Below, piece by piece: positions 1 through 57,098 of a stretch of 57,098 nt of DNA. Made by a program: the position numbers and the translations under genes. The stretch is from positions 71,609 through 128,706 of the forward strand of contig LSCF01000001.1 in assembly GCA_001577025.1 (NCBI GenBank), written 5' to 3'. How positions within the stretch are numbered: the stretch's first letter is position 1; each line of letters starts with the position of its first letter. The notes below the pieces were generated by a model. It was not told the DNA's origin, ran no database searches, and saw only the letters and a list, made by a program, of their open reading frames with translations. This DNA is from Fidelibacterota bacterium TCS55 (GTDB taxonomy: Bacteria; Fidelibacterota; Marinisomatia; Marinisomatales; TCS55).

Positions 1-528
1 TACCTTGCCATCCGATTCAATTTCCAGCGTTTCAGTAAAACCGCGGAGGGCGTGCTTCGAGGCGGCATAGCCCGCGTGTGCCGGAAAGCCCATCAGGGCC
101 TGTGCCGTAGTAACGGATACAATAACACCCTTTGATTTTTTTAATACTGGTAAAGATGCGTGGACACAATTCACGGCGCCCATATAATTTACATCCATGA
201 GTTTCTGAAAAAATGAAGGGTCGCTGATATCTTCAAAATTGGCCCACATGCTGACGCCTGCATTTAAAATTATACCGTCCACACCGCCAAAGGTTGCCAC
301 CGTTTTATCTACCAATGTCTTGCAGGCATTTCGACCCGTAATATCGGTCGGCACAGCAACGACCCTACCTCCATCCGATTCAATTTCATTCTGAATTCGG
401 TTGAGTTTATTTTCACTCCGGGCTGCCAATACTACACTGGCGCCGCGGGAGGATAAGCCTTTTGCCAGCCCTTCTCCAATGCCAGATGATGCTCCGGTAA
501 TGATAAAAATGGATCCTGAAATTTTTAT
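1..528 (-). CDS. Short-chain dehydrogenase/reductase (3' end beyond window), possible acyl/alkyl-DHAP reductase
   Basis: This is an NAD(P)-dependent SDR whose C-terminus lies outside the window. The N-terminus carries the Rossmann motif TGASSGIG, followed by the structural motif LNAG and the active-site stretch YAASK. The residue 13 before the catalytic Tyr, normally Ser, is Thr here. It directly follows the alkyl-DHAP synthase gene, so by context it may reduce acyl- or alkyl-DHAP to the glycerol form, the job done in animals by the SDR DHRS7B/PexRAP; that role is inference. The start is unclear: after the TAG of the upstream gene the same frame continues with no ATG, GTG or TTG before the Rossmann motif. 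ATA at 526-528, six bases after AGAGG, or ATT at 520-522 are the candidates, so the 5' end is provisional. Confidence 0.8.
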   Translation of the reverse strand, partial: MKISGSIFIITGASSGIGEGLAKGLSSRGASVVLAARSENKLNRIQNEIESDGGRVVAVPTDITGRNACKTLVDKTVATFGGVDGIILNAGVSMWANFEDISDPSFFQKLMDVNYMGAVNCVHASLPVLKKSKGVIVSVTTAQALMGFPAHAGYAASKHALRGFTETLEIESDGKV

Positions 529-537
529 GATAACCCT

Positions 538-2298
538 CTAAGGTTCGTTGGCAAATACGCCGTTGCGAATTCCAAATATATTGGCAGGGTCGTGGGCGTT
601 TTTTAAATCTTTAATCAATTCAATACTGGAATCAGAAATGGTATCTTTTACAAAATCTTTCCGAATCTTGCCTACGCCGTGATGGTGAGAAATGGACCCA
701 CCCTTATCCATGATGGCCTTTCGGATGGCATGCTCAATTTCGCCAAAGAGTTCTTCCGCCTCCGGTATATCTTTCACGCTCACCCCCACCATAAAGTAGA
801 TGCAGACCCCTGTATGGTAAATCTGAGGAATGCGGTAAGAGATATACGGCTTCCCGGGGAAATTGTGTTTTGCATGGTAGGTTAACAGCGTTTCGGTGGC
901 TGCTTCACAGACGGTTTTAATTTTACTCCACGGCACAGTGGTTTCCATGGTTTCACCAATGAAGTGGTAGTCCGTTAAAAAATCCCGGATGTAAGCAATG
1001 GCAAAGGTGAGCAGATATCCTCGTTTCCCATTTCCGGGACCGCCAATCAATCCGCCATGCTGTTTAGCCAGTTTTAAAATATTTTTTTCTTGATAGGCCA
1101 CTTCGCCCCTTGACCCCTCCATCACAAACGTGGTGGCGCACATTTTATCAGCATCAAACCTTTTCACCTTCAACACGAAGAATTTTTCTACTTTGCTCAT
1201 GAATGCCTTAAAGCCTTCTGCTTTGGGCTTCAGTGCTTGACCAAATCGGAATTGCACATTATCTACCAGTCGCACACTGGATGGTACATAGTTGGTTTTG
1301 GATAGGTCGTATAGAAATTTGGTTCCGGATTCGAAATCTTTAAAGATAACTGAGTTGTATTTTTTTGTTTCTGGCTTGTTATGAATTTTGAGGACAGCCT
1401 TGGTGATGATGCCCAGGTTTCCTTCTGATCCAAATAATATATTCTGAGGTTTAAACCCGATGGATGCACGGCTCAATGGCTCCACCTGTTCAATGACGCC
1501 TTTGGGCGAAATCATGGTTACATTTTCTACAATATCTTCAATATTGCCGTAGCGGTTTTTTTTCATACCGCTGGCGTTAGTGGCAATCCACCCGCCCAAG
1601 GTGGAAAGCTCTACACTGTCTGGTTCGTGGCCCATGCAATAACCTTTCTCCTCTAGCCAAGATTCCAAAGCGGTGCCGGTAATACCAGCCTGTACACAGA
1701 CGCGACGATCCTCTTCATTCAACCATTCAATCTGATCCATACGGCGCATATCTACGGATACAATCATCCGCTGTTCTGCGTCTGGAATCATTAAGGCGCT
1801 GGTTACATTTGTACCGCCGCCATAGGGCACAAGGCAAACATCGTGGGTTGCTGCCAATTGAATCAGCGCTTGCACGTCTGATTCTGACTCCACATAAAAT
1901 ACCATATCCACACATCGCGCTATACGATTATATAATACTTTATACACTTCTTCTGATGTGGTTTGGCCATGGCTGTGGAGAAGACGATCTTTATCATCGG
2001 TGGTAAAATGATCTTCAGAAAAATCTCTCCTTACTCCGTCCATAAATTCTTGATTCAGGTTAGGCGGTGTTACTGGTTTATGCTCCACTTCTGCCAATTT
2101 ATCGTTGGGGTCTACCGTTATGCCTAAAACTTCTTCAATATAAGGAATAAAGTCAGGCATCCGCGTGCCGGAGAGTTCATAGCGGTCTCCCACCATGGAT
2201 ACGGTTCTGTCTTCATTCAAAACAAAACTGGAATCCTTGTATCCCCATTTGTGGCCCCAGGTGGTGTGCTTGTTTGCAAAAAATTTTTTATCTGGCAT
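538..2298 (-). CDS. Alkyldihydroxyacetonephosphate synthase (AGPS-type FAD-linked oxidase)
   Basis: This 586-residue flavoenzyme should swap the acyl chain of acyl-DHAP for a fatty alcohol, forming the ether bond of ether lipids. The FAD-binding PCMH fold shows VPYGGGTNVTS (158-167), the stretch CMGHEPDSVELSTLGGW (221-237) and ASGMKKNRYGNIED (242-255), which I recognise as close to the mammalian peroxisomal enzyme. The C-terminal domain has the triple-histidine motif SHHHGVGKIRK with His538-540, essential in AGPS, and ends with a typical DPANIFGIRNG. Its length fits the family catalytic core without a peroxisomal presequence. The start overlaps the end of the acyltransferase gene by 11 bases, so the two are translationally coupled. 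Other FAD-linked oxidases such as D-lactate dehydrogenase lack the triple-His context, so I favour AGPS strongly. Confidence 0.88.
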   Translation of the reverse strand: MPDKKFFANKHTTWGHKWGYKDSSFVLNEDRTVSMVGDRYELSGTRMPDFIPYIEEVLGITVDPNDKLAEVEHKPVTPPNLNQEFMDGVRRDFSEDHFTTDDKDRLLHSHGQTTSEEVYKVLYNRIARCVDMVFYVESESDVQALIQLAATHDVCLVPYGGGTNVTSALMIPDAEQRMIVSVDMRRMDQIEWLNEEDRRVCVQAGITGTALESWLEEKGYCMGHEPDSVELSTLGGWIATNASGMKKNRYGNIEDIVENVTMISPKGVIEQVEPLSRASIGFKPQNILFGSEGNLGIITKAVLKIHNKPETKKYNSVIFKDFESGTKFLYDLSKTNYVPSSVRLVDNVQFRFGQALKPKAEGFKAFMSKVEKFFVLKVKRFDADKMCATTFVMEGSRGEVAYQEKNILKLAKQHGGLIGGPGNGKRGYLLTFAIAYIRDFLTDYHFIGETMETTVPWSKIKTVCEAATETLLTYHAKHNFPGKPYISYRIPQIYHTGVCIYFMVGVSVKDIPEAEELFGEIEHAIRKAIMDKGGSISHHHGVGKIRKDFVKDTISDSSIELIKDLKNAHDPANIFGIRNGVFANEP

Positions 2299-3016
2299 AG
2301 AATGATTTTCTTTCTTGTTGGATTTGACCTTCTAAAGTTTTGGTCATCTGATTGATCTGCTCATAATGGTCGCTGTCTTCTTCCGTGACAAAATCAGAAG
2401 GATGAATCGGTGGTAATATTGTGACATTCACACGGGCAGGATACATAATGAAGCGTCCCTTGGGCCATGACCGAAATGATCCGTCAATAAATATAGGCAC
2501 TATGGGCGCATTTAAATGAACTGAAAATCGGGCGGCCCCTTTTCGAAATGGTCTCATCATATTGGGCTCTCCCCTCGATCCTTCCGGAAAGATAACCAGG
2601 TTCCTTCCATCTTGATCCATGAAGGCTCGGCATAATTCGATGGTATCATCAAATGTAAAGGTATCACCATTTCTCTCCTCCGTTTTTCGGGCAATGGGTA
2701 CCAAGTTCATGACAAAGTTGGTTAGTGTCCGCTTTATGGTGCTATCAAACCAGTAATCTTTGGCCGCCAACATGCCGAAATAATTGAAGCTCTTTCCTGC
2801 GGCTGCACTGATGAGGGCCACATCCATATGGCTGTTATGGTTGCTGGTAAAAATGGCTGATTCATTTGGGAGGTTTTCACGCCCTGACACCCGAACAGGT
2901 GTATACCATAGGAATACAAACTTGCACCAATAATAAAACATCTTTTTCCAAAATTGAAAAAAGAGAGGCTGTTTGTTAACGAGATATGAATATTGCGGGT
3001 CTGCTAAAACGGACAT
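2288..3016 (-). CDS. PlsC-type lysophospholipid/DHAP acyltransferase
   Basis: This 242-residue membrane-associated acyltransferase of the LPLAT superfamily carries the catalytic HX4D motif in SNHNSHMD (His60 to Asp65) and the substrate-binding motif FPEGSRGEP (143-151). A hydrophobic N-terminal stretch at about 18-40 probably anchors it to the inner membrane. Family members move an acyl chain from acyl-CoA or acyl-ACP to glycerol-3-phosphate, lyso-PA or DHAP. Position just before and overlapping the alkyl-DHAP synthase suggests it could supply acyl-DHAP (the GNPAT role) or acylate the sn-2 position of the ether lipid; sequence alone does not decide this. It begins 12 bases after the HMG-CoA reductase stop, in the same minus-strand operon. 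Confidence 0.85.
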   Translation of the reverse strand: MSVLADPQYSYLVNKQPLFFQFWKKMFYYWCKFVFLWYTPVRVSGRENLPNESAIFTSNHNSHMDVALISAAAGKSFNYFGMLAAKDYWFDSTIKRTLTNFVMNLVPIARKTEERNGDTFTFDDTIELCRAFMDQDGRNLVIFPEGSRGEPNMMRPFRKGAARFSVHLNAPIVPIFIDGSFRSWPKGRFIMYPARVNVTILPPIHPSDFVTEEDSDHYEQINQMTKTLEGQIQQERKSFYAR

Positions 3017-3028
3017 CTCTGCACGTAT

Positions 3029-4180
3029 TTATCGACCATAGGTCATGTGGGCTTGGGTAAAGGTGTCGGAAGCAATGGCTGAAAAAAGTGAAATCTCCAA
3101 AGCCAATGCAGAGGCGCCGATAATTTCTGCCAGCTTTCTCGCTGCAAATTTACCTTGATCGCATCCAAGCAATTTCAAATTTTGTTTTTGGGGTAATAAC
3201 CTTGTGCCACCGCCCACTGTACCAATAGTTATTGTCGGTAGGGTTAATCTGAATTTTACACCATTATCCGTTGGCTCTGTCTGGTAATGGCCAATAGAGT
3301 TTTCAGCCACGCATGCTGTATCCTGGCCGGTGGCCAAATAGATGGCAGTGAGCGCATTTGAAATATGCAAATGACACCCCTCCGTGCCTGCCAAACGCGT
3401 AATGGTGGGCCCAACGCGTTGGAGCATGGCCATCTCGGATGTGTCTGCTTTGAGTATTCGACGAATAACGGGATTGGTGATGGTCGTCTCAACAATGACG
3501 CTATGGCCTCGGCCCATTATCATATTCCGCGCAGAAGCTTTTTTATCACTGTTGAACCCGGACTCTAAAAGGAAATTTGCCCCGGTTTGGTTTTTGATAT
3601 AATCGCAAGCCATTTTCGCCGCAAGAGTAACCATATTTTGCCCGGCTGCATTGCCCGTATCCAATACAAAGTCTAAAATCAAATAGTTTTGAATCGGGTA
3701 CTGATCAATACGCAAAAGCTTCCCATAATTGGATGTTTTATCCGCCACACGCTTTATGGATTTGAAATGTTTTGTGACCCAATCAGAAAATTTTGCAACA
3801 CTTTTTACATCATCAAAAATAAAAACGGGCGCCCGTGATAGCTCCTGCTTTACATGGGTTACATGAATTCCACCACAACGGCGTGTGGCAACCATACCTC
3901 TCGTCATGGACAATGCAAGTGTGCCTTCCAATGTGCATAGGGGCACATAGAACTCTCCCTTTGCATAATCCCCGTCAATCAGAAGCGGCCCAGCAATGGC
4001 CATGGGTACTTTCATGTAGCCGATGTGATTCTCGATGATACCTTTTAACTCCTCCGGGTTGTTTTCAAGTGTTGGATCAATCTCAACACCGGTTTTCTCC
4101 CGAAGCCAATCCAGCCGTCTGTCTGTATCGTCTTGGGTGTACCCGTTAGGTATCATGTGTTTTCCATTTTTCTTTGTCAT
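3029..4180 (-). CDS. Hydroxymethylglutaryl-CoA reductase, class I-like
   Basis: The 383-residue protein reduces HMG-CoA to mevalonate with NAD(P)H. Family motifs are clear: ENHIGYMKVPMAIAGPL (50-66), the catalytic Glu85 in CTLEGTLALSMTRG, the catalytic Lys in SDKKAS (211-216), Asp287 in ATGQDTAC, the glycine-rich TVGGGT (321-326) and the general acid His378 in AHMTYGR. The C-terminal AHM-x-x-x-R form points to class I. The usual nucleotide-binding GDAMGMNM is altered to GNAAGQNM (176-183), which may change cofactor use. No other mevalonate-pathway gene is in the window. It sits between the aldo/keto reductase (91 bases upstream) and the ether-lipid genes (12 bases downstream), suggesting co-transcription with a lipid-related programme. 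Confidence 0.88.
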   Translation of the reverse strand: MTKKNGKHMIPNGYTQDDTDRRLDWLREKTGVEIDPTLENNPEELKGIIENHIGYMKVPMAIAGPLLIDGDYAKGEFYVPLCTLEGTLALSMTRGMVATRRCGGIHVTHVKQELSRAPVFIFDDVKSVAKFSDWVTKHFKSIKRVADKTSNYGKLLRIDQYPIQNYLILDFVLDTGNAAGQNMVTLAAKMACDYIKNQTGANFLLESGFNSDKKASARNMIMGRGHSVIVETTITNPVIRRILKADTSEMAMLQRVGPTITRLAGTEGCHLHISNALTAIYLATGQDTACVAENSIGHYQTEPTDNGVKFRLTLPTITIGTVGGGTRLLPQKQNLKLLGCDQGKFAARKLAEIIGASALALEISLFSAIASDTFTQAHMTYGR

Positions 4181-4271
4181 ATTATGTTTAGAATCATTCC
4201 TAATGGATAAGTCCGGAATATAATTAGACTCTGTTTAACTTTTGCTAAAGTTTATTTTAACGCCGTTTGCA

Positions 4272-5234
4272 TTAACGATATAGGTCTTGTACCCATTTCG
4301 CATCTTCATTGGATAGCGGTTCTCCCAATTGAGCTGCAACTTTTACTTGATCCTCGTTTCGCTGTCCAAGCAATACACATCCTGTGGGCGCATCCGTCAA
4401 CAGTGCGTCCACCAATCCATGCATCACCGGTTGGGAATGATCTGAAAATTGAATTTCTAATTTTGTCTTATTAGTCTGCATTTTATCAATCATTGTTTGA
4501 TTGGCAAAACCCTTCACCGTTGTGCGAAAGTCTCCCCTCTCAAAAGTGGCGGGACTTGTGTATTTTCCCGTAAGGAGCCCATGCTTTATAGGTGAAAAAA
4601 AGCAGATGCCTACATTGTAAGTGTCCACATAATCTTTTAGCCCTGAGGATGCATAGGTATCATCAATCACATTGCGATAGGGTTGGATGATATCCGGATT
4701 TACTCGATCAATATAGTTCATAATTTTATCTAAAAACCAATCGGAAAGGCCAATAAATCGCGTTTTGCCTTCTTCTTGAAATCGCTTAACCACATCAATT
4801 GCATCGTCAAAATATTCTTCCTGTTTTCCGAAATTGCAATGGTGGAGGTACATTAAATCCACACAATTTGTGTTCAGGTTTTTTAACGAGCGCTCCATGT
4901 TTGTCCGCATATGCTCTGGATGGTACCAGTGACTATAGGGACCCATATCCCACCCCACTTTGGTAGCGACAAAAATATCTCTGCGGGGGATCTCATCCCA
5001 CATGGAGCCGATGACTTTTTCAGAATGACCGTCACCATATACATCTGCAGTATCCCAATGGTTAATGGCGGAAGCATATGCCTTGCGCAATGCATTTTTG
5101 CTATCTTCGTCGGTTTGTCCGCCCCATCCCGCAGGCTGATTTTTGCCTGCCATGTTAGGGCCGCCATAAGACCATGTACCCAAACTGATTCGAGAAACAT
5201 TAACGCCGGTCCGCCCTAAGGTTACAATTTCCAT
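4272..5234 (-). CDS. Aldo/keto reductase
   Basis: A 320-residue TIM-barrel NADPH-dependent oxidoreductase of the AKR superfamily, of the potassium-channel-beta/YghZ-like type. The catalytic tetrad can be read: Asp61 and Tyr66 in WDTADVYGDG, Lys92 in VATKVGW and His131 in LMYLHH. The N-terminus (LGRTGVNVSRISLGTWSYGG) and the C-terminal cofactor region (CVLLGQRNEDQV) are typical. Its substrate is unknown; as first gene of the minus-strand group containing HMG-CoA reductase and ether-lipid genes it could act on a lipid aldehyde, which is speculation. It is transcribed divergently from the Smr gene, with about 50 bases between the likely starts. Confidence 0.88.
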   Translation of the reverse strand: MEIVTLGRTGVNVSRISLGTWSYGGPNMAGKNQPAGWGGQTDEDSKNALRKAYASAINHWDTADVYGDGHSEKVIGSMWDEIPRRDIFVATKVGWDMGPYSHWYHPEHMRTNMERSLKNLNTNCVDLMYLHHCNFGKQEEYFDDAIDVVKRFQEEGKTRFIGLSDWFLDKIMNYIDRVNPDIIQPYRNVIDDTYASSGLKDYVDTYNVGICFFSPIKHGLLTGKYTSPATFERGDFRTTVKGFANQTMIDKMQTNKTKLEIQFSDHSQPVMHGLVDALLTDAPTGCVLLGQRNEDQVKVAAQLGEPLSNEDAKWVQDLYR

Positions 5235-5283
5235 TTTAATCCTTTTTTTGAAAGCGAAAATTTACGGAAACTCGATCCTTAAT

Positions 5284-5616
5284 ATGTCATCAGGATTTCA
5301 CATTATCGATATTGGCCACCGGGGATTTTCTCTCGATCGAGCTGTTTCAGAACTTGAAACAACCGTTAGCGATCTCGTTTTTGGTGGAAAAGTCCGCGCC
5401 ATTAAAGTAATCCATGGCCACGGCACCGGTGCGTTGAAACAGGGTGTGCGGGAATGGTGCGAAGATCAGGCTGGGCGATTTCAAGCGGTAATCTATGGTG
5501 AACATTACGATCTGTTTGATCCGGACTCAGCCAGTATGCGTGCAGACTGCGGCTCTCCTTATGATCCGGACCTGGGGAAGGGCAATGGGGCCATCACATA
5601 TATTTGGTTATGGTGA
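5284..5616 (+). CDS. Smr-domain protein
   Basis: A stand-alone Small MutS-Related domain of 110 residues. The domain shows the opening IDIGHRGFSLDRAV (normally DLRG or DLHG, here DIGHRG), the central IHGHGTGALKQGVREW, and the closing GNGAITYIWL. Smr domains of MutS2 and related proteins bind nucleic acid and can have endonuclease activity; a small stand-alone version may act in RNA or DNA processing, but its target is not visible. I chose ATG at 5284 over the upstream TTG at 5248, because the domain begins immediately after it and the longer start adds only unconserved residues close to the divergent AKR start. Confidence 0.75.
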   Translation: MSSGFHIIDIGHRGFSLDRAVSELETTVSDLVFGGKVRAIKVIHGHGTGALKQGVREWCEDQAGRFQAVIYGEHYDLFDPDSASMRADCGSPYDPDLGKGNGAITYIWLW

Positions 5617-5655
5617 TTGGACGTGTATAATCATTACCCCTAAATTCATGTCTAC

Positions 5656-6585
5656 ATGACAACAAGCAACACATTTGACCAATTATTTCGCCATATGGTA
5701 CCCACCTCCATGGAGGGGATCCAGATTTTCAGCATGGATGATAATTATATTAAACCCCAGCGGTATAACGATGTCACCAATTTAGAAAATGGAATTTGGG
5801 AAGACCTTTTCATCAATGTTGCGCCCCTTATCGATCAGTATGTTTCCAGAGAATATTTATTGGGGATGCGCGCCCTCCCGATTCCCAAAGACCGATTCCC
5901 TGATTTTGAGGCCATTTCTCCATTGATTCAAAACTCCACCAATTGGCAACTTGTCTCTGTTGCAGGATTTTTATCCGAAGAATTGTTTTTCGACCTAAAT
6001 GCCAATCGAAAGTTTCCTGTGACGGATATCATTCGAAAGTCTCCCCGGTTTGAAGAAAAATATGCGGGCAAAGATATCCAAAACGATGAGGGATACACTC
6101 CTGAGCCGGATATTTTTCACGATATTCAGGGACACATTCCTTTTTTAATGAATAAAGACTATGCCGATTTCATGCATGATGTGGGCACACTTGGTGATAC
6201 GATTTTGAGAGATGAGCGAAAACTGGGGAGTGAACTGGTTGCCCATAACTTAAGGCGACTCCAAAATTTTGCATGGTGGACCTATGAATTTGGGTTAATC
6301 AAAAATAATGGTGGTACAGACAAGTTTCGCCGGCAAACCAATGACATTGATTATGAAATCTATGGTGCAGGTATTATTTCGTCTTTTGATGAAACGGTAA
6401 ATATTGTGAAGTGTGCAAAAGGTGAATCTAAGCGGTCTCAAATCTTGCCTTACGATATTGAAGAAATTGTGATGACTTGTTTTAATTATAGCGATATTCA
6501 GGATCGGTATTATGTCGTCGACTCCATGGAAGCCTTATTTGATTCATTCCGGAACAACCAGGAGTTGTTCTGGTTTGAAGGTTAA
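5656..6585 (+). CDS. phhA: Aromatic amino acid hydroxylase (phenylalanine 4-monooxygenase type)
   Basis: A 309-residue non-haem iron, pterin-dependent hydroxylase. The iron ligands are visible: His155 and His160 in EPDIFHDIQGHIP and Glu211 in WTYEFGLI. Upstream, VAGFLSEELFFDLNANRKFPV (103-122) matches the family segment preceding the active site. It lacks the N-terminal ACT regulatory domain of animal enzymes and fits the size of bacterial monomeric forms. Phenylalanine to tyrosine is the most likely reaction; tryptophan hydroxylation cannot be excluded by eye. No pterin-carbinolamine dehydratase (phhB) gene is nearby. An upstream ATG at 5648 stops after three codons, so ATG 5656 is the start. 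It precedes the TPR lipoprotein gene by 15 bases. Confidence 0.88.
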   Translation: MTTSNTFDQLFRHMVPTSMEGIQIFSMDDNYIKPQRYNDVTNLENGIWEDLFINVAPLIDQYVSREYLLGMRALPIPKDRFPDFEAISPLIQNSTNWQLVSVAGFLSEELFFDLNANRKFPVTDIIRKSPRFEEKYAGKDIQNDEGYTPEPDIFHDIQGHIPFLMNKDYADFMHDVGTLGDTILRDERKLGSELVAHNLRRLQNFAWWTYEFGLIKNNGGTDKFRRQTNDIDYEIYGAGIISSFDETVNIVKCAKGESKRSQILPYDIEEIVMTCFNYSDIQDRYYVVDSMEALFDSFRNNQELFWFEG

Positions 6586-6600
6586 TACCAAGAAGTTTAA

Positions 6601-7149
6601 ATGAAAAACTTTTTACCCTTAATCCTCATCATTTTTATATACAAAGGATGCGCGCCCTCACCCTCTCGACTGGCAACATCTGATCCCGCATTGCTGGTTA
6701 CCCAAGCGGATTCACTCTTGGCTGCTCGTCCGGATGATGTTGATTTGCGTTCATCCATTATAAAGGCTCGCTTGAATCTTGCAGAGGCCAACAACGACAT
6801 GAACCAATACAAGGCAGTACTTAAAATGGATCCAAGAAACGGCACTGCCAACTATCATATCCACATGGCTACAGGCAAAGTGCACTATAAAAAGGGGCAT
6901 AAAAACGGCCAGTGGGATGCAATTCAATCCTTTGCAAAAGCGGCGGCGGCAATTGACTCCTTAGGAGCACCACATTATTGGCTTGGTCAAGCTTATGAAA
7001 AAAAGGATGAAATGGATTTTGAACTCCCATTAGAGGCATACGATAAAGCACTAACCCTTTACCTATCCGATGGCCTCAGGCCCAAGGTTGTCTCTGCCCG
7101 TGCGGCCCTCCTTAAACGTAAAAAAACATATGAAGATTTCTGGAAATAA
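6601..7149 (+). CDS. Small TPR lipoprotein
   Basis: The 182-residue protein starts with a short basic-hydrophobic signal (MKNFLPLILIIFIYKGC) with a weak lipobox ending in Cys17, so it is probably lipid-anchored in the envelope. The rest consists of helical TPR-like units, for example an alanine-rich stretch at about 55-75 (LNLAEANNDMNQYKAVLKMD) and a clear unit at about 100-150 (AIQSFAKAAAAIDSLGAPHY followed by GQAYEKKDEMDFEL). TPRs bind other proteins. It lies 15 bases after phhA and 133 bases before the motor-like operon; its product type resembles the envelope proteins of that operon, but a gap with its own Shine-Dalgarno for the next gene separates them. Specific role unknown. Confidence 0.7.
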   Translation: MKNFLPLILIIFIYKGCAPSPSRLATSDPALLVTQADSLLAARPDDVDLRSSIIKARLNLAEANNDMNQYKAVLKMDPRNGTANYHIHMATGKVHYKKGHKNGQWDAIQSFAKAAAAIDSLGAPHYWLGQAYEKKDEMDFELPLEAYDKALTLYLSDGLRPKVVSARAALLKRKKTYEDFWK

Positions 7150-7269
7150 GCTCCTGGCACACCGTCATTTAAATCGATTTCTTCTCTATTTTTGACTTGA
7201 TTCACTAACGGAGCGGAGTTAAACTTTATCTACCTATAGACGCCTTCGTCTTACGGTGCCACACAATCC

Positions 7270-7274
7270 GAGGT
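7270..7274 (+). promoter_or_regulatory. Ribosome binding site of the first motor-operon gene
   Basis: GAGGT at 7270-7274 lies eight bases before ATG 7283 and fixes that start. In the preceding 133-base gap I see no convincing pair of -35 and -10 boxes, although the gap is long enough to hold the operon promoter. Confidence 0.5.
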
Positions 7275-7282
7275 AAAGATAA

Positions 7283-8443
7283 ATGGCAAAAAAAATCTTA
7301 TTTAAAAAATTAGTAATTGGGCTTTTTATAGCCCTATTTACAACAACCCTATTTGCCCAAAAACCACGAAACATTTCAGGAACGCTTGTAGATGGCGATG
7401 GCAATGTGGTTGTCGAAAACACTGTCCTCCTTTTGGCTGAGGATGGAACCGAATCACAACGAACTGAAACGTCCAAAAAACGGCTTGGCCGGGGCGGTGG
7501 CAAGTTTGAATTCAAGAAAGTTGATCCGGGCAATTACTCTCTAGAAGCTGATGGTGGCGATGCGGGTAAGTTAAGTATGTCCGTTGAGGTTGCAGATAGC
7601 CATGTGAAATTAGGCGACGTGGTTTTGGCCACTGATGCAACTGCTGATCCTGCGGTTACGCCGGATGCGATCCCCATTCCATCTGCTGAGGAACCTACCC
7701 CCGTTGTTTTTAAACCTGATCCCGGGAAAGATTATATTTTGAATGAGCTCAGTTTTGAGATAAAAAAAATGACGGCTGAACTCAAGTATTTAAATGAAGA
7801 ATTAGAAAATTTAAAAGCCCTCAGTAAAATGTGGGTAAATCCCCTCGCCATTTATTCTAAAGAAATTATCATGAAAAATGGCTCCACCGTATTTGGTAAA
7901 ATTGTTTACCAGGACGAGGTATCTTTAAAGGTTGAAACGCTGGTGGGATACCTTATCATTAACCGAAAAGATGTGGTGCGGATTGTGGATAATGTAGTGA
8001 CAGAAGAACAGGCGGAATATGTACCGGAACAAGTTCGAGACAGCTACACGCCTCCACCCATGCCCAAACTGGCTGAACCCCAATACACCTCATCCGAACG
8101 AAACGATTCCAAAAGATATTCAGCCAATTGTGTGCTGGTGGGCAATATCAGTGAGAAAAAAGATGCCCAAGGGAATATTGTATTCAATGGTGAAATCAAA
8201 AATATTGGCGGACGGCGATCTGACTTTGTTAAAGTGGATTTTGTATTTCGTAAAAATTGGAGCGGCGAAACAAAAACACTCACCACATTCGTTAGGGGTG
8301 GATATCACACATTTGATTCAGGAATTACAACCGACGCCACGCTTCTACCAGGTGCAACAGGGGCCTTCGAACTATATGTCCCCCATGACTTTGGCTCCTT
8401 CATCGGTTACTCTTACGTAATCGATTGGGAGGAGTACGAATAA
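7283..8443 (+). CDS. Periplasmic/envelope protein with Cna-B-like, coiled-coil and FxLYD domains
   Basis: A 386-residue secreted protein. A signal peptide ends near residue 25 (LFTTTLFAQ). Next comes a short carboxypeptidase-regulatory or Cna-B-like beta domain (about 28-115; ISGTLVDGDGNVVVENTVLL ... FEFKKVDPGNYSLEADG), a proline-rich linker, a coiled coil (about 155-185, ELKYLNEELENLKAL), an SH3-like stretch (IIMKNGSTVFGKIVYQDEVS) and a C-terminal FxLYD-type domain (about 275-386) with EIKNIGGRRSDFVKVDFVF. No TM anchor follows the signal. It is the first gene of the MotAB-FliFG operon; the next gene starts at or shortly after its stop. It may be a periplasmic partner of the motor or a cell-wall-binding part. 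Function unknown. Confidence 0.7.
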   Translation: MAKKILFKKLVIGLFIALFTTTLFAQKPRNISGTLVDGDGNVVVENTVLLLAEDGTESQRTETSKKRLGRGGGKFEFKKVDPGNYSLEADGGDAGKLSMSVEVADSHVKLGDVVLATDATADPAVTPDAIPIPSAEEPTPVVFKPDPGKDYILNELSFEIKKMTAELKYLNEELENLKALSKMWVNPLAIYSKEIIMKNGSTVFGKIVYQDEVSLKVETLVGYLIINRKDVVRIVDNVVTEEQAEYVPEQVRDSYTPPPMPKLAEPQYTSSERNDSKRYSANCVLVGNISEKKDAQGNIVFNGEIKNIGGRRSDFVKVDFVFRKNWSGETKTLTTFVRGGYHTFDSGITTDATLLPGATGAFELYVPHDFGSFIGYSYVIDWEEYE

Positions 8444-8479
8444 GTGCGGTCCGGTGCTGCCACAATTCCATTTAGTTTA

Positions 8480-9295
8480 ATGCGAAAAGGCTTGATACTC
8501 CTTATGGTCATGGGAATGTCAAGCGCCCAGGAAACGCCTTTATCTGAAATATTTTTCTTGGACCTGGGGATTGTTATTGAGCCAACCAATGGTTCGGAAA
8601 CATATTCCAGGGTTGTAAACAAGCCTTCAAAAGAGGTGGCGTTTAAAATTAAGAAAGTAGAAAGTGGGTCCGTATATATGGCTTCTAGTGAGGCGCTCTT
8701 ATCTACATTGGATCGCATTAATAATCGAATTGAAAAACTCGAAAACTCCTTTCAATCTGAAATGGGTGCATTATGGCAAGAAAATGTTGCGCTGCGCCAG
8801 ACGCTTGCATCTCTTCAATCCACAACATCATCATCTAAAAAATCCTATGTGGAGGTTAATGAGGAAAAACCGGAAGTCGATTCTCCCCCAAAACCAATTA
8901 AAACCAAGCCAGCCCCAACCTTTGATCAATCTGCCTACATGGCCGGCGTATTTGCTTACCAGCGAGAAGACTTTAAAACAGCCATTCAAAAATTTTCTAC
9001 ACTTGCTTTGGCGTCCACATCAAAAAAAACTGGGGAAAATGTCCTCTATTGGATGGCCGACGCCTACCAGCAATTGGGGAATTATGAAAAGGCCCTTTCC
9101 CTTTTGGATCAAATTACAATTTCGGGGACGGTACGAAATGATGATGCGTTGGTTCAAAAGGGGTTGCTCCACCGTAAAATGGGGAATGAGCCATTGGCCC
9201 AGTTGGCGTTTAGCCATGTGGTTTCTCAACATCCGGAGAGTGAATATTATCGGCTGGCCCAAATGGAATTAAAAAAATCTGACGGTATGAAATGA
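8480..9295 (+). CDS. CpoB/YbgF-like periplasmic coiled-coil TPR protein
   Basis: I chose ATG 8480 because it starts a normal signal peptide (MRKGLILLMVMGMSSAQ); a GTG at 8444 directly after the upstream stop is possible but would place 12 odd residues before the signal. The 271-residue product has a mid-N-terminal coiled coil (STLDRINNRIEKLENSF onward), a Ser/Pro/Lys-rich linker and C-terminal TPR units (AYMAGVFAYQREDFKTAIQKF, then LYWMADAYQQLGNYEKALSL and a third). This is the layout of CpoB (YbgF), which in the Tol-Pal system couples a proton-driven TolQR-type motor to the envelope. Here it sits in an operon with MotAB instead of TolQRAB-Pal. It overlaps the next gene by four bases (ATGA). 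Confidence 0.72.
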   Translation: MRKGLILLMVMGMSSAQETPLSEIFFLDLGIVIEPTNGSETYSRVVNKPSKEVAFKIKKVESGSVYMASSEALLSTLDRINNRIEKLENSFQSEMGALWQENVALRQTLASLQSTTSSSKKSYVEVNEEKPEVDSPPKPIKTKPAPTFDQSAYMAGVFAYQREDFKTAIQKFSTLALASTSKKTGENVLYWMADAYQQLGNYEKALSLLDQITISGTVRNDDALVQKGLLHRKMGNEPLAQLAFSHVVSQHPESEYYRLAQMELKKSDGMK

Positions 9296-10641
9296 AACAT
9301 TTATTCAGAATAATTACATTAACCTTTGTTTTAGTCTCCGTTGGTTTTGGTGCTACACGGGTGGCCTATTTACGGCCTGGACCTATGATGAAAATACCCT
9401 TTTCATCTGTGAGCCAATCTCCCTATTTGTTTACAGCCGGGTTTGGATCCGAGCTGCATAATTTTTCTCCCTTTAACACAGCCAATGGCGGTTATTTCAG
9501 CATGGAAACGGCTGGCTGGACATTTGGCTTTTCCACGGCTACTGGGGCAGATACAACCCGTCTGGCTAATTTGGAAGTATCCACCTATAAAGCACCTATA
9601 GAATTTGGCTTTCATCTCCAACGGCGAGTCTTTGCAAGAAACAATGTTTCTTTCTCTGTGGGTCTTCAGGATATTGTATTTGAAAACAGTACTGGTGGCT
9701 TAAATCTGGATCCAAAAGAGCTTTCATTTTTTGGGATCGTCAGCTCTCAAAAAGCCATGGGAAAGTATTCCACAAATATGTTTATCGGTTTTGGAACCGG
9801 CGGTTTTGGCGCTATTGATACGGTTCAAATTGATACGCTTTCCAAACAACCTACCGGCACCAATGCCGGGGTGTTTGCAGGCGCAATTGTAAAAACGCCT
9901 TATTTAGAAAAATGGGGCGGTGTAGATATTGTGGGTGAATTCGACGGCAACGGCATCAATGTGGGACTCCGCATCCCCCTTACCTCGGATTATCGCCTGA
10001 ACCTAGGGTTCACCCACATAGAAAAATTACCGAAATGGAAAGAACGGTATTGGGAAGGCCATGCAGGCATGACCATCGGGTTTGAAATTTCAGCCCCACG
10101 TGGCTCTGGGATTAAAACCCCTGGAGGCGGCCCATCTCCTGCTCCACTTCAGCCGGGACCAATCAATATGGCCGACATGGACACCACCCTTATGATGGCG
10201 GACTATACGGTGAATACGCTGCGAGATTCTATGGGGCTCATGACCAATGAAATGCGCAATCTGATAACACGGCTCTCGGCCATGGAACAACACTCTAAGT
10301 TTTTAGAGGATTCATTAAAAGCTGTCCGCCTAAATAACAATGTGAGCGAACAGAATATGAATAATGCCATGCGCCATTTATCTCGTTCACTGCGTTATTT
10401 CTATGCCGGAAACTATCGCGCTTCTCTCCAAGAGGTGGAAGCGGCATTAGAGCTCAATCCGAACTTGGCGCTGGCTTATGCCCGCCGCGGGTCGATCTAT
10501 TATAAATTGGGGGATATTCAGCGAGCTACCATCAATTGGAACTTGGCGCTACGGATGGATCCTGAGTATGATGATGTAAGAAACGTGCTCAAAGCACTGC
10601 ATGAAAATCGTTTGAAATCAACCAGTATGATTGAGGATTAA
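9292..10641 (+). CDS. Outer-membrane barrel protein fused to a TPR domain
   Basis: The 449-residue product has a signal peptide (MKHLFRIITLTFVLVSVGFG), then about 240 residues of alternating amphipathic strands with glycine and aromatic residues (for example YFSMETAGWTFGFSTATG, PIEFGFHLQRRVFARNNVSF and YRLNLGFTHIEKLPKWKERY), typical of an outer-membrane beta barrel. A proline/glycine-rich linker (GGGPSPAPLQPGPIN) leads to a helical segment and two or more TPR units at about 355-440 (LRYFYAGNYRASLQEVEAAL, then LAYARRGSIYYKLGDIQRAT). Barrel plus periplasmic TPR in one chain is uncommon and suggests a bridge from outer membrane to a periplasmic complex. It lies directly before motA, separated by three bases. 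Confidence 0.72.
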   Translation: MKHLFRIITLTFVLVSVGFGATRVAYLRPGPMMKIPFSSVSQSPYLFTAGFGSELHNFSPFNTANGGYFSMETAGWTFGFSTATGADTTRLANLEVSTYKAPIEFGFHLQRRVFARNNVSFSVGLQDIVFENSTGGLNLDPKELSFFGIVSSQKAMGKYSTNMFIGFGTGGFGAIDTVQIDTLSKQPTGTNAGVFAGAIVKTPYLEKWGGVDIVGEFDGNGINVGLRIPLTSDYRLNLGFTHIEKLPKWKERYWEGHAGMTIGFEISAPRGSGIKTPGGGPSPAPLQPGPINMADMDTTLMMADYTVNTLRDSMGLMTNEMRNLITRLSAMEQHSKFLEDSLKAVRLNNNVSEQNMNNAMRHLSRSLRYFYAGNYRASLQEVEAALELNPNLALAYARRGSIYYKLGDIQRATINWNLALRMDPEYDDVRNVLKALHENRLKSTSMIED

Positions 10642-10644
10642 TAT

Positions 10645-11415
10645 ATGGATATCGCAACCCTTATAGGAATTATTTTAGGAATGGGGGCCATCATTGGAAG
10701 TATTTTTTTAATGACCCCGGATTTGGGTATGTTTGGATCTGTTTCCAGTTTTGGTATTGTGTTTGGAGGTATGATCGCATCGGTTTCGGTTGCTTTTCCT
10801 TTAAAAGACGTTCTCCAGCTGGGGAACGCCATGGGAGCTGTTTTTAAGGGAAGCAAAGATTCTCTAGGCGATATAGTGGATGAAGCAGTTGAAGCATCTG
10901 AAGTTGCACGAAAAGGTACAGCAGACTTAGAAAATCATATTGGTAATATTAAAAGTTTTTTCTTTAGAGATGGAGCCCAAATGGTTATTGATGGTTATTC
11001 TCTAGAAGAGTTGACTGAAATATTATATACCCGTATCGAATATCGAGAATTACGTGAAAATACTCAAGCTGGGTTATTTAAATCTATGGGTGTTATGTCT
11101 CCTGCCTGGGGAATGGTTGGGACCCTGATTGGTCTAGTAGTGATGTTATCTGGATTTGGTGAAGGGGGGACAGATACATTAGGTGCCGGTATGTCTGCAG
11201 CGCTCATTACAACTTTTTATGGGGCTGTATTTGCAAATTTATTTTTTCTACCTATGGCTGATAAAATAAAAACGCGAATTACGTTTACCAGCACAATTCA
11301 AAATCTGCAGGTAGAAGCTGCCCGTTTAATTCACCAAAAAAAACACCCCATCATCGTACGGGAAAAATTGAATTCATTTATTCCACCTAAAGAATGGAAA
11401 AAAGACGAAGGCTAG
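10645..11415 (+). CDS. motA: MotA-type stator subunit (proton/sodium channel)
   Basis: The 256-residue protein has four membrane segments at about 4-24, 30-52, 146-170 and 183-206 with a large cytoplasmic loop between the second and third, the MotA/PomA layout rather than the three-helix ExbB/TolQ layout. TM3 begins SPAWGMVGTLIGLVVML with Pro153 at the place of the functionally important MotA proline (E. coli Pro173), and FLPMADKIK (201-209) holds the second conserved proline (Pro203). In the loop, ARKGTADLE (88-96) aligns with the MotA segment that touches FliG; the acidic residue (Glu96, E. coli Glu98) is kept and an Arg lies nearby at 89. It pairs with motB six bases downstream and converts ion flow into rotation of a FliG-bearing rotor. 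Confidence 0.9.
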   Translation: MDIATLIGIILGMGAIIGSIFLMTPDLGMFGSVSSFGIVFGGMIASVSVAFPLKDVLQLGNAMGAVFKGSKDSLGDIVDEAVEASEVARKGTADLENHIGNIKSFFFRDGAQMVIDGYSLEELTEILYTRIEYRELRENTQAGLFKSMGVMSPAWGMVGTLIGLVVMLSGFGEGGTDTLGAGMSAALITTFYGAVFANLFFLPMADKIKTRITFTSTIQNLQVEAARLIHQKKHPIIVREKLNSFIPPKEWKKDEG

Positions 11416-11420
11416 ACTAA

Positions 11421-12206
11421 ATGGCTGCCACCCCGCAAGAAGTAAAGAAATTTATAAACAAAGGCAAGGACCAGGTGGACGAAGGGCTTCCTGGTTGGTT
11501 TGGTACATTTGCTGATATGATGACATTGCTGTTTGCTTTTTTTGTTTTATTGGCTGCTATTTCCACAATTGATCCTGTAAAACTGCAAAACATGGCAGAT
11601 GGAATGGGAAAATCCGTAGGTAAAAAGAAAGAGATTGAAAACCAAGCCATGTCGCTCGGAGACATCCAAAAAGCAGCGCAAAAAATGATTGAAGAAATGG
11701 AAAAAGATTCCGAAACAGGAGAAAAGCCGGTAGAGGTTACCACCAGCCCTAAAGGTGTAACAATTGGTATTTCTTCCGACATCAGTTTTCGATCTGGTTC
11801 TGCAGAAACTAAACCTGAGTTCATGGCAATTTTAAAGAAAATTTTACCCACCATTCAAGAATCTGCCTTTCAAATAGCTATTGAGGGCCATACGGATAGT
11901 GATCCTCTTCCTGCCGCCTTGAAAGTAAAATATCCCAGTAACTGGGAATTGTCTGGTGCTCGGGCCGCTGCTGTGGTGCGATTGCTTATTGGATTAGGAA
12001 TAAATCCGACTCGACTGGAGGCCGTGGGTTATGGAGAATTTGTTCCACGGGATAGAAAAAATACGGAATTATTATCTCAAGATTTGGTCCAAAAATATAA
12101 TTCTAACCCACAGCAAAAAGCACGAAACAGGCGTGTAGAAATTACTTTTCTAGCGCCCCGTGGGGGGCCCGTGGGAAGAGAGAGCACCACTGAGGGAGAA
12201 GGGTAA
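11421..12206 (+). CDS. motB: MotB-type stator subunit with OmpA-like peptidoglycan-binding domain
   Basis: The 261-residue protein has a short cytoplasmic N-terminus, one membrane helix with the ion-binding aspartate in WFGTFADMMTLLFAFFVLL (Asp32, same number as in E. coli MotB), a plug/linker helix (about 60-100) and a C-terminal OmpA-like domain with IAIEGHTDSDPLP, NWELSGARAAAVVRLLI and NRRVEI that should anchor it to peptidoglycan. Together with MotA it would form a 5:2 ion-driven stator. It is flanked by motA and the FliF-like gene. A Zorya defence ZorB reading was considered, but neighbours are rotor proteins and no ZorC, ZorD or ZorE is present. Confidence 0.9.
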   Translation: MAATPQEVKKFINKGKDQVDEGLPGWFGTFADMMTLLFAFFVLLAAISTIDPVKLQNMADGMGKSVGKKKEIENQAMSLGDIQKAAQKMIEEMEKDSETGEKPVEVTTSPKGVTIGISSDISFRSGSAETKPEFMAILKKILPTIQESAFQIAIEGHTDSDPLPAALKVKYPSNWELSGARAAAVVRLLIGLGINPTRLEAVGYGEFVPRDRKNTELLSQDLVQKYNSNPQQKARNRRVEITFLAPRGGPVGRESTTEGEG

Positions 12207-12225
12207 TTATAAAATTTATATGGAT

Positions 12226-12232
12226 AAGGGAG
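12226..12232 (+). promoter_or_regulatory. Ribosome binding site that sets the FliF-like start
   Basis: AAGGGAG at 12226-12232, five bases before ATG 12238, decides this start over the GTG at 12160, which lies inside motB and lacks such a site. Confidence 0.6.
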
Positions 12233-12237
12233 TTGAT

Positions 12238-13731
12238 ATGAAAAAGCGGAGTAATCGGGTATTGAGATATGCCCTCACATTGGGGCTGATTATGGTAGTT
12301 GGGCTCGGACAGTCCAGTGGCTATTTGGCTCAAAAATTGATGATAGAAAACAATCTGAGAAAGCGAATTTCTGATGCGCTTGAAAAGGTGATTGATAATC
12401 GAAAGTATGTTATTGATGTTAGCGTTGATCTGGAAATCAGCAGTGCATATGAAAATCAAACCACATATTCGCCCGGTGGCAACAGTGGTGTGGAATCTCT
12501 GAAAGCAGCAGAAGATATCTTAGCTGCCCAGGAAACACCAACAAGTGGCCGTGCGGGCTTGCCCATTCCTGGGTTTGATTTTACAGCTGAATCATCCACA
12601 GAAGGTGAAGAGGTTATCCCCGATGCCACTGAATCTGAAATGGATAAGCCGGTTGGAGATAATGTGGTTTCTCGTACACAAACAGAAACTCGTCCTGCAA
12701 TGGCATCTGTGCGCAACATGGAAATCAGTATTATTATTCAAGAGGGTGCAGCGCCTGAGCTGATTGAAAATATTCGCCAAGTGGTTATGGTTGCTTCCCG
12801 CTTCAACCGTCCGCGCGGCGATGTTTTGAGTATCATGACCGCCAGCTTTAAAGAGCGGCGAGATGAAAAATCTGCTGAACAAGTTCTGCTGAAAAATATT
12901 GCAGAAAAGCTGGAATCCCTTGAAAGCCAGCGCGAACGGCTTGGTGAAGTTGATTGGAAACAAGAACTTGAAAACTATAAAGAATCTGAAGCGGAGCGCC
13001 GCCAAGAAGATCGGCTTTATTTTCAATCTAAACTTGCTGAATTTGAAACTGCCGCCAGAGATCAATCCTATGACCAAGAACGGCAAGCCATGCTTCAGCA
13101 GGATTCGGTCCGACTTCAGGCTTTGAATGAAGAAATTCAAAACCTTAAATCATTTTTAGGTACTGCAAATCTCTCGGACTCCGCAGCGGCCGAAGCCCAA
13201 TCGTCTGTTCAAAGCAAGTTGAGTGAGAAGGAATCTTTGGATGCACAGATTGCTGAAAAGCTTGCTATGCTGGATAAAGTGCAAGGCGAGCTGGACAGTC
13301 AACCAAGTGGTAGCGGTAATGGCATGCTCATTTTTGTCGCTGTACTCAGCGCATTGGTTATTGTGCTTATTGTTGTACTCGTATTTGTATTAATGAACAA
13401 ACCCAAAGAGCCGGCTATGCCCCCTTGGATGATGTATCCTCCTCGGCGGCCTAAAAAAAAAGATAATGGTGTAGCGCCATCTGCGCCCGCACCTCAGCCT
13501 TCACCCCCACCGGCACAGGCCACAACTGAAGATGTGGCCGTACTTCAAAGTGAAGTGAACGACATGAAACAGGCCGTAGTATCCATGAGTGTTGGGCAGC
13601 CTCAGGCGGCAACAAAAATTGTGAAAGATTGGATATTAGAAGAAGCGCCACCTGAGCCCGAACCGGCACAAGCGGCGCCGGAGCCTGAAGATGATGGCGG
13701 TAAAAAGAAGAAGAAAAAGAAGAAGAAATAA
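12238..13731 (+). CDS. fliF: Reduced FliF-like rotor-ring protein with coiled-coil insert and FliG-binding tail
   Basis: The 497-residue protein has TM1 at about 9-30 and TM2 at 363-386 with a large periplasmic part between, the FliF topology. Residues 41-206 resemble the third ring-building motif (RBM3) of FliF: RKRISDALEKVIDNRKYVID, the following TYSPGG, a disordered loop, SRTQTETRP, then MEISIIIQEGAAPELIENIR and RFNRPRGDVLSIMTASF, equivalent to the FliF ending GFD-x-x-RGD-x-V-x-V-x-x-x-x-F. The YscJ/FliF RBM1-RBM2 part is missing. Residues 210-353 are a coiled coil not found in normal FliF. After TM2 comes a Pro-rich cytoplasmic tail with PQAATKIVKDWILEE (455-469), matching the FliG-binding helix at the end of canonical FliF (PRVVALVIRQWMNND in Salmonella, from memory), then a run of nine lysines. 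fliG follows after nine bases. Confidence 0.8.
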   Translation: MKKRSNRVLRYALTLGLIMVVGLGQSSGYLAQKLMIENNLRKRISDALEKVIDNRKYVIDVSVDLEISSAYENQTTYSPGGNSGVESLKAAEDILAAQETPTSGRAGLPIPGFDFTAESSTEGEEVIPDATESEMDKPVGDNVVSRTQTETRPAMASVRNMEISIIIQEGAAPELIENIRQVVMVASRFNRPRGDVLSIMTASFKERRDEKSAEQVLLKNIAEKLESLESQRERLGEVDWKQELENYKESEAERRQEDRLYFQSKLAEFETAARDQSYDQERQAMLQQDSVRLQALNEEIQNLKSFLGTANLSDSAAAEAQSSVQSKLSEKESLDAQIAEKLAMLDKVQGELDSQPSGSGNGMLIFVAVLSALVIVLIVVLVFVLMNKPKEPAMPPWMMYPPRRPKKKDNGVAPSAPAPQPSPPPAQATTEDVAVLQSEVNDMKQAVVSMSVGQPQAATKIVKDWILEEAPPEPEPAQAAPEPEDDGGKKKKKKKKK

Positions 13732-13740
13732 GAGGCTTTT

Positions 13741-14673
13741 ATGATTTCTGACTATAATAGACTTTCCGGACTACAAAAGGTTGCGATCCTTTTTTCTGTT
13801 CTCGGTGAAAGCCTCGCTCTGAACTTGGTAAAGGGTTTAGATAAAACAGAGGTGCGCAAAATCCGCGCTGCTATGCGTGGTGTAGGAAATGTAGCCTTTG
13901 CCGTCAAAAAACAAGTGATGGAAGAGTTTTATTTCTCATTTGTAAGTGAAAAGTTTCAAGAAGAGGCAGAAAGCGATGAGCCCAAAAAACCTTTCTCTTT
14001 TTTGAATGAACTTACGGATGAGCAGTTAATTGCGCTCTTGATTACAGAAACACCCCGCGTCATTGCCATTACCATTGCACAACTATCTTCAGAAAAACGG
14101 ATGATGATTTTAAACCGTATCAGCGAAGAAGAAAAAGGCCAGGTACTGCTTAACATTGGCAACCTAAACGATGTCCCTCTCGAAGCTGTAGTACAAATTG
14201 CAAACAAGCTGCAGAAAAAATCAAGGCAACTACCAAAAACGGTGGCCTTTTCGCGTGGTGGCGGTAAAGACCTTGCTGACCTTTTGGGGGAAATGGATGC
14301 AGAAGATGAAGAAATGTTCATGTCTAACCTTGAACAGGATAATCCCGACTTGGCTGAAGAGGTAAAAAAATACCGCATTACATTTGAATCTATTTTTGAA
14401 ATTTTCCCGGACAACCTACTGCGAGATCTCATGAATGCGGTAGACTTGGATGCCGTGGCAATGGCTCTAAAAGGAATGGAACAGTCCATCGCTGATAAGG
14501 TGATTGGTGTTCTTCCTAAAAAGAAACAGGCCATGTTTGAACCGGTGGAAGGCGCCGTGCCAAAGCGCGACGTAGACACCGCCCGAAAATCCATAGTCTC
14601 AGCAGCAAAACAAATGGAGCGTGATGGTGCGTTTAAACTCGAAGATCTGCTCGGCGGTGAAACTGTAGAATAG
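13741..14673 (+). CDS. fliG: FliG-type rotor (switch) protein
   Basis: The 310-residue protein has the three FliG domains. FliG-N (about 7-75) starts LSGLQKVAILFSVLGESLAL and would bind the FliF-like tail. FliG-M (about 88-185) has ETPRVIAITIAQLSSEKR at 103-120; the EHPQ signature that contacts FliM is ETPR here, and the following GGGKDLADLLGEMD matches the FliG gly-gly linker region. FliG-C (about 190-300) has EVKKYRITFESIFEIFPDNL and AMALKGMEQSIADKVIGVLP, the torque-generating domain; the charged face is partly changed. No FliM or FliN gene is in the window. Last gene of the operon, with a strong terminator 26 bases downstream. Confidence 0.9.
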   Translation: MISDYNRLSGLQKVAILFSVLGESLALNLVKGLDKTEVRKIRAAMRGVGNVAFAVKKQVMEEFYFSFVSEKFQEEAESDEPKKPFSFLNELTDEQLIALLITETPRVIAITIAQLSSEKRMMILNRISEEEKGQVLLNIGNLNDVPLEAVVQIANKLQKKSRQLPKTVAFSRGGGKDLADLLGEMDAEDEEMFMSNLEQDNPDLAEEVKKYRITFESIFEIFPDNLLRDLMNAVDLDAVAMALKGMEQSIADKVIGVLPKKKQAMFEPVEGAVPKRDVDTARKSIVSAAKQMERDGAFKLEDLLGGETVE

Positions 14674-14698
14674 ACCATCGCTCAATATCGCTTAGATA

Positions 14699-14737
14699 AA
14701 AACCCCATCCCAATTCTGATTGAGATGGGGTTTTTTT
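14699..14737 (+). terminator. Rho-independent terminator after fliG
   Basis: AAACCCCATC-C-CAAT pairs with ATTG-A-GATGGGGTTT across a TCTG loop, with a single C/A mismatch, followed by a run of seven T. It ends the motor-like operon and may also serve the convergent ppdK gene that stops at 14759. Confidence 0.88.
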
Positions 14738-14758
14738 ATTTAGTTCAATATATTGATT

Positions 14759-17461
14759 TTACTCTTGCATTAGGTGCGCCCATGCAGCAGCGAGCCTTGC
14801 AATAGGTACCCGAAAAGGCGAACAGCTTACATAATCCAACCCGGTTTGATGACAAAACATAACGCTGTCGGGATCACCACCGTGTTCACCACATATGCCA
14901 ATTTTTAAATTTTTCCTTACACTTCTTCCTTTTTCTACGGCCAAAGAAACCAATTCCCCAACCCCTCTTTGATCCAAGCTTTGAAATGGGTCGTGAGATA
15001 ATATGTTATTTCCTAAATAATCCGGCAAAAATCCCCCTATGTCATCTCTGCTGAATCCATAGGTTGTTTGGGTCAAATCATTAGTGCCAAAACTAAAAAA
15101 TTCCGCTTTTTCTGCAATTTCATCAGCAGTAAGGCAGGCCCTTGGTAGCTCAATCATTGTACCTACTAAATAATCAAATTTAATTCCAGTTTCTTCCATT
15201 ACACTATCAGCTACGCTCCGTACAATTTTTTCTTGGTTATTGTACTCCATATAGGAACCAACTAGAGGAATCATGACTTCAGGCATTGCATTAATTTCCG
15301 AATTTTTAAGGGCTGCCGTTGCTTCAAATATTGCCCGAGCCTGCATTTCCGTAATTTCAGGATAGGCAATTCCCAATCGGCATCCGCGATGACCCAACAT
15401 GGGATTGAACTCATGTAGGCTATTAATTCTTTGTCGAATTTTTTCCGCTGTTATATTTAATTCTTTTGCCAATTCATCTATTTGTTCCTCGCTCAGAGTT
15501 ATAAATTCATGCAATGGTGGATCTAAAAGTCGGATAGTAACTGGCTTATCAGCCATAGCTTCCAAAATGCCCATGAAATCCTCCCTTTGATAGGGCAATA
15601 AATTCATCACTGCTTCTCGCCGTTCAGTTTCGTTTTCCGCCAAAATCATTTTTCGCATTTCAACAATTCGTTGTGGGTCAAAAAACATATGCTCCGTACG
15701 ACACAACCCAATTCCTTCAGCTCCAAAAGCGATGGCTTGTTTAGAATCCTCTGGACTATCGGCGTTAGTTCTTACTTTAAGGGTTCTAAATTCATCTGCC
15801 CAATCCATGAGGATTCGATAAGAATCGTTTGATTCTGGTTCTGCAGATTTAAGTGTTACTTGGCCTTGATAAACGATGCCTTTAGATCCATTCATTGAAA
15901 TCCAATCGCCCTCTTTGATGAGAAAATCTCCCGATCGCATTTCCTTTTTGATAAAATCAATATTTAGTGCAGCACAGCCAACAATACAGCACTTACCCCA
16001 GCCTCTTGCAACCAAAGCTGCGTGGGATGTCATTCCGCCTTTAGCTGTTAGAATTGCCTCTGCCACATGCATACCATGTACATCTTCTGGAGAAGTTTCT
16101 TCTCGAACCAATATAACATTTTCTCCATTTTTTGCCCACTCCTCCGCATCATCTGCGGTGAAAACGACCCGGCCTACACCACCGCCGGGCCCAGCGGGTA
16201 ACCCCCGCACAACCACTTCCGTTTTTACTTCTTCATCTAGATCTAAACTTGGATGCAACAATTCATCAAGCTGTTCCGGCTTAACTCGCAAGATGCCTGT
16301 TTCCTTTTCAATCATGCCTTCAGACACCATATCAACGGCCATTTTAATTGCGGCTCCACCAGTTCTTTTACCTGTCCTTGTTTGCAGCATCCATAGGTGA
16401 CCATTTTCAATAGTAAATTCAATATCCTGCATATCCTTATAATGTTTTTCTAATTTTGTTCTTATTTCGTCAAGCTCTTGGTATACATGTGGTAAAAAGG
16501 TTTCTAAAGATTGTAAATGTTTTGACTCTTCTGTTTTGGTGGATTCATTTAGCGGGTGGGGTGTTCGTATTCCTGCAACCACATCTTCACCTTGCGCATT
16601 TTGCAGCCATTCCCCATAGAAACGATTTTCCCCTGTTGCTGGATTCCGCGTAAAAGCAACGCCAGTAGCAGATTCTTCCCCAGTATTACCAAAGACCATT
16701 GCCTGCACATTTACTGCTGTACCCCATTCATCAGGAATATGTTCTATTTTACGGTAACTAATAGCCCGCTTCCCATTCCAGCTTTGAAATACAGCTTTGA
16801 CCCCACCCCATAGTTGCTCGTAATGATCATCTGGAAAAGAACTGCCCAATACTTTTTCAATTTTATCTTTAAATAATTCTGAAATTTTTATCCAGTCATC
16901 ACTGGATAAATCCACATCTGTTTTAAGGTTGTTTTCTACTTTATATTGTTCCAAAATGCCCTCAAGCTGATGTCGTATACCTAGCCCATCTTGTGGTTCA
17001 ATACCGGCGGCCTTTTCCATTACTACATCTGAATACATCATGATCAGACGGCGATATGCATCATATACAAAACGCGGATTGTTAGTTTTTTGGATTAAAG
17101 CTGGAATTGTTTTAGATGTGAGTCCCACATTTAAAACGGTTTCCATCATACCGGGCATTGACATTCGAGCCCCAGATCTTACTGATAGAAGTAATGGATT
17201 TTCTGTATCTCCAAATATTTTCCCCATTACTGATTCTGTTTTACCCATCCCTTCTTTTAATTGATTTTCCATGTCACTGGGGAATGTCCTATCATTTTCA
17301 TAGAAATATGTGCAAACATCCGTTGTAATGGTAAAGCCCGCAGGAACAGGTATTCCCAGATTAACCATTTCAGCTAAGTTGGCCCCCTTTCCCCCAAGAA
17401 GATTTTTCATATCTGCCTTGCCCTCTGCCACTTGGCCTCCAAAAAAGTAAACTGATTTCAT
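14759..17461 (-). CDS. ppdK: Pyruvate, phosphate dikinase
   Basis: The 900-residue enzyme reversibly interconverts pyruvate + ATP + Pi and PEP + AMP + PPi. Domains in order: N-terminal ATP-grasp (MKSVYFFGGQVAEGKADMKN; GGKGANLAEM), swivelling phosphohistidine domain with the catalytic His in GGMTSHAALVARGWGKC, and C-terminal TIM barrel with FGTNDLTQTTYGFSRDD and the catalytic Cys in GICGEHGGDP (about Cys857). Length fits the family. I use ATG 17459-17461, which gives the usual MK-x-V-Y-F-F-G start, instead of an upstream start that adds 23 residues. It converges on the fliG operon and is divergent from the NUDIX gene. Likely glycolytic or gluconeogenic depending on energy state. Confidence 0.96.
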   Translation of the reverse strand: MKSVYFFGGQVAEGKADMKNLLGGKGANLAEMVNLGIPVPAGFTITTDVCTYFYENDRTFPSDMENQLKEGMGKTESVMGKIFGDTENPLLLSVRSGARMSMPGMMETVLNVGLTSKTIPALIQKTNNPRFVYDAYRRLIMMYSDVVMEKAAGIEPQDGLGIRHQLEGILEQYKVENNLKTDVDLSSDDWIKISELFKDKIEKVLGSSFPDDHYEQLWGGVKAVFQSWNGKRAISYRKIEHIPDEWGTAVNVQAMVFGNTGEESATGVAFTRNPATGENRFYGEWLQNAQGEDVVAGIRTPHPLNESTKTEESKHLQSLETFLPHVYQELDEIRTKLEKHYKDMQDIEFTIENGHLWMLQTRTGKRTGGAAIKMAVDMVSEGMIEKETGILRVKPEQLDELLHPSLDLDEEVKTEVVVRGLPAGPGGGVGRVVFTADDAEEWAKNGENVILVREETSPEDVHGMHVAEAILTAKGGMTSHAALVARGWGKCCIVGCAALNIDFIKKEMRSGDFLIKEGDWISMNGSKGIVYQGQVTLKSAEPESNDSYRILMDWADEFRTLKVRTNADSPEDSKQAIAFGAEGIGLCRTEHMFFDPQRIVEMRKMILAENETERREAVMNLLPYQREDFMGILEAMADKPVTIRLLDPPLHEFITLSEEQIDELAKELNITAEKIRQRINSLHEFNPMLGHRGCRLGIAYPEITEMQARAIFEATAALKNSEINAMPEVMIPLVGSYMEYNNQEKIVRSVADSVMEETGIKFDYLVGTMIELPRACLTADEIAEKAEFFSFGTNDLTQTTYGFSRDDIGGFLPDYLGNNILSHDPFQSLDQRGVGELVSLAVEKGRSVRKNLKIGICGEHGGDPDSVMFCHQTGLDYVSCSPFRVPIARLAAAWAHLMQE

Positions 17462-17562
17462 GGTTTTCCTTTTGTGATCATTTAAATAAAAAATGTCATC
17501 AAATTTACATATGTAATTCATCCTTAACATTTAATTTCACTATATAAAAATAACTAAAATTT

Positions 17563-18114
17563 GTGTCCAACCAATCCCTCTTGAAGCAATTAAATCGTTA
17601 TAAAGTTCAGTATCCACAGGAAAATGAAAATGTTGATGCTATGATTATTTTACTAACGGAACAAAAAAGTAGTTTTGAGAGGGATAGCTGGGGTGGGCAT
17701 TTTACTGGTTCTGCCTGGGTGGTAGATCAGTCACGGAAATGGGTGTTGATGACCCACCATTTTCAACTGGGTCTATGGCTCCAGCTGGGCGGCCATGCTG
17801 AAGGCAGGACAAACCTATTGAATGTGGCGCTGGAAGAAGCGAAAGAGGAATCAGGGTTGTCCCATTTTAAATTGTTGTCTGATGAAATTTTTGATCTGGA
17901 CATCCACCGTATACCCCAATATAACGGTAATCCTTCTCACCTCCATTACGACATACGATTTATTTTTGAGGCTCAACATGGTGATGAGGTAATCATCATC
18001 AGCGGCGAATCCCATGATGTGGCGTGGGTCCATGTGAATGATGTTCTTCAAAAAAATCCTGAATCGTCTATGGTTAGAATGTTAGAAAAAACAAAAAAGT
18101 TTTTCCCTTTATAA
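17563..18114 (+). CDS. NUDIX hydrolase
   Basis: A 183-residue NUDIX-fold pyrophosphatase that would cleave an X-linked nucleoside diphosphate. The NUDIX box runs from Gly77 to Leu99 (GHAEGRT, then ALEEAKEESGL): the metal-binding EE-x-x-EE is intact, but the first Glu of the consensus is Thr and the R of REU is Glu. The start is GTG 17563; it keeps the N-terminal helix (LLKQLNRYKVQYPQENENV) common to this subgroup, and the next ATG falls inside the fold. Substrate unknown. It starts a plus-strand group: the ligase gene begins three bases after its stop. Confidence 0.82.
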   Translation: MSNQSLLKQLNRYKVQYPQENENVDAMIILLTEQKSSFERDSWGGHFTGSAWVVDQSRKWVLMTHHFQLGLWLQLGGHAEGRTNLLNVALEEAKEESGLSHFKLLSDEIFDLDIHRIPQYNGNPSHLHYDIRFIFEAQHGDEVIIISGESHDVAWVHVNDVLQKNPESSMVRMLEKTKKFFPL

Positions 18115-18117
18115 ACA

Positions 18118-19416
18118 ATGAACCTTCAAGATAAAATCAAAAGAACAATTCTTTCTAATGTGGTTCCAGAAAAGGAGCGAAAAGTCGGTTTAGAAATTGA
18201 AGGATTGTATTATAACAATCAATTCTGCCGGCTGCCCGTAAACACCACAAATGGATATAGTGCATCCGATTTACTTGCGGATGCCAATGTCTTGCTACAA
18301 CCCGATGATGTCTTTTCTTATTCGTTGGAGCCGGGGGGTCAATTGGAGTGGGCCTCTGGACCAGCTGTTTCATTATGGGATATAGAAGCTCAGTATAATC
18401 GACATCTTTCCATTGAGAACCAATTGTGTGCCAATCATGATTTGGGACGATTATACTTATCTCTTGAACCTGTATGCACACCAGATGATATTGACCTTAT
18501 TCAAATGAATAAATACCAATTAATGAATGATTTATTCAGACAATCTGGAAAGTTCGGACCATGGATGATGCGCAATACCACAAGCGTTCAGGTGAATGTC
18601 GATTTCACCTCTGAAGAAGATGCAAATGAAATGGCTTTTGTGGCTGATGCTATTCAGCCTTTATTTAGCATTTTATTTTCGAATACACCCTTTATGAACG
18701 GCGCACCCGTGGGCACTGCGAATATGCGGTGGCGAATCTGGGAAGATACAGATCCCGGTCGCTGTGGCTCTCTTTTTTCACATAGCATCACAAATCCCCA
18801 TCAAATGGTGGATGCATATTCAAATTGGATTCAAAGTGTAAAAACAATTTTCCAATATACGCCCGATGGTGATGCTATTGCTCACGAAGGAAGCCTTAAA
18901 AAAATGATTATGGACAACCCCAGTGAAATAGAATACCACATCATTTCGGCGTTGCATCAATCCTTCACCCATGTTCGGTATAAGTCTGTTCTTGAGGTCC
19001 GTGCCGGGGATCGACCCCAAAAAGGATATGAACTATCTCCCGCCGCTTTTCTTCTTGGACTCCTTACGGCGCCATCTACTCGGAAAGATGTATTTGAAAT
19101 AGTAAAGCAATGGTCAGATCTAGAGCGCAAACAGCTTGACCAAACCGCCAAGGATATCTCATTTGAAAATATTGGCCCTAACAATACCACTGTTGGGGAT
19201 TGGCTTTCAACTTTGGGTGGGCTTTCTCTTCGCGGGCTTGATGAACGATCGGCCTTTTTCAATATAAAAAGCGAACGACCAATATTAGAGCCTATCTTAA
19301 ATAATCTTTTGGTAAATGGGCCCAAAACTAAACAAATTCAGAATGCTTACAAAAAGGCCGGGGGGCCATTGGATCGATTCCTGTTGGATTGTTGCCTGGA
19401 GAACGCCTCTCAATAA
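18118..19416 (+). CDS. gshA: Glutamate-cysteine ligase, plant/alphaproteobacterial (GCS2) type
   Basis: The 432-residue enzyme would join glutamate and cysteine with ATP, the first step of glutathione synthesis. Motifs of the GCS2 family are visible: KVGLEIEG at the start (ATP/metal site), SLEPGGQLEWASGP (81-94 region), MMRNTTSVQVNVDF and RWRIWEDTDPGRCG, plus VRYKSVLEVRAGDRPQ. No glutathione synthetase (gshB) is in the window, so the final product may be glutathione, gamma-glutamylcysteine or another low-molecular-weight thiol. It follows the NUDIX gene by three bases and ends just before the DUF2231 start. Confidence 0.87.
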   Translation: MNLQDKIKRTILSNVVPEKERKVGLEIEGLYYNNQFCRLPVNTTNGYSASDLLADANVLLQPDDVFSYSLEPGGQLEWASGPAVSLWDIEAQYNRHLSIENQLCANHDLGRLYLSLEPVCTPDDIDLIQMNKYQLMNDLFRQSGKFGPWMMRNTTSVQVNVDFTSEEDANEMAFVADAIQPLFSILFSNTPFMNGAPVGTANMRWRIWEDTDPGRCGSLFSHSITNPHQMVDAYSNWIQSVKTIFQYTPDGDAIAHEGSLKKMIMDNPSEIEYHIISALHQSFTHVRYKSVLEVRAGDRPQKGYELSPAAFLLGLLTAPSTRKDVFEIVKQWSDLERKQLDQTAKDISFENIGPNNTTVGDWLSTLGGLSLRGLDERSAFFNIKSERPILEPILNNLLVNGPKTKQIQNAYKKAGGPLDRFLLDCCLENASQ

Positions 19417-19424
19417 CGATAAGT

Positions 19425-19835
19425 ATGTTGCCAAAAATACATCCACTGTTTATCCACTTTCCTATTGCGCTTTTTTCGGCGGCAATCTTTTTTGATGTGT
19501 TTTTCATTTTATTAAAAAAGCCTGAAAACATGCTGGTTGGTTGGTGGGTTATGCTTTTGGCTTTGGTTTCATCTGCAGCGGCAATTGCGACGGGTATTAT
19601 TGATGATACACTCATTGGGCACCTTGGGTCAGTATTCCCGATTTGGGTAAATCATGGGTGGGTCCAAATTTTCTCCTCCGTTGTTTTTCTCCTCCTTTTT
19701 ATGTGGCGAACCCGTAATCCTCAATTTTATGAAACTCCAAAATTGAAGTGGTTATATTTGATCTCGGGCGGTATTGGTATTGCTCTATTATATTATGGTG
19801 GTCATTTGGGGGCAAAGCTTGCTGGGCGGATTTGA
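19425..19835 (+). CDS. DUF2231-type membrane protein
   Basis: A 136-residue protein with four membrane helices (about 9-28, 37-58, 73-92 and 105-128). The N-terminus MLPKIHPLFIHFPIALF carries the HP-x-x-x-HFPIA pattern of DUF2231 proteins, whose histidines are suspected to bind metal or haem. I use ATG 19425, eight bases after the gshA stop, because the motif starts there; a start at 19389 would lie inside gshA. Function unknown; the next genes encode succinate dehydrogenase, but an 83-base gap separates them. Confidence 0.75.
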   Translation: MLPKIHPLFIHFPIALFSAAIFFDVFFILLKKPENMLVGWWVMLLALVSSAAAIATGIIDDTLIGHLGSVFPIWVNHGWVQIFSSVVFLLLFMWRTRNPQFYETPKLKWLYLISGGIGIALLYYGGHLGAKLAGRI

Positions 19836-19918
19836 TGGTTTATTTTATTTTTGTTGGAATTGAAAGCAATTAAATTCCAATCTATATTTTAGTGAGTTAA
19901 GGGGAAAATACTCAATCC

Positions 19919-20764
19919 ATGTACCAATCATCTGATTTAAAAACGGACGGATTTCTAGCCACAAGCCGCACAGACCGGTGGTGGTTCGAACCACTTTGGA
20001 CCGGTTTAGGGTTCCTTAGTTTTGTCGTTTATACAACTTGGGCGATGTTTCAGGGAGACAATTATTGGTGGAGTGCGGGTCAAGACGGATTTGGTGGATA
20101 CTTATCGCCATTTTATTCTCCATTGATATTTGTAAAAGAAGCCGTAAACGGCAGTGCACCATTAGATCACGCTTGGTTTGGCCGGTGGCCAGAATGGTGG
20201 CCTGCTCTGATTCCAGCCTCGCCGGCTATATTGATTTTAGCGGGCCCTCTATCTTTTAGAATGACTTGTTATTATTATAGAAAATTTTATTACCGAGCAT
20301 ATTTTATGACACCACCGGCCTGTGCAGTTGGTGGCCTCCGCCCTAAAAAATATAAAGGTGAAACTGCCCTCCTTGTATTCCAAAACCTTCACCGGTTTAC
20401 TCTTTATATTGCATTGGGGTTTGTTGTTATTCTTACTTATGATGGCATTTTATCATTATTTCGAGGAGGCAAGCTTGGGTTTGGCGTTGGATCCTTTATA
20501 TTGATTGTGAATCCAATATTGCTGGCAGGATATACTTTTGGATGCCATGCATTCAGACATTTAACCGGTGGCAATAAAGATTGCTTTACATGTCCCAATG
20601 GAAAGCCCACATTTCGTTATCGGGTTTGGCGGGGTGTTTCATGGTTAAATGGCCGTCATATGTTCTGGGCCTGGATTAGTATGTTGTGGGTTGCTTTTTC
20701 TGATATATACGTTCGTATGGTAGCAAGCGGACAGTGGATAGATTTAAATACTTGGGGCAATTAG
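19919..20764 (+). CDS. sdhC: Succinate dehydrogenase membrane anchor (Sdh1-type single subunit)
   Basis: The 281-residue membrane protein has about five to six hydrophobic helices (33-45, 90-110, 160-180, 190-212, 238-258). Several histidines in or beside helices (NLHRF, GCHAFRHLTGG and NGRHMFW) are candidate haem or quinone ligands. It is followed with a one-base overlap by the flavoprotein and then the iron-sulfur subunit. One large anchor ahead of SdhA and SdhB is the order and size of the Sdh1-type enzyme of mycobacteria and other phyla rather than the small SdhC+SdhD pair. The family call leans on context as well as sequence. Confidence 0.75.
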   Translation: MYQSSDLKTDGFLATSRTDRWWFEPLWTGLGFLSFVVYTTWAMFQGDNYWWSAGQDGFGGYLSPFYSPLIFVKEAVNGSAPLDHAWFGRWPEWWPALIPASPAILILAGPLSFRMTCYYYRKFYYRAYFMTPPACAVGGLRPKKYKGETALLVFQNLHRFTLYIALGFVVILTYDGILSLFRGGKLGFGVGSFILIVNPILLAGYTFGCHAFRHLTGGNKDCFTCPNGKPTFRYRVWRGVSWLNGRHMFWAWISMLWVAFSDIYVRMVASGQWIDLNTWGN

Positions 20765-22608
20765 TGAATATAAATGAAATAAAAACAGTTGAACATGATG
20801 TAATCGTTCTTGGGGCTGGTGGTGCGGGTCTTCGCGCGGCCATAGAGTGCTCCATGCAAGGCCTTAGCACCGGCTTGGTCTGTAAATCCCTTTTGGGAAA
20901 AGCACATACTGTTATGGCAGAGGGGGGTGTAGCTGCATCTCTCGGCAATTCTGATGACCGGGATCATTGGAAAGTTCATTTCAGAGACACCATGCGTGGT
21001 GGAAAATTTTTAAACAACTGGCGTATGGCCGAACTCCATGCAAAACAAGCCCCTGACCGGGTTCGGGAGCTGGAAGAATGGGGAGCTGTTTTTGATCGAA
21101 CCAAAACTGGATTGATCAATCAACGGAATTTTGGGGGACATCGTTATCCCCGATTGGCTCATGTAGGTGACAGAACCGGACTTGAAATCATTCGGACGCT
21201 TCAAGATCGGGGCGTTCATCAAGGTATTGAAGTATATATGGAATGCACAGGCCTGGATCTCTTAAAAGACGGTGATAAAATTGCCGGTATGGTTGCCATG
21301 TGGCGAGAAACGGGTGAATTCATTATTTTTCGATGCAAAGCGGTCATTCTCGCAACCGGCGGTGGGGGTAAAGCTTGGAAAATCACCTCCAATTCATGGG
21401 AGTATACTGGCGATGGATATGGAATGGCCTATGAGGCCGGCGCCGAACTTATGGATATGGAATTCACACAATTCCATCCTACCGGAATGGTGTGGCCTCC
21501 ATCCGTTCGTGGTACTCTTGTAACAGAGGGCGTTCGTGGAGAGGGCGGCATTTTAGTGAATAGCGAAAATGAGCGCTTTATGTATGATAATATCCCTGAG
21601 CGTTTTGCTCCAGAAACAGCGGACACGGAAGCAGAAGCTGAGCGTTGGCTAGATGGCGATAAGGGAGCCCGTCGCCCACCAGAATTATTGACTCGCGATG
21701 TTGTCGCCCGAGCCATTCGCCGGGAAGTCAAGGCTGGCCGAGGATCGCCCCACGGCGGTGCTTTTCTGGATATTGCCAGTCGAAGATCTGCAGAGGATAT
21801 TAAGAAAAAACTCCCATCCATGTATCATCAGTTTAAGGTGTTGGCTGAGCTTGATATTACCAAGGAAGCCATGGAGGTTGGACCAACCCTCCATTATTTT
21901 ATGGGCGGTGTCCGTGTGGATGCCGATTCCCAAATGACCCGCGTTCCGGGACTTTTTGCCTGCGGTGAATGTGCTGCTGGTGTTCATGGGGCAAACCGCT
22001 TGGGTGGCAATTCACTGTCAGATCTTCTTGTGTGTGGCAAGCTGGCGGGATCTGGTGCCGTGGATTATATAAAATCCACAGCCACACCAAATCTAAATAA
22101 TGAACAAGTAAAATATATTATACGATCCGCCACCAATATCCTAAACCGTGAATCGGGTGAAAACCCATATCTCATTCATGAAAAGCTACAAGACCTTATG
22201 CAAAGCAACGTGGGCATTGTAAGGACAGATGAATTATTGTCTGAAGGCATTGATGGTGTTATGGATTTATGGAAATCGTTCCAATCTGTAAAAGCGGACG
22301 GCGCCAGCCAATTTAATCCTGGGTGGCACCAAGCCATTGCTCTCCGCAATTTGCTCATTACATCTGAGGCAGTAGCCCGGGCAGCTCGCATCCGTGAAGA
22401 GAGTCGCGGCGCACATACTCGTGTTGATTTTGAGGGCGAGCGGGATGAGTGGCTACAATATAATGTTGTCCTTAGCAAAAATGCCGATGGAACCATGAAT
22501 GCAGAAAGGGTGCATCGGGAGGCGCCCGGTAAAGAGTTGGAAAGAATTGCGAATCTCAGTATTGAAGAATTAGAAGCAGAGGTTCGCCAAGAGAGGGGCG
22601 TTGAATAA
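20764..22608 (+). CDS. sdhA: Succinate dehydrogenase/fumarate reductase flavoprotein subunit
   Basis: The 614-residue flavoprotein oxidises succinate to fumarate. It has the dinucleotide motif VLGAGGAGLRAAIE, the FAD-attachment region AHTVMAEGG with His48, the substrate-site stretch FTQFHPTGMVWP, TEGVRGEGGILVN, and GANRLGGNSLSDLLVCG near the end of the FAD domain. I use GTG 20764, which overlaps the sdhC stop (TAGTG) by one base; the longer frame from 20734 lies inside sdhC. The iron-sulfur subunit gene follows after three bases, so the three are one operon. Confidence 0.93.
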   Translation: MNINEIKTVEHDVIVLGAGGAGLRAAIECSMQGLSTGLVCKSLLGKAHTVMAEGGVAASLGNSDDRDHWKVHFRDTMRGGKFLNNWRMAELHAKQAPDRVRELEEWGAVFDRTKTGLINQRNFGGHRYPRLAHVGDRTGLEIIRTLQDRGVHQGIEVYMECTGLDLLKDGDKIAGMVAMWRETGEFIIFRCKAVILATGGGGKAWKITSNSWEYTGDGYGMAYEAGAELMDMEFTQFHPTGMVWPPSVRGTLVTEGVRGEGGILVNSENERFMYDNIPERFAPETADTEAEAERWLDGDKGARRPPELLTRDVVARAIRREVKAGRGSPHGGAFLDIASRRSAEDIKKKLPSMYHQFKVLAELDITKEAMEVGPTLHYFMGGVRVDADSQMTRVPGLFACGECAAGVHGANRLGGNSLSDLLVCGKLAGSGAVDYIKSTATPNLNNEQVKYIIRSATNILNRESGENPYLIHEKLQDLMQSNVGIVRTDELLSEGIDGVMDLWKSFQSVKADGASQFNPGWHQAIALRNLLITSEAVARAARIREESRGAHTRVDFEGERDEWLQYNVVLSKNADGTMNAERVHREAPGKELERIANLSIEELEAEVRQERGVE

Positions 22609-22611
22609 TCT

Positions 22612-23367
22612 ATGGCATTGAGAGATTTCAAAATATTTCGTGGGGATAAAAATGGCGGAACGATGGCGGATTATTCTACAGAAGTTGATAAAGGGATGGT
22701 TGTTCTCGATGTAATCCATAGGATTCAAGCAGAAAAGGCCGGGGATTTGGCTGTCCGTTGGAACTGTAAGGCTGGCAAATGTGGGTCCTGCAGTGTTGAG
22801 ATTAACGGAAAACCGAAATTGGCCTGCATGACTAGAATGAATGAATATGGGGAAGATGAAACCATTTCCATCCGCCCTATTAAAACCTTTCCCATTATGA
22901 AAGATCTGGTGGCAGATGTCTCCTGGAATTATGAACAAAATAAAAAAATAATTCCCTTACAGCCCGATCCTACCAAAAAAGATAAAAAGGGTAATTATAT
23001 CATGATGCAGGAAGATGTAGATCGGGTTCAAGAATTCCGAAAATGCATCGAATGTTATTTGTGCCAAAATGTGTGCCATGTGCTTAGAGACCATGATAAA
23101 AAGGATCAATTTATAGGGCCCCGTTTCATGATACGATTGGCCAGCCTAGAGATGCACCCTCTAGATACAGCTGATCGTATCCCCGCAACAAAGAATGATT
23201 ATGGTTCCGGTTTGTGTAATATTACTCGATGCTGCACGGATGTGTGCCCTGAACACATTCAAATTACAGATAACGCTATTATACCTATGAAAGAGCGTGT
23301 TGTGGATCGATATTATGACCCCATTGCCAGGTTATTTAAGAAATTATTCAGCAAGAATAATCAATAA
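22612..23367 (+). CDS. sdhB: Succinate dehydrogenase/fumarate reductase iron-sulfur subunit
   Basis: The 251-residue subunit passes electrons from SdhA to the quinone site. Ligands for three clusters are visible: [2Fe-2S] with Cys52, 57, 60 and 72 (NCKAGKCGSC ... ACMT); a second set with Cys145, 148, 151 and 155 (CIECYLCQNVC); and a third with Cys202, 207/208 and 212 (CNITRCCTDVC). The spacing fits SdhB/FrdB. It closes the sdhCAB operon and its stop overlaps the end of the convergent YkvA-like gene by seven bases. Confidence 0.93.
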   Translation: MALRDFKIFRGDKNGGTMADYSTEVDKGMVVLDVIHRIQAEKAGDLAVRWNCKAGKCGSCSVEINGKPKLACMTRMNEYGEDETISIRPIKTFPIMKDLVADVSWNYEQNKKIIPLQPDPTKKDKKGNYIMMQEDVDRVQEFRKCIECYLCQNVCHVLRDHDKKDQFIGPRFMIRLASLEMHPLDTADRIPATKNDYGSGLCNITRCCTDVCPEHIQITDNAIIPMKERVVDRYYDPIARLFKKLFSKNNQ

Positions 23368-23813
23368 GATTTATAATAAAACTGCATCCCGGTTACAGAT
23401 AAAAGTTCATCAAATAAAACTTTGTTTTCATTTGTTAGGGTCTTGAAATCTGTTGTGAGCAGTTTTTCAAAAGGAATGCTCATTCCATCCGCAAATTTTT
23501 TAATATAATCCATACCCAATTCCTCCTGAATAGCACATTTCCGCAATACGGTTAAGATTAGCATTAAATCATCAAGAAACCCAAGTGTGCCATGTTCTTC
23601 TTCAGAAAAAATATCTTGAGGGTGATATAAATATCCAATACACAAATATATGTCTGCCCTTAATTTGATCGGCAAATCTTTAGAATCAAGTAATTTGCAA
23701 AGAAGGCTATATAAATCTGGAAGCAGTAAAATAAATTCTGCATATTTTCCAGTATAGCCCTTGGTATTATTTAAGAGGTAGTCCTGAAAATCAAATTCCT
23801 GATCGAGCTTCAT
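23361..23813 (-). CDS. YkvA/DUF1232-like protein
   Basis: A 150-residue helical protein. The stretch ADIYLCIGYLYHPQDIFSEE followed by GTLGFLDDLMLILTVL resembles the DUF1232 (YkvA) core, in which a tyrosine/valine helix leads to D-x-I-P-D and then G-x-x-DD. Here the central IPD is replaced by HPQDIFSE, so the match is remote. No clear TM segment and no signal peptide. Convergent with sdhB, overlapping it by seven bases. Function unknown. Confidence 0.6.
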   Translation of the reverse strand: MKLDQEFDFQDYLLNNTKGYTGKYAEFILLLPDLYSLLCKLLDSKDLPIKLRADIYLCIGYLYHPQDIFSEEEHGTLGFLDDLMLILTVLRKCAIQEELGMDYIKKFADGMSIPFEKLLTTDFKTLTNENKVLFDELLSVTGMQFYYKSY

Positions 23814-23896
23814 ATTAATAAATTAGGCTATTGGGTGGTGTTGTTTCAAATTGTTTTATATTTTTTATACTTTATTCTTATTTTTAAACAAATAAT

Positions 23897-23905
23897 AAGG
23901 AGGTG
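23897..23905 (+). promoter_or_regulatory. Near-perfect Shine-Dalgarno of the TPR lipoprotein gene
   Basis: AAGGAGGTG at 23897-23905, four bases before ATG 23910, shows that this gene, now frameshifted, was built for efficient translation. Confidence 0.65.
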
Positions 23906-23909
23906 AAAA

Positions 23910-25427
23910 ATGTTATTCACAACACGATTAATTAAATTATCCCTAATAACAATGATTTTTTATGGATGTTCAAGCACAACCGATGTGCCGTTGCCTGTAA
24001 CATCCACAAGCACAGAGGCGTTGGAATTATACAATGAAGGTTATTATCATTTTCAACAAAACGAAGCGGTAGAAGCAATAAGTTTATTTGAAAAAGCTTT
24101 GGCATTGGACCCTGAATTGATTCTTGCGAATCTATATATTCCTGAACCTGATCCAAACAAAAGAAAAATTTAGAGATCGAGCTATTGCGAATAAAAACAA
24201 CGGTTCTGACGCAGAAACAATACTTGTTGATATATATATTGCCAACAGAGACGGCAGATTAATGGATCGTATTAGCCTAGCAAAAGATTTGGTAAACAAG
24301 TACCCATCAAGTTCAGAGGCTTACGTTTATTTAGGTTTTGCGTATACTTCTGTACGAGATTTTGATAATGCCATTAATGAATATAATAAAGCACTATCCA
24401 TCAATTCTGAACAATATCGCGCTTGGGCTGGACTGGCTTTTCATCAAGTAAATGTTGGTAATAATATTTTAATGCCCAAGAACAACAAACAAAAGCGCTG
24501 GCTGTAAAATACACAGAAGGAATGATTAAAACACGCCCCAATTCTCCTTTTTCATACCAACTAAGAGCCAATGTGGAGCGCCAATATAGTGATTTTGATA
24601 AAGGCAAATCCTATTACCAAAAAATGGTTGATATTGCAACAGAGCGTGGATCTTCCAATAGAGGCAATGCGCATAATGTTCTTGCCCATAATTATCTTTT
24701 TAGCGGCAATGGGGAATCCGCAAGAGAAAATTATAATATAGCAATATCATTATCAACAACTCCACTCGGCGTTGTTAATCTTACATTGTATAAATTAGGT
24801 TCTTATTTATTTGAAAATGACTATGAAGGAGCGCTTGGCGTTGCTAAAGAGCTTGATGGTAAAATTGATAATTTAGGATTTACAGAAGCTTCCCTTAATC
24901 AACAAAGGGCTCGGCTAGAATTTATGCGATTCATCTCCTATTCCCTAAATCAGGAAAAAGAAAAGGCTTATGAATCCTTGATGCTCCGTAAAAACTATGC
25001 CACCAAAGCTATGGAGTTAATGGAAATAGACGAAATTCGACAAAGAAACTATGATGCAACAATTACTCGATTAGAAGCTTGGTATCATATTTTATTTGGT
25101 GAATATGATAGGGCCCAGGAATTTCTTGATAAACACTATCAAATTGTTAGTAAAATAGATAGTCCGAATGCTCTGAACGACTATAATGCATTATCGGGAA
25201 TGATACAATTGTTCAGTGGGAATCCATCAGGATCTCTTTCATACTTTAGCGAAAATATCAATACTGAAAATTATCAGTATTATAGCTACTTTAAAGCCTT
25301 ATCGTTAAAAGCCGCAGGTAAAAACCATGAAGCTCAAGAGATTTTTTCTTATCTTGCTAATTATAATTTTAACAATTGGGCCGCTGCTATGGTGCGTGCT
25401 CTTGCCAGGGAACAATTAAGTTCATAA
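23910..25427 (+). pseudogene. TPR lipoprotein gene broken by two compensating frameshifts
   Basis: Three fragments form one gene: frame A from 23910 to about 24160, frame B to about 24467, then frame A again to the stop at 25427. The N-terminus is a lipoprotein signal (ITMIFYGCSST, Cys at the lipobox), followed by TPR units (ALELYNEGYYHFQQNEAVEA; YVYLGFAYTSVRDFDNAINE) and a long helical-repeat tail. The first shift fits one extra A in the A-runs at 24163-24171; the second fits one missing T in TTTT at 24467-24470, which would read NNIFNAQEQQTKAL. The total length would be about 505 residues. Either the gene is decaying or the assembly has homopolymer errors; the intact downstream 300 codons favour recent change or error. 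Confidence 0.75.
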
Positions 25428-25452
25428 TAATTACCCTGATTTTCTATATAAC

Positions 25453-25485
25453 AAAAAAGGGCTACAGATACTGTAGCCCTTTTTT
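25453..25485. terminator. Bidirectional terminator between the TPR lipoprotein and tonB
   Basis: AAAAAAGGGCTACAG pairs perfectly with CTGTAGCCCTTTTTT around an ATA loop. With A-run on one side and T-run on the other it can stop transcription from both directions, the plus-strand lipoprotein gene and the minus-strand tonB block. Confidence 0.9.
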
Positions 25486-25507
25486 ATTTTACAGATATAA
25501 GATTATT

Positions 25508-26131
25508 TTAGCTTTTCAACCTAAAATTAACTGGAATGGAAATCCAGACGCCAACAGCTCTTTCCCGTTGTTTCGCCGGCCTGAAACGAACTGTACGAAT
25601 GGCGTTGCTGGCTGCTTCATCTAATCCTGTATTGGGAATCCCTTTGAGAATTAATGTTTCTCTAACGCGCCCTTTATCATCTACAAATACTTGAACCACA
25701 ACCGTCCCCTCTATCCCTGCTTCTTGGGCAATTTCAGGATACTTAGGTCGAATGGGTGATAGGGGGACCGGAGGGTCATCATAGGGGATGAATTTTACTC
25801 GTGGACCCTCTGGTGGAGGAGGAGGTGCGTCCCAGGCATCGAAATCATCTAGGTTGAATTCGTCCAATGTTACATCATCTGCAATATCTTCACTTTCAGA
25901 TTCAACAGGAACTGAAGGCCTTGCCGGAGGTGGGGGCCTGTCAAATTGTTCCGTCTGGGGAATATCAATTTGTTCTATGATGATTTGAACTTCTTCGTCC
26001 AACTCCACCTTGTTCACAACTCTCGGAAATATCAAAAAAGTAGAAATTAACAAGATTAAGCCAGAGAATCCGGTTATGCGAACTACAACGGGATAGGTGT
26101 ATTTTAATGATGCCGACTGTTCTGTGCGCAT
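25508..26131 (-). CDS. tonB: TonB energy transducer
   Basis: The 207-residue protein has a single N-terminal membrane helix (about 17-36), a proline- and acid-rich periplasmic linker (DRPPPPARPSVPVE; APPPPPEGP) and a C-terminal TonB domain with RPKYPEIAQEAGIEGTVVVQ, VDDKGRVRE and AIRTVRFRPAKQRERAVGVW. It passes energy from the ExbB-ExbD motor to outer-membrane receptors. It is last in the minus-strand block exbB-exbD-exbD-tonB. No TonB-dependent receptor is in the window. Confidence 0.92.
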   Translation of the reverse strand: MRTEQSASLKYTYPVVVRITGFSGLILLISTFLIFPRVVNKVELDEEVQIIIEQIDIPQTEQFDRPPPPARPSVPVESESEDIADDVTLDEFNLDDFDAWDAPPPPPEGPRVKFIPYDDPPVPLSPIRPKYPEIAQEAGIEGTVVVQVFVDDKGRVRETLILKGIPNTGLDEAASNAIRTVRFRPAKQRERAVGVWISIPVNFRLKS

Positions 26132-26132
26132 A

Positions 26133-26543
26133 TTAATCCACCGCCGTTTTGGAAGAATAATTGAGTTTTAAAGCGTCGGCCTTACGTAACTCTGTATGAA
26201 TATCGCTGATCAACCCCATTTTCGCCCGCTCATCGGCTTTCAGAGACACTACCAGTTGCGGGTCCGCGACGCGTTTTTCATACATGATGTGCCGTACACC
26301 GTCTGAAGAATATAGTTTGTCTTCAATAGACACTAGGCCTTCTTTTGACACCCAAATATGGGAAGTGTGGCGTTTAGATTTGAGTTTTTCAATCCGCTTG
26401 GCCTTTGGTAAAGAAATGGGCAGGCCTGAATATTCTCTTAATACGGTTGTTACCATAAAAAAGATTAACAACATAAAAATAATATCAGGCATAGAGGCTG
26501 TTGGAATTTCAGAGTCTAGCTGTGTTTTTCTTTTTATAATCAT
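26133..26543 (-). CDS. exbD: ExbD/TolR biopolymer transport protein (second copy)
   Basis: A 136-residue protein with one membrane helix carrying the proton-binding aspartate in ASMPDIIFMLLIFFMVTT and a periplasmic ExbD domain. It shares one base with the preceding exbD (stop and start overlap at 26543) and ends two bases before tonB. The two ExbDs differ: this one lacks the VRVIDQLKMA end of the other and has a longer basic loop after the helix (KAKRIEKLKSKRHTS). Confidence 0.88.
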   Translation of the reverse strand: MIIKRKTQLDSEIPTASMPDIIFMLLIFFMVTTVLREYSGLPISLPKAKRIEKLKSKRHTSHIWVSKEGLVSIEDKLYSSDGVRHIMYEKRVADPQLVVSLKADERAKMGLISDIHTELRKADALKLNYSSKTAVD

Positions 26544-26938
26544 TAATTCGACTCTGCAATAGATATCCGAGTAGCATTGGCCATTTTAAGCTGGTCGATT
26601 ACTCTTACGTAATCTAAATAATTGGCGGCCTTATGGGCTTTCACTGAAATAATTAGTTTGTCATTTTCAGCCAATTTTTGTCTTACCGTTCTTGAGAGGT
26701 TCTTTACTTCAACTGGTTCACCGCCCAAGAGCACTGCGCCAGTAGAATTGATTAAACAGTTTAGGATATTCTTTTTATTGATTTCGATTTCTTCTCCTTC
26801 TGCTGGTAGCACCATACCCAGACCTTTGTCCATATCAATGGTGGTTGTTACCAGAAAAAAGATCAATAGTAAAAATGCAATATCTGCCATAGAGGAGGTC
26901 GGAATCTGGCCCCCTTTAAATCTACGTTTACCCGCCAT
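26543..26938 (-). CDS. exbD: ExbD/TolR biopolymer transport protein (first copy)
   Basis: A 131-residue ExbD with the conserved helix SSMADIAFLLLIFFLVTTTI (Asp in position 19 to 20), a periplasmic domain with LIISVKAHKAANYLDYVRVI and the C-terminal QLKMANATRISIAE. It lies between exbB and the second exbD. A pair of unlike ExbDs probably forms a heteromeric ion channel with ExbB; this gene order is common in the FCB group. Confidence 0.9.
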   Translation of the reverse strand: MAGKRRFKGGQIPTSSMADIAFLLLIFFLVTTTIDMDKGLGMVLPAEGEEIEINKKNILNCLINSTGAVLLGGEPVEVKNLSRTVRQKLAENDKLIISVKAHKAANYLDYVRVIDQLKMANATRISIAESN

Positions 26939-26945
26939 AAATCAA

Positions 26946-27572
26946 TTACTTCTTACTTTTTTTAGCGGCATCCATTTCATAAAGCTGGTCCACCAACTTT
27001 ATGGAATTTTCTTCCATGTCTAAGATGAGTTTATCAATCCGAGAAACAAAGAAGTTTTGGAAAAACTGGATGATCATTGCAGTAATCAAGCCGAATGCTG
27101 TGGTTAAAAGGGCCTGGGAAATACCCCCCGCAACAACAGCTGGTGAAATATCATTGGCGGCTTTAATTGCGTCAAATGCTGCAATCATACCCACAACCGT
27201 TCCAGTAAATCCAATCATGGGGGCAACAGTAATGACTGTATTCAGCCAAATCATGTTCTTTTCAAGGAAAGACATTTCCAACGATCCTGCGTTTTGGACT
27301 GCTTTCTCAACATCGTCCAAACCTCTGTGTAACCTTGAAAGGCCTGCATGAAAGATTTCAGCAACAGGGCCTCGGGTTTCATTGCACAGCTCCAATGCGG
27401 CGTCCGCACCGTTTGTTTCTAATGTTTCAGCAATATCTATGTAAAATTTCTGAGAATTTATTGAAGACATCACTAGCGAGTACGCCCGTTCGAGCGCGAA
27501 TCCAAGTCCGAAGACCAAAGAAATCAAAATCGGCCACATAAAGGCGCCGCCATCTATGAAATATTGAACCAT
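26946..27572 (-). CDS. exbB: ExbB/TolQ proton channel subunit
   Basis: The 208-residue protein has three membrane helices (about 10-28, 106-128, 146-170) in the ExbB/TolQ arrangement. The family stretch runs APMIGFTGTVVGMIAAFD, then SPAVVAGGISQALLTTAFGL. A good ribosome site (GGAGG, minus strand, 27579-27583) precedes the ATG. First gene of the exbB-exbD-exbD-tonB block. It is a separate ion motor from the MotAB pair at 10.6-12.2 kb. Confidence 0.92.
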   Translation of the reverse strand: MVQYFIDGGAFMWPILISLVFGLGFALERAYSLVMSSINSQKFYIDIAETLETNGADAALELCNETRGPVAEIFHAGLSRLHRGLDDVEKAVQNAGSLEMSFLEKNMIWLNTVITVAPMIGFTGTVVGMIAAFDAIKAANDISPAVVAGGISQALLTTAFGLITAMIIQFFQNFFVSRIDKLILDMEENSIKLVDQLYEMDAAKKSKK

Positions 27573-27651
27573 TAAATACCTCCATTTATGTCAATAGTAT
27601 CCTTGAAATTATCCCTTACCTCAAGGAAAGTCAAATTAAAAACCCGGGAAT

Positions 27652-29265
27652 TTAATTGCTTTCAACCAAGAATGCATCAGCTTCGTTAAAATGTTTTAAT
27701 GCATCCATAACTTGATTATCTGCAGCAATTCTTATGCCCCAAAGCTCGTCCCTTCCCCATTTTGCGCCCGCCACTTCAGATTTTAAAATAACTTTTAAAT
27801 AGGATCGGTTTGCTTCGAATTCTTCTTTATCAAAATCTTCTTCTTTATTTATATAATTATAAAAACCATCTACCGCTTCTTCGGGTAATTCCCAATCAGA
27901 TTGAAATGTCGCGTATTTGCCCCCTATTTTATTCTCTTTTATATACTGAGTGCTCCAATTAAACATGAAACGATTCGGGTGAGAAAGGATCTTTCGTGTC
28001 GTTTCGTTTAATTCCAGTTCCCATGGAATATGAATATCGGGCGTGATGCCACCACCGCCATAAACCGTTCTACCGTTTCTGGTTTTGAAGGGTGGCCGTG
28101 CTTTCTTTAGTGAATCAATTTTTTCTTCTCGGCCATCTTCATAGAGTTCTCGATAATAGTCATCATAATTGCCATTATCAAAGGGGCGCTGTATCAACCG
28201 GCCGCTGGGTGTATAATACTGGGCTATTGTAACGCGGATGGCAGACCCGTCGCTTAGGCCCGCTTGCCGCTGAACGAGTCCTTTGCCAAAACTGGTTTCA
28301 CCAACAATAAGTCCTCGGTCTAAATCCTGGATTGCCCCTGCCACAATCTCGCTGCCGCTAGCTGACCCGCGGTTAATCAATACAATTACTGAAAAATCTT
28401 CGTTTCCTTTTTGGGGTGCCGCTATGAATACCTGCTCCATGTCTTTGCTTTTACCTTTTGTATACACCAATGTGTCCCGATCGGCAATAAATACGTTGGC
28501 CACCTCTGCCGCCTGCTCTAATATGCCGCCACCATTATTACGGAGATCTAACACCATTCGTTTCATCCCTTGGTCCAAAAGCTTGTTGATTGCTTTTTTT
28601 ACTTCTGAGCCTGATTTCGTCGAAAACCGCGTAAGCCAGGCATATCCTGTTTGATCGTCAAGCATGACGCTGGCCCGCACACTATATAGCGGTATATCGT
28701 CTCGGACAATGGTTACATCAAAGGGGTCTGCCCCCATGCGGCCAATTTCCAAATCAACGCGGGTTCCTTTTTTGCCTCTCAATTTTTTGTATACTTCGTC
28801 TCTGGCAATGCCCTTTGCGCTTTCACCATCAATTTTTGTTATCCAGTCCCCCGATTGAATGCCGGCCTTTTCAGATGGCCCACCTACAACAGGCGCAATT
28901 ACCGTAATGTATCCATTTAAAATATCAAACTCGATGCCGATGCCTTGAAATTCACCGCGAAACATTTCATCAATATTTTTTTGGTCCTTAGCTGAAATAA
29001 ATATGGAGTGGGGGTCCAGCTGGTCCATAATTCCACTAAAGGCGCCGTCCATTAAAGATTCCATGTCTACATCGTCATAATAAAGCTGATTTACATAATA
29101 AAGAATTTGGTTCATTACTTTAAACTTGCTCTCAATGACCGCATAAGCATTGTTTTGCTTAGAATACAATGACTGGGTCAAAGGAAATGCAATTAATAGG
29201 CCTGTGGCAATACCCGCCAGCCATGTCCATCCGCTGAATGAAAATAATGTTTTAATTCGTTTCAC
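27652..29265 (-). CDS. ctpA: C-terminal processing peptidase (S41 family)
   Basis: The 537-residue serine protease has an N-terminal membrane or signal segment (about 12-33), a PDZ domain (about 108-190) with IEFDILNGYITVIAPVVGGP and the S41 catalytic domain. The active-site Ser lies in GSASGSEIVAG (300-310) and the Lys is Lys328 in FGKGLVQ. These periplasmic enzymes trim the C-termini of envelope proteins or of cell-wall hydrolases. The start is GTG 29263-29265, overlapping the stop of the upstream barrel gene by one base (TAGTG), so the two are co-translated. Confidence 0.93.
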   Translation of the reverse strand: MKRIKTLFSFSGWTWLAGIATGLLIAFPLTQSLYSKQNNAYAVIESKFKVMNQILYYVNQLYYDDVDMESLMDGAFSGIMDQLDPHSIFISAKDQKNIDEMFRGEFQGIGIEFDILNGYITVIAPVVGGPSEKAGIQSGDWITKIDGESAKGIARDEVYKKLRGKKGTRVDLEIGRMGADPFDVTIVRDDIPLYSVRASVMLDDQTGYAWLTRFSTKSGSEVKKAINKLLDQGMKRMVLDLRNNGGGILEQAAEVANVFIADRDTLVYTKGKSKDMEQVFIAAPQKGNEDFSVIVLINRGSASGSEIVAGAIQDLDRGLIVGETSFGKGLVQRQAGLSDGSAIRVTIAQYYTPSGRLIQRPFDNGNYDDYYRELYEDGREEKIDSLKKARPPFKTRNGRTVYGGGGITPDIHIPWELELNETTRKILSHPNRFMFNWSTQYIKENKIGGKYATFQSDWELPEEAVDGFYNYINKEEDFDKEEFEANRSYLKVILKSEVAGAKWGRDELWGIRIAADNQVMDALKHFNEADAFLVESN

Positions 29266-30152
29266 TATAGACCGAAATAAATGACGGTGCGAAGGGTAAT
29301 GCCCTTTAGCGCTGATTTCGGGGAATCATTAATCGGAATGTGCCCATTTCTTTTCCATCGTCCGGCACCAATGGTTCCTCGATTATACCCTGCGCTTATC
29401 CGCAATCCCATACGATCTAAAAATTGCCATTTTACTGCTACATATGGCTGAAAATTAAAAAAGGTACCGCTCAGCTCTGTCATCGATCCGGTCACATTGA
29501 TTGGTCGCAATCCTTGTTCGCGAAATTTGTTTGCGGCTTCATCATATGTTTGACCAAGCGTGTCCAGAGGAACCAAAACGCTATCTCCCCTTATGAATCC
29601 AAACATGTTTTCGCCGAAATCAGACCATTGGGGGGTACCAATGTGTTGATCCACAGATAGTGTATAGCGGCCAATCCCCATTAGGGCGCCTGCCATTAAT
29701 TCTAAATCCCTAAAAACCGGAAAAACATATTCAACGGTCATGGCCCCCATTAAAAAGCCAAGGCTTGCCCGCATAGACAAATTATCAGAATAGGCATAGA
29801 GAGTGTCTCCGGTTGCGTCATATCCGGCTTTGCCATCTTTATCCGCATATAAATGGACATTAAACACATTGCTGACTTGGGCACCACCCACACCGGCATA
29901 GCCGCCCAACCGCCATGGGCCTGACATTTGAGCAAACCCTTCACCGCCCTGAAAAACCAGTGGCCGGGTGTTTAATGAGGATACATCAAAACCCAATTCA
30001 TTTAACAACGCTTCACCGGGAACCGAATCCAAAACCATATACATGGTGCTGAATCCGATACCGCCACCATAGTGGGTTTCGGATGGATAAATGTCCCCCT
30101 GAGAAAAGGCGATGGTTGTTGAGGCGAGTAGTAAGGTGAGTGTTTTTTTCAT
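29265..30152 (-). CDS. Outer-membrane beta-barrel protein
   Basis: I use the ATG at 30150-30152, which starts a clear signal peptide (MKKTLTLLLASTTIAFSQG); the longer frame adds eight residues before it. The 295-residue mature region has short alternating strands with Gly and aromatics (HYGGGIGFSTMYMVLDSVPG; GPWRLGGYAGVGGAQVSNVF; DRMGLRISAGYNRGTIGAGR) and ends in an aromatic-terminated strand (RTVIYFGL), typical of an outer-membrane barrel. I do not recognise the family. It is translationally coupled to the ctpA gene, which may process it or share its regulation. Confidence 0.68.
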   Translation of the reverse strand: MKKTLTLLLASTTIAFSQGDIYPSETHYGGGIGFSTMYMVLDSVPGEALLNELGFDVSSLNTRPLVFQGGEGFAQMSGPWRLGGYAGVGGAQVSNVFNVHLYADKDGKAGYDATGDTLYAYSDNLSMRASLGFLMGAMTVEYVFPVFRDLELMAGALMGIGRYTLSVDQHIGTPQWSDFGENMFGFIRGDSVLVPLDTLGQTYDEAANKFREQGLRPINVTGSMTELSGTFFNFQPYVAVKWQFLDRMGLRISAGYNRGTIGAGRWKRNGHIPINDSPKSALKGITLRTVIYFGL

Positions 30153-30361
30153 CAAGTCAAAATAGGAGCTAAACAATGCCCGGCCAATTTATTCCGTCTC
30201 TATTTAATTTGGAAATATAAATGTAGTATATATTAATGGCCTTTCTCTTGATATATTCGACGGTGAACACCTATATTTCAGTCAATATCTAGGTAAGGGT
30301 ATTCATATTATCATTCAATCATATCTCAACTATTTCCAATTTCAGGCATTGCGAGCTCCTA
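30153..30361. other. Divergent intergenic region, 209 bases
   Basis: AT-rich gap between the barrel/ctpA pair (minus) and the FG-GAP genes (plus). It must hold promoters for both directions, but I see no convincing -35/-10 pair, hairpin or repeat. The start of the plus-strand gene, TTG 30362, has only a weak GAGCTCC upstream. Confidence 0.4.
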
Positions 30362-32533
30362 TTGTTATTTAGGCGATCCATCTCTGTGTTGGGTTTTTCT
30401 CTGGGAGTTTTGATCGCAGGGAATCTTTATATCTTCGGCACTTTTGATTTTAATAAAAATGGTAAAAGTGAAATTTTAAAACTGAACGGCTTAGTGGCAC
30501 CACTGGAATTGGTTGAGCTTGACGATGCTGGGAACCACCAGACCCTTTGGTCTTACTCCCCTCCGCCGTTAATCCAAATTGTTGATGCCAAATTTGGCGA
30601 CCTCAATCAGGATGACATCCCCGAGTTGGTTGTGGCACAGCAGGGCGATTCATCCGGCACATGGCTCACTGTATTTGAATGGAATGGTGCTGGGTTCTCC
30701 CCAACACAGTCTTCAATTGTCAATTTGGTAGCAGGAGAAGATAAAATTCGCCCTTCAAATCTTGCTTCATATTCAAACATATTTGCCGCTTCTATGTCCA
30801 CCCCCACGCGGAGTGCTTCCGTATTTTCTCTTGGGTTGAACAAAGGCGTCCCGGAAAAATCTAACGATCGCTCCCATTCGTCACCTTTGGTGTCAAATGG
30901 TTTTGGACCCATCTATGTGGGGCTCTTTGCTGTGGCTGGTGAAGGGTATGCGGGCTTAGTTAGTCCGGAGGGGAATGTGTTAAAGGCCAGTATCTTTACA
31001 CTGTCTAACCCCAGCGAGTCTATTCATTCCGATATTTTGGTTACCAATGGTGCGCGCGTCATATTAGGACCGGACATTCAGCCTTTTGATGAAAATAAAG
31101 ATGGCGCCCAAGAGCTGCTCATCCCGTTTGCAACAGGAGAGGTGTTTGCCCTGGCCATATCAGACAGCGGCGTCACGCTTACAGAAAGTCGGTTAAGTCA
31201 ATCCGGTTTGTTTGGAATGAAGTCCGGCGCAGGTGAGGCGGAAATTAATCAGGTGATTCTTTCTCGAATTGAAAGCGGACTTTACGAGCCCCCCCTTGGC
31301 ATCGATCAATCTTCGGTGAATGATTCTTTGCTTCTCCTGGTGGAAGACACGCTAATGCTTGGTGACACTTTAAACTTATTTTTGCTACCAGACTCCGGCG
31401 CAACTTTTTTCCATTTTAACTGGGAAGCGACACCACCTCCGGGAATGCTGTTTAATCCCAAAACCTATAGTATAGAATGGATTCCAACTCGAGATCATAT
31501 TGGTGTCGTCGATGTTTCATTTGCTCTCGATATCCGGCTGAAAGAAACCCTTATCAGCGATGTGGACAGCCTTGGGGATACCCACCAGATACATCCTGTT
31601 TTACAAAGCCATGATTCGTCTTTTGTTATGCTGGTTGGAGATACAATTAAACCACCTGAACCGTTTGTTCTGCTGCCCACCCGATATCACCGCGTGGAGG
31701 TTACATCAAAAGATATTGCTGAGTCTGATCGGTTTACGTTTGTGGGCGAAACGCCCTTTAGCACCACAAGCATGAATACCAATGGGATTATTACTGTGGG
31801 CGTATCGGCAAATTTGAGCACCATCAAGCAAAATAAATCAGGTTCATTTGCTTTTCAATCATCCGCTGAAAAACCTGACTCCATTATTACCCTGTCTCTG
31901 AGCCACGATCTTTCTAGTAATAGTTTTTATGCAACCCTTTACCCTGCCGCTGATTCGGTTGCACAATCATTTGACCCTGAAGGGTGGCGACCCAGCCTGT
32001 ACCTATACCCCGAATACTTTTTTGAGGGATTTCCTAACACCATGGCTATCGATTCAAGCGCGGGCGGTCTTTCCCTATTATCCTCTGATGAAAAAATGTC
32101 TGGCAGGGTTACTATTTATTCACCTCTTCTTTCTCAAGACCATGGAATGACTATGTTTTACTTCGGCGGACGGCCCCACGCCATCCGTGGCGATATTAAT
32201 GTACAAGAAAACGGCTCCCACAAAACATTGACAGAAATTGATTTTGAATCTACCTTTAGGCCGTTAAATATTTCCACGTGGCTAAGCCCTGTCTCTCGGG
32301 ATACATTTGTGTTCCATGCGGACTCATTGCCGGATACATTAAAAGCAAAAATCGATTATCGCTCCTTTTATGCCCCAGCTAAGGTTTTAGAAAACCTAAC
32401 ACCCACAACCGAAAACGGTGTCGGTTCTGAAACCGTCGCCGATACCCTTCAAATTACGGAACGGCCGGACAGTCTTTCTGTTAATCTGGAAAGCCCCCCA
32501 CCCGCTACCACGCCGCCGGACAGTACCAAATGA
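30362..32533 (+). CDS. Secreted FG-GAP/VCBS-repeat protein
   Basis: The 723-residue protein has an N-terminal signal or anchor (VLGFSLGVLIAGNLYIFG). The N-terminal half is a beta-propeller with calcium-loop remnants DFNKNGKSE, DLNQDDIPE and DENKDGAQE, as in integrin-like FG-GAP repeats. An Ig-like He_PIG-type unit follows (PPPGMLFNPKTYSIEWIPTR, about 357-390), then a beta-rich C-terminal part and a low-complexity Pro/Thr tail. It lacks a C-terminal anchor. It overlaps the next gene by four bases (ATGA), whose N-terminus has the same layout, so the two are tandem paralogues. Likely extracellular or surface protein of unknown role. The start is TTG. Confidence 0.7.
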   Translation: MLFRRSISVLGFSLGVLIAGNLYIFGTFDFNKNGKSEILKLNGLVAPLELVELDDAGNHQTLWSYSPPPLIQIVDAKFGDLNQDDIPELVVAQQGDSSGTWLTVFEWNGAGFSPTQSSIVNLVAGEDKIRPSNLASYSNIFAASMSTPTRSASVFSLGLNKGVPEKSNDRSHSSPLVSNGFGPIYVGLFAVAGEGYAGLVSPEGNVLKASIFTLSNPSESIHSDILVTNGARVILGPDIQPFDENKDGAQELLIPFATGEVFALAISDSGVTLTESRLSQSGLFGMKSGAGEAEINQVILSRIESGLYEPPLGIDQSSVNDSLLLLVEDTLMLGDTLNLFLLPDSGATFFHFNWEATPPPGMLFNPKTYSIEWIPTRDHIGVVDVSFALDIRLKETLISDVDSLGDTHQIHPVLQSHDSSFVMLVGDTIKPPEPFVLLPTRYHRVEVTSKDIAESDRFTFVGETPFSTTSMNTNGIITVGVSANLSTIKQNKSGSFAFQSSAEKPDSIITLSLSHDLSSNSFYATLYPAADSVAQSFDPEGWRPSLYLYPEYFFEGFPNTMAIDSSAGGLSLLSSDEKMSGRVTIYSPLLSQDHGMTMFYFGGRPHAIRGDINVQENGSHKTLTEIDFESTFRPLNISTWLSPVSRDTFVFHADSLPDTLKAKIDYRSFYAPAKVLENLTPTTENGVGSETVADTLQITERPDSLSVNLESPPPATTPPDSTK

Positions 32534-35500
32534 ATCTGAAAAATCTCATCATTATTTTGGTTTATGCTTCTGCGTTGTGGGCACAGGGGTTAAAAATTAC
32601 CCATATGGAGGGCACCTATGATTTGGATGGAGACGGCCTTCAAGAGTTTGCATCCGTAGAAAGCGGGCAGTTGGGGGATAAAAAATTATCGGTCATTCGT
32701 TATTATGAGCTGGATGAAAACGGCTACCAACAAATGGATTGGGAGCTTGAGGCTCCAGATGGGCTCCTGGGCAACTTTGTGGATGTGGAGCTGGGTGACC
32801 TTGATGGAGATGGTGTGCCTGAATTAATTACAGTCTTCAATTTGTCAGAAGATGGTCAGGATGAAATTTTACAGCCTATTGCCTTTTATTATTATTGGGA
32901 CGGTGAGCGGTTTAGCGAGGATGCGGGGAGTGTCTTAAACCTCTCCGGTGGTAAAAAATTTGTTCGGGGGCATAATTTCGTTTTAATGGATTATGATGGG
33001 GATATGGACCAAGAGTTGGCTGTGTCGCTCGGGAGCCCTATGCGCGAAATTGCTATTCTCGATTTGAACGACAATGGAGAGTGGCAAATCATCCAATCGA
33101 TTAAACCCAATGGAATGCGATCCGGCATTGGTGCGGTTTATGTGGCGGCTGTGGATTGGAGCCGAGACGGGTATGATGAAGTTGTGGTTGTCTCCCCTGA
33201 GGGTGATGTGCTGCGCACCCAGCCCTTTTATAATGCTGGTGGTGAACTTGTAATGGGTGATGGGCAAGAAACACCCATTCCAGGCCTAGATGGTTTAATT
33301 CCAACGGGCATATCCACAACCGATTGGGATCGAGATGGGGCAATGGATATCTTGTTGCCGTTTTATAATGGAGATGTGATTTCCTTATCTTTATTTGATG
33401 ACTTTTTATCCGTTGAAAAGTTGCCGCTAGAAGGCGGCCCTCTTTCTGGTATGCGCATATCCGACTTTAATCAAGATGCCTATGATGATATCCTGCTTGT
33501 ATCGGGTGATATGAATATCCTTACCTTGGCTTACGGCAGTATAGATGGCCTTGTGGAGCCTATAGAATATTTTGCGCTTGAAGATGAGAACCTTTCCGGC
33601 GCCCAAGTCTTTTCGACACTGCCCATTGTTATCCGGGGTGTTTATACCGGTTCTATTATTGCTGCGGGGTGGGACGGCTACGAAACGACGCTATTTATTA
33701 CAGAGCTGGGGTATGGCCCCGAACCTGAAAAGCCCATTGTGTCAGACCTCGAGGTTGACTCTGAAGATGTGTTGGGTGTTTATCCCTATATTCCAAAAGA
33801 TGAAATAACGCTTCCCCAGATACCTAAACCCCTTGAGACCATGGGGCAGCCGCTTCCAAAAGGCATTTTGCCGAAGCATGTATTAACAGTAAATCAATCT
33901 TTTGCCTACACACTTCCGGAGGAAGAAAAACAGGAGTTCTACAGTTTTAGGTGGTTGCATCCACCGCCAAAAGGTATGTTTTTTCATTATGATTCGCGCT
34001 CAATCCGATGGGTTCCAAATGATGATCAGTTGGGCGCTTATAAATTGGCGTATCATGTAGAAAGAAAGCTCGGTGAAGAGGTGGTGCCCACACCGGCCAT
34101 AGAAGATTCTCTAATGACATACAAGGTCGTTCCTCGTTTGGAGGGAGATGATGAGCGGTTGTGGATTTATGTAAATGATCCGCCCATTATTACTTCTGTG
34201 CCTCGCGGCACCGAGTTCGTGGCGAGCGACACCTTTATATATAAGCCAATTATTTTAGACCGAAACCCGGATGTTGATTTAAGTTTTCAGCTTGAGTCCG
34301 CCCCCGGCGGTATGGTTGTCCGTGACGATGGAACGCTGGTCTGGCAAACCGATTCGTCCCATGTGGATGTCTATGATGTGCGACTGGTGGTGAGTGATGG
34401 GTTTGACCGGGCAACACAAGATTTTTCTCTTTTTGCGCGCGCCGGTGTAAAAATATTATCAGAGGCGGATTTTGACGCGGAGGTTGATAGGCCATATCGG
34501 TATAAAGTTGATATTTGGCGCCCGGATCTGGAACACATCCTTACTTACAGTCTCCCCGATGCGCCGGAGGGTATGGCCATTGACATCTCTGGTCTTGTTA
34601 CTTGGACCCCCGGTGTTACCCAGATTGACACACAGCAATTTACGGTAAAGGTAAGCCATGGGGTTGCGGTGGATTCACAAATAGTCTCTCTTTATGTGAA
34701 CCACCCTCCAATTGTTGAAGATGCGCCGATGAAAATGAACGTTATTAACCTTGGGGAAGAATTTCGGTTTCAGCTGAATGTATCGGACCCCAACAGAAAA
34801 GATGACCTTATATATACTGCCCTTGAAATGCCTGCCGGTATGCGTATGGACCCATATGGCGGAATGCTTGTTTGGGAACCAACGCGTGAAAATATGGATT
34901 TTTCTCATATGTTAATTGAGGTGAGTGACGGACGATCTTCCAAATTGGTTCAAGCAGATTTTTATGTAAATGCTCCCATTAATATTGTATCTATCCCTCC
35001 CATGCAGGGCGCCGTTGGTGATCCTTATCAATATCAAGTCATGACTTCAGATATGAACCGTGGAGCCCTTCTGCCCTATGATGAGGTGGTCCCGCTTGAG
35101 CGTGTTGAAAATTACAGGATTTACTCAATCCAAATCAGTGACGATGTATATATTGAAAACATTGATCGTTATTTAATGGATTGGCAAAACGCTGAATCTG
35201 TTTATTTATCCGAGGGGGACGAGGCCGACACACTATCATTGGAGGTGTCCCGATTAAATTTGAAGAAATATGTTCATTCTGTTTTTTGGGAAAAAGACCG
35301 CTTAAATATCATTGTGGAATCAGTGGATGACAGAACTGTAGCAATCAAAGATATTCTGTGGGAATTTTTTCAGGGCAATAAGGGTCGGCCGCCTAAAGTG
35401 GTTGCGAGAAAGTTGAGCCCGGTCAAATATACGCTGACCGAGTTCCCTGACGGCATGGAGGTTGATGAATATACAGGCGTTATCTCGTGGACGCCCACAT

Positions 35501-36207
35501 CCGACCAGGTGAATAAACAGGCGGTTTCTTATCTGGTTTCAGATGGCTATACAAAAGATGAACAGTCTTTTGATATTTATGTAAACCATCAGCCGGTCAT
35601 TGTGTCCAATCCGCCTGTGTCTGCAATGGTGGGAGAAGTGTTCAAATACAACATTCAGGTGGAAGATAAAAATGAGGATGCAGATCTTCTCTTTACATTG
35701 TTAAAAGGTCCCCAGGGGATGCAAATCAGTAAGAATGGGAAGGTGGTTTGGGTACCTAAATCTGCACAAATTAATGAAAATCATTTTTCATTTCAGGTTT
35801 CTGATGGATATACGAACGAGACACAAGAGGGGAAAATTTTTGTAAATATTAATCCAAATATCATTTCTTCGCCGCGGCCCGTAGCCCTTACCGGACATCA
35901 ATATAAATATCGGGTCGTGGCGGAAGATTTAAACAAAGATCGCGTGGCATACAAGGCTGTGAAACTGCCCAAACATTCTACCTTTAACCGTAAAACCGGT
36001 GTCTTGGCTTGGAAACCGCGGCCAAATCAGCGCGGTCCAAATGATATTATATTGGTTGCCATGGATGAGCGTGGCGCTGTCACGTCTCATGAGTTTCAAA
36101 TCCACGTGTTTGAAGACCCCAGCGCACGGCAGATGATTAACACGGGGTGGCCTCTGCTGGTTTCATTTGTCGGTGTTATCTTTGCCTGGGGAATGGCTCA
36201 GATTTAG
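32530..36207 (+). CDS. Large surface protein with FG-GAP propeller and Ig-like (He_PIG) repeats
   Basis: The 1225-residue protein starts with a signal peptide (IILVYASALWAQG). The first third is an FG-GAP/VCBS propeller with calcium-type loops DLDGDGLQE, DLDGDGVPE, DYDGDMDQE, DWSRDGYDE, DWDRDGAMD and DFNQDAYDD. The rest contains at least six cadherin/Ig-like He_PIG units, recognisable by G-M-x(5-6)-G-x(2)-x-W-x-P (for example PEGMAIDISGLVTWTPG, PAGMRMDPYGGMLVWEP, PDGMEVDEYTGVISWTP and PQGMQISKNGKVVWVPK). A hydrophobic helix at the very C-terminus (GWPLLVSFVGVIFAWGMAQI) is a likely anchor. This architecture is that of adhesins and extracellular binding proteins. ATGA overlap with the upstream paralogue. 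Confidence 0.75.
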   Translation: MNLKNLIIILVYASALWAQGLKITHMEGTYDLDGDGLQEFASVESGQLGDKKLSVIRYYELDENGYQQMDWELEAPDGLLGNFVDVELGDLDGDGVPELITVFNLSEDGQDEILQPIAFYYYWDGERFSEDAGSVLNLSGGKKFVRGHNFVLMDYDGDMDQELAVSLGSPMREIAILDLNDNGEWQIIQSIKPNGMRSGIGAVYVAAVDWSRDGYDEVVVVSPEGDVLRTQPFYNAGGELVMGDGQETPIPGLDGLIPTGISTTDWDRDGAMDILLPFYNGDVISLSLFDDFLSVEKLPLEGGPLSGMRISDFNQDAYDDILLVSGDMNILTLAYGSIDGLVEPIEYFALEDENLSGAQVFSTLPIVIRGVYTGSIIAAGWDGYETTLFITELGYGPEPEKPIVSDLEVDSEDVLGVYPYIPKDEITLPQIPKPLETMGQPLPKGILPKHVLTVNQSFAYTLPEEEKQEFYSFRWLHPPPKGMFFHYDSRSIRWVPNDDQLGAYKLAYHVERKLGEEVVPTPAIEDSLMTYKVVPRLEGDDERLWIYVNDPPIITSVPRGTEFVASDTFIYKPIILDRNPDVDLSFQLESAPGGMVVRDDGTLVWQTDSSHVDVYDVRLVVSDGFDRATQDFSLFARAGVKILSEADFDAEVDRPYRYKVDIWRPDLEHILTYSLPDAPEGMAIDISGLVTWTPGVTQIDTQQFTVKVSHGVAVDSQIVSLYVNHPPIVEDAPMKMNVINLGEEFRFQLNVSDPNRKDDLIYTALEMPAGMRMDPYGGMLVWEPTRENMDFSHMLIEVSDGRSSKLVQADFYVNAPINIVSIPPMQGAVGDPYQYQVMTSDMNRGALLPYDEVVPLERVENYRIYSIQISDDVYIENIDRYLMDWQNAESVYLSEGDEADTLSLEVSRLNLKKYVHSVFWEKDRLNIIVESVDDRTVAIKDILWEFFQGNKGRPPKVVARKLSPVKYTLTEFPDGMEVDEYTGVISWTPTSDQVNKQAVSYLVSDGYTKDEQSFDIYVNHQPVIVSNPPVSAMVGEVFKYNIQVEDKNEDADLLFTLLKGPQGMQISKNGKVVWVPKSAQINENHFSFQVSDGYTNETQEGKIFVNINPNIISSPRPVALTGHQYKYRVVAEDLNKDRVAYKAVKLPKHSTFNRKTGVLAWKPRPNQRGPNDIILVAMDERGAVTSHEFQIHVFEDPSARQMINTGWPLLVSFVGVIFAWGMAQI

Positions 36208-36211
36208 CACA

Positions 36212-37249
36212 TTAATTTTGAATTATATTTAATAAGCTTTGTTCTGCTTTTGGGTGCAGAACAAATTCTATGCCCAAGCTGAAAATGTTTATCCCGTCAA
36301 GATTAAGACCCCTTAGTTTTATGGCATCTTTTTCTGTGGTTATTACGGCATCTATGTTTGATTTTTTCATCTGATCCCGAATTTGATCTATATCTTCTTG
36401 CGTATAATCATAATGGTCCATAAAAAACATTTTTTCCACGATGGATATGCCCGCCTGATTGATTGTTCGCGTAAACCCTGCCGGGTCTCCTATGGCTGCA
36501 ACCGCCATCATCCGAGCTTCAGGTTTCATTATTTTATTGCTGTCTTTAATATGCTTGGGAGCCCCAATTGAATAGCGGCTTTTTAGCCTTGGTCTATTTA
36601 TTCTTCTAGCCAAAGATCTTAAAAATGGCGCAGGTTTTTTCAGGTTATATTTTGTAAAAATAATGACGTCTGCCCGCTTCAGGCTCATCCACGGTTCTCG
36701 CAGCATGCCATACGGCAGGAGCTTATGTGTGGCTCGACTGTCTTGACTGTTGATTAATACAATATCAATATCCCGTTCAATTGCCCGATGCTGAAACGCA
36801 TCATCCATAATTATTATATCGGGGTTAAATCGATCGACCAACACCATCCCGCCCCGGTGGCGATTGCTATCTACCGCGATAGGAACGCCAGGCAGCGCAT
36901 TGGCCATTAGTGTTGGTTCGTCGCCAAAATTTCGCCAATCTGTGACCGGGGTTTTCCCATCTGTTACCACCTGGGTTCCAGCCGTTTTTCTACCATACCC
37001 TCGACTCAAAATGGACACGCGATGACCTTGAGATAAAAGCATTTTCGCCAAATAAATAACGGCAGGGGTTTTGCCGGTGCCGCCTGAAGTTATGTTGCCA
37101 ACGCTGATGACCTTTGCCGGGAGCTTTCTCGTAACAAAAAACCCCATTGAGTAAAAAAGGTTTCTCCAAAACGTGATGCCCCAATACAATAGCGCCAGGG
37201 GAAAAAGGGCATATCTGAATTTCGGTTCAATCTGGTGTTTCCATGCCAA
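36212..37249 (-). CDS. lpxK: Tetraacyldisaccharide 4'-kinase
   Basis: The 345-residue inner-membrane enzyme phosphorylates the 4' position of the lipid A disaccharide precursor. It has an N-terminal membrane helix (about 13-38), the P-loop VGNITSGGTGKTP (50-62), SILSRGYGRK and the DDAFQHR motif that carries catalytic residues. It overlaps the upstream DUF374 gene by 23 bases and follows lpxB, giving a lipid A block. It converges on the large FG-GAP gene with four bases between stops. Confidence 0.94.
   Translation of the reverse strand: MAWKHQIEPKFRYALFPLALLYWGITFWRNLFYSMGFFVTRKLPAKVISVGNITSGGTGKTPAVIYLAKMLLSQGHRVSILSRGYGRKTAGTQVVTDGKTPVTDWRNFGDEPTLMANALPGVPIAVDSNRHRGGMVLVDRFNPDIIIMDDAFQHRAIERDIDIVLINSQDSRATHKLLPYGMLREPWMSLKRADVIIFTKYNLKKPAPFLRSLARRINRPRLKSRYSIGAPKHIKDSNKIMKPEARMMAVAAIGDPAGFTRTINQAGISIVEKMFFMDHYDYTQEDIDQIRDQMKKSNIDAVITTEKDAIKLRGLNLDGINIFSLGIEFVLHPKAEQSLLNIIQN
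36238..36265. other. Hairpin between convergent gene ends
   Basis: TTTGTTCTGC and GCAGAACAAA form a perfect 10-base stem around an eight-base loop, inside the last codons of lpxK and just beyond the stop of the FG-GAP gene. It lacks a T-run on either side, so it is at best a weak or Rho-assisted terminator for the plus-strand gene. Confidence 0.45.
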
Positions 37250-37913
37250 CGCGACGCTCCACTTCTTTTTCGAGACTATTTAAAGCAATCCTTAACCGCT
37301 CTGCACAGTTATTATAACTTTCATTCGGTTCAAGGAAAATTGGCTCCCCAAAAAGTTGAATTATTTTACCATGAGGCTTTGATAAATAAAATGTATCCCA
37401 ATTTGTGAAAGACCACCTTTTTGTTGATTGGCCAGCGGCGGGGACAATCACCGCTCCTGTTTTTTGTGCCGCCCGAATGGTGCCTGCTTTTGGAATTTTT
37501 GCGGGGCCCTGTGGTCCGTCTGGTGTTATGGCAAAAACGTTTCCAGGCGTCTTTAATATATTTAACATACTGTCGTAAGCGGCTTTACCCCCATCCGTTG
37601 ATGATCCGCGAATCACATCCCACCCCAATTTTGCGCCGATCCTGGATATGATTTCTGCCTCAGGATGGTGGTTACCAGCTAAGCCGTGAAAGTTTTTATT
37701 CGCTAATCCCATAAACACTGTCAAGAGCGTGCTGTGCCAAGATGCAATAATAACGGATTTTCCGCTACTTATTGCGTCTTCATAGTGGTGGGCGCCTTCA
37801 AATTCCCATTCGTTTGTATGATAAAAATATTTGAGAAGTTTTGGTCCAACTCTTTCTCCAAACCATACCAAAAATCTGTTTTTTAATCTGCGTTCGTTTT
37901 GTGGATTAGCCAT
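37227..37913 (-). CDS. DUF374-type lysophospholipid acyltransferase
   Basis: A 228-residue acyltransferase-like protein. The motif IIASWHSTLLTVFMGL is the DUF374 counterpart of HX4D, GSSTDGGKAAYDSML follows, and AITPDGPQGPAKIPKAGTIR is the DUF374 signature. Proteins of this family sit in lipid A gene clusters and may acylate lipid A or a related lipid, as LpxL does. It overlaps lpxB by eight bases and lpxK by 23, so it is clearly part of that operon. The exact substrate is unknown. Confidence 0.82.
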   Translation of the reverse strand: MANPQNERRLKNRFLVWFGERVGPKLLKYFYHTNEWEFEGAHHYEDAISSGKSVIIASWHSTLLTVFMGLANKNFHGLAGNHHPEAEIISRIGAKLGWDVIRGSSTDGGKAAYDSMLNILKTPGNVFAITPDGPQGPAKIPKAGTIRAAQKTGAVIVPAAGQSTKRWSFTNWDTFYLSKPHGKIIQLFGEPIFLEPNESYNNCAERLRIALNSLEKEVERRVGMETPD

Positions 37914-39039
37914 GAATCGTTCTCTTTATAATGGCGTCTGCTGCCCGCTCATAAACGCCCGGCAGTCCAAGCGCTCGACGTACTTCATTGAACCCATCCA
38001 ACATTTTCCGCCTTTCGTTCGTATGTTTTAATAGGGGATCAATGGCTTTTAAAATGTTTTTTGATGTGACATTGTTTTGAAGCAGCTCGGGCACAACCCC
38101 CCTGCCCAAAATTAAATTAGCCATACTTACATATGGTGATTTGTTTAGTCGCTTCGCAAGAAATCCTGACACGCCCGACAATTTATAACAGACAACCTCT
38201 GGTGTGTCTAAAACGGCGCACTCAAGGCTCGCCGTCCCAGATGTTGTAATGGCAGCGGTGCTATGACTTATTGCAGATCGAATGTCATCTGTTTCTATTA
38301 AAATGTCGTTTCCATAATTTTTTATTGATACACCGGACGCTTTGCCAATTAATATTTTTACGTTTTGATTTGATTTTTGAGCCGCTCTAGCCGCTTCTAT
38401 ATATATAGATAGGTGGCGATCAATTTCTTGCTGTCGACTGCCTGGCAACAACAATAAAATGCGGTCTGTTTCATGAATGTTGTGCTTTCGATAAAAATGA
38501 TCTTTTGTTGTTTTGGGTCCTTCAATTTCAGAAAAGGGGTGTCCTACATATTCAGTTTCTACCCCCCGGGATTCAAACCATTCTGGCTCAAAAGGAAAAA
38601 TACTAAGGGATTGATCTATAAATTGATGAAAATATTTTATTCTATTTTCTTTCCAGGCCCACAGCTGGGGTAAAATGAAATATGTAGTGGGAATATGCAG
38701 GCCGTGACTGTTCTTTGCCAGCCTTAAATTGAAGCCTGGATAGTCTATTAATATAATTCGATCTGGCTTTAGAGATCTGAGACGTCCCAAGGTCTCCCCC
38801 ATTACATTTAACATATAGGGCATGTGCTTTATGATTTCAGAAAAACCCATGATGGCCAAATCATCTGTGTGGTGCATTGCCTCCAGCCCAGCTGAACACA
38901 TGTTGTCACCACCGTGTCCAACAAACCGCGCCTCGGGGTGTGTTTTTTTAATCGCCTCCATCAGGTTTCCGCCGTGGAGGTCTCCAGACGCTTCTCCGGC
39001 AACAATAAAAAAAGTCGGCACTCTATTATCCGTCTTCAT
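37906..39039 (-). CDS. lpxB: Lipid-A-disaccharide synthase
   Basis: The 377-residue GT19 glycosyltransferase joins UDP-2,3-diacylglucosamine and lipid X. It shows the N-terminal FIVAGEASGDLHGGNL, then IDYPGFNLRLAK, YFILPQLWAWKENR, YVGHPF, LLLPGSRQQEI and the C-terminal donor site TTSGTASLECAV. Length and motifs fit the family. It lies 30 bases downstream of the methyltransferase gene and overlaps the DUF374 gene. LpxB, LpxK and the acyltransferase together show that the organism makes lipid A. Confidence 0.95.
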   Translation of the reverse strand: MKTDNRVPTFFIVAGEASGDLHGGNLMEAIKKTHPEARFVGHGGDNMCSAGLEAMHHTDDLAIMGFSEIIKHMPYMLNVMGETLGRLRSLKPDRIILIDYPGFNLRLAKNSHGLHIPTTYFILPQLWAWKENRIKYFHQFIDQSLSIFPFEPEWFESRGVETEYVGHPFSEIEGPKTTKDHFYRKHNIHETDRILLLLPGSRQQEIDRHLSIYIEAARAAQKSNQNVKILIGKASGVSIKNYGNDILIETDDIRSAISHSTAAITTSGTASLECAVLDTPEVVCYKLSGVSGFLAKRLNKSPYVSMANLILGRGVVPELLQNNVTSKNILKAIDPLLKHTNERRKMLDGFNEVRRALGLPGVYERAADAIIKRTIHG

Positions 39040-39069
39040 TGGGACATTCCCCGGAATCCAGCTTCGCTT

Positions 39070-39648
39070 TTATGTAAAATATTGAACGCGAGCCGTAATA
39101 AGAAGCAGGACAAGAAAAACGTTTTGCAGCGTTCTTTTTTCGGTTTTAATTGTTTTGCCTAGGCTGGCCGGCGTTCGGTTGTCGTTGCTATTCCACCGTG
39201 AGAGTCGAGGAAAAATGGCGGGCACATTCTTTTTATACTCAACATAGTTTTCACCAAATAGATTGTCTAATGTTTCTTCTTCCAGCGAAATAATTAATGA
39301 GTATTGGATTAAAAAAAACGAAAAGGTCGTGGCAACCATTAGAAAAATGTTCGCCGCCCCCGCAATAAGCACGATTCCCACATACATTAACATGTTGCCT
39401 ACATATAGGGGGTTTCGCACAAAAGCGTAAGGTCCTGATGAGCATAGTGCCGGTGCCCCCACATTCCGGGTGCGGGTTTCTCCGCCCGCATATGATACGG
39501 CCCAAATTCTGATTAGCTCACCACAGATAAGTAACGTGACGCCCAAAGGAAGATATGCATTGGTGGGTCGTGCAAAATATATAATCATTAAACCTATAGG
39601 AATCGGGGTAAAGCTTCTGAATTTGAAAAAGAAATTTCTAATGTCCAT
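39070..39648 (-). CDS. Isoprenylcysteine carboxyl methyltransferase (ICMT)-like membrane methyltransferase
   Basis: A 192-residue integral membrane protein with about four to five helices. The ICMT/PEMT signature appears in GPYAFVRNPLYVGNMLMYVG and in the later EEETLDNLFGENYVEYKKNV, where E-x-x-L-x-x-x-F-G-x-x-Y-x-x-Y-x-x-x-V-P is conserved. Such enzymes use S-adenosylmethionine to methylate lipids or small molecules in the membrane; bacterial substrates are mostly unknown. It starts two bases after the Gfo/Idh gene and precedes lpxB, so a lipid role is likely by context. Confidence 0.75.
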   Translation of the reverse strand: MDIRNFFFKFRSFTPIPIGLMIIYFARPTNAYLPLGVTLLICGELIRIWAVSYAGGETRTRNVGAPALCSSGPYAFVRNPLYVGNMLMYVGIVLIAGAANIFLMVATTFSFFLIQYSLIISLEEETLDNLFGENYVEYKKNVPAIFPRLSRWNSNDNRTPASLGKTIKTEKRTLQNVFLVLLLITARVQYFT

Positions 39649-39650
39649 TG

Positions 39651-40637
39651 TTAGTGTAGCCCTTCAAGGATTTTATTGTGAATTTGTATAGCCACGTCAA
39701 GAGCGTTTTTCCCCGCAACGCCATCTACGATTGGTGTGGCTTTTCCCTGTGTAGCGTCGATAAAGTTTTGCAGCTCTAGCCTTAAAGCATCTTGCTTTTT
39801 TATTTTTGGTTTTTCATAAAAAATTTGCCTGTGTTTCCCGTTTGATACAATGGGTGCAGACATAATGGCGGAGGGGTCTGTTTGGTCTGCGTCCATGACG
39901 CGGTATACCTCAGTAAGGCCAATTAAAAAGTCGATTGTGATATATAAATCTTGCTGAAATACTTTTATTTTTCTAACCCGGTCTTTTGCAACGCGGCTGG
40001 ATGTAATGTTGGCCACCACGCCATTTTCAAATTCTATGCGCGCATTGGCAATATCAACAGAGTTGGTCATAATTGAAACACCGTCTGCTTGAATGGTTTT
40101 CACCTGGGAGTTGGTAAAAGCCAAAATTAAATCTATGTCATGGATCATCAAATCAAGAACAACGGGCACATCGGTGCCCCGACTCATATACGGGGCCAGT
40201 CTTTGGACTTCGATATATTTGGGCTTCACGTCAAGGTTTCTTAGTGGTAAAAGGGCGGGGTTAATCCGTTCAATGTGGCCAACTTGAATAATAACGTTCT
40301 TTTTTTGTGCAAGATTAATCAGCGCCTCGGCTTCATCCACGGTTTGGGAGATCGGTTTTTCAATGAAGACATGCTTGCCTTTTGCAATACATGCTTCTGC
40401 GACAAGTTTATGGTGCTCCGTTGGCGTTACAACTGAAACGGCATCTGTTTTTTCCAGCAATGCATCAAGAGATGCAAACGCGCTTGTCTTATATCGCTTT
40501 GCCACCTCATTGCTCTTGTTTGCGTCAATATCATAAACGCCCATAAGTTCTGCGTTCGATATGTTTGAATAATGTTTAGTGTGGTGTGTCCCCAAGTGGC
40601 CGACGCCAACGACACCGATTTTTGTTTTTTGTTTCAT
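39651..40637 (-). CDS. Gfo/Idh/MocA-family oxidoreductase, possibly acting on a UDP-sugar
   Basis: The 328-residue NAD(P)-dependent enzyme has an N-terminal Rossmann fold (KIGVVGVGHLGTHHTKHYSN), the family motif VFIEKPISQTVDEAEAL with the cofactor-binding EKP, and the second domain with VLDLMIHDIDLILAF, where the DLMIHDID stretch carries active-site His and Asp. First gene of the minus-strand lipid A block. In some bacteria a Gfo/Idh enzyme (GnnA) oxidises UDP-GlcNAc at C3 so that lipid A is made with amide-linked acyl chains; that is a possible role here, but the partner aminotransferase GnnB is not in the window. Confidence 0.82.
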   Translation of the reverse strand: MKQKTKIGVVGVGHLGTHHTKHYSNISNAELMGVYDIDANKSNEVAKRYKTSAFASLDALLEKTDAVSVVTPTEHHKLVAEACIAKGKHVFIEKPISQTVDEAEALINLAQKKNVIIQVGHIERINPALLPLRNLDVKPKYIEVQRLAPYMSRGTDVPVVLDLMIHDIDLILAFTNSQVKTIQADGVSIMTNSVDIANARIEFENGVVANITSSRVAKDRVRKIKVFQQDLYITIDFLIGLTEVYRVMDADQTDPSAIMSAPIVSNGKHRQIFYEKPKIKKQDALRLELQNFIDATQGKATPIVDGVAGKNALDVAIQIHNKILEGLH

Positions 40638-40788
40638 CGAATTATATTTACTGGTTCTACGGTGACGAAATTACAGGATATATTTTATAAGGTGGTAAAG
40701 GTATAAAGGCTTGCTTTTCACGTCACAACTAGGCAATTTACCGACAATAATTCTGAGGGTCTCTCTGTGTTTATAGCGGTATTTAACC

Positions 40789-41328
40789 ATGAATGAAAAC
40801 ATAAAAATTGGTGTGGGGTTTTTATTTCCCGCGGCGGCGCTAATCGCCTTTTTTGTTTCTATTTTATTTGAACAATTTCTTTTGGGCATTCTTATTGCTG
40901 TTGCCGGTATTTTTGCATGGTTTCTTTATACTGCCGTCATGGAAACCAACATGCCAACCGTTACCGGAAATATTATAATTGTTTTTGGTGTGCTTCTCTC
41001 GCTTGCTGCTTTCTTGAATTACGGGATTGAGCAAAATATGTTTGGTGGGTTTTCTATTGACCTGGAGGGTCTTTCTGGGTCCGCGATCTTGTTATTCTTT
41101 AGTGTGCTTTTGGGTGTTCTTTTTCGAAATAAATCATTTTCTCCTACACGCGCTCCCGTGACAAATCAACCCACCTCCCCGTTGATTGATCCTGTGGAAA
41201 AAGAGCCCGTCGATGACAGCGGTGATGACGATGTTGGGTATGACTATCCAGACGATGAGGATTATGAGGCTTTTTATTCTGACTATTTTGACGACGACTC
41301 ACCATATGAATATGATGAGGAGGAATAG
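40789..41328 (+). CDS. Membrane protein with acidic cytoplasmic tail
   Basis: The 179-residue protein has four hydrophobic helices (about 8-26, 28-48, 60-78 and 95-110) and then a long tail rich in Asp, Glu and Tyr (DSGDDDVGYDYPDDEDYEAF to the end DEEE). There is no signal peptide apart from the first helix. I do not recognise the family. It is transcribed away from the lipid A block and converges on dnaA, with seven bases between the stops. Confidence 0.6.
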   Translation: MNENIKIGVGFLFPAAALIAFFVSILFEQFLLGILIAVAGIFAWFLYTAVMETNMPTVTGNIIIVFGVLLSLAAFLNYGIEQNMFGGFSIDLEGLSGSAILLFFSVLLGVLFRNKSFSPTRAPVTNQPTSPLIDPVEKEPVDDSGDDDVGYDYPDDEDYEAFYSDYFDDDSPYEYDEEE

Positions 41329-41335
41329 CCACCAA

Positions 41336-42688
41336 CTAGTTCAGTGCAAAAGAGAGTTCGTTTTTTAGTTCACCGACCAATGCAGAAATGCGTTGGTCTT
41401 TTTTTGTTTTGTTCTCTACAACACGACATGCGTGAAGGACTGTTGAGTGGTCCCGACCCCCGAAGTGCATTCCAATGCTCACCAGGGGTGTCCCAAGGAT
41501 TTCCCGACATAAATAAATCGAAATCTGTCTTGCCTCGGCAATTTCCATTTTTCGGCTGGCGCCTACAATTTCTTTTTCTTTAATGTGTGTTGTTTCTGAA
41601 ACCCGCCGAACAATATCCTCAATGGAGAGGTCCGAAATGGCGCTAGATCCAATTCTTTCTTTAATCACTTTTTTCGCCAGCCCATAATCAATTTCACGAT
41701 TAGACAAGGATGAGTGTGCCAGCAGTCTAATAATCGTGCTTTCCAGGTCTCTCACATTTTTTTTAATGTGTGTGCCAATTAGTTCAATAATATCATATGG
41801 CAGTTTCAATCCGTTTACTTCTGCCTTTTCCATTACAATAGCAACTCGCGTTTCAAAGTCGGGTGGTTGAATATCTACAGACAGTCCAGATTTAAACCTT
41901 GACAAAAGTCGATCTTGCAAGCCAATCATTTCGCCAGGATATCGATCTGCGGTCATTACAATTTGTTTTCCCGATTGGAACAGTTCGTTGAAAGTGTGAA
42001 AAAATTGTTCTTGCGTTTGCTCTTTCCCTTGAAAAAATTGAATATCGTCAATTAAAAGGACATCGGCAATTCTATATGACTTTGAAAACTCCACCGTCCT
42101 ATTTTTTTGTATTGAAGAAATAAAGTCTAAGGTAAATTTTTCACTGGATGCGCAAACGACTTTCTTTTCGGGGCTTTCTTCTGTTATTTTATTTCCTATC
42201 GCATGAAGCAGGTGGGTTTTCCCCATACCAACGCCGCCATATATAACTAGCGGATTAAACGACTGCTGTCCCGGCGTTTCGCTCACATTAAGCGCAGCTG
42301 CTTTTGCGAACTGATTGTGCCCTCCCTGTATAAACGAGGCAAATGTATATTTATCGTTTATGTTTTTGTTTTTCTGGCGTTGCGTTTGTGGCTTTGTCTG
42401 CCAGTTCGTTTTGGTTTGGTTTGTTGGTTCTTCGCCTTCACCGTCAGGAGAGACCGTATATTTAATGTTTATTTCTCCACCGTTCGCTTTAAACACCCCT
42501 TTTTCTATTGTCTCTTTATGGTGTGACTGAATCCATTCGAAGAAAAATTGATTCGGCACTTCTAAAATTAGGGTGTCCCCACTAAGCCCTATGGAGCCTA
42601 TGGGTTCAAACCATGTTGAATAGGCATGTGATGGCTCTGTTTCTTTTAGGGTCTTTTTGGCCTTATCCCACAAAAAATCGTGTTTCAT
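41336..42688 (-). CDS. dnaA: Chromosomal replication initiator DnaA
   Basis: The 450-residue AAA+ protein binds DnaA boxes and opens the origin. Domains: N-terminal domain I (about 1-75), a Gln/Lys-rich linker (about 85-112), the AAA+ core with Walker A GGVGMGKT (151-158), Walker B LLIDDIQFF (211-219) and the arginine-finger region DRLLSRFKSGL, and C-terminal domain IV with GGRDHSTVLHACR, the signature contact to DnaA boxes. It is transcribed to the left, divergent from rpmH, and is not beside dnaN, which lies 10 kb away. Two DnaA boxes directly upstream suggest autoregulation. Confidence 0.97.
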   Translation of the reverse strand: MKHDFLWDKAKKTLKETEPSHAYSTWFEPIGSIGLSGDTLILEVPNQFFFEWIQSHHKETIEKGVFKANGGEINIKYTVSPDGEGEEPTNQTKTNWQTKPQTQRQKNKNINDKYTFASFIQGGHNQFAKAAALNVSETPGQQSFNPLVIYGGVGMGKTHLLHAIGNKITEESPEKKVVCASSEKFTLDFISSIQKNRTVEFSKSYRIADVLLIDDIQFFQGKEQTQEQFFHTFNELFQSGKQIVMTADRYPGEMIGLQDRLLSRFKSGLSVDIQPPDFETRVAIVMEKAEVNGLKLPYDIIELIGTHIKKNVRDLESTIIRLLAHSSLSNREIDYGLAKKVIKERIGSSAISDLSIEDIVRRVSETTHIKEKEIVGASRKMEIAEARQISIYLCREILGTPLVSIGMHFGGRDHSTVLHACRVVENKTKKDQRISALVGELKNELSFALN

Positions 42689-42695
42689 TTAATAG

Positions 42696-42715
42696 TTTTC
42701 CACATGTTTTCCACA
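42696..42715 (+). promoter_or_regulatory. dnaA: Two DnaA boxes upstream of dnaA
   Basis: TTTTCCACA at 42696-42704 and again at 42707-42715 differ from the consensus TTATCCACA by one base each and lie 8 and 19 bases upstream of the dnaA start. They could control dnaA expression or form part of a bipartite origin. The rest of this 183-base dnaA-rpmH gap must hold divergent promoters, but I cannot point to clear ones. Confidence 0.6.
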
Positions 42716-42871
42716 ATTGTAATTCTCTCAATTTATGTTTCTTTTTCACCATACAACAACGATCTTTTTCTGCCAATTGTCATATGGTGGTTTTTATAAT
42801 ACATCTTAACCATTTTCTTTGGTCGTTTTAGACAAAAGGGGGTATCTTTCCGGGCTAAATTTGGAGCAATA

Positions 42872-43006
42872 ATGAAGCGTACATATCAACCAAGTAAACG
42901 AAAAAGAAAAAACAAGCACGGCTTTAGGTCTAGAATGTCATCTGTGGGTGGCAAAAAAGTATTGGCTCGCCGTCGGAAAAAGGGTAGAAAGTCTCTCTCT
43001 GCATAG
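42872..43006 (+). CDS. rpmH: 50S ribosomal protein L34
   Basis: This 44-residue protein reads [20 protein letters not shown] and continues with [20 protein letters not shown], an unmistakable L34. A Shine-Dalgarno-like GGAG lies seven bases upstream of ATG. It binds the large-subunit rRNA. In most bacteria rnpA follows; here yidD starts 13 bases after the stop, leaving no room for it. Confidence 0.97.
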
Positions 43007-43019
43007 GGTCTGCTGATTT

Positions 43020-43268
43020 GTGGTGAAAACTATCTCTAACTTTTTCAAAAAAACACTATTGGGTTTGATTCGTTTGTATCAAACCACCCTTTCTCCTTTA
43101 TTGGGTGGTCATTGCCGTTTTTCTCCAACCTGCTCACATTATGCCGCTGATGCCCTAACGTCACACGGCCTGTTTAGGGCTATATATCTTGCTTTAAGGC
43201 GCATAACAAGGTGCCATCCGTTTTCGGACGGCGGATTTGATCCTGTGCCTAAAAAAATTAATGGATAG
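43020..43268 (+). CDS. yidD: Membrane protein insertion efficiency factor YidD
   Basis: An 82-residue protein with the family core LIRLYQTTLSPLLGGHCRFS, PTCSHYAADAL and RRITRCHPFSDGGFDPVP. It is thought to help YidC place proteins in the inner membrane. The start is GTG 43020, or the next GTG at 43023. It overlaps yidC by eight bases. Directly follows rpmH, without the usual rnpA in between. Confidence 0.94.
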   Translation: MVKTISNFFKKTLLGLIRLYQTTLSPLLGGHCRFSPTCSHYAADALTSHGLFRAIYLALRRITRCHPFSDGGFDPVPKKING

Positions 43269-44916
43269 AAAAACCCTTCTTGCCTTCGCTTTAATTGCGG
43301 TTGTGCTTATTCTCACGCCATGGTATATGAACCTGGTGGCTCCAATTCCTGAGGAAAGCCCACCTGCATCGACTGGGCCCATACAAGGGACACAACCTCA
43401 ACAACCCACAACGCCCACCCCTAGGGCAACAAGCACAGCAATAAAGTCTGTAGAAACGAATAAGCAGCAATCTATTGAGGTTGGAAATAATCTGTTCACC
43501 GCAACGCTTAGCAATCGCGGTGGGGGCTCCTTTACTTCTTTTATTCTTCATCAGTACAGCAAACACGACTCTACAAAGGTTAACCTGATCGGTGAGGAAA
43601 ATTTGGACAATATGTTGATAGGTTTTGTTTCTCTAGATGGTGATCGGGTGGCGCTAGACCATAATTGGACAGTCGACACTCAAACCTCCTCGTTTGTTGT
43701 AGACCGCAACGAAAAACATGTCGCTTTTAAAACCTTTCACAATGGGAATGTTGTTCGAAAAACCTTTACTATTAATCCCGACTCATATCAGATTGGCGTG
43801 GGCATATCTTTTGAGAACCCCGATCGCTACATCTCTCGAGATCAATATGTTGTTTCGTGGGCGGGTGGTGTTGCCTCTACAGAAAAAAACACGAAAGATG
43901 AGTACACATACTTTAAGGGGTATGCATATTTAGGCGATGAGCTTTTAGAACCATCGGCCCCCGAAGGGCGGGTCGAAGCTGAAAAACAAACAGGGAACAC
44001 GCGTTGGACCGCAGTAAAAACAAAGTATTTTATTTCAGCGCTTATTCCGGAAACATATGCGGTCGGCGCTGAGGTTTTGGGGTCAACCGTTGACGGCCGC
44101 CCTCATTTTGAAACACGAATGCGGCAAAACGTTTCGAGCTCAAACCGCTACAACCTATATATGGGTCCCCTTGATTATGAGCGCGTAGAGTCTTTGGGTG
44201 TTGGGCTTGAAAGCACCATGAACCTTGGCTGGGCGATCATTAGGCCTTTAGGCCGCCTGGTAACCTGGTCTCTTAAAAAAATGTATGGAATAATACCAAA
44301 CTATGGTTTTGTGGTTATATTGTTTGCGGTCTTGGTGAAGATAATTTTAAATCCGCTTACAAAAAAGCAGATGGTTTCTACACGAAAAACGCAGGCGCTC
44401 CAACCCCAAATTCAGCGCCTAAAAGAAAAATATAAAAACGACTCGCAAAAGCTCAACAAAGCACAAATGGCCCTTTTTAAAGAAAAGGGCGTGAACCCCC
44501 TAGGGGGCTGCCTGCCTCTTTTCCTGCAAATGCCCATTCTCATCGCCTTTTTTACAGTTTTCCGATCTACAATAGAATTCCGGGGCGCACCTTTTTTTGG
44601 CTGGATTAACGACTTAAGCCAACCAGACACTCTAACAACAATTGGTGGCTTTCCTTTAAACGTGCTCCCCTTTTTAATGGGCGCAACTATGTTTCTTCAG
44701 CAAAAATACATGTCGCCAACGAGTGGCGATGGCGGGCAACAAAAATTTATGCTTTATGCTATGAACGTATTCTTCCTGTTTTTGTTTTATTCGTTCCCTT
44801 CGGGGTTAAATTTGTATTATTCTGTTTTTAATATTCTATCCATTATCCAGCAAAAATATTTTATACCTGAAGTCAACCTGTCTTCTTCTGGAAAAAGCGC
44901 TAAGATAAGCAAATGA
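43261..44916 (+). CDS. yidC: Membrane protein insertase YidC
   Basis: The 551-residue insertase places proteins into the inner membrane. It has an N-terminal helix (ALIAVVLILTPWYMNLV), a large periplasmic domain (about 50-340) typical of Gram-negative YidC, and the C-terminal five-helix core with YGFVVILFAVLVKIILNPLT, GCLPLFLQMPILIAFF and SFPSGLNLYYSVFNILSIIQ. ATG 43261 is chosen because it starts the signal-anchor; the longer frame adds eight residues within yidD. It overlaps mnmE by four bases (ATGA). Confidence 0.95.
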   Translation: MDRKTLLAFALIAVVLILTPWYMNLVAPIPEESPPASTGPIQGTQPQQPTTPTPRATSTAIKSVETNKQQSIEVGNNLFTATLSNRGGGSFTSFILHQYSKHDSTKVNLIGEENLDNMLIGFVSLDGDRVALDHNWTVDTQTSSFVVDRNEKHVAFKTFHNGNVVRKTFTINPDSYQIGVGISFENPDRYISRDQYVVSWAGGVASTEKNTKDEYTYFKGYAYLGDELLEPSAPEGRVEAEKQTGNTRWTAVKTKYFISALIPETYAVGAEVLGSTVDGRPHFETRMRQNVSSSNRYNLYMGPLDYERVESLGVGLESTMNLGWAIIRPLGRLVTWSLKKMYGIIPNYGFVVILFAVLVKIILNPLTKKQMVSTRKTQALQPQIQRLKEKYKNDSQKLNKAQMALFKEKGVNPLGGCLPLFLQMPILIAFFTVFRSTIEFRGAPFFGWINDLSQPDTLTTIGGFPLNVLPFLMGATMFLQQKYMSPTSGDGGQQKFMLYAMNVFFLFLFYSFPSGLNLYYSVFNILSIIQQKYFIPEVNLSSSGKSAKISK

Positions 44917-46232
44917 ACGCTGGCGACACGATTGTTGCCGCCGCCACCCCCTTTGGTTACAGCGGGGTTGCTGTTATCCGGCTAAGCGGCCCTGGTGTGT
45001 CTAGGCTATTAGAGCAAACAACGGGTCGGACCTCGTATAAAAACAGGGTTGCAACCCTCTCTGACCTTCTATCAAAAACTGGCGAAACAATAGACCGATC
45101 GTTGGTTACTTTTTTTGCGTCTCCAAGGTCTTACACCGGCGAAGATCTTGCCGAAATATCTACCCACGGCAACCCCTCTATTGTAAACGAGGTGTTGTCC
45201 TTGTTAATTGGCCTGGGTGCCCGCCAAGCAGATCCGGGAGAGTTTACATATCGAGCTTTTATTAATGGCAAAATGGACCTTGTTCAGGCTGAGGCTGTTG
45301 CGTCTCTTGTTGGGTCAAAATCCAAAGAGAATACAAGAATACAGCAAAAAATAATTTCTGGTGATCTCTCTATTCTTTTAAACAGGATACGATCCGAATT
45401 ATTAGACCTACTTTCAGCCCTTGAACACCAGATGGATATTTCTGAAGAGGATCTAGATTTGGAATATATTAACCAGCTAGAAAAGCGCGTTCATCGCATC
45501 CAAAATGATGTGGATTCTCTTTTGGGCACTTTCAAAATGGGTCAGCTGTTTAACAGTGGGGTGTCTCTTGTTCTTTCTGGCCCTCCAAATGTTGGCAAAT
45601 CTTCTTTATTCAATTTAATTGCCAACGATGATCGTGCAATTGTTAGTGACCAGCCCGGCACCACCCGCGATGTAATTGATTTGGAAATTTTATTGTCGGG
45701 GGTACCTGTTCGTATTTATGACACCGCCGGCATTCGAGGGGCAGAAAACTCGGTTGAAAAAGAGGGTGTTTATCGCGCAATTCAAAAAAGGCAGAGCGCA
45801 GATATTGTTCTTTCAGTTTATGACAGCCCGAACGCAATACCACAACACGCCGAGCGCGATGAAAACATAATTTATATACTGAACAAAACAGACACCCACA
45901 AGGCGAATGTTGGAAACGGTGTTATACATATCTCGTGCAAAGACGGCTCAGGTATTAACACGCTATTGATAAAAATAAAAGAAAAAATTGGTGTTGAAAA
46001 GATTTCAACAGATTTAACATATTTATCCACAAAAAGACAGTTCTCCGCCCTAACCGATTGTTCTCGTTTTTTGGGGGCCGCGGCAACCCTGTGCTTAAAC
46101 CGGGCATCAGATCTTGAAATTATTTCATATGAGCTTCGCGAAGCGGCGGGCTCCTTAGATGTTTTGCTGGGAAAAACAACCGCAGAAGATATCATAAACA
46201 ACATATTCAACAACTTGTGTGTGGGAAAGTAG
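44913..46232 (+). CDS. mnmE: tRNA modification GTPase MnmE
   Basis: The 439-residue GTPase works with MnmG to modify the wobble uridine (cmnm5U) of certain tRNAs. It has the N-terminal tetrahydrofolate-binding domain (TIVAAATPFGYSGVAVIRLS; ADPGEFTYRAFINGKMDLVQ), the G domain inserted in a helical domain with GPPNVGKSS (G1), DQPGTTRDVI (G2 region), DTAGIR (G3) and NKTD (G4), and the catalytic C-terminal Cys in LCVGK. Its TAG stop overlaps the first parS-like palindrome. Confidence 0.96.
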   Translation: MNAGDTIVAAATPFGYSGVAVIRLSGPGVSRLLEQTTGRTSYKNRVATLSDLLSKTGETIDRSLVTFFASPRSYTGEDLAEISTHGNPSIVNEVLSLLIGLGARQADPGEFTYRAFINGKMDLVQAEAVASLVGSKSKENTRIQQKIISGDLSILLNRIRSELLDLLSALEHQMDISEEDLDLEYINQLEKRVHRIQNDVDSLLGTFKMGQLFNSGVSLVLSGPPNVGKSSLFNLIANDDRAIVSDQPGTTRDVIDLEILLSGVPVRIYDTAGIRGAENSVEKEGVYRAIQKRQSADIVLSVYDSPNAIPQHAERDENIIYILNKTDTHKANVGNGVIHISCKDGSGINTLLIKIKEKIGVEKISTDLTYLSTKRQFSALTDCSRFLGAAATLCLNRASDLEIISYELREAAGSLDVLLGKTTAEDIINNIFNNLCVGK

Positions 46233-46246
46233 TTTCACGTGAAACC
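46231..46246. other. parS-like palindrome overlapping the mnmG start
   Basis: GTTTCACGTGAAAC at 46232-46245 matches the ParB-binding parS consensus TGTTTCACGTGAAACA in 14 of 16 positions (only the outer bases differ). It includes the last two bases of the mnmE stop (46231-46232) and the GTG start of mnmG (46239-46241). parAB is not in the window. Confidence 0.8.
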
Positions 46247-48104
46247 TTTTAATTTATTTGACGTAACCGTCTGTGGTGGTGGGCACGCAGGTGTTGAAGC
46301 TGCGCTCATCGCTGCGCGCCTTGGGTGCTCTGTCTCTCTTGTTACGCTTGATGTTAATGCGATTGGTCGCATGTCTTGCAACCCTGCGATTGGTGGGCTG
46401 GCCAAAGGACAAATTGTTCGCGAAATTGATGTGCTGGGTGGGGTTATGGGTGTTGCGGCTGACTGCGCCGGCATTCAGTTCAAAATATTAAACCAGTCAA
46501 AAGGTAAGTCGGTCTGGTCTCCGCGCGCCCAGGTTGATAAAAGAAAATATGAACAGTTTGTTTCTTCCCTTGTCCGGGAAAATGAAAAAATATCAATCAT
46601 AGCCGGTGAGGTTGTTGATATCGATATAAGAAGCGGCTCCCTGTCGGGCGTTGTTTTGAGGGACGGCTCTACCGTTTTAACCAAATCGGCGATCCTCACA
46701 TGTGGTACCTTTTTGAACGGTCTTATTCATGTTGGGCAAAAAAAGATTCGCGCTGGAAGAATGGGGGAAAGCGGCGCAGAGGGCATTGCGGAAGCGCTGG
46801 TTTCAAGGGGTTTTCTATCTTCTCGCCTTAAAACAGGCACGCCTCCCCGTCTGGACGCGAGCTCTGTGGACTGGGGTGCCTTAACCCCCTCTCCTGGGGA
46901 TTCGGTTCCACTTCCTTTTTCATATGAAACAAAAACCTTTAATCCGCCAGACGTACCTTGTTATACCACAAGAACGGGTGTCCCCTGTAAAGAGATTATA
47001 GAGCAAAACATCCGAAAAAGTCCCATGTTTTCTGGCGATGTGGGTGGCGCTGGTCCCCGCTATTGCCCCTCTATAGAGGATAAGGTTCACCGGTTTGCCC
47101 ATCATAATAGTCACACCCTGTTCTTAGAGCCGGAGTGGTTGGGCTCAGATCAGGTGTATTTAAACGGCTTTTCAACAAGCCTGCCCGAACACATACAGCT
47201 TAAGGCTCTGCGTACAGTTCGTGGGTTAGAAAATGTTCGGTTTTTTCGCCCTGGCTATGCAATTGAATATGATTATTTTCCACCATCTCAGTTAAAATCA
47301 ACCCTGGAGTCAAAAAGTGTTTCTGGCCTCTATTTTGCAGGACAAATAAACGGCACCTCTGGTTATGAAGAAGCCGCTGCGCAAGGCTTGATCGCGGGTA
47401 TTAACGCGGCATTCTCAACAAGGGGGCGTGGGCCTATTACCCTTGGGCGGGACGAGGCCTATATTGGGGTTTTAATAGATGATTTAATTACAAAAGACAC
47501 CCTTGAGCCATATAGAATGTTTACATCCCGGGCGGAGTACAGAATTTTATTACGATTTTCAAACGCGCACACTCGGCTGTTTAACCTTTCAAAAAAATCT
47601 GGACTTTTGTCTGATGGACGAGCGGTTGCAATTAATAAGAGCTTAAACCTTTTGGATTCCATTCTTTTAAACCTTGAGTCCTCCGTTGTGCCAAATAAAA
47701 TTAACCCCACACTAGAAAAGTTGGGTGAGCGGGTTGTTCAACAAACCACAACCCTTAAAAAAATATTGAAGCGGCCCCAGGTTTCTATCAACTCACTGCC
47801 CCTGCCAAAAACAAACATTACAGGCTCGCCACATATGGTCAAAGAAGCTTCGATCGAAGCCGAGGCGGTTGTGAAATATAAGGGATATATTTTACGCCAA
47901 CAGGAGCAGGTTTCTAGGATGAAAAAACAAGAAAACACAATTATTCCAAAATCATTTAATTATAAATCTATAAACAGCCTCTCGAATGAAGCGCGCGAAA
48001 AACTATCCCTTGTTCGCCCAGAAACGCTTGGACAGGCGTACCGGGTTTCTGGTGTAACCCCCGCAGATATATCTGTTTTGTCCGTTTTGCTTTCTACCGG
48101 TTAG
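46239..48104 (+). CDS. mnmG: tRNA uridine 5-carboxymethylaminomethyl modification enzyme MnmG
   Basis: The 621-residue FAD/NADH enzyme partners MnmE. It has the FAD motif [50 protein letters not shown], and C-terminal [17 protein letters not shown] and [10 protein letters not shown]. The start is GTG 46239, whose codon is part of a parS-like site, and a perfect parS lies just after its stop. Unlike the common order, rsmG and parAB do not follow; mfd does. Confidence 0.96.
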
Positions 48105-48105
48105 T

Positions 48106-48121
48106 TGTTTCACGTGAAACA
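48106..48121. other. Perfect parS site
   Basis: TGTTTCACGTGAAACA at 48106-48121 equals the 16-base parS consensus bound by ParB, located between mnmG and mfd. parS sites normally cluster near the origin, in line with dnaA and dnaN nearby. Confidence 0.9.
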
Positions 48122-48138
48122 ATAACGTTTACACCCCC

Positions 48139-51100
48139 ATGTTAAACTCGGCATTTTTAAACCAGCGCATTTGTCGGGCGGTAACCGACTGTATAAATAA
48201 AACGCGCCCCATTTTAATTTCTTTACCCGCAGCGCAGGCTGTTTTTACATATTTGATCGCTAAGAAAGCTGGTGGTCCTTTTGGTGTTATAATTAAGGAT
48301 TCACATTTGGATTTTGATGTTTTATCTAGAGATATATGTGCTTTGTTTGGTGAAAGTGTTTCTTTTTTTCCTCCTTTTTTAGAGGACGAGACCAGCGTAC
48401 CTGGGTTTGTTTCTGAAAAGAGGCGCGTGTTTGAGCGGTCCTATAGCTCTGTTATAGATAAAACATCTAAGTTTGGGCTGGTTTTTGAACCGGTGCTCTC
48501 TTATGCCGTTGGGTCAAAAGGTAGTCGACTTTTAATAAAAAAGGGTGCGCCGCCGTCCAGGGGTGGCCTTATTGAAGCACTTACTTTGTGGGGATATAAA
48601 AACACTGATCATTGCCAAGCGCCAAAAACATATGCTGTGCGGGGGGGTATCGTTGATTTTTTCCCAACAAACACAAAAAGGCCGGTTCGTGTTGAGTTTT
48701 TTTCTAACCGCATAGAGTCCGTGCGCTATTTTAATGAAGACACCCAGCGGTCGACAGAAATTGTGGAAAAGGTTTCTGTGTTGCCACCTGTGGAGTTTTT
48801 AGATAAACAATCGTCTTTTGTTAGCACCTTCAAAACACACTACACCAAAATATTATACATAACGTCTGCCGGTTTAAGCTTTTTAGACCGTGAGGTCGGC
48901 GGGCATGATGAGCTTTATGTTGAATCGCTTGGGGTGCCAACTTTGGAAAAAGGGGATTTTATTGATAAGGTTGATGGGTTGAGCTCTATCTATGAATCTT
49001 TATATTTTTTTAATCCAACCCGCCAGATTTTTTCTTTTTCTTCATCTGTAAAAACTGAGGGGGTAGCCCTCTCTGAGGGCTTTAAAATAGAGTCTCTCGG
49101 CCTAGCTTGTGTGAGGGCTCCCGGTCGGCCACCCGCCGCCCCACCGCCAAAAGCTTTTCCTGGCGTGGTTCCTGTTGAGCGGCTGAGAGGGTTGAGTGAA
49201 ATTGAGTGGGGAGATTTTCTTGTTCATGTTGATTTTGGTGTTGGTGTGTATCGTGGTCTATCGCTGGTGGGTAAGCCTGGATCTGAAGAGGAAAATATTA
49301 AAATTGAATACAGGGGTGGGGCTGTTGTTCATGTGCCTGTAAATCGATTTGGTCGGGTTCACAAATATGTTGGCACTGGTGGGGGGCCTCCCCAAATTTC
49401 CCGCCTGGGGTCTGGGCAATGGGAAAAACAAAAACAAATCACAAAGAAAAGCGTTGCTGCGGTTGTGGATTATTTAATCAAGGCATATAAGTCTCGCTCA
49501 AAACCCCGGGGGTTTTCATATTCTTATGACGATGAGTTGATGGGCAGATTAGAGCAGTCATTTCCACACCAAGAAACAGAAGACCAGCTGTTGGCTATAG
49601 AAGAAATAAACAACGATATGGACAAAAACAATCCCATGGACCGGCTGTTATATGGAGATGTGGGTTTCGGCAAAACGGAGGTTGCAATAAGAGCGGCAAT
49701 GCGCTCTGTAATTTCTGGCCGGCTTGTCTTCTTTTTGGCGCCGACAACAGTTCTTTCGGATCAACATTACATTACATGTAAAAAGAGGTTGGGAGACCTT
49801 GGTGTGTCTGTTGAGCTCCTGTCCAGGTTTAAAACAAAAAAGCAGCAACAGAAAATAATTGAGCGCCTCCACCTGAGAAATCTGGATGTCTTGGTGGGCA
49901 CACACCGTCTTTTGGGAGAAGATGTTCCCACAAAAAACCTAGGGCTTCTTATTGTTGATGAGGAACAACGATTTGGGGTGAAGCACAAAGAGACGATTCG
50001 CCGTTTAAAAAGCCGTGTAGATATTTTAACGCTAACCGCAACACCCATTCCGCGCACGCTTCAGCAGTCTTTAATTGGGGTTCGAGATACATCCAAAATT
50101 GAAACGCCGCCGAGAGAGCGACTCCCCATTAAAACAACGGTTTCTTTTTTTGATTGGGGGTCAATTGCGTCGTCCGTTCGTTTCGAAACAGATCGTGGTG
50201 GACAGGTATATTTTCTCCACAACGATGTTGGCGCACTTCCTTATTATTATGACAAAATAAAAATTCTTTTTCCAGAATTGCGTGTTTCGGTCGCACACGG
50301 GCAGATGGGTAGTCGCGAGCTTGAAAAAACAATTTTGGCCTTTTTTGATGGAACGATTGACGTATTAATCTGTACCACGATCATTGAGTCTGGGTTGGAC
50401 GTGCAAAACGCAAACACTATTGTCATAAACAATGCGCAAAACTTTGGGTTGGCCCAGCTGTACCAAATTCGTGGCCGCGTAGGCAGGGGCAATAGGCAGG
50501 GGTATTGTTTTTTATCTATACCAAAAAATTCTCATTTACCACCAGATGCCTATCAGCGGCTTCGCGCAGTTGAGCATTATTCTGCGCTCGGATCGGGCTA
50601 TCGTGTTGCAATGCGCGATCTAGAAATTCGCGGCGCCGGCAACATCTTTGGGTATGAACAAAGCGGGGAAATCTCTAGGGTTGGTTTAGAGTTATATAAT
50701 AAAATTCTGTCAGCGGCGCTGGATGAAAGCCAAAATGGGGGCGGGCACGAAAAAAGGGAGCTACCTTCTGTTGTTTTCGCTGGGGACGCATATTTGGGCA
50801 GTGATTATATGCCCCTCGTTCAAGATCGCCTAGCTTTTTATCAAAAGATTTCGAGCAACACATCCAAAAAGGGCCTTTTAGAGATAAAGGAGGAGGCGGT
50901 TGATCGTTTTGGGCAGTTTTCGAACAAAGAAGAGAATTTCTTTATGCTTTCAGAGATTCAATGTGGGTTATATCCCCACCCTTTTACAAAGTGTGTTATT
51001 GGTTCTAGCTCTGTTGTTTTCACGCTGTCTTCTCTTCCGCCCGGTTTAGGTGGTGGTTTGTTTTTTAAAAACATGGAAAGTGTTTTTTCTTCCCAACCAA

Positions 51101-51228
51101 TACCGTATAAAATATCCACAACCCAAAAGGGCTTTCTTGAGATGTCTTTTTCAACCAAAACCCTTTCCAGCGGCTTGTTGTTTGCAAGAAAATTCGATCG
51201 TTTGTTTTCTCGTGTGATGTCGCGTTAG
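48139..51228 (+). CDS. mfd: Transcription-repair coupling factor Mfd
   Basis: The 1029-residue translocase removes stalled RNA polymerase from DNA lesions and recruits UvrA. Order: UvrB-homology region (about 1-250), RNA-polymerase-interacting CarD-like domain (EIEWGDFLVHVDFGVGVYRG), helicase core with Walker A YGDVGFGKTE (about 505-514), FFLAPTTVLSDQH, DEEQ box (about 606), LTATPIPRTLQQ, GLDVQNANTIVI and GRVGRGNRQGYCFL, and the C-terminal domain. It is somewhat shorter than E. coli Mfd (1148). Composition is markedly T- and G-rich. It sits between the parS site and surA. Confidence 0.95.
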   Translation: MLNSAFLNQRICRAVTDCINKTRPILISLPAAQAVFTYLIAKKAGGPFGVIIKDSHLDFDVLSRDICALFGESVSFFPPFLEDETSVPGFVSEKRRVFERSYSSVIDKTSKFGLVFEPVLSYAVGSKGSRLLIKKGAPPSRGGLIEALTLWGYKNTDHCQAPKTYAVRGGIVDFFPTNTKRPVRVEFFSNRIESVRYFNEDTQRSTEIVEKVSVLPPVEFLDKQSSFVSTFKTHYTKILYITSAGLSFLDREVGGHDELYVESLGVPTLEKGDFIDKVDGLSSIYESLYFFNPTRQIFSFSSSVKTEGVALSEGFKIESLGLACVRAPGRPPAAPPPKAFPGVVPVERLRGLSEIEWGDFLVHVDFGVGVYRGLSLVGKPGSEEENIKIEYRGGAVVHVPVNRFGRVHKYVGTGGGPPQISRLGSGQWEKQKQITKKSVAAVVDYLIKAYKSRSKPRGFSYSYDDELMGRLEQSFPHQETEDQLLAIEEINNDMDKNNPMDRLLYGDVGFGKTEVAIRAAMRSVISGRLVFFLAPTTVLSDQHYITCKKRLGDLGVSVELLSRFKTKKQQQKIIERLHLRNLDVLVGTHRLLGEDVPTKNLGLLIVDEEQRFGVKHKETIRRLKSRVDILTLTATPIPRTLQQSLIGVRDTSKIETPPRERLPIKTTVSFFDWGSIASSVRFETDRGGQVYFLHNDVGALPYYYDKIKILFPELRVSVAHGQMGSRELEKTILAFFDGTIDVLICTTIIESGLDVQNANTIVINNAQNFGLAQLYQIRGRVGRGNRQGYCFLSIPKNSHLPPDAYQRLRAVEHYSALGSGYRVAMRDLEIRGAGNIFGYEQSGEISRVGLELYNKILSAALDESQNGGGHEKRELPSVVFAGDAYLGSDYMPLVQDRLAFYQKISSNTSKKGLLEIKEEAVDRFGQFSNKEENFFMLSEIQCGLYPHPFTKCVIGSSSVVFTLSSLPPGLGGGLFFKNMESVFSSQPIPYKISTTQKGFLEMSFSTKTLSSGLLFARKFDRLFSRVMSR

Positions 51229-51293
51229 TTTTCACCGCTCATTTTTGATAATAAATTTCGTTTTTTATCGACGATCCTAAGGAAATATTGAAC

Positions 51294-52631
51294 ATGAAAC
51301 TTTTTTCGCCCTGCTTGTTGTTGCTGTTTTTAACCTCTTCTATTGTTGCTCAAACCGCCGAAGCGAACAAAACAAACGACGAGCCCCCAATCAACGAGCC
51401 AAGAACACACCTTCAAACCATTGATGGCGTTGCCGCTGTTGTTGGAGACAAGGTTATATTAACCAGCGACATTAATCGCTCTCTTTCAATGGCTGTTTTC
51501 CAGCGGGGGCTCGACCCACAGCGAGACGGCACAAAAATACTGTCCTTAAAAAAACAGATTCTTCAATCAAGTGTGGATGGGAAGGTCGTGTTGGCTATGG
51601 CTGAGCTAGACTCTATTGAGGTTGGAGACAAAGAGATTGAAAGGGCCCTTGAACAACAGATTAATAATATTGTTGCTCAGGCCGGTAGCGAAGAAGCCGC
51701 GGAAAAAGCCCTTGGGCAGCCACTGCGAACTTTCCGTCGTGAATATTGGTATGATGTAAAAGACATGTTAATCACTCAAAAATATCAACAAACGCTCATA
51801 TCAAAAGTATCCATTAACAAAGACGGTGTTTTTGATTTTTTTAAAACATACAAAGACAGTATTCCCCCGTTTCCAACCACAGTAAAGCTTCGGCATTTAC
51901 TTATAAAACCCTCGCCAAGTGAAGACCAGATAGAAAAAACGCTTTCGCTGTTAAAGCAGCTCCGCCAAGACATTTTGGATAAAAAAAGTACCTTTGAAGA
52001 GCTGGCCTCACAATACACACAAGACCCCGGATCAAAAAACACCGGCGGTTCGTTGGGTTTTGTTCGGCGCGGAACCCTGGTCTCCCCTTTTGAGGCGGCT
52101 GCATTTACACTAAAACCAGGAGAGATAAGCATGCCGGTGAAAACGGGGTTTGGCTACCATATAATTGAAACAGAAGAGATCCGCGGTGATAGGATTAAGG
52201 TTCGGCATATTTTAATGAGTCCGCCAATAACCGAACAAGATGAGTCTATGGCGTATAACCGCGCTTTGGTTTTAAAAGACTCTTCCCAGACTATTTCCGA
52301 GTTTATTTCGACCACAAAGGCGCACTCTATGGACGACCAAACGTCTGAAGGTGGTGGTAGTTTGGGGTGGATTGACCCTAATAAATATCCCGTCCCTGAG
52401 TTTGGAATGGTTTTAGGTCAAATCAATCCAAACGAGTGTGCCGGCCCGGTTCGTTCAGAGTTGGGATATCATTTGTTGTGGGTTGAGGCCTCCAGGCCGG
52501 GCGGTTCGCCAGACATAGATAAACATTGGAGCCAAATAGAAAACATTGCACTAAACAAAAAGAAAGGTGATTGGTTTAAAGATTGGGTTGTTTCTTCGCG
52601 GGAAAATTTCTTTATCCACATAAACAATTGA
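51294..52631 (+). CDS. surA: SurA-like periplasmic chaperone/peptidyl-prolyl isomerase
   Basis: The 445-residue protein starts with a signal peptide (MKLFSPCLLLLFLTSSIVAQ) and an N-terminal SurA-like helical domain (about 40-175; VAAVVGDKVILTSDINRSLS). Two parvulin domains follow: the first (about 180-285) with VKLRHLLIKPSPSE and GGSLGFVRRGTLVSPFEAAA, the second (about 290-395) with IKVRHILMSPP and GGGSLGWIDPNKYP. It chaperones outer-membrane barrel proteins. ATG 51294 is preferred over TTG 51288 because the signal begins there. A DnaA box lies within the last codons. Confidence 0.9.
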   Translation: MKLFSPCLLLLFLTSSIVAQTAEANKTNDEPPINEPRTHLQTIDGVAAVVGDKVILTSDINRSLSMAVFQRGLDPQRDGTKILSLKKQILQSSVDGKVVLAMAELDSIEVGDKEIERALEQQINNIVAQAGSEEAAEKALGQPLRTFRREYWYDVKDMLITQKYQQTLISKVSINKDGVFDFFKTYKDSIPPFPTTVKLRHLLIKPSPSEDQIEKTLSLLKQLRQDILDKKSTFEELASQYTQDPGSKNTGGSLGFVRRGTLVSPFEAAAFTLKPGEISMPVKTGFGYHIIETEEIRGDRIKVRHILMSPPITEQDESMAYNRALVLKDSSQTISEFISTTKAHSMDDQTSEGGGSLGWIDPNKYPVPEFGMVLGQINPNECAGPVRSELGYHLLWVEASRPGGSPDIDKHWSQIENIALNKKKGDWFKDWVVSSRENFFIHINN

Positions 52632-52756
52632 CGGTCTTTCAACGGTTTCCACAGTTGTTTTCCACAGTTATTGTTTTTTTAATTTATTTTAACCTTGCCT
52701 GGCTATGGTTGTGTAAACCTGCCGCTTTGTCCACATTTATCATTTATTTATCCACA
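52612..52756 (+). promoter_or_regulatory. Cluster of five DnaA boxes (candidate oriC)
   Basis: All five read in the plus direction: TTATCCACA at 52612-52620 and 52748-52756 (perfect consensus), GTTTCCACA 52645-52653, TTTTCCACA 52658-52666 and TTGTCCACA 52727-52735 (one or two changes). The first lies inside the end of surA, the rest in the surA-dnaN gap. Same-direction clustering next to an AT-rich stretch and dnaN is the usual look of a DnaA-dependent origin. Confidence 0.75.
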
Positions 52757-53008
52757 TAAAGTAGTGGGTGAGGTTCTTTTCTTAAGCCGTTGTTTTTATA
52801 GTTTTACTGTTTGGTCTTTTTGTTTACACTTTTGTTATCAACATTATAATAAATAATCTCTTATTCTTAATAATGTTTGCTATTAATAAATACCCTCCAT
52901 TTCTGACGGAAATTCCCTTGTTAAAACACGATGTTTTGGGTAAGATCGTCAGGCAATTTCAATCATTAAATTATTGGTTAATTCCTATTTGAAAACCTGG
53001 GAAAAAAC
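52632..53008. other. surA-dnaN intergenic region, candidate origin of replication
   Basis: The only gap over 300 bases in the window (377 bases) has no gene. Its left part carries DnaA boxes; the stretch 52770-52900 is strongly AT-rich (for example AACATTATAATAAATAATC) and could be the DNA-unwinding element. The right part leads into dnaN. I found no tRNA, terminator or repeat of note. Plus-strand base composition changes sign across it. Confidence 0.65.
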
Positions 53009-54127
53009 ATGAAAATTTCAACATCCAAAACAGAACTCCAGCTTGCCCTTCAAAAACTTTCTAAAGCAACCCCGGCTCGTTCTACCCTTCCAATTTTAAG
53101 CAGTGTTCTTTTTGATGTTCAAGAGTCTGGCACGGTTTTAAGAGCAACGGATCTAGAAATAACCATTGTGGCTAACCTGCCCACCAGCATTGAAAAAAAC
53201 GGATCGATAGCCGTTCCCTTACAAACGCTCCTAGACGTAACAAATGAACTGCCTGAAAGCGCACGGATTACACTATCTTCCGATGAAAACAATAAAATAG
53301 AGATGGTTACAGATGTTGGTGCATATGACATAATGGGAAAACCGGCGGAGGAGTTTCCAGCCATACCTGAAGTAGATAATAGAAAATCTGTTGGAATTTC
53401 TTCTGATGCGCTGAGCGGTTTAATACGAAACACATCTTTTGCTGTGAGTAGGGACGAACTGAAACCAGCACTTACAGGCGTGTTGTTTCGATTTGGTCAA
53501 GCAGAACTAACAGGTGTTGCGACAGATGGCCATAGATTGGTTCGGTATGTTCGCAATGATTATCAGGCAGATGAATTTTTAGGCGACGTTATTGTCCCGA
53601 AAAAGTTTCTATCACTCCTGTCATCTGTGTTAAAAGTGGATGAACCTATTCAACTATGGATGGGCGACAACCACATGACAGCATCTATTAATGGTGATAC
53701 ATATTTCACAAGAATAATAGATGAAAGATTTCCTGATTTTGACAGCGTCATACCGAAGGACAATGATAAAGAATTAATTGTAGATCGGAATGATATTTTA
53801 TCAGCAGTAAGGCGTGTTTCAATTTTTTCAAACAGGTCTACACACCAAATTGCTTTGCGTCTTTCATCTGATCAGATCAAAATAACAACGGAGGATCCTG
53901 AGAAATCATCAAAAGCAGAAGAACAAATTAATGGCGAGTACTCAGGAGACGAGTTGGTGATTGGATACAATGCATCCTATTTAAAAGATATATTATCCCA
54001 CGCGAGAAACGATAAAATTAATATAAAGCTAAAAACGGCAATTAGCGCAGCGCTCTTCCACCCAATTGAAGATATGGAAAATGAAAAATTAACAATGTTG
54101 CTAATGCCGATTCGTCTTAATGATTAA
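53009..54127 (+). CDS. dnaN: DNA polymerase III beta sliding clamp
   Basis: The 372-residue protein makes the ring clamp that tethers polymerase. It has the three-domain clamp pattern, starting MKISTSKTELQLALQKLSKA, with ARSTLPILSSVLF, a second-domain RDELKPALTGVLFRFGQAEL, ATDGHRLV, and the C-terminal LTMLLMPIRL end where client peptides bind. Located right after the DnaA-box region, in the same direction as recF and gyrB. Confidence 0.97.
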   Translation: MKISTSKTELQLALQKLSKATPARSTLPILSSVLFDVQESGTVLRATDLEITIVANLPTSIEKNGSIAVPLQTLLDVTNELPESARITLSSDENNKIEMVTDVGAYDIMGKPAEEFPAIPEVDNRKSVGISSDALSGLIRNTSFAVSRDELKPALTGVLFRFGQAELTGVATDGHRLVRYVRNDYQADEFLGDVIVPKKFLSLLSSVLKVDEPIQLWMGDNHMTASINGDTYFTRIIDERFPDFDSVIPKDNDKELIVDRNDILSAVRRVSIFSNRSTHQIALRLSSDQIKITTEDPEKSSKAEEQINGEYSGDELVIGYNASYLKDILSHARNDKINIKLKTAISAALFHPIEDMENEKLTMLLMPIRLND

Positions 54128-54194
54128 TGTTTGAAGTATTATTTTTTCTCAAACCCAAACACCAATAAAATCACCCCAAAGACATAGCGTGTCT

Positions 54195-55261
54195 ATGCCT
54201 ATTGATCAAATAAAACTAACCAGCTTTAGAAACCACGCCGAAACAAGCATGAGTTTTGGTCCGGGTATAAACGTGATTTGGGGAGAAAACGGATCGGGCA
54301 AAACATCTGTTCTTGAAGCTGTCCATATTTTATCCATTGGAAAAAGCTTTAAAACCAACCGGATTAATGAAACCGTAAAACACAACACCGATGTTTCGCG
54401 AATAGAGGCGAGGTTTACAAAAAACGAAAAAAAAGAAACAATTAGCTTTAGCCAATCAACAGATCGTCGGCGACAACTTAAAATTAACGACACAGTCGTA
54501 AAGGCGCGTGAAATCGTTGGTAAAAACCCCGCCGTCTTACTTTCACCCGAAGAACAGAAAATAACAAAAGGCACACCGGGGGACCGCAGGGGATATTTCA
54601 ACAAACTTTATTCTACAGTTTCTGGGGAGTATTTTAAATCACTTTCGATTTTTACCCGCACATTAAAACAGCGAAACGCAGTGCTTAAAAACCCCAACCA
54701 GAAAGAGCAGTTTAACACCTGGGACGATCTTTTGGCAGAAAGCGCTGAAACAATATGGAAACACAGAATATGTTTTAACAGTAAATACAACGAGTGTTTA
54801 AAAACAGTATCAAAAATGTATAACAAAAACAGTGTTTCAATTTCTTTAAACACCGATGACACAAAAAAAACAAAAGATGAAATTTCGACTGAATTAAAAA
54901 AAAGAGAACAAATTGACCTTAGAAACAAAAGCACATCTTTCGGCCCACACAAAGATGATTTCACTTTTTTATTTAACAACACACCCGTAAAGCAGTTTGG
55001 CTCCCAGGGTGAACATAAAATTTCTCTCGTACTAATAAAGCTTGCCGAGTATATGTTTATTAAAAACGAAACAAACCAAACCCCAACCCTACTTTTAGAT
55101 GATCTTTTTGCGAAGCTTGACTTTGAAAGAAGCGATGCGGTTTTGGCGCTGTTAGAAAAAAAATCTCAAACAATCATTACCAACACAGACCTAGTAGATA
55201 TTGAAAAACACGGAATAGATTTAAACGATCCAAACAACAAAAGCTTTCACCTTGAGAGACA

Positions 55262-55274
<13 letters not shown>
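54195..55274 (+). CDS. recF: DNA replication/repair protein RecF
   Basis: The 359-residue SMC-like ATPase loads RecA at gaps. It has the N-terminal IKLTSFRNHAE, Walker A GENGSGKTSVLEA, the region LSPEEQKITKGTPGDRRGYF, the signature FGSQGEHK, and Walker B TLLLDDLFAKLD. ATG 54195 or GTG 54189 (two codons longer) may be the start; neither has a clear ribosome site. It overlaps the next gene by 13 bases. The coding strand is notably A-rich. Confidence 0.93.

Positions 55275-57098
<1,824 letters not shown>

Follow-up and report, generated by a model that had tools for sequence, protein, structure and literature searches.

Four genes lie on the minus strand at one edge of the window, by which is meant the whole 57,098-nucleotide stretch of DNA analyzed here, drawn from a 1.72-Mb assembly of 98 contigs that is 92% complete; statements about the genome as a whole refer to family searches of this 92%-complete assembly. 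The source is a marine, uncultured member of SAR406 (Candidatus Neomarinimicrobiota, Fidelibacterota): the closest records bearing a name are MAGs of Candidatus Neomarinimicrobiota, put into Fidelibacterota by the NCBI ranks. The first gene (3029..4180) codes for an FcrA-like homologue of HMG-CoA reductase (HMGR; PF00368, 340 bits), a predicted alcohol-forming fatty acyl-CoA reductase, and is located 12 nt upstream of the gene of a PlsC-type acyltransferase (2288..3016; PF01553, 70 bits), a predicted DHAP acyltransferase bearing the motifs NHNSHMD and FPEGSRG. The latter gene overlaps by 11 nt in the window with that of AGPS, i.e., alkylglycerone-phosphate (alkyl-DHAP) synthase (538..2298; 586 aa). 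Directly past the AGPS stop codon starts the gene of an SDR, a predicted alkyl-DHAP reductase, which occupies 1..528 and continues past the window edge, with 279 of its bases outside; the full gene corresponds to L002:11331-12143, its stop being at L002:11331 (G000:C1:71330). The initial annotation had described the genes within 1-3016 as an overlapping or abutting cassette, and all three are indeed found so on the minus strand. Its three-gene boundary had to be dropped: the upstream HMGR homologue at 3029-4180 had been missed, and the conserved unit consists of four genes, HMGR-PlsC-AGPS-SDR. An aldo-keto reductase (4272-5234) considered as a fifth member was also dropped, as it is kept in the nearest relatives only.

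The loci fetched from families f1, f7, f18, f20, and f30 share the order HMGR-PlsC-AGPS-SDR, and family f3 shows HMGR-PlsC-AGPS followed by the contig end. The order PlsC/AGPS/SDR was found again, between different neighbors, in about 30 other genomes, and such recurrence amid changing surroundings is not attributable to chance. Gaps between HMGR and PlsC are mostly 0–15 nt, PlsC and AGPS mostly overlap, and in the fetched loci the HMGR homologue always adjoins AGPS. Among 245 genomes of the phylum, 52 carry both the HMGR homologue and AGPS, 2 carry AGPS only, none carries the HMGR homologue only, and 191 carry neither; in other words, the HMGR homologue is present in 52 of the 54 strong AGPS carriers and never occurs without AGPS (52 of 52; Fisher p about 2e-51, a value that ignores relatedness). 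Within the window's own genus, both genes are present in 7 of 13 genomes and neither in 6 of 13, a patchy joint presence that argues for joint loss or gain.

Two AGPS carriers are devoid of the HMGR homologue. One of them (G144) is only 64% complete and its locus lies at a contig edge. The other (G193, 94% complete) has in the HMGR slot a 563-aa protein which, on the basis of its matches to PF07993 (219 bits), PF03015, and PDB 7eoz (E=2e-75), is identified as a classical alcohol-forming fatty acyl-CoA reductase (FAR), followed by PlsC-AGPS-SDR. Beyond the phylum's usual arrangement, Latescibacterota and Gemmatimonadota present FAR, acyltransferase, AGPS, and SDR, one Nostoc presents thioester reductase-PlsC-AGPS-SDR, and a Chloroflexota MAG has a PF07993 reductase adjoining AGPS. 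The strongest argument that the HMGR homologue would produce the fatty alcohol used by AGPS comes from the occurrence of FAR in its slot.

We propose, with a probability of roughly 0.84 given the sequence evidence, that the four-gene operon encodes, as a self-contained unit, the initial reactions in the synthesis of non-isoprenoid glycerol ether lipids. The HMGR homologue, as an FcrA-type enzyme, would reduce long-chain acyl-CoA (or acyl-ACP) to a fatty alcohol at the cost of four electrons, and the PlsC-type enzyme would convert DHAP into 1-acyl-DHAP. AGPS would then put the fatty alcohol in place of the acyl group, yielding 1-O-alkyl-DHAP, the ketone of which would be reduced by the SDR to 1-O-alkyl-glycerol-3-phosphate, a compound that ordinary PlsC and head-group enzymes could turn into alkyl-acyl phospholipids. 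Read directly from the genomes are the order of the genes and its conservation, the catalytic residues, the lack of an HMG-CoA synthase, and the presence of FAR in place of the HMGR homologue. The three steps put forward by the initial annotation, i.e., acyl-DHAP formation, ether exchange, and ketone reduction, are consistent with the sequence data. The HMGR-like gene is the most informative part of the locus, as it is predicted to supply the fatty alcohol, the substrate missing from that earlier reading. Each substrate of this scheme, as well as the actual making of ether lipids, we infer. Searches for the plasmalogen desaturase (PF10520) returned 0 matches in 61 genomes, the control genomes being equally silent.

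The step that leaves most room for another assignment is the acylation. The cassette acyltransferase (ACYLTRANSFERASE; 242 aa) has PlsC as its only PDB match (5kym, E=2e-15), and its PlsC motifs are kept across cassettes. It is 1 of 4 PF01553 proteins in the genome, which also has PlsY, and since PlsY and other PF01553 proteins are present, ordinary diacyl synthesis does not rely on the cassette enzyme. The parallel initially drawn with GNPAT, AGPS, and DHRS7B holds for AGPS; it does not extend to GNPAT at the sequence level, the acyltransferase being a PF01553 protein of the PlsC type rather than a GNPAT/PlsB-type sequence, so that the likeness is a functional analogy with a predicted role on DHAP. 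Membership in the PlsC family, the only solved relative of the protein being a lysophosphatidate acyltransferase, would suit an enzyme of the same pathway that acts at the sn-2 position of 1-alkyl-G3P after the SDR, acyl-DHAP then coming from another enzyme. We regard this assignment as unlikely, though far from negligible: PlsY and the three other PF01553 proteins, one of which scores 112 vs. 71 bits to the Pfam consensus, are available for ordinary sn-1/sn-2 acylation, AGPS requires acyl-DHAP, and no other dedicated gene for acyl-DHAP was seen. It is further disfavored by the acyltransferase found in the same slot in Latescibacterota and Gemmatimonadota, the fold of which resembles both PlsC and a plant G3P acyltransferase. 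This 650-aa protein bears an HX4D motif and is without detectable sequence match; its AlphaFold model, of moderate confidence (pLDDT 67), shows an acyltransferase fold, and the best Foldseek matches, PlsC and the squash G3P acyltransferase, have a probability of 1.00 and E-values of only 3e-3 to 4e-3. Acylation of DHAP rather than of sn-2 is the role that we favor, with reasonable though incomplete confidence, for the cassette acyltransferase. A possible later action of this enzyme, at sn-2, is a point counting against the pathway as drawn.

The identity of the first gene product bears on the origin of the fatty alcohol. FcrA, a fatty acyl-CoA reductase that derives from HMGR and was described and assayed in a 2025 study, keeps the catalytic Glu, Lys, Asp, and His of HMGR and is marked by the replacement of Ser684 by Glu, of the HMG-binding Lys, and of Leu862 by a bulky residue (PMC11948995); this Lys, printed as 795 in that report, corresponds to Lys735 by alignment. 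In the window protein, Glu559, Lys691, Asp767, and His866 are kept, while Ser684 is replaced by Glu, Lys735 by Gly, and Leu862 by Phe. The same pattern extends to the cassette homologues, where E559, K691, D767, and H866 are invariant (28/28), Ser684 is replaced by Glu or Asp (28/28), Lys735 is never Lys, and Leu862 is replaced by Phe or Trp (28/28). The protein (383 aa, core from near residue 20) has no N-terminal Lad/ACP extension, a feature that is specific to certain FcrA and hence not defining (PMC11948995). The cassette homologues constitute a clade of their own, with a best identity of ~41% to the Promineifilum FcrA, an enzyme that does not reduce HMG-CoA (PMC11948995). In an unrooted tree built with no outgroup, the canonical HMGRs are gathered on one side of a branch (100/99) and the Promineifilum protein falls in between. 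The HMGR homologue is most likely of the FcrA type and a predicted maker of fatty alcohol, and a search of the remaining genome for a true FAR returned PF07993 matches of epimerase level only (best 53.7 bits vs. 219 for the G193 enzyme). Two points count against the pathway: FcrA activity is known from a homologue that bears a Lad domain at its N-terminus (PMC11948995), which the window protein lacks, and the cassette proteins form a separate clade.

A genuine HMG-CoA reductase producing mevalonate, in which case the ether pathway would be tied to isoprenoid metabolism or to an isoprenoid alcohol, would agree with membership in the Pfam HMG-CoA_red family and with the four retained catalytic residues. 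Such a function is very improbable, and was dropped, because HMG-CoA synthase (PF01154) was not found in this genome, the MEP pathway is present, and the HMG-binding residues Ser684 and Lys735 are replaced. In the other cassette carriers PF01154 gives FabH-level scores only, and IspG of the MEP pathway occurs in 31 of 31 high-quality relatives; the window genome has a single HMGR homologue and gave no HMG-CoA synthase, the search for mevalonate enzymes having covered these two families. Moreover, the protein reaches 288 bits against the HMGR equivalog TIGR00533, under the cut-off of 441.8, and it is a fatty acyl-CoA reductase that takes the HMGR slot in G193. Just as improbable is a fatty alcohol destined mainly for wax esters or another product, with the AGPS neighborhood secondary. 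The FcrA characterized so far does act in wax ester synthesis (PMC11948995), but WS/DGAT (PF03007) had 0 matches in 61 genomes including this one (the controls were silent too), and the HMGR homologue and AGPS are present or lost jointly. An FcrA-type reductase feeding AGPS accounts best for the first gene.

The AGPS product matches mammalian AGPS (PDB 4bby) at 485 bits (E=2e-144) over residues 14–579 and Dictyostelium AGPS (2uuu) at 284 bits, and its best D-lactate dehydrogenase match is at 85 bits. Alignment with guinea-pig AGPS gives 40% identity across 562 residues, and H224, D227, R343, R438, Y501, and H538-H540 correspond to guinea-pig H300, D303, R419, R515, Y578, and H615-617, which upholds the initial view of an animal-like enzyme with an HHH motif. 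All these equivalents, taken here as active-site residues partly in view of AGPS structures, recur in 11 further cassette AGPS. In a quick tree of 50 proteins, from which the M. xanthus AGPS was left out, the window protein falls inside a Fidelibacterota clade (SH-aLRT 100) itself within bacterial AGPS, and D-lactate dehydrogenase lies far outside, so the placement among D-lactate or glycolate oxidases that the initial annotation had named as contrary to its reading was not seen; as the outgroup is one partial D-lactate dehydrogenase on a long branch, the exact eukaryotic placement should not be over-read. Some other flavin-linked oxidase from the superfamily of D-lactate/glycolate dehydrogenases, with which AGPS has the PF01565 and PF02913 domains in common, is hardly credible and was dropped on bit scores and tree, the AGPS match being 400 bits above D-lactate dehydrogenase, the equivalents of R419, R515, Y578, and HHH being all present, and the tree grouping the protein with AGPS. 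The product of 538-2298 is accordingly named AGPS, with a predicted exchange of acyl for fatty alcohol.

The SDR is of the classical type, at 237 bits against NCBIfam PRK06181 (cut-off 215), with the Rossmann motif TGASSGIG and the YxxxK motif YAASK; DHRS7B is not among the PDB matches listed for it. An SDR matching the cassette profile is found 3′ of AGPS in most of the loci fetched from Fidelibacterota, Latescibacterota, Gemmatimonadota, and Acidobacteriota, and by the same profile this is not so in the Chloroflexota loci fetched. Of 27 aligned sequences, 21, among them that of the window, have Thr at the position where a catalytic Ser is usual. No ATG, GTG, or TTG occurs in frame upstream of the Rossmann motif of the window SDR, the start of which was placed by comparison with relatives at ATA (528-526), where initiation is putative; the homologous start position, 10 codons before TGASSG, is common across loci. 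The same absence of ATG/GTG/TTG upstream characterizes 11 of 44 distinct loci, this one included, the start position being occupied by ATT, ATA, ATC, or other codons, and gene callers will truncate the SDR protein. The Thr found in most cassettes and the irregular start codon both count against the pathway.

The same four chemical roles as those predicted here are carried out by the mammalian peroxisomal pathway (FAR1, GNPAT, AGPS, and DHRS7B/PexRAP). For AGPS the correspondence is one of true sequence homology, with identical active-site residues, and the SDR, a classical one by PRK06181, is the predicted functional counterpart of DHRS7B; the differences lie in the single bacterial operon, the HMGR-derived reductase in place of FAR1, and the PlsC-type acyltransferase. 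Bacterial ether-lipid operons are known from M. xanthus, namely MXAN_1676-1674 and elb (PMC9131029). MXAN_1676-1674 resembles the cassette in that it groups AGPS with a domain forming fatty alcohols, an acyltransferase domain similar to GNPAT, and an NAD-dependent oxidoreductase; however, MXAN_1675 is a fusion of FAR and acyltransferase, which are separate here, the third M. xanthus protein belongs to the epimerase/dehydratase family, and no HMGR homologue is reported there (PMC9131029). In M. xanthus, only a small share of the ether lipids is due to the AGPS gene (PMC9131029), which counts against the pathway. The cassette reductase shares with FcrA the kept catalytic residues, the change of Ser684 to Glu, the loss of Lys735, the bulky residue at 862, and an occurrence in organisms without the mevalonate pathway; unlike that FcrA, it has no Lad domain, belongs to its own clade, and is encoded directly inside an AGPS operon (PMC11948995). 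An ether-lipid role of FcrA had only been speculated, on the basis of an AGPS gene that lies, in Ca. Promineifilum breve, at a distance of nine genes (PMC11948995). Agps homologues of the same family were reported in 2025 from a BLAST screen in 49 of 134 Black Sea MAGs of the same phylum, Marinisomatota; the passages reporting this screen mention neither the cassette nor an FcrA link nor a pathway order (PMC11868695). AGPS homologues in the phylum and FcrA itself are therefore already published; the four-gene FcrA operon, its phylum-wide conservation, and the exchange of FcrA and FAR in one slot were not found described in the open-licence PMC literature, within which the operon is the first direct operon-level support found for FcrA feeding ether lipid synthesis.

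The predicted gene set is complete and compact for bacterial glycerol ether synthesis and transferable to E. coli as a single operon, and an “HMG-CoA reductase” in SAR406 genomes is not to be taken as a sign of mevalonate synthesis. At even odds, SAR406, which is abundant in the ocean interior, may build membrane lipids with alkyl ethers through an animal-like route that is compatible with oxygen and uses fatty alcohol from a repurposed HMG-CoA reductase, and could be an unrecognized source of non-isoprenoid glycerol ethers in seawater and sediments, the reductase slot being an interchangeable module (FcrA, FAR, or thioester reductase) across phyla. A candidate ocean source of alkyl glycerol ethers is thereby named. 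The description of the organism as aerobic-looking and endowed with lipid A was reasonable, the window containing a phenylalanine hydroxylase homologue together with lpxB and lpxK; the phenylalanine hydroxylase family uses O2.

In 11 of the 44 distinct loci of the start-codon comparison, the predicted alkyl-DHAP reductase (SDR) of the cassette lacks any ATG, GTG or TTG start, the genes concerned being that of the window (528-1) and those of the fetched loci L001, L003-L005, L007, L008 and L014-L018. Most of the loci without these codons carry ATT, ATA or ATC at the homologous position; initiation at a rare codon is possible, as is translation coupled to AGPS.

In Latescibacterota and Gemmatimonadota, a family of about 650 aa is encoded between the fatty acyl-CoA reductase (FAR) and AGPS (L163:7856-9814, L164:6027-8084, L172:7694-9730, L173:7836-9857, L174:2098-4038, and L196:7978-9912). 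The family has no significant Pfam match, displays an HX4D motif and an acyltransferase-like fold, and is probably an analogue of GNPAT. Immediately downstream of AGPS, a Propionibacteriaceae MAG encodes a fusion of FAR and HAD hydrolase domains (L193:11958-14879). The AGPS locus of Nostoc cf. edaphicum LEGE 07299 (L148:321-5379) aligns genes for an ACP, a thioester reductase with a TubC docking domain, PlsC, AGPS and SDR, a row which suggests that the ether-linked chain derives from a polyketide or an ACP.

Other members of the window's phylum encode a second AGPS-like flavoprotein, approximately 30% identical (L110:4902-6572, L111:4499-5878, L112:1410-3284, and L113:4086-5687), each followed by a protein of about 527 aa. 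That of L111, the only one of the set scanned, is glycerol-3-phosphate dehydrogenase/oxidase-like. This is probably a different system.

Elsewhere in the window, a phenylalanine 4-monooxygenase homologue (5656-6585; PF00351), which scores below the NCBIfam equivalog cut-offs, is consistent with oxygen use. Positions 36212-55274 hold lpxK and lpxB, then dnaA, yidC, mnmE, mnmG, dnaN, and recF; the two lipid A genes adjoin what is probably a replication-origin region.
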